64,000 nt of DNA from assembly GCF_900112175.1 (NCBI RefSeq), contig NZ_FOYT01000005.1, forward strand, positions 124,001-188,000. Direction: 5' to 3'. This document shows, one piece after another, positions 1 to 64,000 of this stretch. Under the pieces are notes generated by a model, which saw nothing but the letters and a program-made list of their open reading frames with translations, had not been told where the DNA came from and ran no database searches. The position numbers and the translations under genes were made by a program. How positions within the stretch are numbered: the stretch's first letter is position 1; each line of letters begins with the position of its first letter. The stretch comes from Halogeometricum rufum (GTDB lineage: Archaea; Halobacteriota; Halobacteria; Halobacteriales; Haloferacaceae).

Positions 1-71
1 ATCGTCGCGCCCTCGGGCGACGACACCTCGACCAGCGGGGAGCCGATGGTTTCGAGAATGTTGGCGTCCAT
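1..71 (-). CDS. PLP-dependent cysteine synthase family protein (partial, N-terminus only)
   Basis: Only the first 23 codons lie in the window; the gene runs off the left edge. The N-terminus (MDANILETIGSPLVEVSSPE) matches the start of cysteine synthase / cystathionine beta-synthase family proteins, where an 'ILxTIGxTPLV'-type segment opens the first domain. Known members use pyridoxal phosphate to make cysteine from O-acetylserine or O-phosphoserine and sulfide. The PLP lysine and substrate loops are outside the window, so the exact reaction cannot be told. It is divergent from the thioredoxin gene at 232. Confidence 0.75.
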   Translation of the reverse strand, partial: MDANILETIGSPLVEVSSPEGAT

Positions 72-231
72 CGTCGTCCGGTAGTAGGTTCGGCCCGAAA
101 ACGGTGGCGGACGGGGGCAAGAGACGCCGATACCCGCCGCGGCCGGTACGAATCCGCGTCGCACCGCGCGACGGACGGCGAACCTCTCCGCCACCGCGCG
201 CTTTACGTCGCCGCGGCCGCTACCCGGTCGC

Positions 232-618
232 ATGGCCGACGCCGAATCCGGAACGCTCGACACGATGCAGCCGAACCCCGCGTGGGACGCCGCCTCCTAC
301 GAGGACGCAGTGGACGCCCTCGCCGAGGACGGACTCGTCTTCAAGGTGTGGGGCGGCGACTGGTGCAAAGACTGCCGCACTCAACTGCCGGACTTCGCCG
401 CCGCCCTGCGGGCCGCGGAGGTACCCGAGGAGAACGTCGAACACTACCCCGTCGAGAAGGCCGACGACGGCAGCAAGGTCGGCCCCCTCGTCGAGGAGTA
501 CGACGTCGAACGCATCCCCACCGTCGTCGTCGAACGCGAGGGGAAGGAAGTCGCCCGCTTCGTCGAGGAGGAACGCGTCTCCGTCGCCGTCTACCTCGCC
601 CGACGGCTCTCCGAGTAG
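232..618 (+). CDS. Thioredoxin-family protein (WCKDC active site)
   Basis: A 128-residue single-domain thioredoxin-fold protein. The redox motif WCKDC puts the cysteine pair at residues 45 and 48, and the conserved cis-proline is in IPTVVV (Pro96). The dipeptide between the cysteines is Lys-Asp rather than Gly-Pro, so the redox potential probably differs from classical thioredoxin. There is no signal peptide or membrane segment, so it should act in the cytoplasm as a disulfide reductase or carrier. A CTTTACG element about 28 bases before the ATG suggests a leaderless transcript. The next gene follows on the same strand after 53 bases and may be co-transcribed. Confidence 0.88.
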   Translation: MADAESGTLDTMQPNPAWDAASYEDAVDALAEDGLVFKVWGGDWCKDCRTQLPDFAAALRAAEVPEENVEHYPVEKADDGSKVGPLVEEYDVERIPTVVVEREGKEVARFVEEERVSVAVYLARRLSE

Positions 619-671
619 CGCGTCTCCAGCCCCGTCCCCGCTCCGGACCTATCTACCCCTCCCCTCCACAG

Positions 672-1490
672 ATGCCCGCAGACGACTTCGAAGGCACGCA
701 CACGCTCCTGAGCGACGACTACGCCGGCGCGCTCGCGCGAACGGTCGACTCGCTGGTCCCGTACGCCGACCGAGGACTCGTCAGACTCGACGAACCGTGG
801 CTGGAGGAAGAACCGGACGGCGAGGACTGCCGCGAGGCGTGGGAGGCGGTCCGCGACCGGTTCGAGCGCGCGCCGGACGACGACGCGAGTTCCCGAGAAG
901 CGTGGCGCGTCGAACTCGTGGACGACGGAACGGGTTTGGATGCACTTTCACGTCTGGTCGAACTGGCGGGCGGCATCGCGGGCCGACACTTCGTCTTCGA
1001 GGTGGAACTCGCGCGCGAGGGGCGGACCGCGCTGAGCGCGATGCCGCACCACTCCGACCTCCGAGCCGACGCCGACGCGCTCCCCGAGGCGGCGTTCGCG
1101 GCCGCCGAAGACGCCCTCTCGGGCCTCGACGCCTGCCTCGTCGCCGACGACCCGGTCGCCGAGTGGGTCGCCCGCGACCGACGGTGGAGCGTCGGTCCGG
1201 CCGTCTGCGAGGAGACGCTGGACGAACGGCGGGCGAGTTGCTACGGCATCGCCAATCTCCGCGGCGTCGCCGTCGCCGCCGACGGGACGACGCTCCGACT
1301 GTCGTGGGGACTGGACGGCCCCGTCTCCGACGACCCCATCGGGAAGGCGCTGACGTGGACGATGGAGAAACTGTACCGCCCGCCAGCGGCGCTTCCCTGT
1401 GGAGACGCCGAACGGGCGGAGCGAGTGGCGACGTTCCTCGCCGAGACGCTCCGGCGGTTCGACGGCCGAGAGATACGCGGCGAGGCGTGA
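672..1490 (+). CDS. Conserved hypothetical haloarchaeal protein
   Basis: A 272-residue acidic soluble protein that I do not recognise. The ATG chosen lies just downstream of the thioredoxin gene; the reading frame stays open upstream but runs through that gene, and the protein-like composition begins at MPADDFEGTHTLL. The sequence alternates hydrophobic and charged segments as in a folded alpha/beta protein, with a CGD segment near the C-terminus and no transmembrane helices. It is convergent with the DUF255 gene, 20 bases away. No function is proposed. Confidence 0.8.
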   Translation: MPADDFEGTHTLLSDDYAGALARTVDSLVPYADRGLVRLDEPWLEEEPDGEDCREAWEAVRDRFERAPDDDASSREAWRVELVDDGTGLDALSRLVELAGGIAGRHFVFEVELAREGRTALSAMPHHSDLRADADALPEAAFAAAEDALSGLDACLVADDPVAEWVARDRRWSVGPAVCEETLDERRASCYGIANLRGVAVAADGTTLRLSWGLDGPVSDDPIGKALTWTMEKLYRPPAALPCGDAERAERVATFLAETLRRFDGREIRGEA

Positions 1491-1510
1491 GCGACGGCCG
1501 GACGAGCGGG

Positions 1511-3679
1511 TCAGTCGAAGTCCGCGTCCACGTCGTCCAAGTCCACGTCCGAGTCGAGGTCCACGTCCGGGCCGCCCTCGAACCACGAGAGCGCTTCCTC
1601 GACGGAGTGGGCGGGCGGCGAACAGGCGCGGCCCTCGCAGGCGTAGACGGTCGGTTCGCCGTCGCGCATCTCCCGGCCCCGCCAGACCGGCGGCACCTCG
1701 TCCAGACTCAGCGCGTCCAGCCACGGCGACAGGTCGTCGTCCGTCGGCGGCCGAACCGAGAGGACGGCGTCGGGCACGTAGCGTTCGGCCAGCGACCGGC
1801 GGAACGACTCGGGCAGGCCGTCGGCCGCGACGACGACTTCGGACCCGCCGCGGGCGCGCTTCTCGGCAGCCAGCGCCAGCGAGACGTGTTCGAGCGGCCG
1901 GCCGCGGATGCGGTCGGCGTGCGTGTCGAGCACCGTCCCCGCGACGGCGGCGAAGTCGGCGTCCGGGGCGAAGGCGTCGAGGTCCGACAGCAGGGAGACG
2001 GCGACGCCGACGCTGGACGGCGTCGACTGGTCCTGTAGCTCCTGCGGCCGGGTGACGAGCGCTTCGCCGTCGGCGGGGGTGAAGTAGAGCGTCCCCGCCG
2101 CCTCGTCGTAGAACGACGCGACGATTTCGCGGGCGAGGTCGACGGCGAACGCGAGGTGGGCCACGTCGCCCGTGGTCTGGTACAGGTCGAACGCGCCGCG
2201 GGCGAGGAAGGCGTAGTCCTCGAGGTAGCCCGCACCTTTCACGTCGCCGTCCTTGAACCGGCGGGAGAGCCTCCGCTCGTCGGCGTCCCAGAGGCGGTCG
2301 CGGACGAACTCGAGCGCGTCGGCCGCGAGTTCGGCGTACTCGTCGCCGAGGACGAGGCCGCCGCGCGCGAGGCTCGAAATCATCAGGCCGTTCCAGCCGG
2401 CCAGCACCTTCTCGTCGCGGGGCGGCCGCGTCCGCGACTCGCGGGCCTCGAACAGCGTCTCGCGGGCGGCGTCGAGGTGGTCGACGACGTCCTCGGTCGT
2501 CAGCCCGTGCGCCTCGGCCACCTCGTCGACCGGCGTCGAGACGGTGAGGACGGTGGTGCCGTTCTCGAAGTTCCCGCCGGACGTGACGCCGTAGTAGTCG
2601 CAGAACACGTCGGCGCGCGTCTCGTCGGCCAGCGCATCCCGCACCTGCTCGGGGGTCCAGACGTAGAACGTCCCCTCCTCGCCGCCGCTCTGCGCGTCGA
2701 GCGTGCTGTAGAACCCGCCGTCGGGGTGGCGGAGTTCCCGCGCGACGAAGTCGAACGTCTCGCGGGCGACTTCGGCGTAGTCCGCGCGGCCCGTGAGGCG
2801 GTGCGCGGCGAGGTAGGCGCGGGGAATCTCGGCGTTGTCGTACAGCATCTTCTCGAAGTGCGGGACGGTCCACTGTCGGTCGGTCGCGTAGCGGTGGAAG
2901 CCGCCGCCGACGTGGTCGTACAGGCCGCCGTTCGCCATCGCGTCCAGCGTCTCCATCGCCACGGCGAGCGGTTCGTCCTCGCCGGAGTGGACGGACGACC
3001 GGAGGAGGGCCTCGACGCGGCCGGGTTGGGGGAACTTCGGGCCGCCGGAGCCGAAACCGCCGTACTCGCGGTCCGCGCCGCGGATGGCGGCCTTGGCCAC
3101 CTCGCCGAGAATCTCGGTGCCGGGCGACTCGCCCGGGTCGTCCGGCGTCTCCTCCAGTTGGTCGCGAATCGCGCTCGTCCACTGCTCGGCGCGGTTCTCT
3201 ATCTCCTCGCGGTCGTTCTCCCACGCGTCGGCGAACGACCGGCAGAGGTCGAGGAAGCCGGGGACGTTGCCCCTGTCCCGCCGTTCCTCCTTCGGGAAGT
3301 ACGTGCCGACGTAGAACGGCTTGCCCTGCGGCGTGAGCCAGACGGAGAGGGGCCACCCGCCGCCGCCGGAGACGAGTTGGCAGATGGTCTGGTAGATTCG
3401 GTCCAGGTCGGGTCGCTCCTCTCTGTCCACCTTGACCGGGACGTACGACTCGTTCAGCACCTGCGCCACCGCCTCGTCCTCGAAGCTCTCGTCGGCCATG
3501 ACGTGACACCAGTGACACGCCGAGTAGCCGACCGAGAGGAAGATGGGGCGGTCCTCCTCGCGGGCGGCCTGCAGGGCCGTCTCGTCCCACGGTTGCCAGT
3601 TCACCGGGTTGTCGGCGTGTTGCTGGAGGTACGGGCTCTGCTCGTCGGCCAACCGATTGCGCCCCAACGCGTCGCTCAT
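1511..3679 (-). CDS. DUF255 thioredoxin-like / six-hairpin glycosidase-fold protein (YyaL/SPATA20 family)
   Basis: 722 residues, the normal length for this family. The N-terminal 160 residues are the DUF255 thioredoxin-like domain: NRLADEQSPYLQQHADNPV, then the CHWC motif (Cys55-Cys58) and 'VKVDREERPDLD'. The remainder resembles the (alpha/alpha)6 barrel of N-acylglucosamine 2-epimerases and glycosidases (for example HFEKMLYDNAEIPRAYL and DEKVLAGWNGLMISSLARGG). The family (bacterial YyaL, mammalian SPATA20) is widely conserved but its biochemical role is not settled. The last 20 residues are an Asp-rich tail. It is divergently distant from other genes and probably monocistronic. Confidence 0.9.
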   Translation of the reverse strand: MSDALGRNRLADEQSPYLQQHADNPVNWQPWDETALQAAREEDRPIFLSVGYSACHWCHVMADESFEDEAVAQVLNESYVPVKVDREERPDLDRIYQTICQLVSGGGGWPLSVWLTPQGKPFYVGTYFPKEERRDRGNVPGFLDLCRSFADAWENDREEIENRAEQWTSAIRDQLEETPDDPGESPGTEILGEVAKAAIRGADREYGGFGSGGPKFPQPGRVEALLRSSVHSGEDEPLAVAMETLDAMANGGLYDHVGGGFHRYATDRQWTVPHFEKMLYDNAEIPRAYLAAHRLTGRADYAEVARETFDFVARELRHPDGGFYSTLDAQSGGEEGTFYVWTPEQVRDALADETRADVFCDYYGVTSGGNFENGTTVLTVSTPVDEVAEAHGLTTEDVVDHLDAARETLFEARESRTRPPRDEKVLAGWNGLMISSLARGGLVLGDEYAELAADALEFVRDRLWDADERRLSRRFKDGDVKGAGYLEDYAFLARGAFDLYQTTGDVAHLAFAVDLAREIVASFYDEAAGTLYFTPADGEALVTRPQELQDQSTPSSVGVAVSLLSDLDAFAPDADFAAVAGTVLDTHADRIRGRPLEHVSLALAAEKRARGGSEVVVAADGLPESFRRSLAERYVPDAVLSVRPPTDDDLSPWLDALSLDEVPPVWRGREMRDGEPTVYACEGRACSPPAHSVEEALSWFEGGPDVDLDSDVDLDDVDADFD

Positions 3680-3755
3680 ACCCGAAGGACGGTGCCGCGG
3701 CGACTAAAGGACCGTGGAGACGGCGACTCGGTGCGCCGCCGGCGGGTCGGCCGCG

Positions 3756-5147
3756 TCAGGGCGTCAGGGCGAGGAGGGTCGACCGGCCGTCGGCGAGGTA
3801 GGCGGTGTCGGCGACGCCGACGGCGTCGAAGACGGTGTCGCGGCCGAACGAGGCGGTGGCCTCGCCCGCGGAGTCGACGGCGTAGACGGTCTTGAACGGG
3901 TCGTCGGCGTCCTCGGCGGTGATGGCGGTGGCGACCAGCGAGTCGTTCGTCGCCGCCTCCGGCCACGCGTTGTTCGACGGCGGGGCGAACGTCCAGCGTT
4001 CGCCGCCCGCGGCGTCGTACGCCGTCGCGGCGTCCTGCCGGACGCCGGACCGGGTGTAGAGCGTGTCGCCGTCGGGGTCGAAGAGCAACCACTGCCCGTA
4101 GTCGTCGTCGCGCCAGACGACGGTGCCGTCGGCGTCGACTGCGACGACGGCGTCGCCGCCGGCGTACAGTCGGTCGCCGGCGAGGCGGAGTTCGTGGACC
4201 GGCGCGTCGTACCGCCAGTCCACGTCGCCGTTCGCCGCGACGCCGGACAGGGTCGCCCCCTCGTCCTCGCCGGTGAGGACGAACGCTCGGTCGCCGGCGA
4301 CTTCGACCCGCGTCGCCGGGCCGTCGCCGACGGTGAAGCGCCTCGCACCGTCGCGGCCGAGGGCGACCAGTCCGCCGTCGGTGGCGACGACGACGCCCCA
4401 CTCGCCGACGGCGACGTCGTCGACGGCGGCGAACGTCCGTTCCCACGCGACCGTTCCGTCGGTGGGGTCGACCCCGTAGACGACCGTCGTGAGCGGTTCC
4501 TCGGGCGTCTGATGGCTCATCGGCGTCTCGTCGGCCGGCGGGAAGAACTCCAGACCGGTGGCGACGAGGAGGCCCGCGGAGACGCCCGCGACGCCGAGTT
4601 CCCGGTCGCGTTCCAGCGACCACCGTTCGTCGCCGGACGCCCGGTCGAACGCGTGGAGGGCGGTCCACTCCCGTTCGTCGGCCCGGCCGGCCACCGCGTA
4701 GACGGTGTCGCTGTCGAGCGTCACGCCCCACCCGCCGCGGGCGATTCGCTGGTAGGAGGCGTGGGACCCGCCGACCGCCTCGCCGTCCATCGGCGTTCGC
4801 CACCGGACCGACCGGTCGCCGGGGTCGACGGCCGCGACGGCCGAGTCGCCGCCGTCCCGACTCAGCGTCACGTACAGGGGCCCGCCGGCGTCCGCGGCGT
4901 CGGCGGCGTCCAGACCCAAGACGTGCCAGTCGTCGAACGACAGCGTCCAGTCGGGCGACCACGTCGGTAGGTCGCCGGGCGTCGTCGTCGGGGCGTCGTC
5001 GGCCCCGTTCGGGGCCGATTCGGTCGCGTTGGCGGTGTCGGCCGAGGCGGTGCCGTCGCCGCGGCGTGGACTGCCGACGCACCCGGTCGTCGTCGCCCCC
5101 GCTATCGCGCCCGCGCCCAGTCGGAGGAAGCGTCTGCGAGAGACCAT
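3756..5147 (-). CDS. PQQ-like beta-propeller lipoprotein
   Basis: 463 residues. The start at MVSRRRFLRLGAG gives a twin-arginine-type signal (SRRRFLRLG) followed by a lipobox, TTGCVG, with Cys23 as the probable lipidated residue, so the protein is likely exported folded and anchored outside the membrane. The body contains repeats of the outer-membrane BamB/PQQ type (for example SGDERWSLERD, DGTVAWERTF and DGTVVWRDDD), which form a beta-propeller. Such proteins in haloarchaea have no established ligand. It sits 76 bases upstream of the DUF255 gene on the same strand and could be co-transcribed with it. Confidence 0.87.
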   Translation of the reverse strand: MVSRRRFLRLGAGAIAGATTTGCVGSPRRGDGTASADTANATESAPNGADDAPTTTPGDLPTWSPDWTLSFDDWHVLGLDAADAADAGGPLYVTLSRDGGDSAVAAVDPGDRSVRWRTPMDGEAVGGSHASYQRIARGGWGVTLDSDTVYAVAGRADEREWTALHAFDRASGDERWSLERDRELGVAGVSAGLLVATGLEFFPPADETPMSHQTPEEPLTTVVYGVDPTDGTVAWERTFAAVDDVAVGEWGVVVATDGGLVALGRDGARRFTVGDGPATRVEVAGDRAFVLTGEDEGATLSGVAANGDVDWRYDAPVHELRLAGDRLYAGGDAVVAVDADGTVVWRDDDYGQWLLFDPDGDTLYTRSGVRQDAATAYDAAGGERWTFAPPSNNAWPEAATNDSLVATAITAEDADDPFKTVYAVDSAGEATASFGRDTVFDAVGVADTAYLADGRSTLLALTP

Positions 5148-5298
5148 ACACCCCGTCTCGGAGGGACCAGAAAGGGCCTTCCGGTGAGTGAAAGGGGCGT
5201 TTGAGAGTTCCTCGCGCGGGCCGGGACGCGGAGTCGCGAGCCCCCGCCGGCCCAAGAATATGCACGAACGTGGTCAGAACCGGTCGTGAAAAGAACAA

Positions 5299-5307
5299 CC
5301 TTTACAC
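5299..5307 (+). promoter_or_regulatory. TATA box for purD
   Basis: CCTTTACAC is centred about 28 bases before the purD ATG. This is the spacing of leaderless haloarchaeal promoters, so it supports the start at 5331 over the in-frame ATG-like codon 45 bases upstream. Confidence 0.6.
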
Positions 5308-5330
5308 TCTCGTGCGAGGTGGCTTCGCGT

Positions 5331-6623
5331 ATGACGGAGACGGCGCTTCTCGTCGGCGGCGGCGGCCGCGAACACGCCATCGCGCGTGCGTTGACTGCCA
5401 GCCCCGACTGCGAACTGTACGCGTGTGCGAGCAACCGCAACCCCGGCATCGCGTCGCTCGCGGCCGGGTTCGAGCAGGTGTCGGAGACGGCGGCCGACGA
5501 CATCGTCGCCTACGCGACCGAGGTGGGCGCGGACGTGGCCGTCGTCGGCCCCGAGTCGGCCCTCGAAGCGGGCGTCGCGGACGCCCTCGACGACGCCGGC
5601 GTCTACACGTTCGGCCCGCGGGCCGACGACGCCCGCATCGAGACGGACAAGGCGTTCCAACGGGAGTTCATGGCCGAAGAGTCGATTCCGGGCTGCCCCG
5701 ACTTCGCCGTGTTCGAGGACACCGAGGCCGCCTGCGAGTACGTCGACGACTACGACGGCGACCTGGCGGTCAAGCCCGCCGGTCTGACCGGCGGCAAGGG
5801 CGTGAAGGTCACCGGCGACCAGGTGACGAAAGAGGAAGCCAAAGCGTACCTGCGCGACTCCGACTACGACGAAGTCGTCCTCGAAGAGCGACTCGTCGGC
5901 GAGGAGTTCACCGTGCAGGCGTTCGTGGCGAACGGCGACGTGCGCCCGACGCCCGCCGTACAGGACCACAAGCGCGCCTACGAGGGCGACGAGGGGCCGA
6001 ACACCGGCGGCATGGGCAGTTACAGCGACGCCGCCGCGGAACTGCCGTTCATGTCGTTCGACGACTACGCGGCGGCCGTCGAGATTCTGGAAGCCACCGT
6101 GGCGGCGTTGGACGACTACAAGGGCGTCCTCTACGGCCAGTTCATGCTCACGGCCGAGGGCGTGAAGGTGGTGGAGTTCAACGCCCGGTTCGGCGACCCC
6201 GAGGCGATGAACACGCTGCCCGTCCTCGAGACGCCGTTCCTCGACGTGGTGACGGCCGGCCGCGACGGCGACGAACTGCCGGAACTCGAGTTCGCGGGCA
6301 AGGCGACGGTGTGCAAGTACGCCGTCCCCGACGGCTACCCGGCGGACCCCGATTCGGGGGCGCGCATCGAGGTGGACGAGGAGAACGTCGGCGACGCCCT
6401 CCTGTTCTACGCCAGCGTCGACGCCCGCGAGGACGGCCTCTACACGACCACCTCGCGGTCGTTCGCCGTCGTCGGCGTCGAAGACACCATCGAGGCGGCC
6501 GAACGGTCGGCGGAGGCGGGACTCGCCGCGGCGGGCGAGGGCCTGCGCGTCCGGCACGACATCGGTAAGCCCGAACTCGTGCAACGCCGCATCGACCACG
6601 TGGCCGAGTTGCGCGACGAGTAA
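5331..6623 (+). CDS. purD: Phosphoribosylamine--glycine ligase
   Basis: 430 residues, normal for the family. GAR synthetase joins phosphoribosylamine and glycine with ATP in step two of de novo purine synthesis, in the cytosol. The N-terminal nucleotide-fold segment starts ALLVGGGGREHAIARAL. The ATP-grasp region includes KPAGLTGGKGVKV and the signature DHKRAYEGDEGPNTGGMGSY, and the metal-binding segment is VVEFNARFGDPE. It appears monocistronic, with its own leaderless promoter. No other purine gene is adjacent. Confidence 0.96.
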   Translation: MTETALLVGGGGREHAIARALTASPDCELYACASNRNPGIASLAAGFEQVSETAADDIVAYATEVGADVAVVGPESALEAGVADALDDAGVYTFGPRADDARIETDKAFQREFMAEESIPGCPDFAVFEDTEAACEYVDDYDGDLAVKPAGLTGGKGVKVTGDQVTKEEAKAYLRDSDYDEVVLEERLVGEEFTVQAFVANGDVRPTPAVQDHKRAYEGDEGPNTGGMGSYSDAAAELPFMSFDDYAAAVEILEATVAALDDYKGVLYGQFMLTAEGVKVVEFNARFGDPEAMNTLPVLETPFLDVVTAGRDGDELPELEFAGKATVCKYAVPDGYPADPDSGARIEVDEENVGDALLFYASVDAREDGLYTTTSRSFAVVGVEDTIEAAERSAEAGLAAAGEGLRVRHDIGKPELVQRRIDHVAELRDE

Positions 6624-6697
6624 CCGCCTTCTCGGGGGCTGACAATCGGGCGTCGGATTGTTGCTCCGGCGCGACGAACGACGAGTCGGTGGTCGCG

Positions 6698-7705
6698 ATG
6701 GACGACACGCGCGGCGTCGACGACGGCGGACGCAACGACGACAACGGACGTAGCGACGGCGACGGCGGACGCAACGACGACAACGGACGTAGCGACGGCG
6801 ACGGCGGACGCAACGACGACAACGGACGTAGCGACGGCGACGACGGACGCGGGCGGGACGGACAGGTCGCCCGACTCCGCGGCCGCGGCGTCGGTTCGCC
6901 GTGGGCGTTCCCCGTCGTCTATCTCGGTTGGACGTACGCCTGGTGGGCGCTCGTCGTCGCTTCCGGGGAGTCGGTGTGGTCGTTCCCGAACGTGGCGTTC
7001 TTCCTCGTCGGGGGTCTCAGCCCCGTCATCGCCGGACTGGGTCTCACGTGGCTCGCCAGCGGACGGACCGGACTCCGTGACCTGTGGCGTCGGCTGACCG
7101 ACGTGCGTCGCGTCCGTCCGCGCTGGTGGGCGGCGGCGCTGCTGGTCTACCCCGCGCTCAACCTCGTCGTCGCCGGCGTGGGCCTGGTCACCGGCGTCAC
7201 GGACGCACCGCTCGAAGTCGCCGGCCTCGACCGCCTCCTCGACCCGATAGGGCTGTTCGGCCTCCTCGCGTTCTCGCTGCTGCTCCCGTTGCCCGAGGAA
7301 GTCGGCCTGCGGGGGTACTGGCTCGACCGGCTTCAGGCGCGGTGGACGGCGCTCGTCGCCAGCCTCGTCCTCGGGGTGACGTGGGCGGCGTGGCACGTGC
7401 CCCTGTTGTTCATGGAGGGGTACTACAGCACGACGACGTTCCAGCCCGAACCGGTCCCGTTCCTCGGGAGCATCGTGTTCGGCGCGGTGCTCTACACGTG
7501 GCTGTACAACAACACCGGCCGGAGCCTGCTGGTCGTCGTCGCCTTTCACTTCTCGGGTAACCTCGCCGGTGAACTCGTCGGGCTGACGCCCGCCCTGTAC
7601 GGCTACGGGTTCGCCGCGACGGCCGTCGCAGCGCTCTTCGTCACCGTCTGGTGGGGCGGGGGCACGCTTCGGCGCGGGGAGGAACCGGTCTCCGACCCGG
7701 CGTGA
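6698..7705 (+). CDS. CPBP-family intramembrane metalloprotease with N-terminal repeat
   Basis: 335 residues. The first 50 residues are a hydrophilic tandem repeat (GGRNDDNGRSDGD, three copies). Eight or so hydrophobic segments follow, with the CPBP (Rce1/abortive-infection-like) motifs: EEVGLR (Glu200, Glu201, Arg205), HVPLLF (His233) and AFHFSGNL near the C-terminus. The family comprises membrane-embedded glutamate-type proteases that process prenylated or bacteriocin-like peptides; the haloarchaeal substrates are unknown. The ATG was chosen over a GTG 9 bases upstream. The repeat is encoded by perfect 39-bp DNA repeats and is probably length-variable between strains. Confidence 0.88.
   Translation: MDDTRGVDDGGRNDDNGRSDGDGGRNDDNGRSDGDGGRNDDNGRSDGDDGRGRDGQVARLRGRGVGSPWAFPVVYLGWTYAWWALVVASGESVWSFPNVAFFLVGGLSPVIAGLGLTWLASGRTGLRDLWRRLTDVRRVRPRWWAAALLVYPALNLVVAGVGLVTGVTDAPLEVAGLDRLLDPIGLFGLLAFSLLLPLPEEVGLRGYWLDRLQARWTALVASLVLGVTWAAWHVPLLFMEGYYSTTTFQPEPVPFLGSIVFGAVLYTWLYNNTGRSLLVVVAFHFSGNLAGELVGLTPALYGYGFAATAVAALFVTVWWGGGTLRRGEEPVSDPA
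6725..6841 (+). repeat. 39-bp perfect tandem repeat (3 copies)
   Basis: Three exact 39-base units begin at 6725, 6764 and 6803, followed by a partial fourth. They are in frame with the CPBP protease and encode GGRNDDNGRSDGD three times. Perfect identity at the DNA level points to recent expansion by slippage or unequal recombination. Confidence 0.95.
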
Positions 7706-7724
7706 GGCGGCCCCGGGACGCGGA

Positions 7725-7734
7725 GCCTTTTATC
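7725..7734 (+). promoter_or_regulatory. TATA box for the acyltransferase gene
   Basis: CCTTTTATCC is centred about 27 bases before the GTG at 7757. This supports GTG as the true, leaderless start. Confidence 0.55.
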
Positions 7735-7756
7735 CGAACGGGACCAATCGACGGCC

Positions 7757-8326
7757 GTGAGCGACGACAACGACGCGGCGGGCGGCCGACACCACCGAGT
7801 GCAGCGCCATCCGACGCCCGGACCGCTGAACTCCCTGCAGTACTGGACGGACGCCAAGCCCGTCTGGCGAGTCGTCCTGAACTACCTCCTCGTGTGGGTG
7901 GCGCGTATCGCCCCCTTCCTCCGGTGGAAGAACTGGGCGCTGCGCCGACTCGGCGTCACCGTCGGCCGCGGCGTCTCGTGGGGGCTGGAGGCGACGCCGG
8001 ACGTGTTCTGGCCGGAACTCATCACGCTCGGCGACGACGTCATCGTCGGCTACGACTCGGTCATCCTCTGTCACGAGTTCCTGCAGGACGAGTACCGCAC
8101 CGGCGAAGTCGTCGTCGAAGACCGGGCGATGATCGGCGCGAAGGCCGTGCTCCTGCCGGGCGTCCGCGTCGGCGAGGGCGCGCAGGTGGCCGCGAACTCC
8201 CTCGTCACGCGGGACGTGCCGCCGGGGACGACGGTGGCGGGCGTCCCCGCGCGGCCGATGTCGGGCGCGGAACTGGACGACGGAGACGACGCGGACGCCG
8301 GAACCGACGCGGGCGACGGCGCGTGA
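7757..8326 (+). CDS. Left-handed beta-helix acyltransferase (hexapeptide-repeat family)
   Basis: 189 residues starting at GTG. After an N-terminal region with a hydrophobic stretch ([16 protein letters not shown]), residues about 65-170 show hexapeptide-repeat character, for example [33 protein letters not shown] and [19 protein letters not shown]. This ends in the typical VAGVPARP of maltose/galactoside O-acetyltransferase-like enzymes. Such enzymes move acetyl or other acyl groups from CoA to sugars or small molecules as trimers. The substrate is not predictable. The C-terminus is a disordered Asp-rich tail. Confidence 0.85.
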
Positions 8327-8347
8327 CCGTCGCCGGGACGCGGTGAC

Positions 8348-8728
8348 TCACGCCCGGTGGAACGCGTAGTACGAGAGGGGGAGTGCGACGAGGAGCGACG
8401 GCCAGAACCACCGCACCTGCGTGAGTGGGTCGGGCGGGGCGAAGACGGCTCCCGCGACGAACGCGGCGGCGACGGCACCCGCGGCCGTGCGCGCCAGTCG
8501 CTCGCGGTCGGTCGGCGGGCCGCGCGCGCCGAGTCGGCGGCGGACGAGGAGGTAGACGAGGGCGAACGGCGAGACGGCGCAGACGACGGCCCAGAACCGC
8601 GCGTGGTCGCTCCCTCGGGCCGCTGCGTCGGCGAAGACGGCGTACGCGAGTGCGACGCCGCCGGCGGCGGCCGCGACGGCCGCGAGACCGAACCCGACGA
8701 ACGCGACCGGTCCGGGTTGGAGGAGCAT
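8348..8728 (-). CDS. Small membrane protein of unknown function
   Basis: 126 residues with four predicted hydrophobic helices (PVAFVGFGLAAVAAAAGGVA, the ARFWAVVCAVSPFALVYLLV region, AAGAVAAAFVAGAVF and FWPSLLVALPLSYY) separated by a short Arg-rich loop. I do not recognise the family. It lies 2 bases downstream of the histidine kinase on the same strand and is almost certainly co-transcribed with it, so it may relate to that sensor. Confidence 0.75.
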   Translation of the reverse strand: MLLQPGPVAFVGFGLAAVAAAAGGVALAYAVFADAAARGSDHARFWAVVCAVSPFALVYLLVRRRLGARGPPTDRERLARTAAGAVAAAFVAGAVFAPPDPLTQVRWFWPSLLVALPLSYYAFHRA

Positions 8729-8730
8729 CC

Positions 8731-9765
8731 TCAGGGGCGCGTGAGCCGAATCTTGAAGACGGCGCCGCGGGGGTCGTTGTCCTCGACCCAGATGTCGCCG
8801 CCGTAGCTATCGAAGACGCTGTCGGCGAAGAAGAGGCTGATGCCCGTCCCGTGGTGCAGTTGGTCGTACTCCTCGCGCCCGAAGATGAGGTCGCGTTGCG
8901 ACTCGGGGACGCCGGGGCCGTTGTCCGCGACGGCGAGGACGACGTGGTCGTCGCGTACCTCGACGGAGACTTCGACGACCGGGTCGTCGGCGTCGTTGTG
9001 CGCGACGGCGTTCTCCAGAACCGCCTCGACGGCGGCCGACAGCAGGTCGTCGGCGCGGACGACGACTTCGGGGAACACCTCGAAGTTGAACTCGGCCTCG
9101 GGGAACTCCTGCATCACCTCGACCAGCGTGTTGTTGAGGACGATGTCGAGGCGGACCGGGCGGTTCGACGCGTCGTGGGACCGTTCCAAGAGGTCCCGCA
9201 GGTCGCGGGCCCGTTCGGTCTTGTGGACGATTTGGAGTATCTTCTCCTGCGCTCGCTCCAGACTCTCGGCGGCCTCGTCGCTGGACGTCTCCGACTGCGC
9301 TCGCTGGACGTGGCCGTACATCACGTTGAGTTCGTTGCGCAGGTCGTGTCGGAGCAGTCGGTTCAGCACCTCCGAGGCGTTCTCGTACTGCTGCTGTTTC
9401 GTCGTGTCGACGAAGATGGCGACGGTGCCTTCGACGGTGCCGTCGACGACGATGGGCGCCGCGGAACCGCGGCCGTACACCTTCTCGCCCGACCTCGTCT
9501 CCGCGACGAACTTCCCGGACCACGTCTCGCCGCGCGAGAGGTGGTCGACGATGTCCTCGTAGATGCGGTCGTCGCCGGAGATGACCGCCGCCGACTCGCC
9601 GACGAGGTCACCGGAGTCGTAGCCCAGAAACTGCAGACCGCTGGCGTTGACGTCGCGGATGACGAAATTCGTGTCGGCGATGAGAACCGGAGCCCCGGTG
9701 CTCCGGAACGCCTCGCGGTAGACGTTCCCGCCGAGACGGTGTTCGTCGTCGGAACTCCAATCCAC
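8731..9765 (-). CDS. PAS domain sensor histidine kinase
   Basis: 344 residues. A PAS domain (about 15-125; VLIADTNFVIRDVNASGLQF) is followed by a dimerisation/phosphoacceptor helix with the H-box LLRHDLRNELNV (His140) and a C-terminal ATPase domain with the N-box (EAVLENAVAHND), DNGPGVP and GTGISLFF. There are no membrane segments, so it senses an intracellular cue, possibly through the PAS pocket. No response regulator is adjacent, as is common for haloarchaeal kinases of this class. The small membrane protein gene follows directly. Confidence 0.93.
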   Translation of the reverse strand: MDWSSDDEHRLGGNVYREAFRSTGAPVLIADTNFVIRDVNASGLQFLGYDSGDLVGESAAVISGDDRIYEDIVDHLSRGETWSGKFVAETRSGEKVYGRGSAAPIVVDGTVEGTVAIFVDTTKQQQYENASEVLNRLLRHDLRNELNVMYGHVQRAQSETSSDEAAESLERAQEKILQIVHKTERARDLRDLLERSHDASNRPVRLDIVLNNTLVEVMQEFPEAEFNFEVFPEVVVRADDLLSAAVEAVLENAVAHNDADDPVVEVSVEVRDDHVVLAVADNGPGVPESQRDLIFGREEYDQLHHGTGISLFFADSVFDSYGGDIWVEDNDPRGAVFKIRLTRP

Positions 9766-9816
9766 AGCACTACCTCGTACTCGGAGTATTTCATTCTCCG
9801 GGTTTGACCGGTCGGA

Positions 9817-10533
9817 TCAGAGACGGGGAATCTTGCCGCGCAACTCGAAGATGCGCTGGTAGTACGCGGCGACGACGCCGCGAATCTCGCCGAAGTCCCG
9901 GTCGCGGTCGGTCCGACCCCACTCGTCGTGTAACTCGACGCCCAGAACGAACTGCCGCGCGAGTCGCTCCGCCTCCTCGTCGGAGCATCCCGGAACCATC
10001 GCCCGCACCTTCAGGCGGTGGGCCGCCAGCGCCGTCCGTCGCCACCCGGCCTCACGCTGACCGTGTCGCCGCCAGAACTCCGTCTGTCGGCGCGCGTACG
10101 TCTCGTCGATGCCCGCGTCCGAGCAGACAGCGGACAACAGGTCGCGAACGTCGTCCCACCGCGGGTCGTCGAGAACGTCGGCCCCGCGCGGTGCCGGGCC
10201 GCACGTCAGGACGAGGTCCGACGGCAACTGGGACCGGTCGGCTTCGACCGCCGCCCAGTTCTCTATCTCGTCCTGCAGAAAGAGGGCCTGGACGAACGTC
10301 TCGCCGGCGCGTTCGGCGTGCCGCCGGGGTCGGCCCGGAAACTCCGCACAGAACACGGTCGACATCGCCGTCGTCGCGGTTTCGGCCGCGGTCCGCGCGC
10401 CGTCGGCGTCGCCGCACAGCAGACAGTCCTCTCGGAGGTCCTGGTGGAAGAACGCGTCGAGCAGTCGCTCGCTGACTTCGCGGGCGGTCGGCGAGACGTC
10501 TGCGACGTCTCCGAGCGGGAGGTTTCGGCTCAT
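9817..10533 (-). CDS. Hypothetical haloarchaeal protein
   Basis: 238 residues from ATG at 10533; in-frame ATGs exist 33 and 57 bases further upstream. It is a soluble protein with no domain I recognise. Visible features are a CLLC motif in REDCLLCGDADGAR, which with a later Cys could bind metal, and Arg-rich helical segments (RRQTEFWRRHGQREAGWRR). It lies 51 bases upstream of the histidine kinase on the same strand. No function is proposed. Confidence 0.75.
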   Translation of the reverse strand: MSRNLPLGDVADVSPTAREVSERLLDAFFHQDLREDCLLCGDADGARTAAETATTAMSTVFCAEFPGRPRRHAERAGETFVQALFLQDEIENWAAVEADRSQLPSDLVLTCGPAPRGADVLDDPRWDDVRDLLSAVCSDAGIDETYARRQTEFWRRHGQREAGWRRTALAAHRLKVRAMVPGCSDEEAERLARQFVLGVELHDEWGRTDRDRDFGEIRGVVAAYYQRIFELRGKIPRL

Positions 10534-10626
10534 GGCGACATCGGGGACCGTAGCACGACTATTCATCAGTCTATACAGGTCTCGTATCAAAACAGTTTCG
10601 GGGAGAGATGTGTCACCGCGCCAACG

Positions 10627-11445
10627 TCATCGGAGGCGGACGAGCCCCACCTCGAACACCTTCCGGTTGGGGACGATGTACTCCTCGCCGTCGTCTTCGA
10701 TGTGCGTGACGAACAGGTCCACCTCCTGGACGATGCCGCCCGTGTCGCCGACGCGAACCTCGTCGCCGATGGCGTACGGTTGCGTCAAGAGGAGGTACGT
10801 CCCCGCCGCACCCGACTTGAGCAGGTCCGCGAAGGCGATGCCGCCGAGGAAGACGATTGCGAACAGGTAGGCCGCCAGGAGGACGACCAGCGCCAACGTC
10901 GCCACCCCGAGTTGCGAGAGGGCGATGAGGAACGCGAGGAAGAACACGGTGTACTTCGCGGCGGCGGGGATGACGCCGACCTGCGGGAGTTTGACGCCGC
11001 GCAGTCGCTCTTGGACCAGCAGTCCGACCTTGTCGCCGACGACGATACCGACGATGAGGATGACCACCGCGAAGAACAGCATCGGCAGGAACTCGACGAC
11101 CTGACTCCAGAACCGGTCGGCGTAGTTCACGTTGGCGATGGACAACGCGGCGAGGACGGCGACGCCGACGACGAAGTAGCGGACCAGCCAGCCGAGGAGT
11201 TCGACCGTCGAGGTGTCGAAGTTCCGCGCCGTCCGCTCGAACGCCGTCCCCTCGATGGCGTCGGGGACGCCGAGTCCGTCCAGAACGCGGCGGGTGAGCG
11301 TGCCGAGGACGATGGCGACGACGAAACCGGCGACGAGGACGACCAGTGCGAACCAGACGTCTCTGGGCAGCAGGTCGGTGAGTTCGGCGAAGAACGAATC
11401 CGCGGGGTCGCTCTCCGCCTGCAGCAGTGTCGCCGCGGGCGTCAT
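10627..11445 (-). CDS. MscS-like mechanosensitive ion channel family protein
   Basis: 272 residues with four or five N-terminal membrane helices, a Gly/Ala-rich pore-like helix (VVLLAAYLFAIVFLGGIAFADLL) and a short beta domain (YAIGDEVRVGDTGGIVQEVDL, then EEYIVPNRKVFEV), as in the MscS beta domain. It lacks the large C-terminal vestibule and is a short member. Such channels release solutes on hypo-osmotic shock. Its ATG overlaps the dacZ stop by one base, so translation is probably coupled and the two are co-expressed. A link to osmotic signalling through c-di-AMP is inference. Confidence 0.88.
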   Translation of the reverse strand: MTPAATLLQAESDPADSFFAELTDLLPRDVWFALVVLVAGFVVAIVLGTLTRRVLDGLGVPDAIEGTAFERTARNFDTSTVELLGWLVRYFVVGVAVLAALSIANVNYADRFWSQVVEFLPMLFFAVVILIVGIVVGDKVGLLVQERLRGVKLPQVGVIPAAAKYTVFFLAFLIALSQLGVATLALVVLLAAYLFAIVFLGGIAFADLLKSGAAGTYLLLTQPYAIGDEVRVGDTGGIVQEVDLFVTHIEDDGEEYIVPNRKVFEVGLVRLR

Positions 11446-12260
11446 CAGTAGTCCTCCGGGTCGATCTCCAGAATCATCTTCCCACCCTTGAACGCACGGA
11501 CCAACCCGTCGGACTCGGAGAGGACGATGGTCGTCGAGTTCGTGTCGCGAGTGATAGCCGCACCGGCCATGTGCCGCGCACCGAGTCCCTTCGGAATGTC
11601 GACGCCCTCGGCTGCGGGTTCGAGGTATCGGTAGGCGCTGACTATCTTCCCCGAGTCGGAGATGATGAACGCGCCGTCCAGTCGGGAGAACTCCTTGAGC
11701 ATCACGTTCACGATGGGGTCGCCGACGTGGACGTGGGACTTCTCGAACGGGTTGTACGACAGCGGTCGGGACTTGTTCATCACCTTCCCGGCGTCGCCGA
11801 CGACGAACAGGGCGCCGACGGGCTTGCCCTTCTGGCCCTTCTTTCCGAGTTCGATGGCCACCTCGAACACGTCGCGGATGACGCTCGGGTCCGCCCGCGA
11901 GTTGGCGAACAGGTCGTAGATGCCCGAGCGCATCTCTTCGGTGACGCGGACGCGAATCACGGCGTCGTGGTCACCGCCAAACACGGCGACGTTGCAGGCG
12001 ACGACGTCGTCCTCCTCGACGACGCCGTTCCCCATCGCCCCCTCGATGCCGAAACGGATGCGGTCGCGGACGTTGTCGAACTCCAGGGGGAGTTCGATGT
12101 ACTCCGCCGCGTCCACGGTGTTCTCGGGGGCGACCACCACCACCGGAGTGTCGAGGCTCTCGTCCTCGAACTGTTCGTAGTACGAACTACTCGGCGAGAA
12201 GACGAACAGTGCGTCCACGTCCGCCACGACATCATCGAGGAGGTCCGATAGCGCCACCAT
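11445..12260 (-). CDS. dacZ: Diadenylate cyclase DacZ
   Basis: 271 residues. It makes cyclic di-AMP from two ATP in the cytosol; in Haloferax volcanii the homologue is essential and tightly dosed. The DAC domain is at about 125-265. Its signature motifs are LDGAFIISDSGKIVSA (DGA, 195-197) and GLGARHMAGAAITRDT (RHM at 229-231, where the general family motif is RHR), followed by VLSESDGLVRAFKGGKMI. The N-terminal 120 residues form a separate alpha/beta domain typical of the archaeal type. It is the first gene of a likely operon with the MscS channel. A TATA-like element lies about 27 bases before the ATG. Confidence 0.93.
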   Translation of the reverse strand: MVALSDLLDDVVADVDALFVFSPSSSYYEQFEDESLDTPVVVVAPENTVDAAEYIELPLEFDNVRDRIRFGIEGAMGNGVVEEDDVVACNVAVFGGDHDAVIRVRVTEEMRSGIYDLFANSRADPSVIRDVFEVAIELGKKGQKGKPVGALFVVGDAGKVMNKSRPLSYNPFEKSHVHVGDPIVNVMLKEFSRLDGAFIISDSGKIVSAYRYLEPAAEGVDIPKGLGARHMAGAAITRDTNSTTIVLSESDGLVRAFKGGKMILEIDPEDY

Positions 12261-12280
12261 CAGTCAATGCTCTCCTGCAG

Positions 12281-12291
12281 TGAGAAAAAGA
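12281..12291 (-). promoter_or_regulatory. TATA-like element for dacZ
   Basis: On the minus strand this reads GTCTTTTTCTC, centred about 26 bases before the dacZ ATG, which fits a leaderless transcript. Confidence 0.5.
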
Positions 12292-12463
12292 CTTGTGGGA
12301 CGTTCTCGGGGGTGATAACGGCTGACGCACGTCGGACAACTGTCGTCGCGTTCGAGCGGGACGGCGGCGAGAGCTGTCAGCGAAGGCGAACGTGCGGGTC
12401 TGCCACGTGTCGGGCGTCGAAGTTTCGGGCGGCGGGGTTCGAGCGACGGCGACGGCCAGAGGT

Positions 12464-12484
12464 GCGGGACCTGATTCGAACCGG
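12464..12484 (-). repeat. Partial duplicate of the tRNA-Leu 3' end (att-like)
   Basis: GCGGGACCTGATTCGAACCGG matches the tRNA-Leu 3' portion (12586-12606, T-arm plus acceptor) at 20 of 21 bases in the same orientation. It lies on the downstream side of the tRNA. Archaeal integrases recombine at tRNA 3' ends and leave such direct repeats, so this may be a scar of an excised or decayed element. No integrase gene is in the window. Confidence 0.6.
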
Positions 12485-12582
12485 AGCGAGAAATGCTCGC
12501 TCACTCCGTTCGCTGCGCGTTCCTTGCAGGGTTCGAATCCGCTCGTATCGATGGCTCTCCTCACTGACGTTCGGAGAAGCTA

Positions 12583-12667
12583 TGCGCGGGACCGGATTCG
12601 AACCGGCGGACTCCTACGAGACAGCGTCCTAAGCGCTGCGCCGTTGGCCAGGCTTGGCTACCCGCGC
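12583..12667 (-). tRNA. tRNA-Leu (anticodon UAG)
   Basis: The minus strand folds as a class II tRNA: acceptor GCGCGGG/CCCGCGC, anticodon stem CAGCG/CGCTG with loop CTTAGGA (anticodon TAG, reading CUA), a long variable arm, T-arm CCGGTTCGAATCCGG and discriminator A. The long variable arm fits leucine. CCA is not encoded. Confidence 0.95.
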
Positions 12668-12767
12668 GCACTACAGCGTATCAGGAATCGAGGTAAGAAA
12701 CTGTCGTTCGCGGCCGACAACGACCGAACTGAGCAAGCGTCAAGTGCGTCCGCGCGGTGCTTCAGGT

Positions 12768-13076
12768 ATGTATCGCGCCCGGGACAGAGTGGACAACGAG
12801 GAGTGGTTGACGCGCATCGAGGAGGGGGCCGACCGCCTCGAACTCGGGTCCGAAGCCCGGTCGTACGCCGGCGACATGTTCCTCTCGGAGGTGCCGGAGG
12901 AGGACCGGTCGAAGCGCGCCGTCGCGGCGGCAAGCCTCTACGCCGGCGCACTCATCGCGGGTGAGGAACGGTCGCAGTCGCGCGTCGCCGACGCCATGGA
13001 CGTGACGCGACTCAGCATCCAACAGCGCTGGAAGGAGATTCTCGAGACCAACGGGTTCCGGCCGCCGACCTGGTGA
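12768..13076 (+). CDS. Small TFB/TFIIB cyclin-like protein
   Basis: 102 residues. It resembles one cyclin repeat of transcription factor B: an Ala-rich helix (KRAVAAASLYAGALIAG) then an HTH-like end (SQSRVADAMDVTRLSIQQRWKEIL), similar to the C-terminal repeat of TFB, where RVADAxxVTxxSIxxRWKE contacts the BRE. There is no zinc ribbon and no second repeat, so it cannot act as a standard initiation factor. It could modulate promoter recognition or have lost DNA-binding function. The ATG at 12768 begins the conserved part (MYRARDRVDNEEWL). It is convergent with coaD, with only one base between the stops. Confidence 0.85.
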   Translation: MYRARDRVDNEEWLTRIEEGADRLELGSEARSYAGDMFLSEVPEEDRSKRAVAAASLYAGALIAGEERSQSRVADAMDVTRLSIQQRWKEILETNGFRPPTW

Positions 13077-13077
13077 G

Positions 13078-13584
13078 TCAGGCGTCGTCGGCGTCGGGAC
13101 GGGTCGCCTCGCGACCCTCGCGTTCGGGCGTGCGGTTGCCGTGGCGGTCTATCTCGCCGCGGACGATGCGCGTCGAAGAGATGCGCTGGCCGTCCTCGGC
13201 GGGGACGTGGTCGACGACTTCGATGTCCAACGGCGGCAGGTCGCGTTCCTCGCGTATCTCGTTGATGCGCGCGCCGCCGTCCTTCGTCTCCGGGGAGACG
13301 ATGAGCACGTCGAAGCCGGGTTCGGTGGCGATGCCGGTCGGTTCGGTCAGCGTCCGAATCTCGAACTCGCGGTCGTACTCCGCCGCGAACGGCTCCAGTT
13401 CCTCGACGAGGTCGCGCTTTCGCTCCTCGAACGGGCGGACGTACCGGTCGACGTGGCGGGTCCGCGGCGCGAGTTCGTCGCTCGTGAGACCGACGGTCAC
13501 GTCACCGAGTTCGAAGGCCCGCTCGAACAGCGCGAGGTGGCCGTCGTGGACCGGGTCGAAGGTCCCGCCCAGCGCGACGTTCAT
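13078..13584 (-). CDS. coaD: Phosphopantetheine adenylyltransferase
   Basis: 168 residues, archaeal type. It transfers AMP to 4'-phosphopantetheine to give dephospho-CoA in coenzyme A synthesis. The nucleotidyltransferase signature GGTFDPVHDGH starts at residue 6, and the second motif is GQRISSTRIVRGEI. The C-terminal tail is charged and probably disordered. A TATA box lies 27 bases before the start codon. It is downstream of the winged-helix regulator gene on the same strand with its own promoter. Confidence 0.95.
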   Translation of the reverse strand: MNVALGGTFDPVHDGHLALFERAFELGDVTVGLTSDELAPRTRHVDRYVRPFEERKRDLVEELEPFAAEYDREFEIRTLTEPTGIATEPGFDVLIVSPETKDGGARINEIREERDLPPLDIEVVDHVPAEDGQRISSTRIVRGEIDRHGNRTPEREGREATRPDADDA

Positions 13585-13607
13585 ATCCGGGCGTCGGCGG
13601 CTCGCAA

Positions 13608-13616
13608 CTTAAAAAG
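13608..13616 (-). promoter_or_regulatory. TATA box for coaD
   Basis: The minus strand reads CTTTTTAAG, centred about 27 bases before the coaD ATG, consistent with a leaderless transcript. Confidence 0.6.
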
Positions 13617-13657
13617 GTCGGCTTCGGGACCGCCCCGCGTCGGGGCGGACGTCCCCG

Positions 13658-14194
13658 TCACTCCTCCGGTTCGTCCCGGACGGTGATTCGGACCGGTTCC
13701 ACGTCGCCCGCCTCGTCGTCGCCGAGGAGTCGCCGGTCGAGGTTGAACACGGTGTTCAGTTGCGACTGGACCTGACCGACGGCGCTCCGGACGAGTTCGC
13801 TCGGCGCGATAGCCGTGTACTCGTAGGGGTTGTTGCCCGCGCCGGAGTTCTTCCGCTTGCGTCGGTCCACCATCTCCTCGTCGTGGAGTTCGGCGAGTGC
13901 CTCCCGGACGGTACTCGGGTAGAGGCCGGTGCCGTCGGCCACCTCGTCGCTGGTGGAGTGGGGGTTCTGTCGGAGGAAGACGAAGATGCGGGCGCGCGTC
14001 TCCGTGTCGAGCAGCCACGCCAACAGGTCCACGACGTTGTCGTCGAACTCCGAGACGGCGCGGTCGGCCTCCGCTTCGAGTCGGTCGCGCGTCGACGCGC
14101 CGTCCGCGTCGTCCGCGGGGTCCGCGGGGTCCGTCACCGGCGCGTCGGCGGACCCGCTCTCTCCGGGGTCGTCTGTGGGGTCGTCCGTAGACAT
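13658..14194 (-). CDS. Winged-helix transcriptional regulator
   Basis: 178 residues. An N-terminal acidic, Pro/Asp-rich region of about 45 residues precedes a helical segment (FDDNVVDLLAWLLDTETRA) and a winged helix (RIFVFLRQNPHSTSDEVADG through STVREALAELHDEEMVDRRK). A C-terminal region ends in a beta strand-like VEPVRITVRDEPEE. It resembles haloarchaeal ArsR/TrmB-like regulators. It lies 51 bases downstream of gshA on the same strand. A role in thiol or redox control would be inference from position only. ATG at 14194 was chosen over one 21 bases upstream. Confidence 0.85.
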   Translation of the reverse strand: MSTDDPTDDPGESGSADAPVTDPADPADDADGASTRDRLEAEADRAVSEFDDNVVDLLAWLLDTETRARIFVFLRQNPHSTSDEVADGTGLYPSTVREALAELHDEEMVDRRKRKNSGAGNNPYEYTAIAPSELVRSAVGQVQSQLNTVFNLDRRLLGDDEAGDVEPVRITVRDEPEE

Positions 14195-14245
14195 ATGTTC
14201 TATCACACAGGTCAAAACGGGACGGTGAAAAACCTTTCCGAACGC

Positions 14246-15322
14246 TCAGTCGAGGCAGAGCGCTTCGCAGAGGGCGTCGAGTCCCTCCTCCTCGTGAATC
14301 CGCCGCTGTCGCTCGGTGCCGCTCTCGGCGTCGAACAGGCTTCGGAGTCCGTCCACGCCGAGTCGGTCGCACTCGTCCGCGACGAACCGCTCGAGCGTGA
14401 CCGTCGATTCGCCGTCCGTGCCGACGAAACTCGCGTCGTGACCGTGCCGCGTGGCGCGCCACTTGTTCTCGTCGAGGAGTTCCCGGCGAATCTCCGTCCC
14501 CGTCTCGCCGTCCTCGTACCGGGCGGCCAAGTCGAGGACGAGTGCGTGGACGTACTCCACGAACGCCACCGTCACCGCGGGGTCGACCTGCGCGTCGGGC
14601 GTCCGGACCTCGACGGTGCCGTGGCCCGTGTGGGGGCGCACGTCGTACCAGAGTTCGCCGCGGTCCTCGATGGAGCCGTGTTCGACCATCCGACGCTCGA
14701 ACGTCCGGTACGCCTCGAAGTCCTCGAACCGAGAGGGCATGCCGGTGTTCGGCAGGTTCTCGAAAATCTTCGCGCGGGCCGAAGAGAGACCGGTGTCGAA
14801 GCCGTTCCAGAACGGCGAGTTCGCCGACAGCGCCAACAGCGGCGGGAGGTACCAGCGTATCTCGTTGGCTATCCACGTCGCCTTGTCCGGGTCGTCGACG
14901 CCGACGTGGACGTGCAACCCGGCCGTCGTGTTGCGGTGTTGCGGGTACTGGATGCGGTCGAGTTGCGACTTGTAGCGCGGCTTCGTGGCGTGGTCGAGTT
15001 CGCGCCACTTCGCGGCCGGGTGGAGGCCCGCGGCGGCGACGCGGTAGCCGTGGTCTGCCGCGTGGTCGACGAGTGCCTCGCGGACGGCCCGGACGAGTTC
15101 GTCCACGTCCGCGGGGTCGTCGATGAGCGGCGTCTGCGTCTCGACGGTGAACTTGAACAGTTCGTGGTCGATGCGGTCACCGAGAAGCCCCCCGGGCGGG
15201 TCGTCGTAGACGAGTTCGGAGATGCCCGAGGCCGGGTAGCCGTCGCTGTCCACGATGTAGAACTCCTCCTCGACGCCGAGGGTACCCATTCGGTCGAAGG
15301 CGTCGGCCGACCCTAGTTCCAT
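14246..15322 (-). CDS. gshA: Glutamate--cysteine ligase (haloarchaeal GshA, GCS2 type)
   Basis: 358 residues. It joins glutamate and cysteine with ATP to give gamma-glutamylcysteine, the main low-molecular-weight thiol of haloarchaea, which use it instead of glutathione. Signatures are [12 protein letters not shown] near the N-terminus, [28 protein letters not shown] (metal/ATP region), [17 protein letters not shown] and [14 protein letters not shown]. These match the glutamate-cysteine ligase type 2 (YbdK-like) fold. A TATA box 27 bases upstream indicates a leaderless start at 15322. The downstream winged-helix gene may share the transcript. Confidence 0.95.
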
Positions 15323-15345
15323 CGCAGGGTCGTTCGCGGCGGTCG

Positions 15346-15354
15346 ATTAAATAG
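15346..15354 (-). promoter_or_regulatory. TATA box for gshA
   Basis: The minus strand reads TATTTAATC, a near-consensus haloarchaeal TATA box about 27 bases before the gshA ATG. Confidence 0.7.
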
Positions 15355-15435
15355 GTCGTGGACCCCGGCGACCCGTGCAGCAACCGCGAAATCGGCGGAC
15401 AGAACGCCTGTCGCAGCGACTCTCCGATGCAGCGC

Positions 15436-16071
15436 TCACTTCGGACGGGCCACGACGCCGAGGTGGTCGTCGTGGAACCGGTCGAGTCGCGTCGTCTCCA
15501 GCACCTCGTACGAATCGCGCAACTCCGCGAGGACGTCCTCGAACACGTCGTCGGGGTCGGCGGTCACGTCTTCGCTCCGCGCCTTTACCACCGCGAGGAG
15601 GCGGCCGTCGTCTCGGAGGAACCGCCGGTTCCGATTGGCGACGGTCGCCTGTCCCCGCGTCGCCACGTCCTGCACGATGCAGTCGAGGTCCGCCTCGACG
15701 ACGTGCGCGTACGTCTCGGGCTTTCGCGCGTCCTTGAGGAGGGGAAACAGGTTCTCCCGGTCCTCGGCGACGCCGAGAAGGTCGCGGACCGGCCGCGCCG
15801 CGAACTCGACGGCGTACGTCGGCCCCGCGAAGTCGGCGACGTGCGAGACGGTCGTTCCCGACGCCGCACCGAGGTACAGCACCGTCTCCCCCCCGACGAG
15901 ACCGGTGTCCATCCCGTACTCGAACATCGCGCCGAGTTTCGACCGCCCGGCGTCCCACGCGCGCCATCCCTCGGCGTCCCGCGGTTCGCCGTACACCGTC
16001 TCGCCGCGCGTCGAGAGTCGCTCCCGACCGTCGAACGGCCGTCGCTCGACGCCGTCGGGCAGGTCGGTCAT
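15436..16071 (-). CDS. flpA: Fibrillarin-like rRNA/tRNA 2'-O-methyltransferase
   Basis: 211 residues. It is the catalytic subunit of the C/D-box sRNP that 2'-O-methylates rRNA and tRNA with S-adenosylmethionine. The N-terminal beta region (RRPFDGRERLSTRGETVYGE) is followed by the Rossmann domain with SAM-binding VLYLGAASGTTVSHVADF, VYAVEFAARPVRDL-like helix and DLDCIVQDVA. The frame is open upstream, but the ATG at 16071 overlaps the stop of nop5 by four bases (ATGA), the normal archaeal arrangement, which fixes the start. Confidence 0.95.
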   Translation of the reverse strand: MTDLPDGVERRPFDGRERLSTRGETVYGEPRDAEGWRAWDAGRSKLGAMFEYGMDTGLVGGETVLYLGAASGTTVSHVADFAGPTYAVEFAARPVRDLLGVAEDRENLFPLLKDARKPETYAHVVEADLDCIVQDVATRGQATVANRNRRFLRDDGRLLAVVKARSEDVTADPDDVFEDVLAELRDSYEVLETTRLDRFHDDHLGVVARPK

Positions 16072-16922
16072 TCGCCCACCTCCCGCGCTCGAATCGTCTC
16101 CATCCGCTCTCTGAGTTCCTCGTGAACCTCCGGCTTGTACTCCCCGGAGTAGTGGTCGATGCGGGCCGCGATGGCGAGTTTCCCCGCGAACGCGCGCGCC
16201 GCCGACCCGCGGTGGTCGGGGTGGGTGCCGCGGACGTAGTCGTGGACGTAGATGACGCCGTGTTTCGGCGACGACGCCCGACCCTCCAGATGCGCGAACA
16301 GGGCGTCCTCGGCTCCCAGCACCTGAACGGTGCCGGACGGCATCTTCGCCAACCGCTCCAACCCGCCCGCGAGGGCGACGAGGCGGGCCGCGAGGACCGG
16401 GCCGGCCATCTCCGCGAGATTCGGGGCCACGGCGGGCGCGCGCGCCTCGACGAACGCTCGCAGGTCGTCGCGTTCGTCCGCGAGGTCCGCGACGCGGCGG
16501 GCGTACGAGACGACGCGCTCCTCGACGGGCGTCTGCGGCTCTCTGTCCGCTACCTCGCGCGCGCCGTCGACGCCGACGCCCGCGTCGTCGTACAAAGTTC
16601 CGGCCCACTCGGCGAGGCGTTCGGCCAGTTCGTTCGCGGTGCGTTCGGCGTCGTCCATCGCGCGGACGGCGTGCACGAGTTGCCTGTCGTCGGCTCGTTC
16701 GCGTTCGCGGACCGCCTCGGTCGCGGCCCGGAGCGTCGCCTCGCGGAGGCGGTCGTAGTACGCCGCCTCGGAGTCCGCGTATCCCGATTCGACGGCGAGT
16801 GCGGGCCAGTCCCGCGGTTCCTCGCTCTCGCCGTCGGCGACGGCCGCGCTCGCGCCCTCGACGTCGTCCGGCTCGATTCCCTCGAACCAGCCCGTCCCTT
16901 CCGGGGCGGTTCCGTCGTTCAT
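16068..16922 (-). CDS. nop5: Nop5/Nop56-family C/D sRNP scaffold protein
   Basis: 284 residues. It bridges L7Ae, guide RNA and fibrillarin in the C/D-box methylation complex. Visible parts are an N-terminal region, a coiled-coil-like helical region (about 75-150, ERERADDRQLVHAVRAMDDA), and the Nop domain (ARAPAVAPNLAEMAGPVLAA, then RASSPKHGVIYVHDYVRGT, then RAFAGKLAIAARIDHYSG). It is shorter than many archaeal Nop5 proteins. ATG at 16922 was chosen over an upstream one because the conserved acidic N-terminus starts there. It is translationally coupled to flpA by a four-base overlap. Confidence 0.93.
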   Translation of the reverse strand: MNDGTAPEGTGWFEGIEPDDVEGASAAVADGESEEPRDWPALAVESGYADSEAAYYDRLREATLRAATEAVRERERADDRQLVHAVRAMDDAERTANELAERLAEWAGTLYDDAGVGVDGAREVADREPQTPVEERVVSYARRVADLADERDDLRAFVEARAPAVAPNLAEMAGPVLAARLVALAGGLERLAKMPSGTVQVLGAEDALFAHLEGRASSPKHGVIYVHDYVRGTHPDHRGSAARAFAGKLAIAARIDHYSGEYKPEVHEELRERMETIRAREVGE

Positions 16923-17134
16923 ACGTTCACGCTCGCCTTCGACCGGTATATCCGTCCCGGTACGGCGAGTCGAGGCCGTTCCGGTTACAGACGAACCCCT
17001 ATGGATGCAGATATGTGGCAGCGCTGAATACGAAGACTGCCGCACTAACGAGGCTCCGTTAAATTCTCGAGACCTACCTGTGGGATGTTGGGAAACTTTC
17101 TCGTCGTCTGCGGGGCGGCGACTGTGGGCGAGAG

Positions 17135-17791
17135 TCAGTGGACGAGTTCGGTGAACACACGTTCTTCGGCTTTCCGCAGGTGCTCACTGACCGTTCCGGG
17201 AGTAATCCCCACGACCTCACCGATGTCCTCAAGGGACGCTTGGCGAGGTTCACTGTAGTAGCCCAGATCGACCGCTGCCTCGAGCACTTCCTTCTGCCTA
17301 GCCGTAATCATTCTGTCGAACGATGAGTTATTCGCCTCGTAATCACCCATCTTGAGAATGTCGAACGTGAACTGTTCCATCTCGTCAACGTATTCGTACA
17401 GCTTGCTGAATGCTTCGTCAGTTCCCAAGTAGGTGATTTTAACTTGGTTATCGGAGGTAAATCGAATCGGTGTTTCAATTACCAGAAGCGATTTTCGTTG
17501 CAGTTCGAGCCCCCGGCGAACCTCTTCTGTCGGTTCAAACTGACTCACGGCCATCCAGCGGTCTTTTCCGGCGGTGAGATAACTGCTGACGTAAGAAGAG
17601 TCCTCCATAATTTGTTCGTACCGTTCCTTACTGCCGCTTGCCTCGGCAAATAGGAGTACAGTGTCGTCATCGAGCAGTTCGATATGATGAATGGCCCGCC
17701 GTTTGATCGACGGGGCGTCTGCCAGTGCCGTCCCGAGCGGATGGAACGCGCCCCGTCCACCCGGTTTGACTAACACAGTGAGATATCGCAT
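17135..17791 (-). CDS. Bat-type HTH transcriptional regulator (HTH_10)
   Basis: 218 residues. The C-terminal 55 residues are the bacterio-opsin-activator HTH (MITARQKEVLEAAVDLGYYS, then ASLEDIGEVVGITPGTVSEH, then LRKAEERVF). The N-terminal 150 residues form the mixed alpha/beta sensory region found in small Bat-like and DmsR-like regulators, with no PAS or GAF domain. It is divergent from the NuoCD-zinc-ribbon-methyltransferase unit across 114 bases, so it probably controls that unit. The ATG at 17791 has a TATA box 25-27 bases upstream; an earlier in-frame ATG-like start is less likely. Its DNA is clearly lower in GC than the backbone. Confidence 0.88.
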   Translation of the reverse strand: MRYLTVLVKPGGRGAFHPLGTALADAPSIKRRAIHHIELLDDDTVLLFAEASGSKERYEQIMEDSSYVSSYLTAGKDRWMAVSQFEPTEEVRRGLELQRKSLLVIETPIRFTSDNQVKITYLGTDEAFSKLYEYVDEMEQFTFDILKMGDYEANNSSFDRMITARQKEVLEAAVDLGYYSEPRQASLEDIGEVVGITPGTVSEHLRKAEERVFTELVH

Positions 17792-17810
17792 AGAAGTATC
17801 AAATGTGCGC

Positions 17811-17819
17811 AGAATTAAA
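17811..17819 (-). promoter_or_regulatory. TATA box for the Bat-type regulator
   Basis: The minus strand reads GTTTAATTC (revcomp of GAATTAAAC), about 25 bases before the regulator ATG. Confidence 0.55.
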
Positions 17820-17828
17820 CAACCAGGG

Positions 17829-17860
17829 CTCACCGCCATTTAAACTACACCACGGGTGAG
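17829..17860 (+). promoter_or_regulatory. Inverted repeat around a TATA box, likely operator for the nuoCD unit
   Basis: CTCACC (17829-17834) and GGTGAG (17855-17860) form an inverted repeat flanking CATTTAAAC, a good TATA box for the plus-strand nuoCD gene (start 17906). A regulator bound here would sit directly on the promoter. The divergent Bat-type protein is the obvious candidate, but this is inference. Confidence 0.45.
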
Positions 17861-17905
17861 GCAGTATGCCTACTGCACTACACCGAAAACTAGGGCCTGT
17901 GGACG

Positions 17906-19546
17906 ATGCAACGCCAACAACGCTCGACCACTGAGCAGTTCATAAACGAGGTGGTCTCAGCCCTCCCCGATAAGACCGTTCTCGGGCGTGATTCACACGA
18001 GAACGCCCCCGCACTCGTGATCCGTGCCGACCAGGTCCAGAAGGTTCTCTCGACACTTTACTCCGAGGTCGGACTCGATCACTGCTCGTGTGTGACTGCT
18101 CAGGAGTACGACGACCGCTTCGAGACGGTCTATCACCTCACCAGTTACGACGATCGGACGCGCGAGTTGTCCGTTGTCGTCCCGACGACGAAGGACGGCC
18201 CGGTCAGTGAGTCGGCTGCACCGGTTTACCGGACGGCCGAGTGGCACGAACGAGAATCCTACGACCTCGTAGGTATCGAGTACGAAGGTCATCCGGACCT
18301 CCGGCGCATCCTGCTCCCGGAGACGTGGCAAGGTCATCCGCTCCGCGAAGATTACGGTCGGAACCAGTCTCAGATCGTGGCGCTCCCCGCGCACGCCAAC
18401 CCTATCCAGAACGACAGTCGGCAGGGTGATACGATATTCCTCAATATCGGGCCTCACCATCCGTCGACCCACGGCGTGCTCCACTTAGAGGCAGTTCTCG
18501 ACGGCGAGCAGGTGGTGGACGTCGAGCCGGATATCGGCTATATCCATCGGTGCGAGGAACAGATGTGCCAGCAGGGGACGTACCGGCACCAGATTATGCC
18601 CTATCCCGACCGCTGGGATTGGGGCGGGGCGGGGCTGCTCAACGAGTGGGCCTACGCTCGCGTCGTCGAGGACCTGGCCGATATCGACGTTCCCGAGTAC
18701 GCTCAGGTCATCAGGACGATGAGCGCCGAACTGTCGCGCATCCTCTCGCACCTGTTAGCTACTGCCATGTACGCACTCGACGTGAGCGGTGAGTTCACCG
18801 CCACGTTCATGTACGGCTTCCGAGACCGGGACGCCGTTCAGAACCTCTTGGAGGACCTGACCGGCCAGCGCATGATGTTCAACTACTTCCGCGTCGGCGG
18901 TGTCGTCTGGGATGTCCCCGAGCCTCGAGAGGAGTTCTTCGAGGACGTGCGTGCTTTCACAAACAGCCTACCACAGAAGCTGGAAGAGTATCATAACCTG
19001 CTGACTAGCAACGAAGTCTTCCAAGTTCGTTGTGTGGATACTGGTGAGCTACCGCCACAGGTCGCCAAGCAGTACGGGGCCACCGGACCGGTCGCTCGCG
19101 GTTCCGGTATCGACTACGACCTCCGGCGGGATGACCCGTACGGATACTACGACCGCCTAGAGTGGGACGTCGTCACCGAGAACGGTTGCGACAACTTCGC
19201 CCGCGTGCTCGTCCGACTGCGGGAGATCGAGGAGTCAGCAGCGATCGTGGAGCAGTGCGTCGACCTCCTCGCGGATTGGCCAGAAGAAGAGCGAAGCGTC
19301 CAAGCTAACGTTCCCCGGACGTTGAAGCCGTCTGGGGAGTGTTACAGGGCCGTCGAAGGTGCCAAGGGCGAACTCGGGATTTACATCCGCGCCGACGGCA
19401 CCGATACGCCCGCTCGGTTCAAAATTCGCGGACCATCCTTCTCGAACCTGTCGGTACTACCAGCGATGGCAGAGGGAGAGTACGTTCCCGATCTCGTCGC
19501 GACTCTCGGAAGTCTCGATACCATCATCGGGGAGGTCGACCGATGA
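17906..19546 (+). CDS. nuoCD: NADH dehydrogenase-like complex I subunit NuoCD (stand-alone copy)
   Basis: 546 residues, a NuoC-NuoD fusion as usual in haloarchaea. The 30-kDa part (about 30-160) ends with ERESYDLVGIEYEGHPDLRR and GHPLREDY. The 49-kDa part starts TIFLNIGPHHPSTHGVLHLE and continues with GYIHRCEEQMCQQGTYRHQ, MPYPDRWDWGGAG and YGATGPVARGSGIDYDLRRD. The 49-kDa subunit forms the quinone pocket. The His of HPSTHG is kept; the usual DRxDY tyrosine is DRWDW here, which may be normal for haloarchaea. No other complex-I gene is nearby, so it is probably a second copy. It overlaps the next gene by ATGA. Confidence 0.92.
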   Translation: MQRQQRSTTEQFINEVVSALPDKTVLGRDSHENAPALVIRADQVQKVLSTLYSEVGLDHCSCVTAQEYDDRFETVYHLTSYDDRTRELSVVVPTTKDGPVSESAAPVYRTAEWHERESYDLVGIEYEGHPDLRRILLPETWQGHPLREDYGRNQSQIVALPAHANPIQNDSRQGDTIFLNIGPHHPSTHGVLHLEAVLDGEQVVDVEPDIGYIHRCEEQMCQQGTYRHQIMPYPDRWDWGGAGLLNEWAYARVVEDLADIDVPEYAQVIRTMSAELSRILSHLLATAMYALDVSGEFTATFMYGFRDRDAVQNLLEDLTGQRMMFNYFRVGGVVWDVPEPREEFFEDVRAFTNSLPQKLEEYHNLLTSNEVFQVRCVDTGELPPQVAKQYGATGPVARGSGIDYDLRRDDPYGYYDRLEWDVVTENGCDNFARVLVRLREIEESAAIVEQCVDLLADWPEEERSVQANVPRTLKPSGECYRAVEGAKGELGIYIRADGTDTPARFKIRGPSFSNLSVLPAMAEGEYVPDLVATLGSLDTIIGEVDR

Positions 19547-19851
19547 CGACGACCGCTTCACGGCGATGGGTGACCGACACCGGCCAGCAGGTAACCTGCA
19601 TCGCCTGTGGCGAGACGCTCGACCGAGAGGACGCCCGCGAGTACGACAAACACGGCGACCGCTGGAACCGCGAGGGAAAGAATTTCGAGTACCTCTGTAA
19701 GCCCTGCGACCGTGAGTACTGCCGCCAGAACCGCGACGGACTCGAAGAGACGCTCATAGCAGCCGACGCCGGCAAAACCGACCGCAAGACGTTCCTCAGA
19801 CGGTTCTGCGAGCTGACGACCGACAACAACGACGACAATGACCTCCAGTGA
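19543..19851 (+). CDS. Small zinc-ribbon protein (DUF7562-like)
   Basis: 102 residues. Two cysteine pairs, CIACG and CKPCDREYC, can hold one zinc in a ribbon, linked by REYDKHGDRWNREGKNFEYL. The rest is charged helix. I recall a haloarchaeal family of this form (DUF7562), without known function. The ATG overlaps the nuoCD stop (ATGA) and the 3' end overlaps the methyltransferase start by 14 bases, so the three genes are one translationally coupled operon. A role in assembling or tethering the NuoCD partner is inference. Confidence 0.88.
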   Translation: MTTTASRRWVTDTGQQVTCIACGETLDREDAREYDKHGDRWNREGKNFEYLCKPCDREYCRQNRDGLEETLIAADAGKTDRKTFLRRFCELTTDNNDDNDLQ

Positions 19852-20539
19852 GAAATCGAAGCAGACGAAGGGTCCCCACAATCGAATCGAGTCCGACGCG
19901 GCGTCGACTCACTCGATGTCGGTCTCGGACATCAAAGACGCGTATGCGGAGTACGCTGATTCGATGCATCGGCTCGAATGGCTCGACCGTGTTGTTATCG
20001 GTCGCTATCGTCAGGCCCGATTCGGAGATGTCGAGGGGAGAGTGCTCGACGTCGCCTGTGGCACTGGAACGAACTTCCGATACCTCCCCAACACGGTTGA
20101 CCTCGTCGGTATCGACGTTAGTCCAGAGATGCTGGCGAACGCCGAGGAACAACTCACCGAGTTAGAGATCGACGGCGATCTCCGGGAGATGGACGCACAG
20201 GAACTCGAATTCGCCGACGACAGTTTCGACGCGGTGATTTCCGCGCTGTCGACTTGTACGTTCCCCGACCCAATTGCTGCACTGCGCGAGATGGACCGCG
20301 TCTGCAAGCCTGAGGGAACGATTCGCCTCGTCGAACACGGACGTAGCGACGTCGGTCCAATCGCAAAGTATCAGAAATGGCGTGCCGACGCTCACTACGC
20401 GAGGAACGGCTGTCGCTGGACGCAAGAGCCGCGCGAAGTCGTCTCCGAGGCGGGCCTCGAGGTGCGGGAGACCAGCACTGGGCTCTTCGGCACGATCAGT
20501 ACCTTCGAGATACTTCCGAACCAGAGTGAAGAACGATAA
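19838..20539 (+). CDS. Class I SAM-dependent methyltransferase (UbiE-like)
   Basis: 233 residues. The SAM-binding motif is VLDVACGTGTNFRYL (69-83), followed by LVGIDVSPEML, DGDLREMDAQELEFADDSFD and the post-motif LREMDRVCKPEGTIRLVEHG. This order is that of UbiE/COQ5 and small-molecule methyltransferases. The partner NuoCD suggests a quinone or a quinone-like substrate, but this is inference. It is the last gene of the operon. A 766-base gap follows. Confidence 0.9.
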   Translation: MTSSEKSKQTKGPHNRIESDAASTHSMSVSDIKDAYAEYADSMHRLEWLDRVVIGRYRQARFGDVEGRVLDVACGTGTNFRYLPNTVDLVGIDVSPEMLANAEEQLTELEIDGDLREMDAQELEFADDSFDAVISALSTCTFPDPIAALREMDRVCKPEGTIRLVEHGRSDVGPIAKYQKWRADAHYARNGCRWTQEPREVVSEAGLEVRETSTGLFGTISTFEILPNQSEER

Positions 20540-21305
20540 TCGAACTGTCTTCCGGAGCGCTGGAGTGGCTCGCCGTCGGTTGCCCCCTGGCGATTGCAGG
20601 AGCAGTAATCAGGCTCCGCAGGTGGACGGTTCGCGGGTTGGACGAGACAGCACCTGTTCGATATTGATTCGCAACCCGGGCTTGAAGTCGGGACCTGGCG
20701 TGAACTGCCTGCGAGTAGCGCAGACTGGAGTTCTCGTGCCGGGGATAGTGGCGGATTTCGAGACCCTGCACGGTCGTTCACGCGGTGATTTCACTTGTTA
20801 CTGCCTCTCACCGGAATATATCCGAACGAACAGTACCAGAAGTTTACTCACTGTATCTCGAAGAGGGAACGTGTTTTATTTCACTGCGGTTTTTACCGTC
20901 AGAATGATCTGACTCACGGATGTAGCGATGCGCGGGTACTGAAGAACCCCAGTTACGTGAGTGCTGGATTGCTCACTGAGTTATCCCTGCTCGCTTCGGT
21001 AGCTACGAGTTGCGGGCGAAAATCGTAGTGAGACAGTAGGCTGATAACCGACTCCGAGTTACGAACTCCCATTTTACGTTGGATGATAGAACTTGAGTAT
21101 GCTGACGCGGTCAACTTCAGAGCACTCAGCTCAAAATAAACTCTTCGAGGCCACTGCCCGAGGTTGAACAGTCGGGTGGTAGCGAACGCACAGCAGTCAG
21201 ACCCGAGGCTGCTTTGAGTACCGGAACCGCCCGGCTGTTCCAGTTTCATATATCGTATCGCTCACACGACGAACGATTTACAGGGAGCGAGACAGAGGTA
21301 GGAAC
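20540..21305. other. Long non-coding gap in the accessory island
   Basis: No convincing gene in either strand; all open frames are short and lack family-like sequence. AT-rich patches occur near 20815-20900 and 21100-21140. A TATA element for the PAS-Bat gene lies at its right end. The stretch 20930-21060 gives a short open frame on both strands and could be a remnant of a mobile element, but I see no inverted terminal repeats. Confidence 0.6.
21277..21285 (+). promoter_or_regulatory. TATA box for the PAS/GAF Bat regulator
   Basis: GATTTACAG is centred about 25-27 bases before the ATG at 21306, as expected for a leaderless gene. Confidence 0.55.
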
Positions 21306-24300
21306 ATGTTTCCTGTCGGGTCTCACTCGCTGCAGGGGGCGGTAGTGGGGACGGAAACGCTCGTCGAGACCCTCGAAGGTCGGGAGAAGGAACGAGGTCT
21401 GTCACTCCACGTCGTCGATCCCGAAGTGGTGGAAGCGGGAGCACCGAGCGACGGAACGGCCGATTGCTTAGTGGTCGAAACGTCGGAATCGGACGATGAG
21501 AGCGAGACCGTCGTCGAGCGTTGGCAGGACGGGTGGCCGAACGTCCCTGTCGTGTTACTCGTCGCAGGCTGGGCTGACGAGCGAGTCGCAGACGCGGTCT
21601 CTGCGGGAGCGGCCGACGTTCTTCCGCGTAGACTCGTCGATACCGACCCCGACGTGGTCGTAGAGAGGATCGTCGAGGTCGTCGAACGGGAACACGCCCT
21701 GACGAGCTTTCGGGAGTTGTACGACGAGGGTTCGGAAGCCACGACGGTTCACGACGCGGAGACGGGCCACATGGTCCACGCCAATCGAACGTTCTGTGAA
21801 CTACTCGGGTACGACCGCGAGACGATTCGGACGATGCGGTTCGGGGAACTCATCGCTCACGTGCCGGGATACGACCACGAGCGTGCGATGGACGTCTTCT
21901 CCAGCGTCGCCGAGCGGGACGAGTCGCTGGAGATCCAGTGGCCACTCAAGACCGCCGACGGGGAGGTACGGTGGTCCGATGCACGGCTGTCGTCGGTTCG
22001 CGTCGGCAACCGGGAGGTCGTCCTCTCGACGTCGGTGGATATCACCGAGCGTCGCCGTCACGAACACCGATACGAGCAGGTGTTCGACAACGTCAACGAC
22101 GTCATCTCTATTCACGACCCGTGGGCCGAAGAGATGCTCGACGTCAACGAGACGATGAGCGAGTTGACCGGCTACGGCCACGAGACGCTCCTCGAGATGG
22201 ACGTTGGCGGGGTCAGCGACACCGACCTCGGGTTCAGCGAGGGCCGCGCGTACGAGATGCAGCAACGCGTCGCCGCCAGCGGCGAGTCAGAGACCGTCGA
22301 GTGGATGATAGAGACGGCGTCGGGGGACCGCCGACTGCTGGAGACGAACCTCGCGCCGGCCACCATCGACGGGGAAGATCGGGTGCTCGCGCTCTCGCGA
22401 GACGTGACCGAGCGACGAGAGTACGAACGCCGCCTCGAACGGGAACGGGACCGGCGATCGGTCCTGTTCCAGAACAACCCCGACCCGGTCATCAGAGTCC
22501 GATTCGAGGGCGGTGAGCCGATCATACGTGAGGTGAATCCGGCATTCGAGGAGGTGTTCGGCTTTCCTTCGGCCGACGTCGTCGGTACGAGCGTCGTCGA
22601 TGCGGTCGTTCCAGCCGACGAACGTGAGCAACACGAACGGCTCCGAGAGAAGGTCGTCCGTGGCGAACCGGTCGAGCGCGAAGCGCGGCGATTGACTGCC
22701 GACGGCGTCAGGAACTTCCAGTTCAAGGTTATCCACTTTGGGTCGAGCTCGGAGGACGACTCGGCGACCGACGCGTACGTGTGGTACACCGACGTTACGG
22801 ACCGGAAGCGGCGAGAAAAAACGGTCCGCCGCCTCCACGAGTCGACGGACGAAGTCCAAAACGCCGAGACGAGACAGGAGGTCTGCGAAGCGGTCGTCGA
22901 CGCCGCCGAAAACGTGCTGGGGCTCGCGAATCCGGCGTGCTGGGTCGAAGGAAAGAGCGAGGAGTCGCTGACATCGGTCGCCGGGTACGGAGACCAATGG
23001 GGCGGTGCCTCGTCCGACAACAACGCGAGCACGTTCGAACCGGGAGACGAGGGTTACGTGGCATACACGGAGAACGAGCCCCGGGTCGTCGACACGGCCG
23101 ACTGGGACGAAGGCGACCAGTCGAAGGCTGCGATCCTCCTCCCACTGGGCGACCACGGACTGTTCGGCGCGGCCGAACCGGGCGGTGGGGAGTTCGAGGC
23201 AGTCACTCGCACCGCCGCTCGCATCCTGGCCCGCCACGCGACGACCGCACTCGAGAGGGTCGAACGCGGCCGCGAACTCCGGGAGAGCGACCGGCGCTTC
23301 CGACTCATCGCCGACCGAATCGACGAGGTCATCTTCCTCTCGGAACCGGATTTCTCGGAGCTCTTCTACGTGAACGACGCCTACGAGACACTCTGGGGAG
23401 AGTCCGTCGAGAAGCTGTACGACGACCCACGAGGATTCATCGACAGCATCGACCCGCGGGACCGCGAGTCGTTCGAGGCCGACTTCGAGGAGATGGTCGC
23501 CGACATCGAACGCGGCGACGCCGACGAGAGCTACGTCTTCGAGTACCGAATTCGTCCCGACGGCGGGGACGTCCGGTGGGTCCGGGCCACCGGCTACCCC
23601 GTCGAACTGGAAGACGGAGACGACACGAGGTTCGTCGGTATCGTCGAAGACGTCACCGACCGGCGTGAACTCGAACGGACGTACCGAGGGGTGTTCGAGA
23701 ACGTCTCGGACGGACTCGTCATCCACGAGCCCGAATCGGGCCGGATAGTCGACGTGAACGAGCGATTCTGTCGGATGAACGGCTACGAGCGGGACGAACT
23801 TGTGGGCGAGACGATAGACGTCGTCACTGCCTCCGATCACGAGTACGAGCGTGCCGAGGCTCTTATCGAAGAGGCACGCGAGCAGGGCTCACAGCTGTTC
23901 GAGTGGCGAAACCGACGAAAGAACGGTGAGACGTACCCCGTCGAGGTTCACCTGAGCGTCGTCGACATCAGAGGGAACGAACGCGTGTTGGGGAGCGTCA
24001 GGGACGTGACCGAGCGAAAGCGTCGCGAGCGTGAGTACGAGCAGATATTCAACGGCGTTCAAGACGCCATCACCGTGTTCGACCCGTCGACTGGGGAGAT
24101 AGTCGAAGTCAACGATACCTATCGCGAGATGCTGGGATACGACGACCTCGGGACGATACGAGAGCTGGGAATCAGCGGTCTCAGCGTCAGCGACGAAGGG
24201 TACACCGAGGAACGGGGAACGAAACTCATCAGAGAGGTGGCTGAGACCGGCGAACCCCGGACCGTCGAGTGGCGGGGTGAACGAAAAGACGGCGAGTTGC

Positions 24301-26876
24301 TGTGGCTGGAGGCGAAGTTAGCGCCCGTCGAGATCGGTGGAGAGAGGCGGGTCGTCTCCATGCAACGGAACGTCACGGAACGAAAGCGTCGCGAACACGA
24401 GTACGAACAGATATTCGACGGCGTCCACGACGCCATCACGGTCCACGACTCGGACACGGCGGAGCTAGTCGACGTCAACGAGACGTTCTGCGACCTGCTC
24501 GGTTACGAGCGCGCGGAGATACTCGAGATGGGGGTCGACGGCTACACCCCCGAACAAGAGGGTTACTCCCTGGAATCCGGCCGGGAGTTCATCCACGAGG
24601 TCGTCGAGACGGGCGACCCGAAGCAGATCACGTGGCCGGTCGAGACGCGCGACGGGGAGCTACGCTGGCTGGATATCGAGGGGACGACGGTCGAGATCGG
24701 CGGGCGAGTCCGCTACGTGTCGATCGGACGCGACGTCACCGAACGTCGGCGCACCGAACGCAAACTCAGCGCGATCCTCGACCGGATCGACGAGGCGATA
24801 TTTCTCACCCGGGTCGAAGAGATCACGGCGGCCTCACAGTCACCGGACTACGTCAGTTCCGGCTACGAGTCGATCTGGGGACAATCCCTCGAACAGATCA
24901 GAGACTCCAACGAGGACGGGTTCTTCGGGACGTTACATCCCGACGACGAGGAGGAGTATCGGTCGACCGTCGAAGCGATCGTCGCCGACGTCGACGCCGA
25001 CGCCGCAGACGACCGATACTCGCAGGAGTACCGCATCGAGCGCACGGACGGAACGATCCGATGGGTGCAGTCCGACTACTATCCGACCGAGTGGGGCGCG
25101 GGCGAGACTCGAATCGTAATCGTCAGTCGGGATGTGACGGCTCGAAAAGCCCGCGAGCGACGTATCGCCTCGTTCGACGACGCGACCGACGACCTCGCGA
25201 GGGCCGACTCGCCCGAAGAAGCCGCGCGTCAGGCCGTCGAAGCGGCGACCGACCTGCTCGAACTCCCTGCAGTCGGGGTTTTGCTGTACGATGACGACGA
25301 CGGCGTCCTCCGCCCCGAGGTACTCTCGGGGCAGTTCCCCGAGGCGGTCGCGACCGACAGCGTCGGTCCGAGTGACGGGGCGTTGTGGGAGGTGTTCGCC
25401 ACCGGAACGATCGTCGCCTCGGACGGCGGAACCAGTCGCTCCGGCTTCGTCGGCGCGACTGACGCCAGACCAGACACGCTGTCGGACCTCGAAGCGTGGC
25501 GTGCGATGGCCCTCGGTAACCATGGCGTCCTTCTCGTCGGCGCTCCCGAGCAGTCGCTCGACTCGGACACGATACAGGCCGCTCACGTCCTCGCGGCGAC
25601 GCTCGAAGCCGCTTTCAGCCACCTTCAGAGCAGAGAGCGACTCGCCGCACAGGAAGAACGCCTCCGGACACAGACCGAACGCGCGGACCGACTGGACCGG
25701 ATCGCACACCTCGCCCAACAGGTGGAAGCCGCCATCACAGACGCCTCCGCCCCTGCGGAGGTCGAACAGGAGATCTGTGATCGCCTCGCCGGTTCCGGCC
25801 CGTACGACCTCGCCTGGACGGGCGGCATCGACGTCGGCACGGATCGACTCGCTGCACGAACCGTCGTCGGGGCGACTGACCAGTACGTCGACGAGATGGC
25901 CCTGACCACGACCGACAGCACCGCCGACCCGCATCCGACCGTCACGACGTGGCGAACCGACGAGGTCTGCGTGGCGGATTCGATCGTCGACGACGGTCCG
26001 ACGGGAGACTGGCGACGGATCGTCCTCAGCGAAGGGTATCAATCGCTGTGCGCGGTTCCGTTGACGTACGACGGTATCACGCACGGTGTGTTGACTATCG
26101 GGAGGGATACGCCGAACGCGTTCGACGAACGGGAGCGAGCGATGCTGTCGCAACTCGGAACCTCGATCGGATACGCTCTCGCGGCCATCGAGCGGAGGCG
26201 GGCGCTGGAATCCGACGAGTCGGTCGAACTGGAGTTCCGCGGGTCGAACGTGGCCCTCCCGTTCGCTCGCGCCGCCGCCGCCGCCGACTGTCGGGTCACG
26301 CTCGTACGGACGGTCGCGCGGCAGGACGGACCGACCAGCGTCTACGTCCGCTTCGAGGGCGATCTCCCCGACAACACTGCACGAGTGGCGGACCGGACGT
26401 TTTCGGGAGACGTCAGCGTCGTGAGCGAGGCGTCGTCGAAGACCGTGTTCGAGGTCAGAGCCGACGAGTGGTTCGGGTCGCCGCTAGCCGAGTACGGCGG
26501 GGTGATTCGCGATGCCTCGGCCGACGCCGACGAAACGACTCTCACCGTCGAGGTTCCCGGGGAGGCGGACGTGCGGTCGTTCGTCGGCCGACTGCAGGAG
26601 ATGGCACCGTCGCTCGAACTCGTCGCCAGGCGGCAACACCGACGGCGTGACCGAACGCCGGCGGAACTCTCCGACCGCGTCAGAGCGGAACTCACCGACA
26701 GGCAGTTCGAGGTCGTACAGACGGCCCTGTCGGCGGGCTACTTCGAGTGGCCCCGAGAGAACGACGGTGGCGAGGTGGCCGACCGACTCGGCATCACCCA
26801 GCCGACGTTGAACAAACACCTCCGACTCGCCGAGAAGAAGACGTTCGGTCTCCTGTTCGACACCGAGTCGGTATGA
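21306..26876 (+). CDS. Giant PAS/GAF Bat-type transcription factor
   Basis: 1856 residues. Rough domain order: receiver-like N-terminus (1-130), PAS1-PAS3 (135-508), GAF1 (510-655), PAS4-PAS8 (657-1275), GAF2 (1277-1455), GAF3 (1457-1625), Bat-associated domain (1630-1795) and the C-terminal bacterio-opsin-activator HTH (RQFEVVQTALSAGYFEWPRE, then VADRLGITQPTLNKHLRLAE). PAS units end in the usual DVTERKRRE-type linkers. No histidine kinase or ATPase domain is present, so the signal should go straight to DNA. PAS5-PAS7 are closely alike and look like internal duplications. It is convergent with the FAD enzyme gene. The target is unknown. Confidence 0.93.
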   Translation: MFPVGSHSLQGAVVGTETLVETLEGREKERGLSLHVVDPEVVEAGAPSDGTADCLVVETSESDDESETVVERWQDGWPNVPVVLLVAGWADERVADAVSAGAADVLPRRLVDTDPDVVVERIVEVVEREHALTSFRELYDEGSEATTVHDAETGHMVHANRTFCELLGYDRETIRTMRFGELIAHVPGYDHERAMDVFSSVAERDESLEIQWPLKTADGEVRWSDARLSSVRVGNREVVLSTSVDITERRRHEHRYEQVFDNVNDVISIHDPWAEEMLDVNETMSELTGYGHETLLEMDVGGVSDTDLGFSEGRAYEMQQRVAASGESETVEWMIETASGDRRLLETNLAPATIDGEDRVLALSRDVTERREYERRLERERDRRSVLFQNNPDPVIRVRFEGGEPIIREVNPAFEEVFGFPSADVVGTSVVDAVVPADEREQHERLREKVVRGEPVEREARRLTADGVRNFQFKVIHFGSSSEDDSATDAYVWYTDVTDRKRREKTVRRLHESTDEVQNAETRQEVCEAVVDAAENVLGLANPACWVEGKSEESLTSVAGYGDQWGGASSDNNASTFEPGDEGYVAYTENEPRVVDTADWDEGDQSKAAILLPLGDHGLFGAAEPGGGEFEAVTRTAARILARHATTALERVERGRELRESDRRFRLIADRIDEVIFLSEPDFSELFYVNDAYETLWGESVEKLYDDPRGFIDSIDPRDRESFEADFEEMVADIERGDADESYVFEYRIRPDGGDVRWVRATGYPVELEDGDDTRFVGIVEDVTDRRELERTYRGVFENVSDGLVIHEPESGRIVDVNERFCRMNGYERDELVGETIDVVTASDHEYERAEALIEEAREQGSQLFEWRNRRKNGETYPVEVHLSVVDIRGNERVLGSVRDVTERKRREREYEQIFNGVQDAITVFDPSTGEIVEVNDTYREMLGYDDLGTIRELGISGLSVSDEGYTEERGTKLIREVAETGEPRTVEWRGERKDGELLWLEAKLAPVEIGGERRVVSMQRNVTERKRREHEYEQIFDGVHDAITVHDSDTAELVDVNETFCDLLGYERAEILEMGVDGYTPEQEGYSLESGREFIHEVVETGDPKQITWPVETRDGELRWLDIEGTTVEIGGRVRYVSIGRDVTERRRTERKLSAILDRIDEAIFLTRVEEITAASQSPDYVSSGYESIWGQSLEQIRDSNEDGFFGTLHPDDEEEYRSTVEAIVADVDADAADDRYSQEYRIERTDGTIRWVQSDYYPTEWGAGETRIVIVSRDVTARKARERRIASFDDATDDLARADSPEEAARQAVEAATDLLELPAVGVLLYDDDDGVLRPEVLSGQFPEAVATDSVGPSDGALWEVFATGTIVASDGGTSRSGFVGATDARPDTLSDLEAWRAMALGNHGVLLVGAPEQSLDSDTIQAAHVLAATLEAAFSHLQSRERLAAQEERLRTQTERADRLDRIAHLAQQVEAAITDASAPAEVEQEICDRLAGSGPYDLAWTGGIDVGTDRLAARTVVGATDQYVDEMALTTTDSTADPHPTVTTWRTDEVCVADSIVDDGPTGDWRRIVLSEGYQSLCAVPLTYDGITHGVLTIGRDTPNAFDERERAMLSQLGTSIGYALAAIERRRALESDESVELEFRGSNVALPFARAAAAADCRVTLVRTVARQDGPTSVYVRFEGDLPDNTARVADRTFSGDVSVVSEASSKTVFEVRADEWFGSPLAEYGGVIRDASADADETTLTVEVPGEADVRSFVGRLQEMAPSLELVARRQHRRRDRTPAELSDRVRAELTDRQFEVVQTALSAGYFEWPRENDGGEVADRLGITQPTLNKHLRLAEKKTFGLLFDTESV

Positions 26877-26895
26877 GTCGTTCCCGTCGGCCCTG

Positions 26896-28143
26896 CTACT
26901 CGAAGGCGTTTCGCTGCAGTGCGAACAGGTCGGGGCCACAGAACGACCCCAACGCGACCGTGCGGAGCAACCCGAGCGCGGAGAGCCGCGATTCAGGGGT
27001 ACGCACGGGATACTCGTGTTCGGCCCGAAGCTTCGTTGCCTGCCGGCGAACCTCCGAGAGCCGGTCTCGGCGGTGTGCGGCGTAGGAGCTGACCGCATCC
27101 GAGACGGACGTCGAGTCCTGTCGGAGGTCGACGACGAGTTGCACCGCGTCTTCGATGCCGAGCGGAACTCGGAGCCCACTCGCCGGGGCGACGGGATACG
27201 CAGACGGTCCGCAAAAGGCGATGCGGCCGGTTCCCCACCACCTTCGTTCGGCACCCGAGCCACGAAGACGGAGTTGTCGAACGGCCCGCGGTTCCGTCTC
27301 GGCCACCGCACTCCCGAGTCTATCCGGTTCGATGGACAGAGCTTCGGTCCACTCGGTCCCGTCGAGCGCCGTCGGCATCGCGCCCTCTGGTGTCGTAATT
27401 CGAACCACGCTCTCCGTCCCGTCCGGGAGCGGTATCCGTTGTGCGAGGGCGTCCGAGCACCAGACCTCTCGTACGCCGTCGGAGGAGCTATCGACGTCGA
27501 CAGCTGTCTCGTGCTGCCGAAGCCGGGTGAACGACGACGACGACCGATCCGCCCGGCGGACCACAGAGGTACCGCTCGCATCGACGACCGCGTCGAACCA
27601 CTCCCGGACACCGTCGTCGAACTCGACGACGACGCCGTCGTCCTCGTCGGACAGTGCACCGACGCGTCGGTTCGTTCTGTTCTGCGTCACGGGAAGTTGC
27701 GCTTCGAGTGCCCGACGGAGGTCTCGCGTCCGAACGACGACTGGTTCGGCTTCGCCCGCCGCCTCTCGCGAGAGGGTGGCGTGAGAGCGTCGCGAATCGA
27801 TTCGCTCGACCGAGACAGTGTCGACGACTGTCGCGATGTCTCGGAGCGAGACGCCGACCGTCCGGAGAACGCCGAGCGTCGACGGCCACAGGAGGGTAAC
27901 GCGCGACTCGACGACCTGGTCGGGTCTCTCGAGCAGGAGCGGGTCGTATCCGGCGTCTCGAAGAAGCGCACAGAGGAACACGCCGACGACGGTGTCTCCG
28001 ACGACGAGCACTTGCCGGTCGGGGCCAGTGCCGACCGTCTTCGCGGTCGTCAGCCACTCGAGGGAGGGGTGAACTGGGACGCCTGCACTATCTCGCCGGT
28101 CGGACGCTTTGGATACGAAGTCGGCCCGGTGCGTCTCGTTCAC
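26896..28143 (-). CDS. FAD-dependent monooxygenase-like oxidoreductase
   Basis: About 415 residues from GTG at 28143; the start is uncertain because no ATG lies near the conserved region (an in-frame ATG at 28326 would add 61 low-complexity residues). The fold is that of the p-hydroxybenzoate hydroxylase group: Rossmann start RQVLVVGDTVVGVFLCALLR with acidic LLLERPD, a middle FAD segment FDAVVDASGTSVVRRAD, and the C-terminal ribityl segment RIAFCGPSAYPVAPASGLRV. The usual GxGxxG is degenerate (G-D-T-V-V-G) and the usual GD of the third motif is CGPSA. The substrate is unknown. Confidence 0.72.
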   Translation of the reverse strand: MNETHRADFVSKASDRRDSAGVPVHPSLEWLTTAKTVGTGPDRQVLVVGDTVVGVFLCALLRDAGYDPLLLERPDQVVESRVTLLWPSTLGVLRTVGVSLRDIATVVDTVSVERIDSRRSHATLSREAAGEAEPVVVRTRDLRRALEAQLPVTQNRTNRRVGALSDEDDGVVVEFDDGVREWFDAVVDASGTSVVRRADRSSSSFTRLRQHETAVDVDSSSDGVREVWCSDALAQRIPLPDGTESVVRITTPEGAMPTALDGTEWTEALSIEPDRLGSAVAETEPRAVRQLRLRGSGAERRWWGTGRIAFCGPSAYPVAPASGLRVPLGIEDAVQLVVDLRQDSTSVSDAVSSYAAHRRDRLSEVRRQATKLRAEHEYPVRTPESRLSALGLLRTVALGSFCGPDLFALQRNAFE

Positions 28144-28518
28144 CGGACCGACGGACGGTCCCGAGCGCTCCGACTCGGTGGCCTCGTTCGGAGGTCTCCG
28201 GCTGGATTGGCTTCCTTTCGAGTGTGAAAGCTTCGTTCTCCGCGGTTCGTCCGGGTGACAGGACGGCGATAAACGACGGTTCGGACGTCCCCGGTCGCCT
28301 CTCCGCGGCTGACACTCGTCTCTCATCCGTACCTCAGACTGTAACCCACTCGTACGTAACGAACCTCTCCGTGTTTCAGAGTCTGCAACAGTTCGGCGTC
28401 CCAGCGACCGTGAGAACTGGTGACAGAGTAATATAGCTAGCCACCAGCCCGAACCGGAGGAAACGTTCGTTGACACCAGTTTTGGGGCCGTGGAACGAGA
28501 ACGACTGTCCGATACGAA
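28144..28518. other. Intergenic region between divergent FAD enzyme and winged-helix genes
   Basis: Apart from possible 5' extension of the FAD gene, I see no gene. A TATA-like AGTAATATAG at about 28428-28437 faces the plus-strand regulator gene, giving a leader of roughly 55-60 bases. Confidence 0.5.
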
Positions 28519-28917
28519 ATGTCCCTCGCGATGTCTCGACGCGAAGAAACGGAGGCGAAGAAACCGAACGTGACCGAGGAACGGGGTGACACGGACCTCC
28601 TGTCGCTGCTGAACACCGAGTACACGCAGACCATCCTCGAACTGATTCGAGCCGAACCGCGGACGGCGCGGGAGATCATCGAAGGATGCGGTGCGTCCAA
28701 GCCGACGGTGTATCGACGTCTGAACGACCTCGAAGACGCCGGACTCGTCGAGTCGGGGACCGCCCTTGCCGTCGACGGACACCACCGACGGACGTTCGTG
28801 TCGACACTCCGGTCGATTTCAGTCGACGTGTCTGACGACGGCGTCGCCGTTACCGTGACGAAGAGCAACTCGACGCGACTCTCATCACAGAACGGGCAGG
28901 TCTCCGCCGGAGACTGA
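28519..28917 (+). CDS. Winged-helix transcriptional regulator (copy 1)
   Basis: 132 residues. One winged HTH: LLNTEYTQTILELIRAEPRT, then REIIEGCGASKPTVYRRLND, then LEDAGLVESGTAL with a wing DGHHRRTFVS. A C-terminal strand segment (ISVDVSDDGVAVTVTK) may form a dimerisation domain. It is of the ArsR/HTH_20 type common in haloarchaea. It is paralogous to the gene at 29139 (shared PTVYRRL/STVYRRL and GHHRR). In-frame ATG at 28531 is an alternative start. In other haloarchaea such genes often precede a small membrane protein; none is seen here. Confidence 0.86.
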   Translation: MSLAMSRREETEAKKPNVTEERGDTDLLSLLNTEYTQTILELIRAEPRTAREIIEGCGASKPTVYRRLNDLEDAGLVESGTALAVDGHHRRTFVSTLRSISVDVSDDGVAVTVTKSNSTRLSSQNGQVSAGD

Positions 28918-29052
28918 CGTTCTCTCTCCCGAGAGCGACGACTCTCACGTCGAGATACCGTGGTCTCCGCCGTCAGTCTCGAGAATGCAGTCGTAGCGTG
29001 TCTCCTCGATGCCGTCTGGTGTCCGACGATACGGACGACACAATAGTACTAG

Positions 29053-29070
29053 CCCCCCGAATTCGGGGGG
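29053..29070. promoter_or_regulatory. 18-bp perfect palindrome upstream of regulator copy 2
   Basis: CCCCCCGAATTCGGGGGG is a perfect 18-base palindrome 69 bases before the GTG of the next regulator gene. It could be an operator for a dimeric winged-helix protein or, read as RNA, a GC-rich hairpin ending the previous transcript. It is not followed by a T-run, which argues against a simple terminator. Confidence 0.55.
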
Positions 29071-29138
29071 ACACGACTCACGTTGACGGTAGCTTTCAGT
29101 CCCAGTAGTGTGAGTCGTTTCGTGACGGTGGGTGAACG

Positions 29139-29558
29139 GTGCAGACAACATCGACTCGACACGGCAGTACAGCATCGAATCAAACGAACAGTTCGAACTG
29201 CTCGCTCTCGACGCTGGTCGAACTACTCGGTGACGAGTACGTACGCGAGTGTCTGGCGGCGATTCGGAGCGAACCGAAGGCCGCCCGAACCATCGCCGAG
29301 GAGCGTGACATCTCTCGATCGACGGTGTACCGACGGCTCGAACGCCTTCAGGACGCCGGCCTAGTCCGTACGGAGATGACGTACGACGAACGCGGACACC
29401 ACCGTCGGGTTTTTGATGCCGTCGTCGAGGGCGTCGAACTCGAACTCGACGGCGACGGGTTCTCCGTCCGCGTCTCGACCTTCGACAGTGATTCGTCTCG
29501 CTCTGAGTCCGGTCGGGATGCAGTCACCGAACCCGTCGGTTCCCCCTCGAAGTACTGA
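29139..29558 (+). CDS. Winged-helix transcriptional regulator (copy 2)
   Basis: 139 residues starting at GTG. One winged HTH: VELLGDEYVRECLAAIRSEP, then RTIAEERDISRSTVYRRLER, then LQDAGLVRTEMTY with wing ERGHHRRVFDAVVE. The C-terminus continues as a strand (GVELELDGDGFSVRVSTFDS) and a Ser-rich tail. The same architecture as the gene at 28519 indicates duplication followed by clear divergence. The GTG start is supported by the extent of conserved sequence rather than by a clear TATA box. Confidence 0.84.
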   Translation: MQTTSTRHGSTASNQTNSSNCSLSTLVELLGDEYVRECLAAIRSEPKAARTIAEERDISRSTVYRRLERLQDAGLVRTEMTYDERGHHRRVFDAVVEGVELELDGDGFSVRVSTFDSDSSRSESGRDAVTEPVGSPSKY

Positions 29559-30542
29559 CTCCCCTCCCGGCTTTCTGGCGGAGACACCTCGTGTAACCGT
29601 CCTCTCAGCATCTTCGGGACAGCGACGGTGGCAGCCGTCTCGATATTCGTCTTCGCGATAATTTCGTGGCGAGTACGTAGCTTCTGACTCAGAAACAGTG
29701 GAGCGCGTTTAATCTACGCCCACCGAGTAGAGACGTGTGTCCGCCCCCGGTCGGAGGCGGAATCGGAGTATCCGACCACTTGCCCGTCTCAGATCCCACC
29801 CAACGCTCCCCCCATCCCGCTCCCTTTCCGGTCCGCCCCTTCGGCCCTCTGCCCTGGGCTGCTCTCTGTTGGCCGTTTCGTTCTCTTTCACCCGAGAAGC
29901 GGAACCGCCCGGCACGGAGAACGGATGTACTGACGGAGTCTCGGTCGGACCGCCCGTTCTACCGAGGGAGCGTGCACCGGTGCGCTTCGGCAGCGTCTCC
30001 TCCGCAAATCGCGTCACGCCGCGGCAGAAACGTTCGGAAGTCGTACTCTCCGAGACGTCAAATGCGGAGTGGAGTTCTGTGAGCGCTCACCACGCGGGAT
30101 GTGACGTAGACGGATTTGATCGTCCGAAGGTGCGTCTCGCACTGGGTATCGCTCAGCGACGTGCGTTCCGCGTCTTACTCGGTCCGCTCGTACAATTGGT
30201 CGATGTCGAACGGGACATCGTGGTCGCAGCAGCAGCAAGCGTGTGTCGGTTCGACCGTTGCCCCGGTCGGAGAACTGCGCCCGACACCGCCACCACTGGA
30301 ACGCCCCCGACGAATCCCAGCGGGATTGAAACTGCCAATGGATGGTATCAGCGGAGACTCCCGAGTTACAGACGAACTCCAGCGAGACTGAAGCAGGACG
30401 GAGGTGCCCAGTATCGTGAGGGAATCCGCGGTAGCGTCGTGTCGGGATTCATCCGCGTCCGACGACGGGCTTCGGCGGCTTCTCACGGACCGAGACTCAC
30501 TACGCGCGGTTATGCCGTTTTCGAGCGTCTAGTCGGACGGTC
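29559..30542. other. Long gap at the right end of the accessory island
   Basis: No convincing gene. A minus-strand frame ending at 30175 closes with four consecutive cysteines (ATVEPTHACCCCDHDVPF and on), and the overlapping frame just upstream looks like a hydrophobic segment (AVSIPLGFVGGVPVVAVSGA). Together they suggest a small secreted or metal-binding gene broken by a frameshift, but the evidence is weak. The rest is GC-rich with short low-complexity frames. Confidence 0.5.
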
Positions 30543-31574
30543 ATGAACCGAACGATGCGGACGGTGGCGGGTGGAATCGGGCTGCTCCTCGGAGCGGGCG
30601 GGCTCTCGCTGTGGCGGTGGAAGCGGGACCGGCTCGACGAACTCGCGGCGGGGAGCGAACTGGTGGAGACGAGGCGCGGAGCCATCGAAGTCGCCCGGCG
30701 GGGCGCGGGCGACCCGGTTCTGGTTCTCCACGGCGACCCCGGCGGGTACGACCAGGCGCTCCAGTTGGGCGAGGCGGTGTCCCCGGACGGGTTCGAGATT
30801 ATCGCGCCGTCGCGCCCCGGCTACCTGCGGACGCCGCTGGGCGACAACCGCTCCCCGGGCGAACAGGCGGCGCTGTTGGACGCGATGCTGGACGAACTCG
30901 GAATCGAGCGGACGCTGGTGGTCGGACTCTCGGGTGGCGGGCCGTCGGCGCTCCACCTCGCTGCCGGCTATCCGGAACGGGTGTCGGGGGTGATTCTCGG
31001 CTCCGCGGTCACCACCGCGTTCGACGAGCGAATGTTCGACACGGGCAATCCGCTCCTCGACCCGCTGCTCACGAGCGCGCCCGTCCTCGACGTGCGGTCG
31101 GGCCTGATGGCGGTGCTGCGGCGCGTGAACCCGGACGGCTTCGTCCGGGGGATGCACGCCGGTCTCTCGACGCTGGAGGGCGAGGAGCTGGCGTCGTACG
31201 TCGACTTCGTCACGACGAACCCGGAACAGCGGGGCCGCGCGCTCGACTTCGCGTCGACGATTCTGCCGACGAGCGTGCGCGTCGAGGGGACGCTGAACGA
31301 CGAGCGCTGGTTCCGCGAACTCCCGCTGGTGGAGTACGACAGCATCCGGTGTCCCGTGCTGGTGATTCACGGCGAGTTCGACGGTGCGGTCCCCATCGCG
31401 CACGCCGAGTTCGTGGCGGACGCGGTGCCGGACGCGAGCCTCCTGCGCCTGAAGGCCGACCACCTGCTCTGGCTCGGACCCGACGCCGAACGTGCCGCAG
31501 AGGGGGTGCGCGCGTTCATTGCGTCGGTCGCCGACGCGACAGCGTCGAGCGGGGACGGTCCCGTCGTCGACTGA
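30543..31574 (+). CDS. Alpha/beta hydrolase
   Basis: 343 residues. A hydrophobic N-terminus (TVAGGIGLLLGAGGLSLWRW) suggests a membrane anchor facing either side. The hydrolase fold shows the oxyanion segment VLVLHGDPGGYDQ, the nucleophile elbow VVGLSGGGPSAL (Ser130), the acid in CPVLVIHGEFDGAVP and the catalytic His in KADHLLWLG, so the triad is complete. The family includes esterases, haloperoxidase-like enzymes and epoxide hydrolases; the substrate is open. GC content returns to the backbone level here, marking the end of the island. Confidence 0.9.
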   Translation: MNRTMRTVAGGIGLLLGAGGLSLWRWKRDRLDELAAGSELVETRRGAIEVARRGAGDPVLVLHGDPGGYDQALQLGEAVSPDGFEIIAPSRPGYLRTPLGDNRSPGEQAALLDAMLDELGIERTLVVGLSGGGPSALHLAAGYPERVSGVILGSAVTTAFDERMFDTGNPLLDPLLTSAPVLDVRSGLMAVLRRVNPDGFVRGMHAGLSTLEGEELASYVDFVTTNPEQRGRALDFASTILPTSVRVEGTLNDERWFRELPLVEYDSIRCPVLVIHGEFDGAVPIAHAEFVADAVPDASLLRLKADHLLWLGPDAERAAEGVRAFIASVADATASSGDGPVVD

Positions 31575-31623
31575 GTGGCCGAACGCGGACGGTTGGTCGC
31601 GGTCCGGCGGAGCGCGGCCCGGC

Positions 31624-31854
31624 CTATCGTCCGGTTCCTGAGGTGCTGTGTCGCTCGCGGTACTCGCGGAGTCCTCTCCGCGCCGCGCGTCGAGACTCGA
31701 ACCCGAATCCGACGGCCTGACAGTCCGTTCGCGGGCAGATCCAGCCGTACGTGTCAGTCGCGTCGTCCGCGAACACGTCGGTGTCGCCCCCACAGCGGGG
31801 ACAGTCGAACCCCCACAGGAACGTATAGTCGACGTCGCGGCGTCTGCCTGGCAT
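31624..31854 (-). CDS. Small zinc-finger protein
   Basis: 76 residues from ATG at 31854 (a GTG lies 6 bases upstream). Two zinc-binding half-sites, CPRCGG and CPRTDCQAVGFGF, are separated by DTDVFADDATDTYGWI. The basic C-terminal helix (RRAARRGLREYRERH) could contact nucleic acid. It belongs to the many small haloarchaeal CPxCG proteins, which are often real but functionally unknown. It is convergent with the hydrolase gene. Confidence 0.75.
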   Translation of the reverse strand: MPGRRRDVDYTFLWGFDCPRCGGDTDVFADDATDTYGWICPRTDCQAVGFGFESRRAARRGLREYRERHSTSGTGR

Positions 31855-32014
31855 CGTCACGCTCGTCTCCCGGGCACCCGGAACGGAAAGCGTCGTAGCT
31901 ATGCGGATAGCGCGTCGGGAAACGCGGCGCTAGATAGCGAAGTGCGCGGAGCCGCGACGGTCCGTCTTGCGGTAACGTTTAACATGGCGGCACCCCAACA
32001 GTGCGTCGTCAACG

Positions 32015-32149
32015 ATGAGTGAGCGGACACCTTTCGTCTGTCGCGACTGTGGCAACCGGGTCTCGGCGGGGTCGTTCCGGTCGACGTGCCCGGAGTGCGA
32101 TGGGGAACTCGGCCCGCAATACGGTCCGACGCGCGTGACCAGTGACTGA
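32015..32149 (+). CDS. Very small zinc-ribbon protein (rubrerythrin-like / DUF7129 type)
   Basis: 44 residues: MSERTPFVCRDCGNRVSAGS leads to a second pair in CPECDGELG, so four cysteines can hold one zinc as in the rubredoxin-like knuckle of rubrerythrin. Such mini-proteins are common in haloarchaea. Its stop overlaps the GTG start of the next gene by eight bases, so the two are co-translated. Confidence 0.75.
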   Translation: MSERTPFVCRDCGNRVSAGSFRSTCPECDGELGPQYGPTRVTSD

Positions 32150-32600
32150 CGACGGGCGCTCCGAGGCGGGCGACCCGCATCGGTCCGAGGCGCGCCGGAT
32201 ACGGTCGCTCGCGGTGACGACCGACGACGTGCTCACCGCGCTCGAAGCCAACGAGCGACGCGACCGGAGCGCCGTCCTGCGGGTGACGCCGCCGTTCGCG
32301 GGGCGGATGCGTGCTCGTCTCCACCTCGACGGCGCAGAGGGCGAGTACGACGGCGACGTGCGACCGATTCACGTCCCGCCGGAACGACTGCTGCGCGAGA
32401 CGCCGGCGTTTCCGACCGTGGACGAGACGGGCGACGAACTCCGAGCGTCCGAGGAACCGTACACGCCGGAGCGACACCGCGAGCGTCACGCGGAGGCCGT
32501 CGCGGCGTGGCGCGAGGCCGTTCGCGACGCCCTCGCCGACCGAGTGACGCTGTCGACGCCGGAGGGACCGCACGACGTGACGGTGAACTACCTGGGGTGA
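32142..32600 (+). CDS. Conserved haloarchaeal hypothetical protein
   Basis: 152 residues from GTG. It is a soluble, charged protein with a central segment RVTPPFAGRMRARLHLDGAE followed by IHVPPERLLRETPAFPTVDE and a helical HRERHAEAVAAWREAV. I recognise a haloarchaea-only family but no function. It overlaps the 44-residue zinc-ribbon gene, which suggests a joint role. Confidence 0.8.
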   Translation: MTDDGRSEAGDPHRSEARRIRSLAVTTDDVLTALEANERRDRSAVLRVTPPFAGRMRARLHLDGAEGEYDGDVRPIHVPPERLLRETPAFPTVDETGDELRASEEPYTPERHRERHAEAVAAWREAVRDALADRVTLSTPEGPHDVTVNYLG

Positions 32601-32645
32601 GGACGCCGCGACGGGCTTTTACTCCGGGCGGCGGACGGGACTGAC

Positions 32646-33083
32646 ATGAGCGGTCATCACGGCGACGGTTATCGTCGCGGCCGACAGGTCGAAGAGCAAC
32701 GGGAGCCGAGAGTTGGGAGCGTCTACCGCCGCCTCCTGCTCATCATCTGGGGACTCGGCGCGGTCATCCTCCTCGTCGTCCCCGCGTTCGGCGTCGGCTG
32801 GACGGGAATCTTCGCCGTCGTCCTCGTGATGCACGCCTTCTTCGCGGGCCTCATCTTCCTCGACGTCCGGTCGCTGCGGCAACAGGGCGTCGAGTGGGGG
32901 TACTCCCGCCACCTGTGGTTCTCGTCGGCGCTCGTCTTCCCGTTCGTCACGCTCGTCTACTGCTGGTACGTCGCGCGCGTCGTCCGCCGGGAGAACGAGC
33001 GGCGCGGCTACACCGACGACGAGGCGGCAGAGGCCGACTCCGACTCCGACGACGAGACGAGAGAGGAGACGGCCGACCGGTAG
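32646..33083 (+). CDS. Small membrane protein of unknown function
   Basis: 145 residues with three hydrophobic helices: RLLLIIWGLGAVILLVVPAF, WTGIFAVVLVMHAFFAGLIF and WFSSALVFPFVTLVYCWYVA. The N-terminus is hydrophilic and basic, and the C-terminus is a long acidic tail (EAADSDSDDETREE-like) typical of haloarchaeal cytoplasmic tails. No family recognised. Confidence 0.78.
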   Translation: MSGHHGDGYRRGRQVEEQREPRVGSVYRRLLLIIWGLGAVILLVVPAFGVGWTGIFAVVLVMHAFFAGLIFLDVRSLRQQGVEWGYSRHLWFSSALVFPFVTLVYCWYVARVVRRENERRGYTDDEAAEADSDSDDETREETADR

Positions 33084-33100
33084 CGCGGTGCAAGGCGTCG

Positions 33101-33135
33101 AGGTGCGCGTGACGGTGCAGAGGTGCGCGTGACGG
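33101..33135 (+). repeat. Short direct repeat (15 bp identical, 20-bp period, two copies)
   Basis: AGGTGCGCGTGACGG occurs at 33101 and again at 33121 in the gap after the membrane-protein gene. It is probably a minor slippage product. Confidence 0.7.
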
Positions 33136-33222
33136 CGACGAGCGCGGGACGTGACGGACGTCTGACGCGCTGAACGGCCAGCCCACGGGTTTATTCGTGT
33201 GGCCGAAATAGCCATCGTCGCT

Positions 33223-33867
33223 ATGAGCACCCGTCGTATCGTCGCCGTGACCCTCGCGGTGGCGGTACTCACGACGACGACAGGCTGTATCGGCTTTCTG
33301 ACCGGCGAGGAATCGCTCACGTTCGCCGCCGAACCCGCCGGCGTGGACGAGTCCGCGGCGCAGAGCGCGGGGTACGCGACGGACGGGCCCCGCGTCGTCG
33401 AGGTGAACGAGACGTTCACCGTCGCCGGGGAGGAACGCCGAGTCGTCGCGAAGAACCAGGTGAACACGTACGAGAAGACGCTGGACCTCGGTATCTTCGA
33501 GGCGAAACTGGGCGTGTTCACCGTCATCTCCTCGCCCGCCGTCGAGATAGCGGGCCGGACGCTGAACCCCATCGGCGACTACTCGAACCGCGAACTCGTC
33601 GGGCTGGTGCAGAGCCGATACCAGGGCCTCAGCGACGTCGACGAGGTGAGTTCGCAGACCATCACCGTGCAGGGACAGGAGACGCAGGTGACGAAGTACG
33701 CCGCGGTGGCGAACGTCGAGGGCCAGGAGGTGGACGTCTACGTCCACGTCACGAAGTACCGCGACGGTGAGGACTTCATCGTCGCCGTCGGCGTCTACCC
33801 GCAGCAACTCGGCGGCGAGGAGGGCAACGTGCTGTCGATGATGCGCGCCATCGAACACCCGGTCTGA
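33223..33867 (+). CDS. DUF6517-family lipoprotein
   Basis: 214 residues. Signal sequence and lipobox: STRRIVAVTLAVAVLTTTTG followed by Cys at residue 25 (TGCIG). The mature part is beta-rich and contains VNETFTVAGEERRVVAKNQV and QTITVQGQETQVTKYAAVAN, as in the haloarchaeal DUF6517 family of surface lipoproteins. No function is known. A TTTATTCG element lies about 32 bases upstream of the ATG. It appears monocistronic. Confidence 0.87.
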   Translation: MSTRRIVAVTLAVAVLTTTTGCIGFLTGEESLTFAAEPAGVDESAAQSAGYATDGPRVVEVNETFTVAGEERRVVAKNQVNTYEKTLDLGIFEAKLGVFTVISSPAVEIAGRTLNPIGDYSNRELVGLVQSRYQGLSDVDEVSSQTITVQGQETQVTKYAAVANVEGQEVDVYVHVTKYRDGEDFIVAVGVYPQQLGGEEGNVLSMMRAIEHPV

Positions 33868-33994
33868 GCGGTCACCGGCCCGGGCGGGCACGACCGAACG
33901 GCTCTGACCGTCATCCGTCCGCCCGCCATCCGTCCGCCCGCAATCCGTCCGACGCCCGAACAACGCTTTTCTCCCCCGCGCGGGACGTACGCGC

Positions 33995-34156
33995 ATGAAC
34001 CGCGAACGGACCGCCGGGGGCGTCCTCACGGCGCTCTCGCTACTCGGGTACGGCGCCGGCGTCGTCGCGCCGTATCCGGGTCGGTCGGCGTCCATCGTCG
34101 GCCTCATGGTCGGCGTGACGCTGGTGGCCATCGGAACGGGTGGGGACCGAGCGTGA
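33995..34156 (+). CDS. Two-helix mini membrane protein
   Basis: 53 residues: MNRERTAGGVLTALSLLGYG, then a second helix SIVGLMVGVTLVAIG. The stop overlaps the GTG of corA (GTGA), so it is co-translated with corA and may be an accessory peptide of the transporter. This is inference from position. Confidence 0.75.
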   Translation: MNRERTAGGVLTALSLLGYGAGVVAPYPGRSASIVGLMVGVTLVAIGTGGDRA

Positions 34157-35151
34157 TCGCAGCGCACGTGTACGACGCGGGCGGCGTCGAGACGGTGACG
34201 GTCGACTCCGAGTCCGACCTCGAAGCGGCCCGGAACGCCGACGGGACGACGTGGGTCCGCGTCGCCGCCGCGACGGCCGAGGAGATGGACGCCATCTCGC
34301 GCGTCTTCTCGATTCACGCGCTCGAACTCGAGGACATCCGGAACGACGTGCGACCCAAGACCGAGGAGTTCCCCGACCACACGTTCGTCCTCGTGAAGAC
34401 GGCGTCGCTCCGGCGCGGCGAGACGACGTTCGACGAGGAGGTGGAGACGCGACCGGTGGGCCTGTTCGTCGGCGAGGACTGGGTGCTCACGCTGACCGTA
34501 GAGGAGACGACGGTGCCCGCCGTCGAACGGGTCTGGCGGTCCGTCGAGAACCGCGAGGGGCGCGTCCTCGCCAACGGTCCGGACTTCGCGGCGTACCGCG
34601 TCCTCGACCGCATCGTGGACGGCTACTTCGGACTGCTCGACGAGATAGAGACCACCATCGAGGAGATAGAGGACGGCGTACTCGAAGGGCCCGACCCGTC
34701 CGTGCTGGACGGTCTCAACGCGGTCCGCCGGGACCTGCTCTCGTTCCGGAAGGTGGCGTGGCCGACCCGGGAGGCCCTCTCGGTCCTCGCACGCGGCGAC
34801 GCGGCGCACGTTCGCGACCCGACAGAGAAGTACTTCCGCGACGTGTACGACCAGTTGGTGGAGATAGTTGACCTGACGGAGACGTACCGGGACCTGGCGC
34901 GCGGGGCGCGAGACATCTACCTGAACACCCTCTCGCAGTCCACGAACGAGGTGATGCGCCAACTCACCGTCGTCGCGACCATCTTCATCCCGCTCACGTT
35001 CGTCGTCGGCGTCTACGGGATGAACTTCGCCGGCGGGGCGTGGAACCTCCCCGAACTGTCGTGGCCGTACGCGTACCCGGCGGTGATGCTGGGGATGACG
35101 CTCGTCACGCTCGTCCTCGTCGTCCACTTCCAGCGGGAGAGCTGGCTGTAG
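34153..35151 (+). CDS. corA: CorA-family magnesium/cobalt transporter
   Basis: 332 residues from GTG. The long cytoplasmic funnel domain (1-265) includes the helical IEEIEDGVLEGPD and LRDVYDQLVEIVDLTETYRD-like stalk. Two C-terminal membrane helices follow, with the selectivity signature VYGMNFAGG after VATIFIPLTFVVG. CorA forms a pentameric Mg2+ channel gated by intracellular Mg2+, relevant in high-salt cells. The start codon overlaps the upstream 53-residue membrane protein gene. Confidence 0.95.
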   Translation: MIAAHVYDAGGVETVTVDSESDLEAARNADGTTWVRVAAATAEEMDAISRVFSIHALELEDIRNDVRPKTEEFPDHTFVLVKTASLRRGETTFDEEVETRPVGLFVGEDWVLTLTVEETTVPAVERVWRSVENREGRVLANGPDFAAYRVLDRIVDGYFGLLDEIETTIEEIEDGVLEGPDPSVLDGLNAVRRDLLSFRKVAWPTREALSVLARGDAAHVRDPTEKYFRDVYDQLVEIVDLTETYRDLARGARDIYLNTLSQSTNEVMRQLTVVATIFIPLTFVVGVYGMNFAGGAWNLPELSWPYAYPAVMLGMTLVTLVLVVHFQRESWL

Positions 35152-35197
35152 CGGCGGCCCGCGGGGCCGGTGGCGAGACCCGCAGTCGCGCGGACGG

Positions 35198-36181
35198 CTA
35201 CTCGACGTACCCGAGCGCACGCAGTCGCTGTTCGGTCTCCTCCTCGGTCAGCGTCTCGCTCTCGACGGGCGGGTCGGAGACGACGTCGCGGCGGGGGTCG
35301 GTCTGGACGACCTGCCACGGGACGATTCGGAGCGGTTCGGTGAGCAGACCGGTCGTGTGACCGAACTCCCGCGGGCCGAAGGGGACGAGTCGCTCGCCGA
35401 GCATCTCGCCGTGGTCCGCGGAGACGACGACTTTGCCGTCCACCGCCGAGACGAGGCGTTCGACGCTCTCGAGGCCCACCTGCAGGCTCTCGCGGTAGGA
35501 CTGCAGCATCGTCTCGTGGGCCACCGTGCCGTCCTGCACGAGGTCCCAGATGGACCGCCCCGCGTTCACCTTGCTCTGGCCGTCGTGGACGTGGTAGCGG
35601 TCCCACCCGCGGAGTCCGACCCGTTCGCGGATGCGGTCCGCCGTCGGACCCAGGTGGGGCGTGTGCGGTTGCATGTAGTGGACGACGAGTCGCTTGTCGG
35701 GGAACTCCGCGGCGGCCTCGACGGCCGACTCGGTCAGCGTGTCCGGGAGGACCGTCCCTCGCGACTCGTCCCACTCGTCGAGAAGCGGCAGGATGGCGTG
35801 GAACGAGTCGGGTTGGAGCGTCGGGACGTACGGGTTCGAGGAGACGTAGACGGTGTCGTGGAACGTCTGGTCGCGGAAGTTCTCTCGGAGGAACTCCGGC
35901 GTCCCCGACCCGCGGGAGAGTCGGGTCTCCACGTCGCCGGAGAACGGCGTCTCCTCCCGGTAGAAGTCCGCGCGGCAGGCGTCGAGGAGGACGAGCACGT
36001 CCCAGTCTTCGGCCATCACGTCGAACGGGTCGCCGTGGGTCGCGCGGAATCGGACGTTGTTCAGGACCCGGGCCGCGGACCGTCGGACGTTGCCGAGTTC
36101 CTCCGCGAGCAGAGTGGGGTCTCTGACGAGTCGCCGCAGGTTCGTCGTGTTGTACCGGTCCGGAAGGACGCCAGAGAGCAC
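35198..36181 (-). CDS. Sulfatase/alkaline-phosphatase-fold protein
   Basis: About 327 residues from GTG at 36181. Fold signatures are DVLVLLDACRADFY near the N-terminus (metal and nucleophile region with Asp and Cys) and KVVVSADHGEMLGE (metal-binding DHG). This is the haloarchaeal sulfatase-like group often found with cell-surface glycan genes; a phosphoethanolamine or sulfate transferase/hydrolase role is possible. The GTG start is favoured because a TATA box lies 27 bases upstream. An in-frame ATG at 36295 would add 38 residues of unconserved sequence across that TATA box. Confidence 0.82.
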   Translation of the reverse strand: MLSGVLPDRYNTTNLRRLVRDPTLLAEELGNVRRSAARVLNNVRFRATHGDPFDVMAEDWDVLVLLDACRADFYREETPFSGDVETRLSRGSGTPEFLRENFRDQTFHDTVYVSSNPYVPTLQPDSFHAILPLLDEWDESRGTVLPDTLTESAVEAAAEFPDKRLVVHYMQPHTPHLGPTADRIRERVGLRGWDRYHVHDGQSKVNAGRSIWDLVQDGTVAHETMLQSYRESLQVGLESVERLVSAVDGKVVVSADHGEMLGERLVPFGPREFGHTTGLLTEPLRIVPWQVVQTDPRRDVVSDPPVESETLTEEETEQRLRALGYVE

Positions 36182-36204
36182 ACTGTCCCGGTCCGAAACA
36201 GAAG

Positions 36205-36212
36205 CATAAATA
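36205..36212 (-). promoter_or_regulatory. TATA box deciding the sulfatase-fold gene start
   Basis: The minus strand reads TATTTATG, centred 27 bases before GTG 36181. A leaderless transcript from here excludes the upstream ATG. Confidence 0.6.
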
Positions 36213-36370
36213 TGTGCTCCCTTTGCGCCGGCGACGCCCTGTCGTGGCGCCCGGAAGTCCGAAAGTGATAAGTCTAATTTGGTACCGAGTGGCACGTCGC
36301 TCCGAACCGCCGGTTTTTGACGATTATTCGGTTCCGTACGGCGGTTTTCTGGGGTCCAAATTGGGAAAAG

Positions 36371-36380
36371 GTTTAAATAC
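36371..36380 (+). promoter_or_regulatory. Strong TATA box with BRE for tfb
   Basis: GAAAAGGTTTAAATAC contains a purine-rich BRE next to TTTAAATA, the best promoter match in the window. It predicts a leader of about 70 bases before tfb. A weaker CTCTTTACC at about 36438 could give a second, short-leader transcript. Confidence 0.7.
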
Positions 36381-36474
36381 TCTCGATGATTACTATGGGT
36401 AAGGACTCAGCCCATCCGGAGTCTCTCTCACTTCTCCGCTCTTTACCCGGTTGGCGAGGGGTCCGCATCCCACC

Positions 36475-37479
36475 ATGAGCGACACAAAAATCAGAGAGTA
36501 CGTGAGTACCGACCGGCGGCGGACGGACGCCACCGAGACGGCGGCGGAGAGCGAGGACGAGAGCGAAACGGAGTCGGAGATACAGGCGTGTCCGGAGTGC
36601 GGCGGCACGCTGGTGACCGACGAGGCCCACGGCGAGACGGTCTGCAGCGACTGCGGTCTCGTCGTCGAGACGGACGCCGTCGACCGCGGTCCGGAGTGGC
36701 GCGCGTTCGACTCGGCCGAGCGCGACTCGAAGTCCCGCGTCGGCGCACCGACGACCCGGATGATGCACGACAAGGGGCTGTCGACCAACATCGGCTGGCA
36801 GAACAAGGACGCCTACGGCAAGGCGCTCTCTTCGAGCCAGCGCGAGCAGATGCAGCGGCTCCGCACGTGGAACGAGCGCTTCCGCACCCGGAACTCCAAG
36901 GAGCGCAACCTGAAGCAGGCGCTCGGCGAGATAGACCGGATGGCGTCGGCGCTCGGACTGCCGGAGAACGTCCGCGAGACGGCCAGCGTCATCTACCGCC
37001 GCGCGCTGGACGACGACCTGCTCCCCGGCCGCTCCATCGAGGGCGTCGCCACCGCGGCGCTGTACGCCGCGGCGCGGCAGGCCGGCACGCCCCGGTCGCT
37101 CGACGAACTGGAGACCGTCTCCCGCGTCGACAAGATGGAGCTGACCCGGACGTACCGCTACGTCGTCCGCGAACTGAAGCTCCAGATCGAGCCCGCCGAC
37201 CCCGAGCAGTACGTCCCGCGGTTCGCCTCGGAACTCGACATCTCCGACGAGGCCGAACGACAGGCGCGCGAACTGCTCCGGAACGCGAAGGAGGCCGGCA
37301 TCCACTCGGGCAAATCGCCCGTCGGCCTCGCGGCGGCCGCCGTCTACGCGGCCGCGCTGCTCACCAACGAGAAGGTGACGCAGAGCGAGGTGAGCGAGGT
37401 GGCCAACATCTCGGAAGTGACCATCCGCAACCGGTACAAGGAGCTGCTCGAAGTGGACGATGCGGGCCTGTTCGCCTGA
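36475..37479 (+). CDS. tfb: Transcription initiation factor B (TFB)
   Basis: 334 residues. TFB bridges TBP at the TATA box, the BRE and RNA polymerase. An acidic N-terminus is followed by a zinc ribbon (CPECGG and CSDCGLV, about 42-66), the B-finger/core region (GPEWRAFDSAER, RVGAPTTRMMHDKGLST) and two cyclin repeats (IYRRALDDDLLPGRSIEG and GLAAAAVYAAALLTNE, ending in SEVTIRNRYKELL). Haloarchaea carry several TFB paralogues. The start at MSDTKIREY was chosen over an in-frame ATG 24 bases upstream. A long leader suggests regulated expression. Confidence 0.97.
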   Translation: MSDTKIREYVSTDRRRTDATETAAESEDESETESEIQACPECGGTLVTDEAHGETVCSDCGLVVETDAVDRGPEWRAFDSAERDSKSRVGAPTTRMMHDKGLSTNIGWQNKDAYGKALSSSQREQMQRLRTWNERFRTRNSKERNLKQALGEIDRMASALGLPENVRETASVIYRRALDDDLLPGRSIEGVATAALYAAARQAGTPRSLDELETVSRVDKMELTRTYRYVVRELKLQIEPADPEQYVPRFASELDISDEAERQARELLRNAKEAGIHSGKSPVGLAAAAVYAAALLTNEKVTQSEVSEVANISEVTIRNRYKELLEVDDAGLFA

Positions 37480-37547
37480 ACGCGGCGCGGGTGGCGAATT
37501 TCTCTTTGCGGAAACCTTTATTCGTACACCGGGAGTCAGTTGGAGGC

Positions 37548-37727
37548 ATGGTCGAAGCGTTTGTCCGGCTGCTGTGTCCCGAGTGTGGAAAGGACTGGGA
37601 AGCGAGTCCGTCGAATCTCCCCGACCTGAAGCAGAATCAGACGTGCTCCGCGTGCGGCGCGACCCGCCGCCTCGCCGAGTTCATGCGGACGGAACGCGAC
37701 CTCGAGACGGTAAAGCAGTTCGAGTAG
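37548..37727 (+). CDS. Small zinc-ribbon protein (DUF7836-like)
   Basis: 59 residues: MVEAFVRLLCPECGKDWEAS and the second pair CSACG in QNQTCSACGATRRLAEF. Four cysteines form one zinc site, followed by a charged helix. CCTTTATTCG about 28 bases upstream marks a leaderless promoter. It sits between tfb and eif2b, both information-processing genes, so a role in transcription or translation is possible but not shown. Confidence 0.85.
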   Translation: MVEAFVRLLCPECGKDWEASPSNLPDLKQNQTCSACGATRRLAEFMRTERDLETVKQFE

Positions 37728-37775
37728 CGGACGGCGCGACGCGCCGGCCACGCGGCGTCTGCCCGCGGTCCCCCT

Positions 37776-38183
37776 CTACAGGTCCGGAATCGCCGAGAGC
37801 GCACCGCACGCGTCGCACTTCAGCACCGTCGCGCCGCGTTCGGTGACCAGGCGCGTGTCCGGCGAGTCGCACTCGCTACAGAGGACGTAGTCGTCGACGT
37901 ACGCGTCGAGAGCCTCCTGGACGCGTCGCTGATTGAAGTCGCCGGTGAGTCGGAGACGACCCTTCTCGTCTATCTGCGCGCTCGTCCCGAGTTCGGACTG
38001 CAGTGCCTTCATCAGGTGAGAGGGTTCGCGCGCGAGGCGGTCGCACGTCTCGTCGAAGTTCTCGTACACCGTCGCGTTGCCCTCTGGACGGACCTGCGGT
38101 TCGGGGACCTGGAACCGACTGCCGCCGCCGGCGACATCCGGTGACTCATCCAGTGCCTTCTCGAGTTGGTCCTCGTAGTCCAT
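37776..38183 (-). CDS. eif2b: Translation initiation factor aIF2 beta subunit
   Basis: 135 residues, normal for archaea. The beta subunit supports aIF2 in delivering initiator tRNA to the ribosome. The core alpha/beta domain (PEGNATVYENFDETCDRLAR, then SHLMKALQSELGTSAQIDEK) is followed by the C-terminal zinc ribbon CSECDSPDTRLV and CDACGALS. A TATA box 28 bases upstream indicates a leaderless start. It is convergent with the small zinc-ribbon gene. Confidence 0.96.
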   Translation of the reverse strand: MDYEDQLEKALDESPDVAGGGSRFQVPEPQVRPEGNATVYENFDETCDRLAREPSHLMKALQSELGTSAQIDEKGRLRLTGDFNQRRVQEALDAYVDDYVLCSECDSPDTRLVTERGATVLKCDACGALSAIPDL

Positions 38184-38206
38184 ACGTGCCCGAACGGTAT
38201 CCGTGG

Positions 38207-38215
38207 GCTAAAACG
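38207..38215 (-). promoter_or_regulatory. TATA box for eif2b
   Basis: The minus strand reads CGTTTTAGC, centred 28 bases before the eif2b ATG. Confidence 0.55.
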
Positions 38216-38468
38216 TTCGTGGGTTTCGGCTCGTTCCCTGCCGTCGCCGCCGTCGTCTCGAGACGCGTCCGAGCGTCATCCACCACGGCTGTCAATCGAA
38301 TGACTAATCTGGACCGAGCGCGATTAGTTCGCGTGTAACAGATATTTCATAACAATCTAAAGTACGAGAAACTGGCCCAAAATCGCGTATTCCGGTGATT
38401 TCGACGGAGGCATGCTAACGAGGGTCAAGATAGTAATATAATCCTCCAGTCTCAACTCAGGTTTGCTC

Positions 38469-38705
38469 ATGAAGAAGCAGGAACTCATCCACCTGCACGG
38501 CCTGCTCGCGGAAGTACACACACAGATCGAGGAGTGGGACGACGACGAAGTTCCACTCACAGCTTACAACGAACTCGGCGTCCGACCGACGTCGATTCAC
38601 AAGTCGAAGACCGACCACAAAGCTGCTGTTTTCAAACTCGTGAAGGGAATAACGTCGTCCCTCGACGAGGCCGAGCAAGAAGCCGTCGCACCGCACGCAG
38701 ACTAA
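38469..38705 (+). CDS. UPF0058 family protein
   Basis: 78 residues. The start MKKQELIHLHGLLAEVHTQI and the following YNELGVRPTSIHKSKTDHKA match the UPF0058 family found across euryarchaea, whose function is unknown. It is all-helical and soluble. AGTAATATAATCC at about 38429-38441 is a likely TATA region, giving a very short leader. A TTG two codons upstream is in frame but unlikely. Confidence 0.92.
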   Translation: MKKQELIHLHGLLAEVHTQIEEWDDDEVPLTAYNELGVRPTSIHKSKTDHKAAVFKLVKGITSSLDEAEQEAVAPHAD

Positions 38706-38843
38706 ATCGAGAGCCGAACAGCGACTCCTCGACACCCGAACTCCCGAGCGGCAGCGCTCTGCAGTCGTGGCGGAGATGGAGCGCGTTAGGTGGCTTCTAA
38801 CCGGCGCGCGCGAGAAGGGAGTCGACGAGGCGGCCGCGCGCGG

Positions 38844-39263
38844 TCACCCCTCGTCGACGAGGTCGTCGAACTCCGGGATGAGGTCGTCGTCGGACGCCGC
38901 GTCCCGTTCCTCCTCTTCCTCCTCGTCGGACGGGAGCACCTCGACTCGCAACACCTTCAGGGGGACGTTCTCCAGTCGCTGGCCGATCTCCTTTCGCGCG
39001 ATGCGGGCGGCGTGCTCCTCCTGTTCGACGTTGAACACGGTCATCTCCAGTTCGAGCGCCACCAACGCCTCGTCGGCGGCGACGAACGCGGGCGGGAGGT
39101 CCTCGCCCGACGGGGACGTGCGCGAGCCCATGCTAATCTCGACGTAGTTGAGGTCCGGGTTCAGCATCTCACCCGTCTTGGCGATGGCGATGCGAATCGC
39201 CTCGTCCGCCGTCTCGACGTCGTAGACGGGAACCGCGGCCTCGACGACGACTCTGCAGTCCAT
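38844..39263 (-). CDS. DUF555 (UPF0212) family protein
   Basis: 139 residues. MDCRVVVEAAVPVYDVETAD begins the conserved domain, with AKTGEMLNPDLNYVEISMGS and VFNVEQEEHAARIARKEIGQ further on. The family is archaeal and uncharacterised; some members carry zinc-binding cysteines, but here only one cysteine (Cys3) remains. The C-terminal 25 residues are an acidic tail (PSDEEEEEERDAASDDD). Confidence 0.93.
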   Translation of the reverse strand: MDCRVVVEAAVPVYDVETADEAIRIAIAKTGEMLNPDLNYVEISMGSRTSPSGEDLPPAFVAADEALVALELEMTVFNVEQEEHAARIARKEIGQRLENVPLKVLRVEVLPSDEEEEEERDAASDDDLIPEFDDLVDEG

Positions 39264-39370
39264 GACAGTATATCGTTACGTCGGACGCCGCAAGAAGGTT
39301 AGCCCGAAGGTTTAGGACGGTCAGCGGTCCCCGACGCCGTCGGTCGGACGCCCGGCGACGGCCGGACGGG

Positions 39371-40291
39371 TCACTCGCCGCCCGCGCGGAGGTAGTAGAA
39401 CACGTACGTCTGCGCGTACCCGGCGTAGTCGCCGCCGAGGCGGTCCCGGATGGCGCGCGACGTCTCGGCGTAGGTCCCGGCGTCGCACTCGGGGTAGTGG
39501 TCGGCGATGGCCGTCTGAATCCACGTGTCTAGCGGGACGGCCTCGAGGAACCCCAGCGAGAACAGCAACACGCAGTCGGCCACCTTGTCACCGACGCCGA
39601 CGAACCGCTTCAGCGACTCGCGCGCCTCCTCGTACGGCAGTTCGAGGGCCTCCGTCGGGTGCGCCTCGCCGTCGGCGACCATCTCGGCCGTCCGCCGGAC
39701 GTACGGCGCGCGGTAGCCCAGACTCTGGTCGCGCAGTTCCGACTCGGTCCGCGCCGCCAACTGGTCGGGCGTCGGGAACGCCCGGTACGTCTCGCCCGCG
39801 ACGGTCACCGCGTCGCCGTACTCCCGCGCGAGGCGCATCTGCATCCCGTGGATGCGCGAGACGCGCATCTGCGCCGAACAGATGAACGAGACGAGGCAGG
39901 CGAACGGCGGGTCGCGGACGAGGCGCATCCCCTCGTAGGCGTCGTACGCGCGTTCGAGCAGTGGGTCGTCCGGCGTCGCGTCGAGTATCGCCGTCAGGTC
40001 GTCGTCCAGTCGGAGCAGGTGCGTGAGAATCGGCACCGCGTCGGCCGTCGCCTCCCACTCCAACCGACCGTCGGTCTGTCGGACGCGGACGACGACCCGG
40101 TCGTCGGAGACGCCCGCGATGGGGGGGACGACCGTCTCGTACCACGCGTCGCCGCCGTGGACGTCCATCGACTCGTACATCCGGCCGTCCGCGCGGTCCC
40201 AGAGGTACGACTGCCCGCTCTCCAACGTGGCCTGCAGGTCGAACGGCCCGTCGAGGTCCGCCAGCGGAATCGCCCCGGATTCGAACTCCAT
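39371..40291 (-). CDS. ogg: 8-oxoguanine/N-glycosylase, OGG1-like
   Basis: 306 residues. It removes oxidised guanine (or alkylated bases) from DNA in base excision repair. The N-terminal beta domain includes DLQATLESGQSYLW, the OGG1-like start. The helix-hairpin-helix region is LKRFVGVGDKVADCVLLFSL, with the catalytic Lys in GDK, and EAVPLDTWI supplies the catalytic Asp. This K/D pair makes it a bifunctional glycosylase/lyase. Substrate preference cannot be read from the sequence. It is probably monocistronic. Confidence 0.9.
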   Translation of the reverse strand: MEFESGAIPLADLDGPFDLQATLESGQSYLWDRADGRMYESMDVHGGDAWYETVVPPIAGVSDDRVVVRVRQTDGRLEWEATADAVPILTHLLRLDDDLTAILDATPDDPLLERAYDAYEGMRLVRDPPFACLVSFICSAQMRVSRIHGMQMRLAREYGDAVTVAGETYRAFPTPDQLAARTESELRDQSLGYRAPYVRRTAEMVADGEAHPTEALELPYEEARESLKRFVGVGDKVADCVLLFSLGFLEAVPLDTWIQTAIADHYPECDAGTYAETSRAIRDRLGGDYAGYAQTYVFYYLRAGGE

Positions 40292-40359
40292 CGTCCACGT
40301 TCAGGCGGGCGACGAGTATCGGGGTTTCGAAGCCGTCCGAGCGACTGTCGGGGCGGCCG

Positions 40360-41316
40360 TCACCGGTTCCGACCGAGGGGGAACCGCACTCGGTCGGGTT
40401 CCTCGTTGAACCGTGCGACGATCTCCTCGTACAGCGCGTTCTGGTTCCGAGTTATCTGCCTGGGGTGTGAGAGAAAGCGGAGTCGGAGCGTCAGCCACGA
40501 CTCCTCCTGCACGACGTTGACCGTCGGCTCGGCGTTCACGTCGAGGTCGACGGGCGTCTCCGCCAGTTCGTTGCGGTAGCGGTCGACGGCGGCGTTCATC
40601 TCGTCGCCCAGCAGGTCGTCGGCCGTCTCGACCATCACCGACCGCGCGAACGCGAGGTCCGTCTCGTAGGCGACCTGAACGCTCACCTCCGTCCAGACGT
40701 GCGCGAACAGGGCGGAGTAGTTCATCACCTGCGTGGAAAGCACCTGCGCGTTCGGGACCGTGACGACCCGACCGGACGGTTGCCCCGTGGAGACGAGCGG
40801 TCCGTTCACCTCCCACAGCGTCGTCGCCAGAAATCCCACGTCCACGACGTCGCCGCGCGTCTCGTCTATCTCGACTCGGTCGCCGACGGAGAACGGCCGT
40901 TTGAGCATGACGTAGAACTAGCCGACGAACGACAGCAACGGCTGTTGGAGCGCGAACGTGACGGCGAATCCGACGATACCGAGCGAGAAGAGGAGTCCGA
41001 CCCACTGGTCGGTGGCGACGCCGAGGACGGCCACGACGCCGACCAGTCCGAAGGCGAGTCGGAGGACGTTCCGCACGTCGTGCGCCCGGCGCTTGCTGTC
41101 GAGTCGGGCGGCGACGGCCCGTTCGACGACGAGGTACGCCCCGGCGACGACGAGTGCAGTGGCGACGACGGTCAGTCCCCGAGAGACGACGTACGTGAGG
41201 GCGAACTCACCGACCGTCGCGTCGCCGAACGCCGAGAGCGTGGAGACGGCGCTGGCGGCGACGAGCAACGCGAGGGCGAGTCCGAGCGAGAGGTAGCCGA
41301 CGCGACGACGGAGCAC
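40360..41316 (-). pseudogene. MscS-family mechanosensitive channel gene interrupted by an in-frame TAG
   Basis: One frame codes for a complete channel except for TAG at 40918-40920. Upstream: 132 residues with three membrane helices ending VTFALQQPLLSFVG. Downstream: FYVMLKRPFSVGDRVEIDET, the MscS beta domain, and a C-terminal alpha/beta vestibule ending near 40360. In related channels the residue at the stop is normally an aromatic, often Trp (FVGW-FYVM), so TGG to TAG by one transition explains it. Without readthrough the N-terminal half alone is unlikely to form a channel. It could be a fresh pseudogene, a sequencing error or a readthrough site. The full length would be 318 residues. Confidence 0.85.
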
Positions 41317-41395
41317 AGCGCACCGTCTCGGTGCGGCGGCGAAAAGCTACCGGAGCGGCGGTGGGGTTCTTCTCCTCGCCCGCCGAAGCGAGCGC

Positions 41396-41956
41396 ATGCG
41401 CACCGCGTTCGTCGCCTTCGACGACATGACCGCGCTCGACTTCGTCGGGGCGTTCGACCCGCTGACCCGGCTGGACACGATGGACCTCGCCCCGTTCCCG
41501 TTCGAGTGGGACGTCTGCGCCCGCGCGGAGACGGTGACGGCGACGGCGAACCTCCGGTTCGAGGCCGACAGCGTCGGGGAGTCGCTCGCCGACTACGACC
41601 TGGTCGTCGTCCCCGGCGGCGCGGGCACGCGGGAGTTGCAGACGGACGACCACTTCCTCGCGTGGCTTCGGACCGCCGACGCGGACCTCATCGCGTCCGT
41701 CTGTACCGGGTCGCTGCTCCTCGGCGCGGCGGGATTCCTCGACGGGAAGACGGCGACGACGCACCCCGCGGCGACCGACGAACTCGCCGCGTACTGCGAG
41801 GTGAGCGACGAACGCGTCGCGGACGAGGGTGACGTCGTGACCGCCCGCGGCGTCACCTCCGCGCTGGACCTCGGTCTCCACCTCGTGGAGCGACTGACCG
41901 ACGCCGAGACGCGAGCCACGGTCGCAGAACAGATGGACTACCCGGAGCGGGTCTGA
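41396..41956 (+). CDS. DJ-1/PfpI family protein
   Basis: 186 residues. A class I glutamine-amidotransferase-like fold. The nucleophile elbow is IASVCTGSLLLGAAGFL (Cys103), preceded by LVVVPGGAGTREL and followed by THPAATDELAAYC. The family includes stress chaperones, glyoxalases and proteases. It resembles the isonitrile-hydratase/AraC-like subgroup by its CTG motif, but no HTH domain is attached. It is divergent from the broken mscS gene across 79 bases. Confidence 0.9.
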   Translation: MRTAFVAFDDMTALDFVGAFDPLTRLDTMDLAPFPFEWDVCARAETVTATANLRFEADSVGESLADYDLVVVPGGAGTRELQTDDHFLAWLRTADADLIASVCTGSLLLGAAGFLDGKTATTHPAATDELAAYCEVSDERVADEGDVVTARGVTSALDLGLHLVERLTDAETRATVAEQMDYPERV

Positions 41957-41965
41957 AGACGCCGT

Positions 41966-42289
41966 TCAGGCCGATTCGGCGAACGACTCGACCGAGGCGG
42001 AGTCGACGGCGACGAACGACGCGAACAGCAGGAAGGCGACGACGGCGAACGACAGCGAGAGCGTGCGTCGCGCGGACGACGAGAGCCCCAGTCGGTCGCC
42101 GACCCACGCCGTGGCGAACAGCCCCGAGAGCGCCAGCGCGGCCCCGATAGCCGCTATCCACGCGCCGCCGAGGAGCGACAGGGGAACGAGCAACAGGCCG
42201 TAGCCGAAGACGCCGACGCCGACGAGGACGGTGGCGAGGGCGAAGACGCCGACGGAACGGTCGGCGGAGGATACCGCGGAGGAATTCAC
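41966..42289 (-). CDS. Small membrane protein of unknown function
   Basis: 107 residues with three hydrophobic helices (GVFALATVLVGVGVFGYGLL, GGAWIAAIGAALALSGLFAT, LSLSFAVVAFLLFASFVAVD). It is convergent with the DJ-1 gene. No family recognised. Confidence 0.75.
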   Translation of the reverse strand: MNSSAVSSADRSVGVFALATVLVGVGVFGYGLLLVPLSLLGGAWIAAIGAALALSGLFATAWVGDRLGLSSSARRTLSLSFAVVAFLLFASFVAVDSASVESFAESA

Positions 42290-42357
42290 GGGGAGGGAAC
42301 GGCGGGCGGGAAGATAGCCGTTGTGTGAGCGGTGTTACGCCGGTGCTCGCGGGGGCG

Positions 42358-43473
42358 TTAGCCGGACGTCGGACTGCCTCGTCCGGTTCCGGTTTCGGCG
42401 CCGGTTCCGGTCGACTGCTGTCCGTCGCCGAGGGGGTCTTCCAGTTCGCCCATCACGGTCTCCAGCGCGTCCGTGGCGGTGAGGAGACCCACGGTATCGC
42501 CGTCTTCGAACACCAGCGCGAGTTCCTGTCGTTCGGCCTGGAACCGGTCGATGGCGTCGCTCACGGTCGTGTCCGCCGAGACGGTCATCGGCGGAGCCGC
42601 GATGTCGGCGAAGGTGACGTCGCCCGCTTTCAACTCCTCGATGCGGTCGATGACGCTCGGAACGTAGACGACGCCCTCGACCGTCTCTCGGTCCGCGCCC
42701 ACGAGCGGATACCGGGTGTGCGGCGTCTCCGACACCCGCCGGAGGTTCTCCTCGGCCGAGGCGTCCGTCGAGAGGAAGACCACGTCGTCTACGGGAACCA
42801 TCACGTCCCGCACCTCCCTCGTCCCGGCCTCCAGCGCGCCCAGAATCTCGTCGTGGCGCTCCTCGGAGAGTTCGCCTCGGTCCAGCAGGGAACTCATCCG
42901 GTTGCGCAGTTGGGCCCGCGTCTCGATGGCGTCCTCCTCGGCTTCCAGCCACGCGCCGGTCATCTCGATGCCGAACAGTTTGAGGGTCCACTTCGCCACG
43001 GAGTCGCCGAACGAGATGAGCGGCGAGATGACGACGTAGAACCAGTAGAGCGGCGTCGCGCCGTACCGGCACACCATGCGCGAGCGCTCGACGCCGAGGT
43101 ACGTCGGCGCCTGTTCGCCGTGCGTCAGGTGGACGAGGTTGATGATGGCGTACGCGATGAGCGCGCCGGCGCCGATGGTCGCGAACACCGACCCGGCGAA
43201 CAGCGGCTCGAAGAGCGCCGCCAGCGCGGGTTCGGCGACGATACCGACCGCGATACTCGACGCCGTGATTCCGACCTGACAGGTCGTGAGATACAGTTCG
43301 AGGTCCTGCGTCATCTCCCACGCGCGCTCCAGTTTCGGGTTCCCGTCGATGAACTCGTCTTCGGTGAACTGACGCGCACGCGTCAGTGCGAACTCGATGG
43401 CGACGAAGAACCCGTTCGCGAGGATGAGTAGAACGCCCGCGACGAGACGGATTCCTATCTCGACTCCGTTCAT
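42358..43473 (-). CDS. CNNM/HlyC-CorC family transporter with CBS domains
   Basis: 371 residues. The N-terminal DUF21 (CNNM) membrane domain (1-190) begins VEIGIRLVAGVLLILANGFF and includes LYLTTCQVGITASSIAVGIV. It is followed by two CBS domains (about 205-335; REVRDVMVPVDDVVFLSTDA and DIAAPPMTVSADTTVSDAID). The family exports or senses Mg2+ and related ions. A C-terminal Gly/Thr tail replaces the usual CorC_HlyC domain, which appears to be absent. Start at ATG 43473. The upstream AT-rich GCGAGTATATATACCG near 43527-43542 is the likely promoter region. Confidence 0.92.
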   Translation of the reverse strand: MNGVEIGIRLVAGVLLILANGFFVAIEFALTRARQFTEDEFIDGNPKLERAWEMTQDLELYLTTCQVGITASSIAVGIVAEPALAALFEPLFAGSVFATIGAGALIAYAIINLVHLTHGEQAPTYLGVERSRMVCRYGATPLYWFYVVISPLISFGDSVAKWTLKLFGIEMTGAWLEAEEDAIETRAQLRNRMSSLLDRGELSEERHDEILGALEAGTREVRDVMVPVDDVVFLSTDASAEENLRRVSETPHTRYPLVGADRETVEGVVYVPSVIDRIEELKAGDVTFADIAAPPMTVSADTTVSDAIDRFQAERQELALVFEDGDTVGLLTATDALETVMGELEDPLGDGQQSTGTGAETGTGRGSPTSG

Positions 43474-43638
43474 AGTAGTGAGTGCTCTCCGATTCCCGCT
43501 CCACGCCTTAGAACGTGGTGGCTGTCCGCGAGTATATATACCGTTCTCCCGAACCGTCCTGCTCGAATCCGGTCGTTGCCGAACCGACGGCGAACGGCGA
43601 GCAACGTTAACTGCGTGGCCGTCGAATCGAGGGACCGA

Positions 43639-44100
43639 ATGTCGGTCGGAGAACTCGACGCCCTCGACAGGCGAATTCTCTACCTGCTGCAGGCAGAGGC
43701 CAGACACACCTCGTCGAGCGACGTGGCGGCGTCGGTCGACGCGTCGGCCAGCACCGTCAGGAACCGCATCCAGCGACTCGAGTCCGAGGGCATCATCCGG
43801 GGCTACCACGCCGACGTGGACTACGAGGCCGCCGGCCACCAACTGTTCACACTCATCGTCTGCACCGCACCGATGCCGGACCGGGAGGAACTCGCGGCCG
43901 CGGCCGCCGAGGTACCCGGCGTGGTGGAGGTACAGGAGGTGGTGAGCGGCGAACGGAACGTCCTCGTGCAGGCCATCGGCGTCGACGGCGACGACCTGAC
44001 CCGCATCGGGGAGGAGTTGGACGAACTCGGCCTGCGGGTGTCGGACGAGGACCTGATTCGAAGCACACACCGGCGTCCGTACTCGGGGTTCGAGGAGTGA
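43639..44100 (+). CDS. Lrp/AsnC-family transcriptional regulator
   Basis: 153 residues. An N-terminal HTH (ELDALDRRILYLLQAEARHT, then VAASVDASASTVRNRIQRLE) and a RAM/AsnC effector domain (HQLFTLIVCTAPMPDREELA, then VSGERNVLVQAIGVDGDDLT). Start at MSVGELDALD; the frame is open further upstream. It is divergent from the CNNM gene and precedes a Usp protein and an amino-acid permease, which makes these transport genes likely targets. Confidence 0.92.
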   Translation: MSVGELDALDRRILYLLQAEARHTSSSDVAASVDASASTVRNRIQRLESEGIIRGYHADVDYEAAGHQLFTLIVCTAPMPDREELAAAAAEVPGVVEVQEVVSGERNVLVQAIGVDGDDLTRIGEELDELGLRVSDEDLIRSTHRRPYSGFEE

Positions 44101-44265
44101 GCGTCGCAGCGACCGTGTGAGTGCGGGCACGGTGGGCACTCCGAAAGACCGGGCAGGGCGCGGCGGACGCGCCGACGGAGGTGGTCGTCCGACCACTGTC
44201 AGACGGGACGAACCGCCGCGCTCCGCGAAAGATTCAACTCGGGCGGAACTGAACTATCGTTGATT

Positions 44266-44973
44266 ATGGTTCGTCTCGGTGACCTGCGGATTCTCATTCC
44301 GGTCGACGTCTCGGAGGCCGACCTGCCCCCACTCGACGTCCTCGACCATCTCGGTGCCGTCGAGGTGGTGCTGCTGGGGTACTTTCTGGTCCCCGACCAG
44401 GCCGAACCCGCGCTGATCAGAGACCAGTACGGGTCGGACGCCGCAGACCGACTGGACGCGGTCGCCGCCGAACACGGCGGTCCCACCGAGGTGTTGGTGT
44501 TCACGCACGACCGGGAGGCCACCATCGACCGCATCGCAGACGAGTACGACTGCGAAGCGGTGCTGACGGCCGGCCGGACGACCGTGGTCGACCGCATCCT
44601 CGTCCCGCTTCGCGGGGACGTGAACCTCGACCGCGTCCTCGCGGTCGTCGCCGACCTGTTGCTGGCGGGCGAGGAATCCGCCACCCTGTTTCACTCGGTC
44701 GCGGAGGACGCCGACCCGAGCCACGGGGAACTCCTCCTCGTGGGCGCCGTCGACCGCCTGGTCGAGTACGGAGTCGACCGCGACCGGGTCGACTGGCGGC
44801 TCTCGGAGGGGGGCGACCCGGCGGCGGACATCGTCGAACTCGGCGGGGAGTACGACCTCGTCGTCCTCGGGGAGACCGAACCCTCCCTCCGGGACCGCAT
44901 CATCGGGGACGTCCTCTCGGCGGTGGTCGACGCGCTCGACGTCCCGGCGCTCATCGTGAGGGACGTCGAGTGA
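44266..44973 (+). CDS. Universal stress protein family, two tandem halves
   Basis: 235 residues. Two UspA-like folds: LRILIPVDVSEADLPPLDVL in the first half and DRILVPLRGDVNLDRVLAVV in the second, which ends with YDLVVLGETEPSLRDRIIGD and VPALIVRDVE. The ATP-binding GxxG of the last loop is not clear. It is 31 bases upstream of the APC-Usp permease gene and probably co-transcribed with it. Usp domains often modulate haloarchaeal transporters. Confidence 0.85.
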   Translation: MVRLGDLRILIPVDVSEADLPPLDVLDHLGAVEVVLLGYFLVPDQAEPALIRDQYGSDAADRLDAVAAEHGGPTEVLVFTHDREATIDRIADEYDCEAVLTAGRTTVVDRILVPLRGDVNLDRVLAVVADLLLAGEESATLFHSVAEDADPSHGELLLVGAVDRLVEYGVDRDRVDWRLSEGGDPAADIVELGGEYDLVVLGETEPSLRDRIIGDVLSAVVDALDVPALIVRDVE

Positions 44974-45004
44974 ACCCACGAGCGACGCGCACGGGAGGGG
45001 TGCC

Positions 45005-47188
45005 ATGAGCGCCGAAGGAGGCGAACTCGAACGGACGCTCGGCTTCCTGGAGGCGATGACGCTCGGCGGGGGGACGATGATCGGTGCGGGGATATTCATC
45101 CTCCCCGGAATCGCCGCCGAAGCCGCCGGCCCCGCGAGTTCGATATCCTACGCCATCGCCGGCTTCGTCGCGTTACTGGCGGCGCTCTCGCTCTCCGAGT
45201 TGGCCACCGGGATGCCCATCGCCGGCGGGAGCTACCACTACGTCAACCGCGCGCTGGGCGGGCTCTTCGGGGCCGTCGTCGGCTGGGGCATGTGGACGGG
45301 GCTGATGTTCGCCAGCGCGTTCTACATGATCGGCTTCGGGCAGTACCTCGTCGAACCGATTCCGTTCCTCGACGGGCGGAGCTTCATCGTCGGTCTCGGA
45401 CTCGTGGGGCTGGCTCTCCTCCTCGGGATGAACTACTACGGCACCGAGGAGTCGAGCGCGTTCCAGAACGTCACGATCGGGGTCGAGACGGCTATCATCC
45501 TCGTCTTCGTCGCCGTCGGCCTGTTCTTCATCGACTCGGGGAACCTCGAACCGTTCGCCCCCTTCGGCGCCGGCGGCGTGGTCGCCACGACCGGCATCGT
45601 CTTCATCTCGTTCCTCGGCTTCGAGATAATCGCGACCGTGGCGGGCGAAATCAAGAATCCCGGCCGGACGATTCCGCTGTCGATGATTCTGTCGGTGGTG
45701 CTCGTAACCATCCTCTACGTCCTCGTCATGCTCGTCAGCACCGGGGTGATTCCCTTCGAGTCGCTCGGCGACTCGCCCATCCCGGTCTCGGACGTCGCCG
45801 TCGTCTACCTGGGTCCGGCGGGGGTGGTCGCCATCGTCTTCGCCGCCATCATCGCGGCGATATCGAGTTCGAACTCCTCGATACTCGCCGCCTCGCGGGT
45901 CATCTACGCCATGGGCAGAGACGGGGTCGTGACCGACTGGTTCAACGTGAGCCACCCCCGATTCTACACGCCTCACCGAGCCATCGCGGCCACCGGCGGC
46001 GTGACGGCGCTTCTCGTCCTCGTCGGCCTCGAAGTGGAGACCATAATCGCGCTCCTCGCGGAGGCGGCGAGCTTCAGCTTCCTCGTCGCCTACTCGCTGG
46101 TCCACGTCTCGCTCGTCGTCTTCCGGCGGGCCGACCCCGACAACTACGACCCGTCGTTCACGCTTCCGCGGCCCCTCTATCCGGTCGTTCCGGTCCTCGG
46201 CGTGGTGCTGTCGCTCGTCGTCATCTCGCAGATGGCGACGGTCGTCGTCGTCATCGGGTCGAGTATCGTCGCCTTCGGCGTCGTCTGGTACGCGGTCTAC
46301 GCCCGTGGGCGCGTCGTGAGCGAGGGGCTCCTCCGCGAGGCGATTCGAGGGAAGCCGACCGAACCGTTCCGCGTGGTGGTCCCGGTGGCGAACCCGGCGA
46401 CCCAGCACGGACTCCTCCGCCTCGCGGCGGCCAGCGCGCACGCCAACGAGGACCGTGGCACGCCCGAACTCGTCGCGGTCAACGTCACGCCGGTCGCGCA
46501 CCCCTCGCCCCTCCAGAACGTCGAGGCCGACCGCGCGGAACACCAGCGCGACCTGCTGGAAAACGCCCGCGACATCGCCGCGGAGATGGACGTCTCCCTC
46601 CGGACCAAGACGGTGGTCGCCCCGGACGTCGGCGAGGCGATACTCGACGTGGTCGAGGCGGAGGCGGCCGACGAGGTCATCCTCGGCTGGGACGGGACGC
46701 TCGACCGCGACGGACACGTCTTCGGTGCGACGGTCGATTCCGTGGCCAGGGAGGCGTCCTGCGACGTGACGGTCGTGAACCTCAGACGGGAGACCGTCGG
46801 TACGCCGGTGGCCCTCGTCGCTTCCGGGCCGAACGCGCCGGTCGTCGCCCACCAGGCGGTCGAGTTCGCGGCCGTCGACGGAACCGTCCCGACGCTGTTG
46901 AACGTCCAACCCCCCCGGCGGGAGTCCGACGGCGACGCCGAGAAACGGGGGCGTTCGGTCGTCGTCGACGCCGCCGAGGCGGCGGGGTTGGAACCCGACC
47001 AGTACGACGTGCAGGTCGTCGTCGCGGACGACGTCGGCCGAGCGGTCGTCGAGGCGATAGCCCCGTACGACACGGTCTGCGTCGGCCTCTCGGGACGGAC
47101 CGACGGACCCAGAATCCGGTTCGGAACGGTCACCGAACGGGTGGTGCGCGACGCCGCGGCCAACGTCGCCCTGGTGCGCGGGTCGTGA
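45005..47188 (+). CDS. APC-family amino acid permease fused to two Usp domains
   Basis: 727 residues. Residues 1-435 are a 12-helix APC transporter; the first helix has GGGTMIGAGIFILPG, the substrate-loop motif of the family, and later FLGFEIIATVAGEIKNPGR. Residues about 450-590 and 595-727 are two UspA-like domains (PFRVVVPVANPATQHGLLRL; TPVALVASGPNAPVVAHQAV). This fusion, common in haloarchaea, suggests nucleotide control of transport. The substrate is unassigned; cationic amino acids are typical of the CAT-like branch. It follows the separate Usp gene by 31 bases. Confidence 0.93.
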   Translation: MSAEGGELERTLGFLEAMTLGGGTMIGAGIFILPGIAAEAAGPASSISYAIAGFVALLAALSLSELATGMPIAGGSYHYVNRALGGLFGAVVGWGMWTGLMFASAFYMIGFGQYLVEPIPFLDGRSFIVGLGLVGLALLLGMNYYGTEESSAFQNVTIGVETAIILVFVAVGLFFIDSGNLEPFAPFGAGGVVATTGIVFISFLGFEIIATVAGEIKNPGRTIPLSMILSVVLVTILYVLVMLVSTGVIPFESLGDSPIPVSDVAVVYLGPAGVVAIVFAAIIAAISSSNSSILAASRVIYAMGRDGVVTDWFNVSHPRFYTPHRAIAATGGVTALLVLVGLEVETIIALLAEAASFSFLVAYSLVHVSLVVFRRADPDNYDPSFTLPRPLYPVVPVLGVVLSLVVISQMATVVVVIGSSIVAFGVVWYAVYARGRVVSEGLLREAIRGKPTEPFRVVVPVANPATQHGLLRLAAASAHANEDRGTPELVAVNVTPVAHPSPLQNVEADRAEHQRDLLENARDIAAEMDVSLRTKTVVAPDVGEAILDVVEAEAADEVILGWDGTLDRDGHVFGATVDSVAREASCDVTVVNLRRETVGTPVALVASGPNAPVVAHQAVEFAAVDGTVPTLLNVQPPRRESDGDAEKRGRSVVVDAAEAAGLEPDQYDVQVVVADDVGRAVVEAIAPYDTVCVGLSGRTDGPRIRFGTVTERVVRDAAANVALVRGS

Positions 47189-47203
47189 GCGGGCCGGTCG
47201 GTC

Positions 47204-48694
47204 TCAGTTCCGGATGTGCTCGTCGGTCAGACTCGCCAGTCTCGCGGCGACGCCCTCGTCGAACCCGTCTCGCGTCACGCGCCAGCCCCAGTTGCCGTCG
47301 GTGGTCCCGGGGGTGTTGAACCGCGTCTCCGCGCCGAGACCCAGCACGTCCTGCATCGTGGTGAACGCGATGACGGCGTTCGACCGCCAGACGGCGTCGA
47401 TGACGGACCAGTGAATCTCGGAGCCGTCGGCGCCGATGTTGTAGTGCAGGCAGTCTCGCTGTTGGTCCGGCAGGTCGTCGTAGTAGCCGACGAACGTGTT
47501 CGTGTCGTGCGTCGAGGTGTAGCCGACGCTGTTCTCGGGGTAGTGCATCGGCTGGTACATGTCTCCCTGCTGGCACCAGTTGGCGTACTGCGGGACGCGC
47601 ATGCCGGGGAACTGGAACCGGTCGCGGAGGTCCACCAGCGACTGGTCGAGGAACCCGAGGTCCTCGACGACGAACGGCAGGTCGCCGAAGCGTTCCTCGA
47701 CGGCCTCGAAGAAGTCCGCGCCGGGGGCGTCGCGCCACTCGCCCGCCGCGGGGGAGTGGGCGTTCGCGGGGATGGCCCAGTACTCGTCGAACCCTTTGAA
47801 GTGGTCGATGCGGGTGACGTCGACGAGTTCGAACAGGCGGTCCAGTCGGTCCATCCACCAGTCGTAGTCGTTCTCGCGCAGGTAGTCCCAGTCGTACAGG
47901 GGGTTCCCCCAGCGTTGCCCGTCGTCGTTGGGGTTCGGCGGGACGCCCGCGACGGCGGCGGGTTCGTTCTCCTCGGTCAGGTCGAACGCCTCGGGGGTGG
48001 CCCACACGTCGGCGCTGTCGAGGGCGACGTAGATGGGCAGGTCGCCGACGAGTTCGACGCCGCGGTCGTTGGCGTACGCCTTCAGGTCGCGCCACTGCCG
48101 GTCGAAGACGAACTGGACGAACTCGCGGTAGGCTATCTCGTCGGCGAGTTCCTCGCGGTGTCGCTTGAGGGTGTCGGGGTCGTGCGTCCGAATCTCCTGC
48201 GGCCACTCGATCCACGCGCCGTCGTAGCGGGTGCGAAGCGCCATGAACAGGGCGTAGCCGTCGAGCCACGACGACTCGCGTTCGCGGAACGCCTCGAACG
48301 ACTCGCGTTCGGCCGCGTCGGCCTCGGACTGGAATCGCTCGTGGGCGGTGCGGAGTCGCCCGCGCTTGTACTCGGCCACGCGGTCGTACTCGACGGCGTG
48401 CGGCGAGAAGTCGGGCACCGGTTCGAGGTCCTCGTCGGTGAGGTAGCCGTCCTCGCGGAGGGCGTCGAGGTCGACGAGCAAGGGGTTGCCCGCGAACGCC
48501 GAGTACGACTGGTACGGCGAGTGGCCGTGAATCGACGCCGTGGGGCCGAGGGGACAGAACTGCCAGAGCGACTGGTCCGCGGACGCGAGCCAATCGACGA
48601 AGTCGCGGGCGCCGTCGCCGAGGTCACCGATACCGTGCGGCCCGGGGAGCGACGTGACGTGCGCGAAGACGCCTGACTGTCGGTCGAATCTCAT
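47204..48694 (-). CDS. malQ: 4-alpha-glucanotransferase (GH77)
   Basis: 496 residues, the short MalQ/amylomaltase form. It transfers alpha-1,4-glucan segments between maltodextrins. Landmarks: SGVFAHVTSLPGPHGIGDLG, SPYQSYSAFAGNPLLVDLDA, the catalytic region VTRIDHFKGFDEYWAIP (acid/base and nucleophile Asp in RIDHF), FVVEDLGFLDQSLVDLRDRF and STHDTNTFVGYY. The start MRFDRQSGVFAHV was chosen over an in-frame ATG 42 bases upstream. It is monocistronic and convergent with the permease gene. Confidence 0.94.
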   Translation of the reverse strand: MRFDRQSGVFAHVTSLPGPHGIGDLGDGARDFVDWLASADQSLWQFCPLGPTASIHGHSPYQSYSAFAGNPLLVDLDALREDGYLTDEDLEPVPDFSPHAVEYDRVAEYKRGRLRTAHERFQSEADAAERESFEAFRERESSWLDGYALFMALRTRYDGAWIEWPQEIRTHDPDTLKRHREELADEIAYREFVQFVFDRQWRDLKAYANDRGVELVGDLPIYVALDSADVWATPEAFDLTEENEPAAVAGVPPNPNDDGQRWGNPLYDWDYLRENDYDWWMDRLDRLFELVDVTRIDHFKGFDEYWAIPANAHSPAAGEWRDAPGADFFEAVEERFGDLPFVVEDLGFLDQSLVDLRDRFQFPGMRVPQYANWCQQGDMYQPMHYPENSVGYTSTHDTNTFVGYYDDLPDQQRDCLHYNIGADGSEIHWSVIDAVWRSNAVIAFTTMQDVLGLGAETRFNTPGTTDGNWGWRVTRDGFDEGVAARLASLTDEHIRN

Positions 48695-48764
48695 GACTGT
48701 CTCCACCGCCGCCGGAAAGATAAGCGTGTGGCACACCGCCCGTGACCGCGTCGCCGAACGGCCG

Positions 48765-49685
48765 TTACGGTTCGAAGTGAGTGACGACCGGCAGGTGGTC
48801 AGAGCGGTACGCCCCCTCTCGAATCCCGAGCGTGCGGTACTGGAGGACGTCCGCCTCCGCGGGGGTGAAGACGTAGTCGATCCTGTCCTCCAGTTCGTCG
48901 GTGAAGCCGTGGTAGGTACCCCACGGACCGTACACCGAGGCCGTCCCGGCTTCCCGACGCCCGTCGACGACTGGACTCGGCCCGGCGCCCGTCCGACCCG
49001 TGAGGACGTGGTACGGCGGGGCCGTCGGGACGGAGTTGAGGTCGCCCGTGACGACGACCATCTCGCCGTCCTCCGCGCGACGGGACGCGCGTTCCCGGAC
49101 GATTTCGGCCGACCGGCGGCGAGCCTCCGCGTCGACGTGAGAGAAGTGGGTGTTACAGAACCAGAAGTCCGCGCCCGTCTCGACGTCGGTCAGTCCGACC
49201 CACGTCGAGATGCGGGGGTTCTCCGCGCCCCACCCGACGCTCGGGGTGTCGGGAGTCGGCGAGAGCCAGAAGACTCCCCGCTCCCGCACGTCGAAGCGGT
49301 CCGGCGACCAGGCGACGGGTACCGCCTCGCTCTCGTCGCCGCCCTCGCGGCCGATGCCATACCAGTCGTAGTCGGATATCGTCTCACGCAGGTCGGTGAA
49401 CTGGTTGGGTTGAGCCTCCTGGACGCCGAGCAGTTCGGGGTCGACCCGGTCGACCGCCTCCGCGACGCGAGGGAGACGCGACGTCCACGGGTAGTCGTCC
49501 TCCGGGTTGTCGTACCTGACGTTGAACGAACAGGCCGCGAGCGTCCCCTCGCCGTCGGGTTGCTCGAAGTCGTCGCCGTCGGCGTCGAAAACCCGACCGA
49601 GGGTGTCGAGACTCCCCGTCGCACCGAGGGCCGTGCCGGCGCCGATGAGCGTCTCGCGCCGTGAGAGTGAGTCGAAGTCCGTCAC
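48765..49685 (-). CDS. Endonuclease/exonuclease/phosphatase family protein
   Basis: 306 residues from GTG. The N-terminus VTDFDSLSRRETLIGAGTAL has a twin-arginine-like pattern, so it may be exported. The fold shows AACSFNVRYDNPEDDYPWTS (start of EEP), PELLGVQEAQPNQFTDL (catalytic Glu), FWFCNTHFSHVDAEARRRSA, VVVTGDLNSVPTAPPY (catalytic Asp/Asn) and YRSDHLPVVT (catalytic His). This matches Mg2+-dependent nucleases/phosphodiesterases, and a secreted phosphoesterase is plausible. A TATA box 27 bases upstream supports the GTG start. Confidence 0.87.
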   Translation of the reverse strand: MTDFDSLSRRETLIGAGTALGATGSLDTLGRVFDADGDDFEQPDGEGTLAACSFNVRYDNPEDDYPWTSRLPRVAEAVDRVDPELLGVQEAQPNQFTDLRETISDYDWYGIGREGGDESEAVPVAWSPDRFDVRERGVFWLSPTPDTPSVGWGAENPRISTWVGLTDVETGADFWFCNTHFSHVDAEARRRSAEIVRERASRRAEDGEMVVVTGDLNSVPTAPPYHVLTGRTGAGPSPVVDGRREAGTASVYGPWGTYHGFTDELEDRIDYVFTPAEADVLQYRTLGIREGAYRSDHLPVVTHFEP

Positions 49686-49709
49686 GATTATTCCAGAACT
49701 TCGAGTCTT

Positions 49710-49720
49710 GAAAAATGTTT
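49710..49720 (-). promoter_or_regulatory. TATA box for the EEP-family gene
   Basis: The minus strand reads AAACATTTTTC-like sequence, centred about 29 bases before GTG 49685, giving a leaderless transcript. Confidence 0.5.
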
Positions 49721-49852
49721 TCGCCGGAGCCGTGTGTCTCCGGTCGGAGAGACAGTGGGGGAAAGCCGACGTTCGGTCGAACCCGCCGATTCCCGCGGGG
49801 AGGACGGGAGACCGGTCACCGAGCCGTGTGGCCCCGTAGCGCCCTTCAAAAA

Positions 49853-49862
49853 CACTTATTCG
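49853..49862 (+). promoter_or_regulatory. TATA box for thrS
   Basis: CACTTATTCG is centred about 27-30 bases before the thrS ATG, fitting a leaderless or nearly leaderless transcript. Confidence 0.5.
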
Positions 49863-49884
49863 TGCGCTCCGATTCCGAACGCAC

Positions 49885-51810
49885 ATGAGTGAAATCGTTG
49901 TGACGCTCCCCGACGGGTCGGAGTTGTCCGTCGAGGAGGGTGCGACGGTCGAGGACGTCGCCTACGAAATCGGACCGGGACTCGGTTCGGACACCGTCGC
50001 GGGCGTCGTGGACGGCGAACTCGTGGACAAGGCCGCTCCGGTCCACGACGGCGCGCAGGTGGTCATCGTCACGGACCAGAGCGACGAGTACCTCCGCGTC
50101 CTCCGCCACACCGCCGCACACGTCTTCGCCCAGGCACTCCAGCGTCTGTATCCGGAAGCGAAACTCGCCATCGGCCCGCCGACGGACGAGGGGTTCTACT
50201 ACGACGTGACGAACGTCGACCTCGACGCCGACGACCTGGCGGAGATAGAGGCGGAGATGGAGGCGATTATCGAGGAGGACCTCCCGGTGGAGCGAGAACT
50301 CCGCTCGCGCGAGGAGGTCCTCGAACAGTACGAGGACAACCCGTACAAACTCGACATCCTGAACGAGGAGGCCGCCGACGAGGAGGAACTCTCCTTCTAC
50401 GTGCAGGGGGAGTTCTCCGACCTCTGCAAGGGACCGCACGTCGAGTCGACGGGCGACGTCGGCGCGGTGAAACTGCTCAACATCTCCTCGGCGTACTGGC
50501 GCGGCGACGAGGACAACGAGACGCTGACGCGCGTCTACGGCACGGCGTTCGAGTCCGAGAAGGACCTGACGGAGTACATGGAACTGCGCGCGGAGGCCGA
50601 GGAACGCGACCACCGCAAACTCGGACAGGAGATGGACCTGTTCTCCATCCCCGAGGTGACGGGGCCGGGACTCCCCCTCTATCACCCGAACGGCAAGCGC
50701 ATCCTCTCGGAACTGTCCGGCTTCGCGGAGTCGCTGAACCTCGACGCCGACTACGAACCCGTCGAGACGCCGCACCTGTTCCGCACGGAACTGTGGAAGC
50801 AGTCCGGGCACTACGACAACTACGTGGACGACATGTTCCTCCTCGACGTGAACGACGAGGAATATGGACTAAAACCGATGAACTGCCCGGGCCACGCGAC
50901 CATCTTCGACCAGCACTCGTGGTCGTACCGTGACCTGCCGGTCCGCTACTACGAGGACGGGAAGGTGTACCGGAAGGAACAGCGCGGCGAACTGTCCGGC
51001 CTCTCGCGCGTCTGGTCGTTCACCATCGACGACGGCCACCTGTTCTGCCGCCCCGAGCAGATAGAGCAGGAGATTCGACAGGTGATGGACTCCATCTACG
51101 AGGTGCTGGAGACGTTCGGCTTGGAGGCGCACGTCGCCCTCGCGACGCGCCCCGAGAAGTCCGTCGGGAGCGACGAGATATGGGAGCAGTCGGAGACGCA
51201 GCTCCGGTCGGTCCTCGACAATCAGAACATCGACTACGACCTCGAACCGGGCGACGGCGCGTTCTACGGGCCGAAGATAGACTTCGCGTTCGAGGACGCC
51301 CTCGGGCGGAAGTGGGACGGTCCGACGGTGCAGGTGGACTTCAACATGCCCGAGCGGTTCGACCTGACGTACACGGGCGAGGACAACGAGGAACACCGCC
51401 CGGTGATGATTCACCGCGCCCTCTACGGCAGTTACGAGCGGTTCTTCATGGTCCTCATCGAGCACTTCGACGGCAAGTTCCCGCTCTGGTTGGCGCCCGA
51501 ACAGGTTCGCATCCTGCCCATCTCCGACGACCAACTCGGCTACGCCCACCGCGTGAAGAACGAACTCGGGGACTTCCGCGTCTCCGTCGAGGACCGGTCG
51601 TGGACGCTCGGCCGGAAGATTCGGGAGGCGCAGGAGGACAACGTGCCGTACATGCTCGTCGTCGGCGAGAACGAGGCGGAGTCCGGCACCGTCTCGGTCC
51701 GCGACCGACAGGAACGCGAGGAGAAGGGCGTCGACATCGAGCAGTTCCGCGACCACGTCGCCGCCGAGTACGAGGAGAAGCGCCTCGAACCCGACTTCCT
51801 CGCGGACTGA
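49885..51810 (+). CDS. thrS: Threonyl-tRNA synthetase
   Basis: 641 residues, the bacterial-type architecture. Domains: TGS (1-60, [20 protein letters not shown]), second additional/editing domain (65-220, [20 protein letters not shown]), class II catalytic core (240-530; [20 protein letters not shown], the motif 2 region [17 protein letters not shown] and [12 protein letters not shown]) and the C-terminal anticodon-binding domain (535-641, [20 protein letters not shown]). It charges tRNA-Thr in the cytosol. It is monocistronic with its own promoter, divergent from the EEP gene. Confidence 0.97.
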
Positions 51811-51943
51811 GGTCGGGGGCGTTCGGCGCTGTGTAGGCGTGTACGCTCGGGTGCGAGGAACACGGCAGTCGGAAACGGAGCGCTCAGGGAGAGTCCATAT
51901 CTCGGGGCACGACGGGCGTATCTTAGACGCCGGGTCGTGTCGA

Positions 51944-52309
51944 TTAAAAACTGGGTTTGCCGGAACCGCCGCCTCTGCCCACGTACGTTGCGGTGAAGAC
52001 GGTGACGTTGTTGATGGGGAACGCTGAGACCACGGTATCGCCTCCTATCCAGCCGAGTGAGTGCTGAGCCGGCGGGGGGTACACGTCGTTGCCCTTCCCG
52101 TCCAACGAGTACGGCGCTGAGGGGAGCGGGTCATTTCCCTTGCCATCGAGTGAGTACAGCGACGGAGGGAACGGATCGTCGCCCTTCCCGTCCATGGGTT
52201 CGGCCGCTGTTGTTCCGACGGTGCCGGCGACCCCGGCAGTCAAAACGACCGCGACGAGGAGTGCTCTGATAGCAGTGCGTCCAGCCGTGATGTGGGTGAG
52301 TGCCTTCAT
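51944..52309 (-). CDS. Small secreted protein with three DGKG repeats
   Basis: 121 residues. A Sec-type signal (MKALTHITAGRTAIRALLVA followed by VVLTAGVAGTVGTTAAEP) is followed by three imperfect repeats of about 16 residues (MDGKGDDPFPPSLYS, LDGKGNDPLPSAPYS, LDGKGNDVYPPPAQHS) and a hydrophobic C-terminus (GGDTVVSAFPINNVTVFTAT). The repeats are conserved in protein but diverged in DNA, so the peptide is under selection. I recognise no family. Possible roles are a secreted peptide precursor or calcium-binding surface peptide; both are speculative. The local GC is lower than in the neighbours. A GTG one codon upstream is also possible. Confidence 0.7.
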   Translation of the reverse strand: MKALTHITAGRTAIRALLVAVVLTAGVAGTVGTTAAEPMDGKGDDPFPPSLYSLDGKGNDPLPSAPYSLDGKGNDVYPPPAQHSLGWIGGDTVVSAFPINNVTVFTATYVGRGGGSGKPSF

Positions 52310-52603
52310 CACAGATGGATCAAGGAGGGGGTATCCGATGACGATAGACGCTTACTACTGAAGCGGACTCTCGAAAGAGGACTCTAGATAGCTAGAGCGT
52401 GCAGAGTCCGTCTCGTACATTTTTCCCACTTCCGTGGCTGTGGCCGCCGGAACAGTCGGCCGCACGAGCTTCGAGACGTGCGCCCTGCACGCAGCACGGC
52501 TTGGGAAACCCATCACCCACCAGCCACTTCGACAGGGCCGGCCGTTTCGCTTTTCGGCCAACCTCACTTCGACGTCAGGTCCGCTCTCGTGTCGATGTCG
52601 CAC

Positions 52604-54085
52604 CTACGTCGTCGTCTCCGCCGCGTCGGCGTCCTCGTCGCCGTCGTCCGCCGCCGCCCGTTCGGCCCGCCGGTTGGCCGCGGCGAGGCGGTCCAGTTCC
52701 GCGGTCAGCAGTCGCTGGAACTCGTCGTCGCGGGCCAGACGCGCGGCCGTCCCGACGTGGCCGCGGTCCCACCTGACGAGGTTCCGGCGGGGTACGTCCC
52801 ACCGGCGGAGGAGGCTCTCGAACGACGCCGCGGGGGCGACGTCGTCGCGCGCGCCGTAGCAGGCGAGGATGCGTTCGGGCGACAGAGACGGCTTCGCGGG
52901 CGGGTTCAACAGCGGCGCGAACTCGTTCAGGTCGTCGCCAGTCCACCCGGCGGCCGTGAGGGCGTCGTCCTCGCCGAGCAACGAGACGAGACGCGACCCC
53001 GTGAGGAGTTGCGTGACCGACCCCGCGGCGGCGACGGGGGCCGCGAGGTCCGGGCGCATCGACTCGGGCCAGTGACCGCACCGCCCGGCGACGTGGAGGG
53101 CGACGATGCCGCCGAGGCTCAGTCCGCCGACGGCGACGGCGGGCGCACCCTCGCTCCGCGCCCACTCGACCAGCACGCCCGCCTCCTGCGCCGCGGCGCC
53201 GTAGAGTTCGAAGTGACCGACCGGCCCGCGGGCGAGGTAGGGTTCGCCCGCGTACGACCCGAGGGGTTCGCGGCGGCCGTGCCACGGCGCGTCCGGGAGG
53301 ACGACCCGGTAGCCCCGCCGGGCGAGGCGGCGGCCGACGGCCTCCTCCTCGGGCCAGTAGCCCAGTCTGTCGCCGAGCGAACCGAGGCCGGAGAAGAAGA
53401 CCACCGTCGAGAGTTCGTCGACGGCGTCCTCGGGTTCGTACACCCGCGCCTCGGCGGTGTCGCCGACGTGGAGCGACGGCGTCGCGAACCGGAGGCGGTA
53501 CTCCACCGTGCCCGGACCGAACACGGTCTTCGACCGGGAGACGCGCGGGAGCGACTCCGTCACCGTGGAGTCGGCGAACCCGTACAGCCGTTCGGGTTCC
53601 GCGAGTTCGTGCGCCCAGCGTTCGCGGGCGTCGTCCGGGGGCGGTACGTCGAACGCGACGGACGGGACGAGGTGGTCGTCGACGAGGAAGCCGAACGCGT
53701 CGCCCGGCCGGGCGTGGGCGGCGTCGGCGCGGCGGCGTTCGCGTTCGAGAGCGACGCGTTCGTCCGGCGTCGAGTCGTCGTCACCCCAGAACGCTGCCTC
53801 CCAGCGCTCCGCGACGTCCTCGTGGCGCTCGCGAATCTCGGCGAACTCGGCGAGTGCCGCCTCGACTCGGTCGTGCAGGTGCGGGGCGGGCGGGGCGTCG
53901 GCCTCGCGGAGGAAGGCCGCCGGTCCGGCGCCGAGCGACACGTCCGCCGCGGCGCGGGCGCGACGGACGGCGAACTGTCCCGGGAGACGGCGGAGCGAGA
54001 GCGTCTCGAACGGTGCCGTCTCGAACAGGCCGCCGACGGGCGACGCGAGGAGTCGGTGGACGCGCGGTGTGTCGAGTCTGTCCAT
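52604..54085 (-). CDS. Alpha/beta hydrolase (ABHD18-like)
   Basis: 493 residues. A long N-terminal helical region (1-200) is followed by the hydrolase core: STVVFFSGLGSLGDRLGYWP, YRVVLPDAPWHGRREPLGSY, nucleophile elbow AVGGLSLGGIVALHVAGRC, and an acid/His region ACYGARDDVAPAASFESLLR to WDRGHVGTAARL. The APWHGRR motif and length resemble the poorly studied ABHD18/DUF2048 group. It is soluble with an acidic tail. The substrate is unknown. Confidence 0.85.
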   Translation of the reverse strand: MDRLDTPRVHRLLASPVGGLFETAPFETLSLRRLPGQFAVRRARAAADVSLGAGPAAFLREADAPPAPHLHDRVEAALAEFAEIRERHEDVAERWEAAFWGDDDSTPDERVALERERRRADAAHARPGDAFGFLVDDHLVPSVAFDVPPPDDARERWAHELAEPERLYGFADSTVTESLPRVSRSKTVFGPGTVEYRLRFATPSLHVGDTAEARVYEPEDAVDELSTVVFFSGLGSLGDRLGYWPEEEAVGRRLARRGYRVVLPDAPWHGRREPLGSYAGEPYLARGPVGHFELYGAAAQEAGVLVEWARSEGAPAVAVGGLSLGGIVALHVAGRCGHWPESMRPDLAAPVAAAGSVTQLLTGSRLVSLLGEDDALTAAGWTGDDLNEFAPLLNPPAKPSLSPERILACYGARDDVAPAASFESLLRRWDVPRRNLVRWDRGHVGTAARLARDDEFQRLLTAELDRLAAANRRAERAAADDGDEDADAAETTT

Positions 54086-54189
54086 GGTCCCCGTACGGAG
54101 CGAGAACCCATCACTCTATAGTCACGTTCGCGACCGGTCGCGGAACCGAACGGTCGAGGGGTCGGCGGGGAGCGTCGACGGCAGAACGG

Positions 54190-54744
54190 TCAGAGGCCGA
54201 AGTCGCTCGTATCCTCGTAGTGCGCGCCGTGGGAGGACTCGCGTTCGTATATCGGTTCGCGCCGGACGACGGCGGTGCCGCCGGACGGGAGTCCCGCCGC
54301 CCACACGTCCTCTAGGAACCAGACCGGTTCGAGGTCCTCGGGAGTGAGGCCGGCCGCGCGTTCGAGGTGGTCGAACGCGGCGCTCCGGGTGGTGAACAGG
54401 CGTTCGGCGCGGCGCCGCCGGAAGTCGGGCGCGACGTAGCACTGCCACGTCGTCCCGGTGACGACGACGGGGTCGTCGACCCTGTCGTCGGGGTCCAGGT
54501 CGCCCCAGCGGTGTCGTAACCAGACGCGCGCGCCGGACTCCGTCTCGCGACACAGTTCCACCTCGCCGAGGACGATGAGGTCCTGGATGGCGCGGGGGAT
54601 GTTGAGGTCTGGAAACAGGCCGCCGTAGGCGTGTTCGAACTCTTCGGCAACTTGGGAGAGCGACACCACTCCCTCGGGGAGCGAACGGAGCGTCTTCCGG
54701 ACTCGCTCGTAGGCTTCCTCGGGTGGTGCGTCCTCGCGGAACAT
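54190..54744 (-). CDS. Hypothetical haloarchaeal protein
   Basis: 184 residues. The N-terminal 90 residues look like a winged-helix-type fold (RKTLRSLPEGVVSLSQVAEE, then IPRAIQDLIVLGEVELCRET), and the second half is unknown (TTWQCYVAPDFRRRRAERLF). No name can be given. It lies 65 bases downstream of the MFS gene end region on the same strand and may be independent. Confidence 0.75.
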   Translation of the reverse strand: MFREDAPPEEAYERVRKTLRSLPEGVVSLSQVAEEFEHAYGGLFPDLNIPRAIQDLIVLGEVELCRETESGARVWLRHRWGDLDPDDRVDDPVVVTGTTWQCYVAPDFRRRRAERLFTTRSAAFDHLERAAGLTPEDLEPVWFLEDVWAAGLPSGGTAVVRREPIYERESSHGAHYEDTSDFGL

Positions 54745-54843
54745 CGACCGAAACGAGGAGACGCGCGTGATAAATATCGACCGGTCGGTTATCCCCGGTG
54801 ATACTCAGAGACGGGACGCCGGTCCGGTCGCCGCGGCGCGGAC

Positions 54844-56124
54844 TCACCACTCGGTGAGTGCGCTCGGACCGAAGTCGTACGTGAGGATGGCGAGGAAGGA
54901 GAACACGCCCGTGATGGCCGACGCGCCGCCGACGTAGAACACCCACGACATCCCCACCTCGGTCATCAGCCACCCGCCGAGGAGGGGCGCGACGACGCTC
55001 CCCGGCCGCCAGAGGAGTTCGCGGATGCCGAACGAGGAGGCGACGCCGCCGTCGTCGGTGCCCTCGTCCGCGAACAGCGCCATGCTCGCCGGTTCGCGGA
55101 AACTGTCGGCGACGCCGAGCAGTCCCGAGAGGCCGACGAGCGGGAGGAACGCGGCCGAGAGCGGGCCGAGGACGGGGTACGTCTCGGGGAGGCCGAATGC
55201 GGCCCCGATGGCGGGCGAGAACGGCACCGCGAGGGCGACGAGCCCGTACGCGCCGCCGCCGACGAAGACGAACAGCGCGCGGCCGTACTCGTCGGAGAGT
55301 CCGCCCGTCTTCGGTTGGAACAGCATGTTGGTGAACTTCTCGGCGACGACGGTGAGCGAGACGGCCAGACTCGTGTAGGCCAGACCGCCGCCGGCAGCGG
55401 AGAGGCCCGCGTAGATGGGCACCCACGTGCGGACCAGCGTCACGGCGACGGCGTACTGGGTGCGGAAACTGGCGATGGTGAGGATGCGGCGGTTCAGCGC
55501 GAGGTCCGAGAACGGGAAGCCGGCGATGCGCGTGTGGTCCGGTTCGAGGAGGACCCACAGCGTGACGGTGGCGACGGTCATGAGGACGACGATGACGGCG
55601 AAGACGGGCGTGAAGCCGGCGGCGTCGTACAGCGCACCCGCCGAGAGACTGCCGAGGATGGAGGCGGCGAACCGGGCCGCGTTCGCCTTGCCGATGTTGT
55701 TCGCTCGCGTCCCCACGTCGGACAGTTCGCCGACCAGCGCCAGCGACATCAGGCCCGCGCCGGTGACGGCGACGCCCTGGAGGGCGCGCGCGCCGACGAA
55801 GGCGAGGCTGGAGTCGACCAGCGGAAACAGCGCGTACGAGAGCGTGCCGAGGGCGAGGACGGCGACGAGAATCTTCCCCTTGTCGAACCGGTCGCCGGCC
55901 CACGCGAGGGGGACGACGGCGACTGTCTGCGCGAGCGTGAAGCCCGTGGTGTACATCCCGATGACGAACCCGGCACCGAGCGTGAAGAGCCCGAACACCG
56001 AGACGCCCGTGGGGTCGAGCGTCTCGATGTAGTCGGGGAGGAGCGTCACGAGCGTGATGAAGCCGAAGCCGCCGGCGAAGCGCGTGAGGTAGAGCGCGTA
56101 GAACTGGAGCCTGTCCCGGTTCAC
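54844..56124 (-). CDS. MFS transporter
   Basis: 426 residues from GTG, with about 12 hydrophobic helices in two halves. The first loop motif is WAGDRFDKGKILV, the MFS GDR-type signature. The second half includes TGGLSDEYGRALFVFVGG, the matching loop motif. It resembles the multidrug/sugar efflux group; the direction and substrate are open. The start at VNRDRLQFYALYLTRF has a TATA-like CGCTTTTCG about 26 bases upstream. It is followed on the same strand by the hypothetical gene at 54190. Confidence 0.9.
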   Translation of the reverse strand: MNRDRLQFYALYLTRFAGGFGFITLVTLLPDYIETLDPTGVSVFGLFTLGAGFVIGMYTTGFTLAQTVAVVPLAWAGDRFDKGKILVAVLALGTLSYALFPLVDSSLAFVGARALQGVAVTGAGLMSLALVGELSDVGTRANNIGKANAARFAASILGSLSAGALYDAAGFTPVFAVIVVLMTVATVTLWVLLEPDHTRIAGFPFSDLALNRRILTIASFRTQYAVAVTLVRTWVPIYAGLSAAGGGLAYTSLAVSLTVVAEKFTNMLFQPKTGGLSDEYGRALFVFVGGGAYGLVALAVPFSPAIGAAFGLPETYPVLGPLSAAFLPLVGLSGLLGVADSFREPASMALFADEGTDDGGVASSFGIRELLWRPGSVVAPLLGGWLMTEVGMSWVFYVGGASAITGVFSFLAILTYDFGPSALTEW

Positions 56125-56201
56125 GGCGGTACTGCGGAGGAGCGACGAAAAGCGGTTTCGGTTCGAAGGGCGCTGCGCGCGAACGGAGTGCCGCGAACGT
56201 C

Positions 56202-57176
56202 TCAGTCGGCGTCGTAGCCGTGGCCCGTCGCCGGCGCGGACGTCTCGCCGAGGACGCGGGCGCGAATCGTGTCGCGCTTGACGAGGGCGAACCCGGCGAA
56301 GATGGCGAGGAAGCCGACGAGCGTCGTCGTGCTCACGAGGTGGCCGAGGAGCGCCCACCCGGCGACGGCGGCGACGACGGGTTCGAGGTAGCCGACGAGG
56401 TTTATCTCCGTCGCGCCGACGCGTTCGTGCAGGGCGAAGTAGATGAGGAAGCCGACGACGCCGGAGACGAGCGTCAGGTAGGTGAGCGAGACGACGGCCG
56501 TCGTCGTCCACTCGATGGCGGCGGGGGACTCGCCGCGGGCGAGCGACCCCGCGAAGAGGACGGCAGCGCCGACGAGCATCGCCCACGCCTGCATCGACTC
56601 GGCGGGAAGCGTCGTCCGGAGCGGTTCCGTGAGGACGGCCCCGACGGCGAAACTCGCCGCGCTGAGGAGGACGAGGACGATGCCGAGGAGGTTCGTCGAG
56701 AGGAGGTTCGCGGGGTTCGGGTCGGCGACGACGACGACGCCGACGACGCCCAGGAGGAAGCCGCCGGCGGCGACGTTGTCGAGCGACTGGCCGAGAATCG
56801 AGGCGGCGGCGACGGCGGTCAGCACCGGGGCGAGACTGACGACGACGGCGGCGACGGCGCCGGAGACGTGCATCTCGCCGAGGTACAACAGCGCGTGGTA
56901 GGCGGCGATGATGAACACGCCGACGACGCCGACGCTCAGCCACTCGGGTCTGTCTCTGGGGTACCAGCGGTCGGTGGTGACGACGGCGTACCCGAGGATG
57001 AGGACGCCGGCGATGGCGTAGCGGATGCCCGCGAACAGGACGGGCGGGAAGTGTTCGAGTCCGGCCTCGATGGCGACGAACGACGTTCCCCAGAACGCGG
57101 CGAGCGCGAGGAACAGGAGGGCGTTCCAGTTGGACGTATCGGAGCGAATTCGGAGCGACATGGTCGTAGTCGTCAT
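56202..57176 (-). CDS. DMT-family (EamA) transporter
   Basis: 324 residues with ten hydrophobic helices in two EamA repeats (ALLFLALAAFWGTSFVAIEA; NLLGIVLVLLSAASFAVGAV). These permeases export amino acids or metabolites. ATG 57176 (MTTTTMSLRIRSD) was taken; ATG 57161 is an alternative. It is divergent from an Lrp/AsnC regulator across 181 AT-rich bases with repeated ATAGATTC sites, so regulation of this exporter by that Lrp is likely (inference). Confidence 0.92.
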   Translation of the reverse strand: MTTTTMSLRIRSDTSNWNALLFLALAAFWGTSFVAIEAGLEHFPPVLFAGIRYAIAGVLILGYAVVTTDRWYPRDRPEWLSVGVVGVFIIAAYHALLYLGEMHVSGAVAAVVVSLAPVLTAVAAASILGQSLDNVAAGGFLLGVVGVVVVADPNPANLLSTNLLGIVLVLLSAASFAVGAVLTEPLRTTLPAESMQAWAMLVGAAVLFAGSLARGESPAAIEWTTTAVVSLTYLTLVSGVVGFLIYFALHERVGATEINLVGYLEPVVAAVAGWALLGHLVSTTTLVGFLAIFAGFALVKRDTIRARVLGETSAPATGHGYDAD

Positions 57177-57206
57177 CAGAGATGGCCCTTCTTAAATTTG
57201 ACTACA

Positions 57207-57277
57207 ATAGATTCTCGTAACTTCGATTTTGATTCAATATAGATTCCGTTTTGTGCACGATAGACCAGTATAGATGC
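57207..57277. promoter_or_regulatory. Three spaced ATAGATTC-like sites between exporter and Lrp gene
   Basis: ATAGATTC at 57207 and 57239 and ATAGATGC at 57270 are spaced 32 and 31 bases apart, about three helical turns. Lrp proteins wrap DNA over such phased arrays, so this is a candidate operator. Confidence 0.45.
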
Positions 57278-57357
57278 GAATCGGTTGAAGATACGCTGTA
57301 ACATGTCGCGAGCGGAACTTACAACCGCCGCGACGTGGATGCACAGACACCGCGGCC

Positions 57358-57843
57358 ATGGACGAACGAGACATCCGCCTTCTGAAGGCCATATCCGACC
57401 TCGAGACGGGCAGCCCCGAACGACTGCACGAGGAGACGGGAATCCCCGTCTCGACCATCCACTATCGGTTGAACAACCTCCGCGAGGCGGGCGTCATCAA
57501 GAACGACCTGTACGACATCGACCTGGAGAAGGTCGGACTCGGCGTCACCGTCATCGTGGAGTTGCTCACCGACTACAGCGGACCCCACCAGAACTTCGAG
57601 GAGAAGATTCTCGACGTGGAGGGCGTCACGCAGGCGTACTTCACGATGGGCGAGACGGACTTCGTCGTCGTCGCCCACCTCTCGGGGCGGGAGATGGTCG
57701 AACGACTCATCACGGACTTCGAGACGATAGACGAGGTGGAGCGGACGAACTCGACGTTCGTCGTCTCCTCGCTTCGGGACAGCGCACGCGTCCTCCAGAA
57801 CTACGAGTTGGAGACGCTCCTGGACGAACTCCTCGACGAGTGA
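57358..57843 (+). CDS. Lrp/AsnC-family transcriptional regulator
   Basis: 161 residues. HTH at MDERDIRLLKAISDLETGSP and EETGIPVSTIHYRLNNLREA; AsnC-type effector domain with VTVIVELLTDYSGPHQNFEE and MGETDFVVVAHLSGREMVER. The C-terminal tail is acidic (ETLLDELLDE). It is divergent from the DMT transporter and likely controls it and itself. Confidence 0.92.
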   Translation: MDERDIRLLKAISDLETGSPERLHEETGIPVSTIHYRLNNLREAGVIKNDLYDIDLEKVGLGVTVIVELLTDYSGPHQNFEEKILDVEGVTQAYFTMGETDFVVVAHLSGREMVERLITDFETIDEVERTNSTFVVSSLRDSARVLQNYELETLLDELLDE

Positions 57844-57935
57844 GCGGGCGGGCGGCCGATTCTCGGGACGAGATAGTTCTTCACTAGTTCGAAATGGTTG
57901 CAGAAGCTGATAATAAATTCTTTTTCTGCAAACGA

Positions 57936-57945
57936 GAGTTTAAGA
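57936..57945 (+). promoter_or_regulatory. TATA box for the 57969 gene
   Basis: GAGTTTAAGA is centred 28 bases before the ATG at 57969, which favours that start over the one 12 bases upstream. Confidence 0.55.
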
Positions 57946-57968
57946 TGGAGTAGTGGGTGATAACACTC

Positions 57969-58325
57969 ATGCGTCCCCCCGCCACCAACCCAACCCAGAC
58001 CGAGACGACGACGGTTCACATCGAGTGGCCGATGAACGACCACGGGGCGATGACGGTCCGCGTCGAGGGGTCGAACGAGGTACGCCAACTGGTCGAGTTC
58101 GCGGACGGGAACGTCGAAGGGACGATGGCGAAACTCCCGGCCGGTGCGAGCCTCCCCGTGCGGATGGAGTCGCTCGGCACGCGGGGGAACGCCTGGCGCG
58201 TCACCGGACTCGTCGGGCGGACCCCGCAGTCGATAACCGACACCTCAGGGCGCGACGACCCGACGCACCGCGGCCACCGTTCCGACAAAGAGTACGGCGA
58301 GGCCAAGGAACGCGCCGAGATGTGA
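57969..58325 (+). CDS. Conserved haloarchaeal hypothetical protein
   Basis: 118 residues. A beta-rich core, TVHIEWPMNDHGAMTVRVEG to LPVRMESLGTRGNAWRVTGL, ends in a hydrophilic charged tail (SGRDDPTHRGHRSDKEYGEA). I recall similar haloarchaeal proteins of unknown function. The 3' end overlaps, on the opposite strand, the small membrane protein gene at 58245 by 81 bases; the overlap covers only the poorly conserved tail. Confidence 0.75.
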   Translation: MRPPATNPTQTETTTVHIEWPMNDHGAMTVRVEGSNEVRQLVEFADGNVEGTMAKLPAGASLPVRMESLGTRGNAWRVTGLVGRTPQSITDTSGRDDPTHRGHRSDKEYGEAKERAEM

Positions 58326-58463
58326 GGGAACCGTCAAGGGGCCGGCCGTCAGCGTCGTCGCGCCGGCGACGAGTCGCTCTCCCACGCCGAGTCGGACGCC
58401 GAAGACGGCGGCCGTCCCGAGGACGAGGAGCGAGAGCACGATTCCGGTTCGGTCCGTGGGCAT
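58245..58463 (-). CDS. Two-helix small membrane protein
   Basis: 72 residues: helices GIVLSLLVLGTAAVFGVRLG and GAFLGLAVLFVGTVAAVRRV, separated by a short loop. No family is recognised. It overlaps the preceding convergent gene by 81 bases, so one of the two 3' ends may be over-extended. ATG at 58463 was chosen over one 39 bases upstream. Confidence 0.6.
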   Translation of the reverse strand: MPTDRTGIVLSLLVLGTAAVFGVRLGVGERLVAGATTLTAGPLTVPSHLGAFLGLAVLFVGTVAAVRRVVAP

Positions 58464-58677
58464 CGGTCGAGATATTCTCTCGAGACTGATAAACACGCGC
58501 AACAGAGTGTAACTGAACGGCCGCGCGGCGTTCGCCGACCGATGAGGAACGCCCCTCGTAGGTAGAGATGGAGTATTCTCCGAACTGATAGCCTCACGCG
58601 CACGGTTTCACCGGAAACCCGGTGTGGTGGCGAGCGGCACGGCTCGCACGGTACGTGTCGTTTCGGTCCGCAGGAAG

Positions 58678-58751
58678 CGGGCCGGGAGGGAGTTGAACCC
58701 CCGACCGTCTGATTAAGAGTCAGACGCTCTCCCTAACTGAGCTACCGGCCC
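58678..58751 (-). tRNA. tRNA-Lys (anticodon CUU)
   Basis: The minus strand folds as a class I tRNA: acceptor GGGCCGG/CCGGCCC, D-arm AGCTCAGTTAGGGAGAGC, anticodon stem TCTGA/TCAGA with loop CTCTTAA (anticodon CTT, reading AAG) and T-arm GGGGGTTCAACTCCC with discriminator G. CCA is not encoded. Confidence 0.95.
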
Positions 58752-58964
58752 GTACGATTTCTCGTTTCCGCGGGGTAAGTAAAGACCTTTCGTTTAAGCG
58801 CGTTGGTGACAGACCGGCACACGGGAGTCGACTCCGCGGGACGCCGTCCCGGTGAAGGAGAGTCGGGTCCGCGCGTCCGCGGCGGTGGGGCCGCGACGAG
58901 TCGGTTCGGCGGACTCTCGGAAACGAGTGCTGTTAAGTGTCGTCCGACCAGACGTGAGGACGAT

Positions 58965-60419
58965 ATGAGCGCTGGGGTCACGATATCCTCGATGTCCACC
59001 TACGCGATTCTCGGTTGCGGGAGCGTGGGCCACGCGGTGGCCGAGGAACTCACAGAGGAGGGGAAAGACGTCCTCATCCTCGACAAAGACGAGAGCCGGG
59101 TCGAAGCCCTCCGCGACCAGGACCTGAACGCGCAGACGACGGACATCTCGGACCCCGAAGTCGCCGAGGCCGTCGCCGATCGGGACGTGGTCCTCATCCT
59201 CGCCTCGGACGTCGAGGCGAACAAGGCGGCCGTCTCGGCCATCCGCGACCGCAACACCGACCAGTTCGTGGTCGTGCGCGCCTCCGACCCCGTCTCCGAG
59301 GACGAACTCGCCGAACTCGGCGCGGACGTGGTCATCAACCCCTCGGAGGTCATCGCCGACTCCGCGCTTCGCTCGCTGGAGTCCGGCGAGTTGGAGTACA
59401 AGGCGCGCCAACTGGCCGACCTCCTGGAGTCGACGGAAGGGAAGCTGGCCATCCTGACGCACGACAACCCGGACCCCGACTCCATCGCGAGTGCGGCCGC
59501 CCTGCAGGCCATCGCCGCCGAGTACGACGTGGCGTCCGACATCCTCTACGACGGCGAGATGGGTCACCAGGAGAACCGCGCGTTCGTGAACCTCCTCGGT
59601 ATCGACCTCACGCCCCTGTCCGAAGCGCCCGACCTCTCGGAGTACGGCGCGGTGGCCCTCGTAGACCACATGAAGTCGGGGGAACCCGACATCGGCACCG
59701 AGGTGGACATCTTCATCGACCACTTCGAACCGGACGAGGGTATCGACCCGATGTTCATCGACGTGCGGCCGAACGTCTCCTCGACGTCGACCATCCTCAC
59801 GAAGTACATCCAGGAGTTCAACATCAGTCCCAGCGAAGCCGTCGCGACGGCGTTGCTGTACGGCATCCGCGCGGAGACGCTGGACTTCAAGCGCGAGACG
59901 ACGCCGGCGGACCTGACCGCCGCGGCGTACCTCTACCCGTTCGCCGACCACGACACCCTCGAACAGGTGGAGTCGCCGTCGATGTCGCCGGAGACGCTGG
60001 ACGTCCTCGCCGAGGCCATCCAGAACCGCGACGTGCAGGGGAGCCACCTCGTCTCGAACGCCGGATTCATCCGCGACAGGGACGCCCTCGGACAGGCGGC
60101 CCAGCACCTCCTCAACCTCGAAGGCGTGACGACGACGGCCGTGTTCGGCATCGTCGACAACAACATCTACCTCTCGGCTCGGTCGAAGGACATCCGCATG
60201 AACATCGGCAACGTCCTGCAGGACGCGTTCGAGGGCATCGGCGAGGCGGGCGGCCACTCGACGCAGGGCGACGTGGAGATTCCGCTCGGCATCTTCACCG
60301 GCATCGAGACGTCCGACGACAACCGCGACACCCTCCTGCAACTCACCGAGGAAGCCGTGCGCCGAAAACTGTTCGAGGCGATGGGCGTCGAGAGCACGGA
60401 GAGCGGAAACGGCGGCTGA
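58965..60419 (+). CDS. TrkA-N / DHH-DHHA1 phosphoesterase (possible c-di-AMP or nanoRNA phosphodiesterase)
   Basis: 484 residues. A TrkA-N Rossmann domain (10-130; YAILGCGSVGHAVAEELTEE, binding NAD or a nucleotide) is followed by a DHH domain (about 165-340; TEGKLAILTHDNPDPDSIAS, YGAVALVDHMKSGEPDIGTE, VDIFIDHFEPDEG) and a DHHA1 domain (355-470; EGVTTTAVFGIVDNNIYLSA). Relatives cleave c-di-AMP or oligoribonucleotides. The third motif reads D-H-F rather than D-H-H, so metal binding may differ. ATG 58992 is an alternative. It is convergent with the PRC-barrel gene. Confidence 0.92.
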   Translation: MSAGVTISSMSTYAILGCGSVGHAVAEELTEEGKDVLILDKDESRVEALRDQDLNAQTTDISDPEVAEAVADRDVVLILASDVEANKAAVSAIRDRNTDQFVVVRASDPVSEDELAELGADVVINPSEVIADSALRSLESGELEYKARQLADLLESTEGKLAILTHDNPDPDSIASAAALQAIAAEYDVASDILYDGEMGHQENRAFVNLLGIDLTPLSEAPDLSEYGAVALVDHMKSGEPDIGTEVDIFIDHFEPDEGIDPMFIDVRPNVSSTSTILTKYIQEFNISPSEAVATALLYGIRAETLDFKRETTPADLTAAAYLYPFADHDTLEQVESPSMSPETLDVLAEAIQNRDVQGSHLVSNAGFIRDRDALGQAAQHLLNLEGVTTTAVFGIVDNNIYLSARSKDIRMNIGNVLQDAFEGIGEAGGHSTQGDVEIPLGIFTGIETSDDNRDTLLQLTEEAVRRKLFEAMGVESTESGNGG

Positions 60420-60468
60420 AATCGGGAAGCGAACGCGGAATCGGCGAGACGATGCGCGTCGGCGAACC

Positions 60469-60765
60469 TCAGGCGACGAGCGACGACTCTTCTTCTTCGT
60501 CGGGTTGCTTCAGGCGTTCGATCACGTCGTTGATGAGGATGACGTCGCCGACGGCGCGGACCCAGCGGTAGGGGATGAGGACGCCTTTCCCCGGTTCGAT
60601 TCGATTGCGAAACAGTTCGTCGTTGAGTCGTCCGAGCGCGAGTCCGGTGACCGACTGCCGGTCGAGGTCGAGGCGAATGTCGTCGACCTCCCCCACGAAC
60701 ACACCGTTGTTCGAGTAGACCTCGCGCCCGACGAGCGTCGTCAACTCTTCGGGAGTCCCGTCCAT
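60469..60765 (-). CDS. cdpB1: PRC-barrel protein, cell-division CdpB1-like
   Basis: 98 residues. One PRC barrel: LTTLVGREVYSNNGVFVGEV, then DLDRQSVTGLALGRLN and VLIPYRWVRAVGDVILINDV. The C-terminus is acidic. In Haloferax volcanii the PRC-barrel proteins CdpB1 and CdpB2 help place SepF/FtsZ during division. Size, sequence style and the neighbouring DHH gene match CdpB1, but this is by recall. A TATA box lies 28 bases before the ATG. Confidence 0.85.
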   Translation of the reverse strand: MDGTPEELTTLVGREVYSNNGVFVGEVDDIRLDLDRQSVTGLALGRLNDELFRNRIEPGKGVLIPYRWVRAVGDVILINDVIERLKQPDEEEESSLVA

Positions 60766-60788
60766 GTGCAGTCTCTTGAAGGCATCCG

Positions 60789-60797
60789 CCTTAATTG
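60789..60797 (-). promoter_or_regulatory. TATA box for the PRC-barrel gene
   Basis: The minus strand reads CAATTAAGG, centred 28 bases before the ATG at 60765. Confidence 0.55.
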
Positions 60798-60949
60798 TTC
60801 GTAGCCGCGGGCCCGCAGACCGTCCAGCGGCCGAGAAGACGGCTGACGAGCGTCAGACAACACGTTCCTCAGGAAGACGTTCTCCGCAGGAGTGAGGTCG
60901 GTCCGGCGGCACCGTGTGGCGGTCGAGGCGGCGACCCGTCCCCCCGGGG

Positions 60950-62785
60950 TCAGGGGAACCAGCCCGCCGCCAACTCGGCGTCGTCGACGGTGCCGGCCGC
61001 GCGGCGTTTCGCGCCCGCCGACCGGGCGACGGCGTACGACTGGACGACGAAGTAGACGGCCCAGAGGACGTAGCCGCCGGCACCGCTGCCGACGACGAGG
61101 GGCACCGTCTGGAACGACCCCAGCCCGAACTCGACCAGCGTCTCGCCGACGAGGAGGACGCTGAAGTAGCCGTAGAACCCCGACGCCCACCACATCGCCC
61201 CCACCCGCCCCCATCCGGGCTGGAGGTGTTCGGGGAGGCGCGTCGTGTTCATCACGAGGACCAGCGCCGTGTAGGGCCACATCATCACGCCCGACATCGC
61301 CGCGCCGACGACGAGGAAGAAGAACGGTTCGCGCCCCTCGAACGGCGACGTGAACAGGAGGATGATGGCGATGCCCCAGAGGCAGAAACCGGTCAGGACG
61401 CGCCAGAACAGCGTCTCCAGGTCCCAGCCGGCCTCACGGCCGTACACCTCGTAGATGGCGTCGACGCTGTTCCGGACGAACGACTCGACGATGGCGTACT
61501 CGGTGGTGAAGAGGGCGACGAACAGGACGAGGAAGACGAGTATCCGCCCGGCGGGGCCGAGGAGGGGGACCACGTCGCCCAGCCACATCTGGAGGGCGTC
61601 GGCGGTGGTGCCGGGGGCGTAGCGGATTGCGACGCTCATCAGCGCCGGCGCGACCAGGAACAGGCCGAAGACGAAGGTGAGCAGGTGTTCGAGTTGGACG
61701 ACGCGCCACCATCCGCGCCAGCGCTTGAGGTTCGTCGTCGTCGGCCGGAAGGTGAAGCCGTCGCGTTCGATGGGTTCGGGGTCGTCGCCGCGGAACGGGT
61801 TCTTCACGCGCCCCTGGTAGTTCCCCATGCCGTACCCCTTCTCGCGCGCCCAGAGGCTCTGCGAGAGGTTGAGGTAGCCGCCCGCGCCGGCGAACGCCAG
61901 TCCGCCGAGGAAGACGGCTATCTCCATCTCCGGCGGGAGGCTCCCGACGGCCGACGCCGCCGCCGGCAGGTCCGCGAGTTCGACCCACGACCCCGAGACG
62001 GCGACGAGGAGGACGGCGGCGACGATGGAGACGAACAGCAGGCCTATCTGGAACACCTCGACGGCGTTGTACATCACCGACGACACCTGATACGAGAGCC
62101 AGATGACGACCATCAGTCCGACGGCGATGAGTTTCCACGCCGCGATGGACGCGCCGAGGAGCGTGACGGACCCGGTCAGTCCGAGCGCCGCCGTCCCGAC
62201 GCGCGCCGCACTCGCGGCCCACCCCGGCCACCCGAGGCTGACGAGTCCGCCGACGAGGAACAGCCACGGCCAGTGGTCTGCGATGCGCGCGAAGGCGCGA
62301 AAGACGCTCTCGCCGGTGGCGAGCGTCCACCGCTGGAGTTCGGTGTTGATGACGAACTGGGTGAGGACGCCGACGACGAACGCCCAGAACAGCGTCCAGC
62401 CGTACTGAGAGGTCAGGACGGGCCAAAACAGCGTCTCACCGCTCCCGAGAGACGCGCCGAGCATGATGGCCGAGGGGCCGACGATGTGGCCGACGCGGGG
62501 GACGCGCGGCAGGTCCGTCAGGCGGAACGCGCCGCCGTCGCCCCTGTCGGGGTAGTCGTCCGTCTCGCCCGCCCGCTTCAACTCCTCGTAGCGCAACGGG
62601 AGGAACCACGTCCCCCGGTACTGCCTGCCCTCCACCTCCGAGGCGTACACCTCGTCGCCGCGGGCCGGGTGGTCCGACGGTCGCTCCCGCCCCTCGCCCC
62701 CGCCGTCGTCGCCTGCACCGGGCGCTGACGACCCGTCCGCCGGTGAAGGCGGGCGGTTCTCGTCGTCGGAGGAATCGGAGGACAT
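60950..62785 (-). CDS. Nramp-related membrane transporter lacking the metal-binding motif
   Basis: 611 residues. After a long disordered acidic N-terminus (1-60) there are 11-12 helices in the Nramp/LeuT arrangement. In helix 1 the metal-binding DPGN is replaced: VGPSAIMLGASLGSGETLFW. The helix-6 Met-Pro-His motif is absent too (FAGAGGYLNLSQSLWAREKG). The substrate is therefore probably not Fe/Mn in the usual way; other Nramp relatives carry Mg, Al or act as sensors. Haloarchaea commonly have this type. It lies downstream of the HTH gene on the same strand, 93 bases away. Confidence 0.88.
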   Translation of the reverse strand: MSSDSSDDENRPPSPADGSSAPGAGDDGGGEGRERPSDHPARGDEVYASEVEGRQYRGTWFLPLRYEELKRAGETDDYPDRGDGGAFRLTDLPRVPRVGHIVGPSAIMLGASLGSGETLFWPVLTSQYGWTLFWAFVVGVLTQFVINTELQRWTLATGESVFRAFARIADHWPWLFLVGGLVSLGWPGWAASAARVGTAALGLTGSVTLLGASIAAWKLIAVGLMVVIWLSYQVSSVMYNAVEVFQIGLLFVSIVAAVLLVAVSGSWVELADLPAAASAVGSLPPEMEIAVFLGGLAFAGAGGYLNLSQSLWAREKGYGMGNYQGRVKNPFRGDDPEPIERDGFTFRPTTTNLKRWRGWWRVVQLEHLLTFVFGLFLVAPALMSVAIRYAPGTTADALQMWLGDVVPLLGPAGRILVFLVLFVALFTTEYAIVESFVRNSVDAIYEVYGREAGWDLETLFWRVLTGFCLWGIAIILLFTSPFEGREPFFFLVVGAAMSGVMMWPYTALVLVMNTTRLPEHLQPGWGRVGAMWWASGFYGYFSVLLVGETLVEFGLGSFQTVPLVVGSGAGGYVLWAVYFVVQSYAVARSAGAKRRAAGTVDDAELAAGWFP

Positions 62786-62878
62786 CGCTGTGACGGGAGT
62801 GAGTCTCGCCGGGTCTGTGATAAATTCGGTGGGTCGCTGATAGCAGGTAGCACGCGGGCCGAGGGAGTCGGGCGTCGG

Positions 62879-63505
62879 TCAGCCCCCGAGGAAGTGCCAG
62901 ATGTGCCCCCGTTCCTCCGGCGGGTCGACTCCGGGCAGTTGCTTCAGCGCGGGTTGGATGGCGTTCCACCACCCCTCCGCCGACTCGAACCCCGCGGGGT
63001 AGTCGTGGTAGACGTCGCGTAGGAAGTCGGCCTTCTTCGCCTCCGGGTGGTCGGCGAGGTACTCGTACGCCGCGGACAACGCCTCGCGGCGGGCGTCGAG
63101 CATCGGTCCACTCCCCGGCAGGTTTGCGTCCGCGATGGCGTTCGAGACGGCGGGGCGACGGTCGGGGACCGAATCGGGGTCCTCCGACACCGCTACGGCG
63201 TCCTCCTCGGCCGTCTCGGACGCCGTCGTCGACGACTCCGACGCCGCCCCCGTCATCGGAACCCACCAGACGCGGGACCGCGCCCCGACCTTCCGGGTGG
63301 CGAGGTCACCGCACGCTTCGAGTTCGTTCAGTTTGTTGTGCGCCGTCCGACGCGAACAGTCCAGCGCCTCCATCACGTCCGAGGCGGTGAGCGGTCGCGC
63401 GCGGTCCTCGCGCGCTTCGAAGACGGCGAGCACGCGGTCCAGCGGAATGCGGTCCACGTACTGACCGTGCTCGTTCCGGGGGCGCGCGCGAGCCTCCTCG
63501 TCCAT
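62879..63505 (-). CDS. HTH transcriptional regulator facing lctP
   Basis: 208 residues. A winged HTH (DRIPLDRVLAVFEAREDRAR, then TASDVMEALDCSRRTAHNKL, then NELEACGDLATRKVGARSRV and WWVP) is followed by a linker and a C-terminal helical domain (EYLADHPEAKKADFLRDVYH, then GWWNAIQPALKQLPGVDPPE). Start MDEEARARPRNEHGQYVDR; the frame is open further upstream. It is divergent from the lactate permease gene and its promoter region holds phased repeats, so it probably regulates itself and lctP (inference). Confidence 0.88.
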   Translation of the reverse strand: MDEEARARPRNEHGQYVDRIPLDRVLAVFEAREDRARPLTASDVMEALDCSRRTAHNKLNELEACGDLATRKVGARSRVWWVPMTGAASESSTTASETAEEDAVAVSEDPDSVPDRRPAVSNAIADANLPGSGPMLDARREALSAAYEYLADHPEAKKADFLRDVYHDYPAGFESAEGWWNAIQPALKQLPGVDPPEERGHIWHFLGG

Positions 63506-63514
63506 GAGTCGACC

Positions 63515-63595
63515 TCTACACACGACAGAATAAGCCTTTGCACACGTGGGCATCGCCACGACACACGTGTGGACAGCCACGATACACGAATGTAG
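63515..63595. promoter_or_regulatory. Four phased operator-like repeats at the HTH gene promoter
   Basis: Related ACACACG-type sites: TACACACGACA (63517), GCACACGTGGG (63540), ACACACGTGTGG (63561) and TACACGAATGTA (63583). Spacing is about 24, 21 and 21 bases, close to two helical turns. One site lies between the TATA box and the start codon, the rest upstream. A fifth similar site, TACACACGAGTGA, is at 63701. Repression or cooperative binding by the adjacent HTH protein is likely but not shown. Confidence 0.55.
63526..63535 (-). promoter_or_regulatory. TATA box for the HTH gene
   Basis: The minus strand reads GGCTTATTCT, centred about 26 bases before ATG 63505, consistent with a leaderless transcript and confirming that start. 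Confidence 0.5.
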
Positions 63596-63752
63596 AGGAC
63601 GGCGCGTCGGTCCGCGGCCGCCGGAGGCGAGGCCGCCCGAGAGCCACCGAGTCCGCCATTTTGACGCTCAGTACGGTCTTTAACCGACCGTGAAACCACC
63701 TACACACGAGTGAACTGGCCGCGTCACCGGTAGGGCAGTTTTCGTAATTAAC

Positions 63753-63768
63753 GATAGATATATATCAC
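63753..63768 (+). promoter_or_regulatory. AT-rich promoter of lctP
   Basis: GATAGATATATATCAC contains a TATA box and is itself nearly palindromic. Transcription should start near 63788, leaving about 70 bases before the lctP ATG, or a leaderless start on the small frame at 63785 or 63793. Confidence 0.5.
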
Positions 63769-63856
63769 AATAACTGGGTTCGATATGCCACGATGCACCG
63801 CATCAGGCACGAATCTGGAATCGAATCGCTCGGCGAGACGCGAGAGGGGGTAACCC

Positions 63857-64000
63857 ATGGCTAGCACGATGGAGATCCTCGTCTCGTTGCTCCCGCTTCT
63901 GACGATAGCCGTCCTCATGGTCGGCTTCTACTGGCCTGCGACGCGGGCCATGCCGGTGGCGTGGCTGGTCGCCATCGCCGCGGGCGTCGTCGGGTGGGGC
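63857..64000 (+). CDS. lctP: L-lactate permease (partial, N-terminus only)
   Basis: The first 48 codons, running off the right edge. MASTMEILVSLLPLLTIAVL and MVGFYWPATRAMPVAWLVAI match the N-terminal first membrane helices of LctP-family lactate permeases, which import lactate or glycolate with protons. Haloarchaea use lactate as a carbon source. The adjacent divergent HTH gene is its likely regulator. Confidence 0.8.
   Translation, partial: MASTMEILVSLLPLLTIAVLMVGFYWPATRAMPVAWLVAIAAGVVGWG

Follow-up and report, generated by a model that had tools for sequence, protein, structure and literature searches.

The window, a stretch of 64,000 nucleotides from Halogeometricum rufum, carries a NuoCD gene outside the nuo operon that encodes tryptophan where complex I has its quinone-binding tyrosine, and this Trp-type NuoCD probably serves as a regulated quinone-site isoform of complex I that can be interchanged with the standard one. 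Sequence comparison establishes that the copy belongs to a clade with altered residues near the quinone pocket, that it shares its genome with a single NuoB, that in four genomes no NuoCD other than a Trp-type protein was found, that both types stand in one operon in two, and that copies outside the nuo operon are linked to an HTH_10 regulator. The last three observations lend good support to the suggestion, made in an earlier sequence-only reading of the locus, that the copy replaces standard NuoCD under some condition. In the mechanism that we propose, the divergently encoded regulator would permit the Trp-type NuoCD to be made, acting on its gene through a conserved element beside the TATA box. 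The protein would enter complex I in its own genome by pairing with the single NuoB and the remaining nuo products, displacing the Tyr-type NuoCD. The resulting pocket, in which Trp takes the place of the head-group tyrosine, Tyr that of the adjacent Phe and, in most members, Met or Ala that of Thr156, would be expected to change quinone affinity, protonation or inhibitor binding.

Locus, promoter and linked regulator

On the forward strand lie the NuoCD gene (17906..19546), which encodes the fused 30-kDa and 49-kDa domains of complex I (PF00329, E 3.7e-37; PF00346, E 1.1e-80) and was also placed by trees, a gene for a DUF7562 zinc-ribbon protein of the CxxC..CxxC type (19543..19851; PF24443, E 6.2e-39), and a gene for a class I SAM methyltransferase (Methyltransf_11, 19838..20539; PF08241, E 5e-24). 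They are followed by the remnant of a DUF3784-like small membrane protein gene (20536..20658, forward strand; tblastn E 6.5e-11, 43/106 residues), a gene that relatives carry 3' of the methyltransferase gene. The reverse strand encodes an HTH_10 (Bat-type) regulator with an HVO_0513 N-terminal domain (17135..17839; PF24278, E 7.9e-31; PF04967, E 3.2e-17), whose true start is perhaps at 17791. The sequence-only reading had described a divergent HTH gene, overlaps of 4 bases (NuoCD/DUF7562) and 14 bases (DUF7562/methyltransferase) and a lowered GC content, all of which we recovered; its intergenic gap of 114 bases corresponds to a regulator start at Met17 (17791). Measured in 1-kb windows, GC content is 0.53-0.61 over 17000-20999, whereas the left flank (10000-16999) has 0.64-0.72 and the right flank (from 21000) 0.60-0.68. 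No Rfam match was found in 16800-21500. A phage-defence role for the cassette was considered and rejected, as the methyltransferase gave the single, weak match to a PADLOC model.

The operon is preceded by a TATA-like box, TTTAAACT (17839..17846, forward strand), and just 3' of it by a conserved operator-like element, GAGGCAGTATGCCTAC (17858..17873, forward strand), of the form GAGGCAG-N2-TGCCTAC, for which an exact match occurs once in its own genome. A TATA-like match recurs at -66 to -68 in 18 of the 26 window-type upstream regions, and TGAGGCA is located 49-50 bases 5' of the NuoCD ATG in all 26; the palindrome AGGCA-N3-TGCCT is exact in 12 of these regions and has at most one mismatch in 24. 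The inverted repeat reported earlier around the TATA box (CTCACC, 17829-17834; GGTGAG, 17855-17860) is present, but its conservation is confined to the right arm: a left arm at a distance of 15-30 bases was seen only in the window, in L070 (CTCAC..GTGAG) and in L011 (TCACC..GGTGA), and the repeat was therefore rejected as the operator. Of the 31 other promoter regions scanned, 15 contain GGCAGAA, so that beyond the window subtype the promoter element is by no means universal.

The HTH_10 domain of the regulator scores 62.5 bits (Pfam cut-off 23.1), and its profile matches comprise HVO_0513_N, HTH_10 and one sub-cut-off match to sigma70_r4, with none to the PAS or GAF sensor domains of Bat. An HTH gene is present in 24/24 window-type loci and is divergent in 23 of them, the exception being L063. 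When distance is measured from the regulator 3' end, a divergent HTH_10 homologue accompanies 25/26 window-type loci, and a divergent HTH_10 gene accompanies 32/34 other copies outside the nuo operon, which form a hand-picked, non-random sample. Once L098 (one of the 32, but Tyr-type) and L120 (which has no upstream sequence) are set aside, 31 of 32 Trp-type copies outside the nuo operon have the divergent gene, with L130 as the exception. None of 34 nuo-operon copies has one, and no HTH_10 profile match was found anywhere in these 34 loci, each of which includes at least 2.9 kb upstream. Other distance rules yielded 24/34, or 25/34 together with 20/26 window-type loci; these lower counts arise from extended ORFs or profile ends that overlap the NuoCD start.

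Residues around the quinone pocket

The codon TGG of Trp239 (18620..18622, forward strand) aligns to the quinone-binding tyrosine of E. coli NuoCD (bovine Tyr108), and this tyrosine is replaced by Trp in 25/25 window-type rows. As the tyrosine is missing, we class the window protein as a variant and not as a standard NuoCD. The codons of Met288 and Tyr289 occupy 18767..18772 (forward strand); Met288 corresponds to bovine Thr156 by its spacing to Asp160 in the residue table of PMC9503403, and both this position and the Arg85 equivalent at 215 were assigned by spacing and motif rather than from a structure. The Thr156 equivalent is Met or Ala in most members of the Trp clade, and the Tyr239/Phe289 pair of Tyr-type proteins is Trp239/Tyr289 in that clade. 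The histidine and aspartate of the quinone site are kept (H189 and D292, 25/25 window-type rows).

Both the 30-kDa and the 49-kDa domains of complex I NuoCD are present. The 25 window-type rows keep the consensus at 241 of the 253 columns that are invariant in 27 Tyr-type nuo-operon copies, and within the NuoC domain, which according to PMC7050243 governs complex I assembly in E. coli, they keep 42 of 43. The 12 lost columns cluster moderately near His189, Trp239 and Asp292 in a test made post hoc, after inspection of the data: five of the 12 lie within 7 residues (P 0.005), four within 5 (P 0.013) and five within 10 (P 0.019). The dN/dS ratio is 0.066-0.175 for seven window-type pairs and 0.084-0.112 for four Tyr-type nuo-operon pairs. 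A disguised [NiFe]-hydrogenase identity was rejected, as the window protein lacks the Ni-site cysteines: it has DRWDWGG and GSLDTIIGEVDR where L118, a real [NiFe]-hydrogenase, has RICGIC and DPCISC. Exchange of the quinone-site tyrosine in Yarrowia reportedly led to very low activity with decylubiquinone, in a study by Tocilescu from 2010. The Tyr-His-Asp triad is called strictly conserved in passages of two reviews (PMC9503403, PMC8119997). On these two grounds, a complex I with the Trp-type subunit might have low activity.

The Trp clade and its nuo-operon context

A NuoCD tree, which the sequence-only reading had proposed, places the window copy within a haloarchaeal Trp clade that also has associated changes close to the quinone pocket. 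L114 and L117 (short or split), L119, L120 and L121 (pieces) and L009 (internally deleted) were left out of the trees, and three duplicate rows were also dropped from the 93-row tree, whose root and deep order are unsure because it was built by a quick method with a very distant outgroup, L118. Counted as exact matches wherever the copy lies, the Trp motif YPDRWDW is found in 175 of 391 Halobacteria genomes and the Tyr motif YPDRWDY in 382; the cassette is found in 24 of the 391, and all 24 genomes of group g29 have the Trp motif. Six named records place the cassette on plasmids, where its NuoCD is annotated only as NADH-quinone oxidoreductase subunit C or D. The cassette NuoCD is internally deleted in a Halorientalis pallida contig and absent from a Halorubrum persicum contig, and in both the other genes remain. 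Among the best-ranked open-licence PMC papers none dealt with a Trp-type or duplicated NuoCD of haloarchaea, which does not prove that no such paper exists. The sequence-only reading had not described the exchange of Tyr for Trp, the wider clade or the additional genes of the cassette.

The window copy is not the sole NuoCD of its genome: three are encoded, one of them within the nuo operon, alongside just one NuoB. A single NuoB was found in 30 of the 31 genomes searched; in the other, G269, a 36% relative lies beside a [NiFe]-hydrogenase-like subunit. In G168, G365, G124 and G174 no NuoCD besides the Trp-type was found; there it sits between nuoB and nuoH. The gene order is nuoB-CD-H-I-J-K-L-M-N in G168 and G365, the latter assembly being 91% complete in 150 contigs, so that a NuoCD copy may have been missed there; in G124 and G174 nuoJ-N were not found within ~18 kb downstream of nuoI, and a complete nuo operon is thus demonstrated for two of the four genomes. 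G086 and G058 hold both types in one operon, nuoB-NuoCD(Trp)-nuoH-nuoI-NuoCD(Tyr)-nuoJ-K-L-M. The nuo-operon copy of G108 has a Tyr-type backbone but carries Trp239 inside a tract that matches the orphan copy at 10 consecutive informative sites, as if the Trp had come by a conversion-like event. The window-type subclade itself occurs in a nuo operon at 0/26 loci, with no match to NuoB, NuoH or NuoI in the stretches around the window copy and the 25 further loci, and a role in complex I is argued from the sister genes inside the nuo operons of G168, G365, G124, G174, G086 and G058. Anaerobic life was rejected as a simple correlate of Trp-only genomes, as heme-copper oxidase genes exceeded the cut-off in 12/12 genomes tested, the four Trp-only genomes included.

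Accessory genes, alternative readings and known systems

The gene order is conserved in other genomes, with DUF7562 in 20/24 window-type loci and the methyltransferase downstream on the same strand in 12/24 cassettes. DUF7562 probably assists in regulation or assembly; its C19, C22, C52 and C55 are invariant in 21 aligned rows and broken in L014 and L061, both outside the alignment. Its predicted structure is poor (pLDDT 63.2, pTM 0.49), and among solved structures its best match reaches an E of 0.77. The methyltransferase is accessory, as are two hydrolases encoded within 5.5 kb in relatives, one epoxide-hydrolase-like (19/24 cassettes) and one a TRZ/ATZ-type amidohydrolase (9/24). The sequence-only reading had also envisaged a small separate quinone-linked unit, with the methyltransferase acting on a quinone-like partner; we regard such a unit, in which the methyltransferase would modify a quinone or NuoCD, or act in analogy to the dimethylation of bovine 49-kDa Arg85, as highly improbable. 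The genes do overlap in the window, bovine Arg85 lies near cluster N2 according to PMC3750175, and its motif-matched equivalent is kept in 24/25 window-type rows. However, the methyltransferase accompanies only half of the cassettes, which together with the single NuoB in nearly all genomes searched leaves such a unit unsupported, and among other NuoCD copies a relative of more than 38% identity occurs only at the L117 locus. The methyltransferase also falls below every cut-off among the 25 NCBIfam families listed, and with 65.4 bits it stays short of the 158.35 required by MenG_MenH_UbiE, the family of the UbiE/MenG quinone methyltransferases.

The hydrolases and the methyltransferase could instead degrade or modify a natural quinone-site inhibitor, with the Trp-type NuoCD as an inhibitor-insensitive spare that is induced when the Tyr-type enzyme is blocked. 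The tyrosine contacts the head groups of piericidin, aureothin, pyridaben, rotenone and acetogenin in passages of PMC8119997 and PMC9503403, and the cassette is patchy and in part plasmid-borne, but no inhibitor is known here. Trp motifs are common without the cassette, as in g29, and four genomes showed no NuoCD other than the Trp-type; for these two reasons a general isoform fits better, and we consider a spare of this kind unlikely. Somewhat more unlikely still is that the Trp-type NuoCD, where encoded outside the nuo operon, no longer belongs to complex I and works on its own, for instance by regulating quinone-site assembly or serving as a decoy for it. It has no NuoB of its own and has lost the catalytic tyrosine, yet residues invariant in complex I are retained in both domains, and this clade provides the sole NuoCD found in some nuo operons, which in G168 and G365 run from nuoB to nuoN.

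How the 49-kDa tyrosine contributes to quinone binding, protonation and coupling is a key unsettled question in work on complex I, and a natural Trp variant that is under purifying selection and is the sole copy found in some genomes offers an evolved test of whether the tyrosine is necessary. A regulated quinone-site isoform would give the regulator-NuoCD pair a candidate function, and suggests that complex I in archaea is regulated by exchange of a catalytic subunit. We put forward tentatively the larger possibility that haloarchaea operate a pair of interchangeable complex I enzymes with different catalytic quinone sites, selected by a Bat-type switch, some lineages being fully Trp-type. 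The Trp-type enzyme would then work without the tyrosine that is regarded as head-group ligand and proton donor, and the hydroxyl may have shifted to Tyr289, three residues before Asp292.

The window regulator shares its HTH_10 domain and its position beside presumed target genes with the Bat-type regulators Bat, NarO and DmsR, of which NarO and DmsR are also devoid of PAS and GAF domains (as described in passages of PMC11218638), whereas it differs in its HVO_0513 N-terminal domain, in a conserved element that lies 3' of the TATA-like box, and in a target that would be a complex I subunit. DUF7562 can be likened, by description, to Brz, the small zinc-finger regulator of bop (PMC2253796), as a small zinc protein beside a gene under a Bat-type regulator, although DUF7562 is encoded downstream in the operon. 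With the complex I 49-kDa subunit (NDUFS2, Nqo4) and the NuoCD of the haloarchaeal Nuo, which lacks NuoEFG, the window protein has in common both domains, the quinone-site His and Asp, most invariant residues and sister genes in nuo operons; it departs from standard NuoCD in its Trp, in a Thr156 position that is mostly Met or Ala, in its place outside the nuo operon and in having its own HTH_10 regulator. Switching between subunit isoforms is known from yeast COX5a/5b and from the NdhD/NdhF variants of cyanobacterial NDH-1, which are likewise separately controlled alternative subunits of one complex, whereas the subunit exchanged here would be the carrier of the quinone site, with a catalytic residue altered.

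Position 239 and the quinone pocket

Position 239 of the window NuoCD (17906-19546, plus strand) aligns to the quinone-site tyrosine of E. coli NuoCD, and is taken to be the counterpart of bovine Tyr108, Thermus Tyr87 and Yarrowia Tyr144, which is reported to bind the head group of quinone as well as quinone-site inhibitors. Reviews describe strict conservation of the Tyr-His-Asp triad (PMC9503403, PMC8119997). In the alignment this residue is Trp in 25/25 rows of the window type (the window copy and its close relatives) and in 26 of 27 other copies located outside the nuo operon, and it is Tyr in 27 of 29 nuo-operon copies. In the NuoCD tree called for by the sequence-only reading, 61 of the 62 Trp rows among the 93 compared fall into one group (SH-aLRT 99). 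As judged from sequence, a NuoCD clade with a remodelled quinone site exists. Its members carry Ile rather than Leu at 213, Tyr rather than Phe at 289, and Met (Ile in 2 rows) instead of Leu at 541; most also have Gly in place of Ser509 and Ser in place of Cys511, both of which are kept in four rows (L102, L103, L111 and L128). Spacing to Asp292 suggests that position 288 corresponds to Thr156, one of the listed quinone-site residues; it is Thr in 27/27 Tyr-type nuo-operon copies, Met (23) or Thr (2) in the 25 window-type copies, Ala (17) or Thr (9) in 26 other Trp copies, and Ala in 6/6 Trp copies within nuo operons. His189 and Asp292 are constant in all four groups.

Across 27 Tyr-type nuo-operon copies 253 columns do not vary; window-type rows have the same consensus at 241 of them (by domain, NuoC 42/43 and NuoD 190/201), and dN/dS values for close pairs are 0.066-0.175 for window-type (7 pairs), 0.087-0.128 for other Trp-type (5 pairs) and 0.084-0.112 for Tyr-type copies (4 pairs). 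In E. coli the NuoC domain is described as governing assembly (PMC7050243), and a retained docking surface joined to a changed pocket is how an exchangeable subunit should look.

Trp-type copies in nuo operons

NuoCD is present in 391/391 Halobacteria genomes compared; the exact motif YPDRWDY occurs in 382 and YPDRWDW in 175. Eight of the nine genomes without YPDRWDY have YPDRWDW, and in the ninth (G345, 450 contigs) the NuoCD match is a contig-edge piece that does not cover the site. In genomes G124, G174, G168 and G365 (completeness 97, 97, 99 and 91%) the sole NuoCD found is Trp-type and sits between nuoB and nuoH, so by sequence the clade can provide the only NuoCD found beside other nuo-operon genes. 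The order nuoB to nuoN is intact in G168 and G365. In G124 and G174 nuoB-CD(Trp)-H-I are clustered (L137, L138, L165, L166) and nuoJ-N were not found within ~18 kb downstream of nuoI, which could reflect either a split operon or lost pump subunits. Heme-copper oxidases occur in 12/12 genomes tested, Trp-only ones included.

Two further genomes, G086 and G058, hold both types in one operon ordered nuoB, NuoCD(Trp), nuoH, nuoI, NuoCD(Tyr), nuoJ, nuoK, nuoL, nuoM (L139 8279-13429, L140 8471-13647; Tyr-type motif DRWDYTAN), and a 25-residue nuoI piece repeated ahead of the second NuoCD would fit an insertion of the Tyr gene at this spot, after nuoI and before nuoJ. The nuo-operon NuoCD of G108 (L141 5952-7616) groups with Tyr-type relatives yet carries DRWDWGGGG. 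Around the site, between about -60 and +74, its DNA does not differ from that of the orphan copy, and 10 consecutive informative sites (+1 to +59) are orphan-like, with nuo-like sites on either side (-78 and +88). A gene conversion would leave such a short tract at the Trp codon; the chimaera retains Thr288 and Phe289. More orphan-like runs occur toward its 3' end.

Extra Tyr-type copies are found on plasmids of Haladaptatus caseinilyticus (L148 5986-8084, followed by NuoI, with the end of NuoB just upstream by eye) and Halomicrococcus gelatinilyticus (L149 5291-7647, as a NuoB-NuoCD pair).

The cassette and its island

The layout described in the sequence-only reading is present at 17135-20539: the HTH_10 gene (17135-17839, minus) lies across a short gap from NuoCD, which overlaps the DUF7562 zinc-ribbon gene (19543-19851, plus) by 4 bases, and this overlaps the Methyltransf_11 gene (19838-20539, plus) by 14; GC is lower across the stretch, as had been claimed. 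The cassette adjoins nop5 and fibrillarin genes on a contig of 252,866 bases, and a remnant of a further gene (43/106 residues) remains 3' of the methyltransferase. Against window 10000-34000, similarity ends at 16,985 and returns at 31,650 in G358, and ends at 16,817 and returns at 31,971 in G158; because it breaks there in both congeners examined, the cassette lies within a variable island, in a region that is conserved otherwise. The island (16985-31650) comprises ~14.7 kb without similarity at this place in the two congeners, flanked by nop5 and a conserved block; right after the cassette it encodes a 1856-residue protein with several PAS domains plus GAF, BAT and HTH_10 domains (21306-26876).

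The window copy is not, as would have undone the earlier proposal, the sole NuoCD of its genome, which has three. One belongs to the nuo operon (C1:1339708), another lies outside it (C1:729392) and shares 75% identity with the window copy, and the window copy is the third. NuoB is single here and in 30/31 genomes examined. The window subtype occurs in 24/391 genomes, own included (81-100% identity, E 0), the next matches reaching at most 76%. The proposed search for the gene order found it elsewhere. All 24 window-type loci have the HTH gene, and 20 have DUF7562 at a coverage of 0.6 or more (21 with any match counted). A methyltransferase gene lies no more than 5.5 kb away in 13, and 12 of these have it downstream in the same orientation; the thirteenth, L064, has a distant relative placed elsewhere. 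An epoxide-hydrolase-like alpha/beta hydrolase (19/24), a DUF3784-like small membrane protein (9/24) and a TRZ/ATZ-type amidohydrolase (9/24) complete the cassette, of which the window retains only HTH, NuoCD, DUF7562 and methyltransferase. Contigs of Halorubrum sp. CBA1125, Halorientalis pallida and Halorubrum persicum carry the cassette with intact, internally deleted and no NuoCD, respectively, and NuoCD 82-86% identical to the window copy is on 6 named haloarchaeal plasmids, one of which, Natrinema pellirubrum pNATPE02, has the full cassette annotated. The core is therefore regulator, NuoCD and usually DUF7562, and the methyltransferase is optional.

Other loci were also seen. On a Halobellus limi plasmid contig (L112, G333:C3:170000-179700) another Trp-type NuoCD is accompanied by a DUF7562 relative (60%) and has a divergent HTH_10 gene of its own; ~4 kb off lies a further HTH gene closely like the window's. 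At L117 (G332:C1:2968400-2978100) a Trp-type NuoCD downstream of an HTH_10 gene appears as two separate matches and is possibly decaying. L118 (G269:C20:307500-317500) shares its contig with a window-type cassette and contains a group-4-like [NiFe]-hydrogenase large subunit (RICGIC, DPCISC) and a NuoB-like gene (36-41%).

Possible exchange, inhibitor bypass and control

The haloarchaeal quinone is reported to be menaquinone, and haloarchaeal Nuo to be without NuoEFG (PMC8305020). Where a genome has both types, Trp-type NuoCD may be exchanged into complex I, and its pocket would alter the reaction with menaquinone. The best rival is target bypass, in which Trp-type NuoCD would evade a quinone-site inhibitor, because the replaced tyrosine contacts inhibitors and hydrolases belong to the full cassette.

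The reading as a regulated, interchangeable isoform would have the HTH_10 protein control Trp-type NuoCD. Outside the nuo operon the clade is tied to this regulator: a divergent HTH_10 gene lies upstream in 25/26 window-type and 32/34 other outside copies (the exceptions are L130 and L120, of which L120 has no upstream sequence present; L098 of the 34 is Tyr-type), and in 0/34 nuo-operon copies. TGAGGCA at -49/-50 is common to 26/26 window-type promoters, 18 of which have a TATA-like match; among 31 other promoters, GGCAGAA occurs in 15 (control 0.009) and TGAGGCAG in 7 (control 0.002). Usual archaeal spacing would put the element approximately at the expected transcription start, a place that would suit a repressor. 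Haloarchaeal Bat-type regulators are described with roles in low oxygen and in DMSO and nitrate respiration (PMC11218638). Transcription of bop is reported to require Brz (PMC2253796), and this small zinc-finger protein offers a precedent for DUF7562 as a putative co-regulator.

Follow-up and report, generated by a model that had tools for sequence, protein, structure and literature searches.

An MscS-like gene of Halogeometricum rufum is interrupted by a single in-frame TAG, and the question is whether the gene has been lost, whether the letter is an error, or whether a channel is produced in spite of the stop. The gene lies in a window of 64,000 nucleotides of contig NZ_FOYT01000005.1, the whole stretch of DNA that was analysed, and is one of 11 MscS-domain loci returned by a genome-wide domain search.

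The interrupted frame and its place in the channel fold

The gene is encoded on the minus strand, a point on which the first-pass annotation was silent, and runs from a GTG start at 41316 to a TGA stop at 40360, comprising 318 codons plus the stop. The TAG occupies codon 133 (40920–40918, minus strand; CTA on the plus strand at 40918-40920) in place of a tryptophan TGG, and the coding strand around it reads ...TCG TTC GTC GGC TAG TTC TAC GTC ATG CTC AAA CGG CCG TTC... When the TAG is read as W, translation gives a single unbroken MscS frame of 318 aa, in which the profile PF00924 (MS_channel_2nd) matches residues 127-201 across the stop with 56.4 bits (cut-off 20.2, E 3.3e-15). The genome domain search independently flags '1 TAG' within this mscS-like PF00924 match, and residues 2-318 align end to end with the orthologues of the genus at 76-79% identity. 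Since the frame is the same on either side of the TAG and aligns over its whole length, it is not a chance one. Translation, profile match and orthologue alignment together confirm the earlier description of an in-frame TAG without a frameshift.

The stop leaves two fragments, both on the minus strand. The N-terminal one (132 aa followed by the TAG, 40918..41316) holds the transmembrane part up to the middle of the pore helix, as judged by alignment to solved MscS chains, and gives no Pfam match on its own. The C-terminal one is a 182-aa frame (40360..40908) that contains the beta-domain and opens at an ATG 9 nt past the TAG; its expression through reinitiation is possible. The locus is flanked by two intact genes that served as controls, one for an 8-oxoguanine DNA glycosylase with OGG_N and HhH-GPD domains (39371..40291, minus strand) and the other for a DJ-1/PfpI family protein (41396..41956, plus strand).

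E. coli MscS, for which chains such as 2oau and 6rld have been solved, carries the same PF00924 domain, and the TM3-beta-domain motif FALQQPLLSFVG.FYVMLKRPFSVGDR found here is like its counterpart in that protein. In the alignment to solved MscS chains, codon 133 (W133) falls on Gly121 of pore helix TM3b; where E. coli MscS has this Gly, the H. rufum gene has a stop instead of Trp and is interrupted. As the stop falls in TM3b, truncation splits the membrane part from the beta-domain, and what is removed is the beta-domain together with the C-terminal part. Two features identify a member of the MscS family. A PF00924 beta-domain above the curated cut-off is found when the gene is read across the stop; a continuous chain from the transmembrane part through TM3 to the beta-domain is not, with the TAG placed by alignment in the middle of TM3b. 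The ancestral gene thus qualified as an MscS channel, and the present one does not unless it is read through.

The codon in relatives and selection on the gene

The codon at the position of the stop is TGG in all 32 of the closest aligned orthologues, which come from the genus, the family, Haloarcula amylovorans, Haloarcula pellucida and Halapricum hydrolyticum; a contig scan for further orthologues returned Haloarcula and Halapricum relatives only. The Trp that the first-pass annotation expected at this site therefore stands on firmer ground than was claimed. Its broader statement, that MscS relatives often have Trp or another aromatic residue here, holds for the haloarchaeal orthologues, all of which carry Trp, and fails for E. 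coli MscS with its aligned Gly. The sister species has GGC TGG where H. rufum has GGC TAG, so that one transition explains the stop, which agrees with the change proposed earlier.

When presence of the gene was scored at E <= 1e-60 across 170 genomes of the family, it was matched in 100, and an internal stop was seen solely in the H. rufum copy (0 of the 99 others). The remaining 70 genomes gave no match at this threshold, which indicates that the orthologue is often absent. No split version of the gene was found among the relatives. The lesion is thus missing from functional orthologues (no internal stop in 99, TGG in 32 of 32), as is expected of an inactivating lesion in a pseudogene. A search of a plasmid collection found no channel match above 60% protein identity, and hence no sequence of the same species there.

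Selection was studied with a codon model having a separate omega for the H. rufum branch, applied to 51 genes of the neighbourhood, each represented by four or five members of the genus. The ratio of own to background omega was 2.77 for mscS, the highest of the 51 (2dlnL 6.18), against a median of 1.18 and values of 1.06 and 0.78 for the flanking glycosylase and DJ-1/PfpI genes, respectively. In a fit with nine taxa, the own omega was 0.162 and that of the background 0.073 (2dlnL 6.27); the omega of mscS is nonetheless far below 1, and omega=1 was rejected (2dlnL 18.1, nine taxa). A branch model in which the gene is functional and then neutral assigned about 6% of the branch to the neutral part, with zero neutral time marginally disfavoured (2dlnL 2.8). 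The low omega and this small fraction suggest that the gene was kept for most of the lineage and, if the letter is real, was lost late. With regard to constraint after the lesion, the omega ratio is raised and ranks first of 51, yet the neutral fraction has an approximate 95% range of 0-24%. Amino-acid changes are only slightly in excess, a first rank among 51 being unremarkable when many genes are tested, and this excess constitutes modest evidence for a real relaxation. The opposite extreme to mscS was seen in the gene at 38844-39263, whose own-branch omega is far below that of the background (ratio 0.16, 2dlnL 7.8).

Explanations for the TAG

The gene is probably a recent nonsense pseudogene, in which an MscS gene belonging to a multi-copy family was inactivated by the change from TGG to TAG at codon 133. 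The TGG of the relatives, the single transition, the intact frame and the modest gene- and lineage-specific relaxation make this the best-supported of the options listed by the first-pass annotation. The nonsense mutation would have hit the mscS paralogue recently, and translation would then halt in the pore helix and leave a fragment without the beta-domain, so that no channel would come from the gene; redundancy among the MscS genes would allow the loss to be tolerated. We infer that the TAG letter is real in the organism, and the truncated fragment is presumably non-functional. No further lesions were seen in the interrupted mscS and, given also the small excess of amino-acid changes, the data are explained almost equally well by a sequencing error or by a polymorphism of very recent origin.

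That the organism has TGG and an intact gene, the TAG being an error of sequencing or assembly, is unlikely, and this possibility, also listed earlier, ranks below recent loss of the gene. It would account for a lone substitution in an otherwise intact frame, for the TGG in all relatives and for the purifying selection under which mscS still mostly stands. The assembly, however, is 99.8% complete in 7 contigs and appears clean in a census of interruptions, in which 248 kb of the contig were compared with the contig of the sister species using a filter on frames for GC by codon position. For 125 of the 131 sister-contig genes, an orthologue was found in the 248 kb, giving about 48,000 aligned residues. 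Among these 125 alignable genes, no mid-gene stop was seen other than the TAG of mscS. The remaining stops were located in 5' extensions, at the ends of frames, or between two genes for which the sister species alone has a fused frame. No clear case of a gene-internal frameshift was seen among these 125 genes, the single frameshift call being in a weakly aligned N-terminal stretch (36946-37089 on the H. rufum side) with stops of its own, which was judged to be a 5' extension. An error would moreover have created CTAG (40918-40921, containing the interrupting TAG), a tetramer strongly under-represented in the window (19 observed, 52-195 expected) and known to be under-represented in all haloarchaeal genomes analysed (PMC6471742), which argues mildly against a random error. 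Nor would an isolated error yield the highest relative omega of the neighbourhood. We know of no mechanistic link between the creation of CTAG and the loss of mscS. As to the distribution of this word, 12 of the 19 copies in the window fall in 15313-31930, a stretch with local G+C values as low as 0.59-0.65 that is possibly foreign or integrated.

Production of a functional protein despite the stop, either by basal or regulated UAG readthrough or by assembly into a channel of the 132-aa chain and a reinitiated 182-aa chain, is very unlikely, and a working MscS at low dose, made from the two chains through reinitiation at the ATG or by efficient UAG readthrough, is more improbable still. The frame is open on either side of the TAG, with an ATG only 9 nt beyond it, the gene was under purifying selection for most of the branch, and Haloferax volcanii is known to use termination-reinitiation where the genes of a pair overlap (PMC6728339). 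Nevertheless, the stop is found in no relative and the ATG is an ordinary internal Met codon in them, so that nothing looks adapted for reinitiation; own-branch omega past the stop is raised (0.145 versus 0.059) rather than lowered. The RNA past the stop is no more stable than shuffled sequences: the 101-nt RNA beginning just before the TAG folds less well than its shuffles (z +1.5), and a structured readthrough element was rejected on this ground. A search for known RNA elements near the locus gave two matches, both below the gathering score.

Recoding of the TAG by pyrrolysine or a suppressor tRNA, for which its in-frame position within a coding gene could speak, has a next to negligible probability. 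The PylS_Cterm profile for PylRS gives only matches below the cut-off, as it does in most control genomes, and no CUA anticodon occurs in the 47 tRNA genes found. One tRNA first missed by ARAGORN has an intron, and a loop without CTA. As the set of 47 is incomplete, lacking the Trp tRNA and some Pro and Ala tRNAs, and unusual or intron-bearing tRNAs may escape detection, the lack of a CUA anticodon is strong rather than absolute evidence. TAG is also an ordinary stop here, terminating 32 of the 164 predicted genes of the contig, and the relatives carry Trp at the site. Pyrrolysine or suppressor decoding was thus rejected, as its machinery was not found. Neither conservation of the stop in relatives nor, in the search for PylRS, a CUA anticodon and an RNA fold, any known decoding machinery or stimulatory element was observed. 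Special decoding of the TAG has no support, and the regulated readthrough that the first-pass annotation had named as a less likely option finds none either.

Possible tolerance of the loss and the intact dacZ-mscS2 pair

The genome contains 10 other PF00924 genes, all without an internal stop, and the interrupted paralogue is only 26-35% identical to the other MscS genes found. One of these is the intact MscS-like gene (PF05552 and PF00924) at 10627-11445 on the minus strand, which had been reported to lie downstream of dacZ and is indeed real. It adjoins the diadenylate cyclase gene dacZ (DACZ_N and DAC domains; 12260-11445, minus strand), the start and stop of the two genes overlapping at 11445. 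This is the mscS2 arrangement, described as an operon with dacZ in Haloferax volcanii (PMC6741144), whose mscS2 has the same dacZ neighbour; the mscS2-like gene of the window is intact and distinct from the interrupted mscS.

Deletion of mscS2 in H. volcanii, which left growth at standard and high salt normal and showed its effect at low salt alone (PMC6741144), is a comparable tolerated loss, although of another MscS gene. Haloarchaeal pseudogenes with an in-frame stop have been reported in, for example, Haloquadratum walsbyi (PMC3119063), and resemble the H. rufum mscS in that a gene intact in relatives is lost. Unlike them, the H. rufum gene carries one lesion only, which suggests that the pseudogene is very young. 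Recent loss would add a further example of single MscS paralogues being dispensable in haloarchaea, and it warns that an isolated in-frame TAG should not be taken for recoding. In database entries for this assembly, the gene should be labelled a nonsense-interrupted mscS; the case has little import beyond annotation.

In the same part of the window, 8731-10590 holds two separate minus-strand genes, one of 257 aa without a Pfam match and the other encoding a PAS-histidine kinase of 344 aa. The pair corresponds to one continuous frame of 629 aa in the sister species (G001), which, by its sequence, would be a fusion or a readable junction in that species; in other members of the genus, the open frame of the first gene is only 258-271 aa long.
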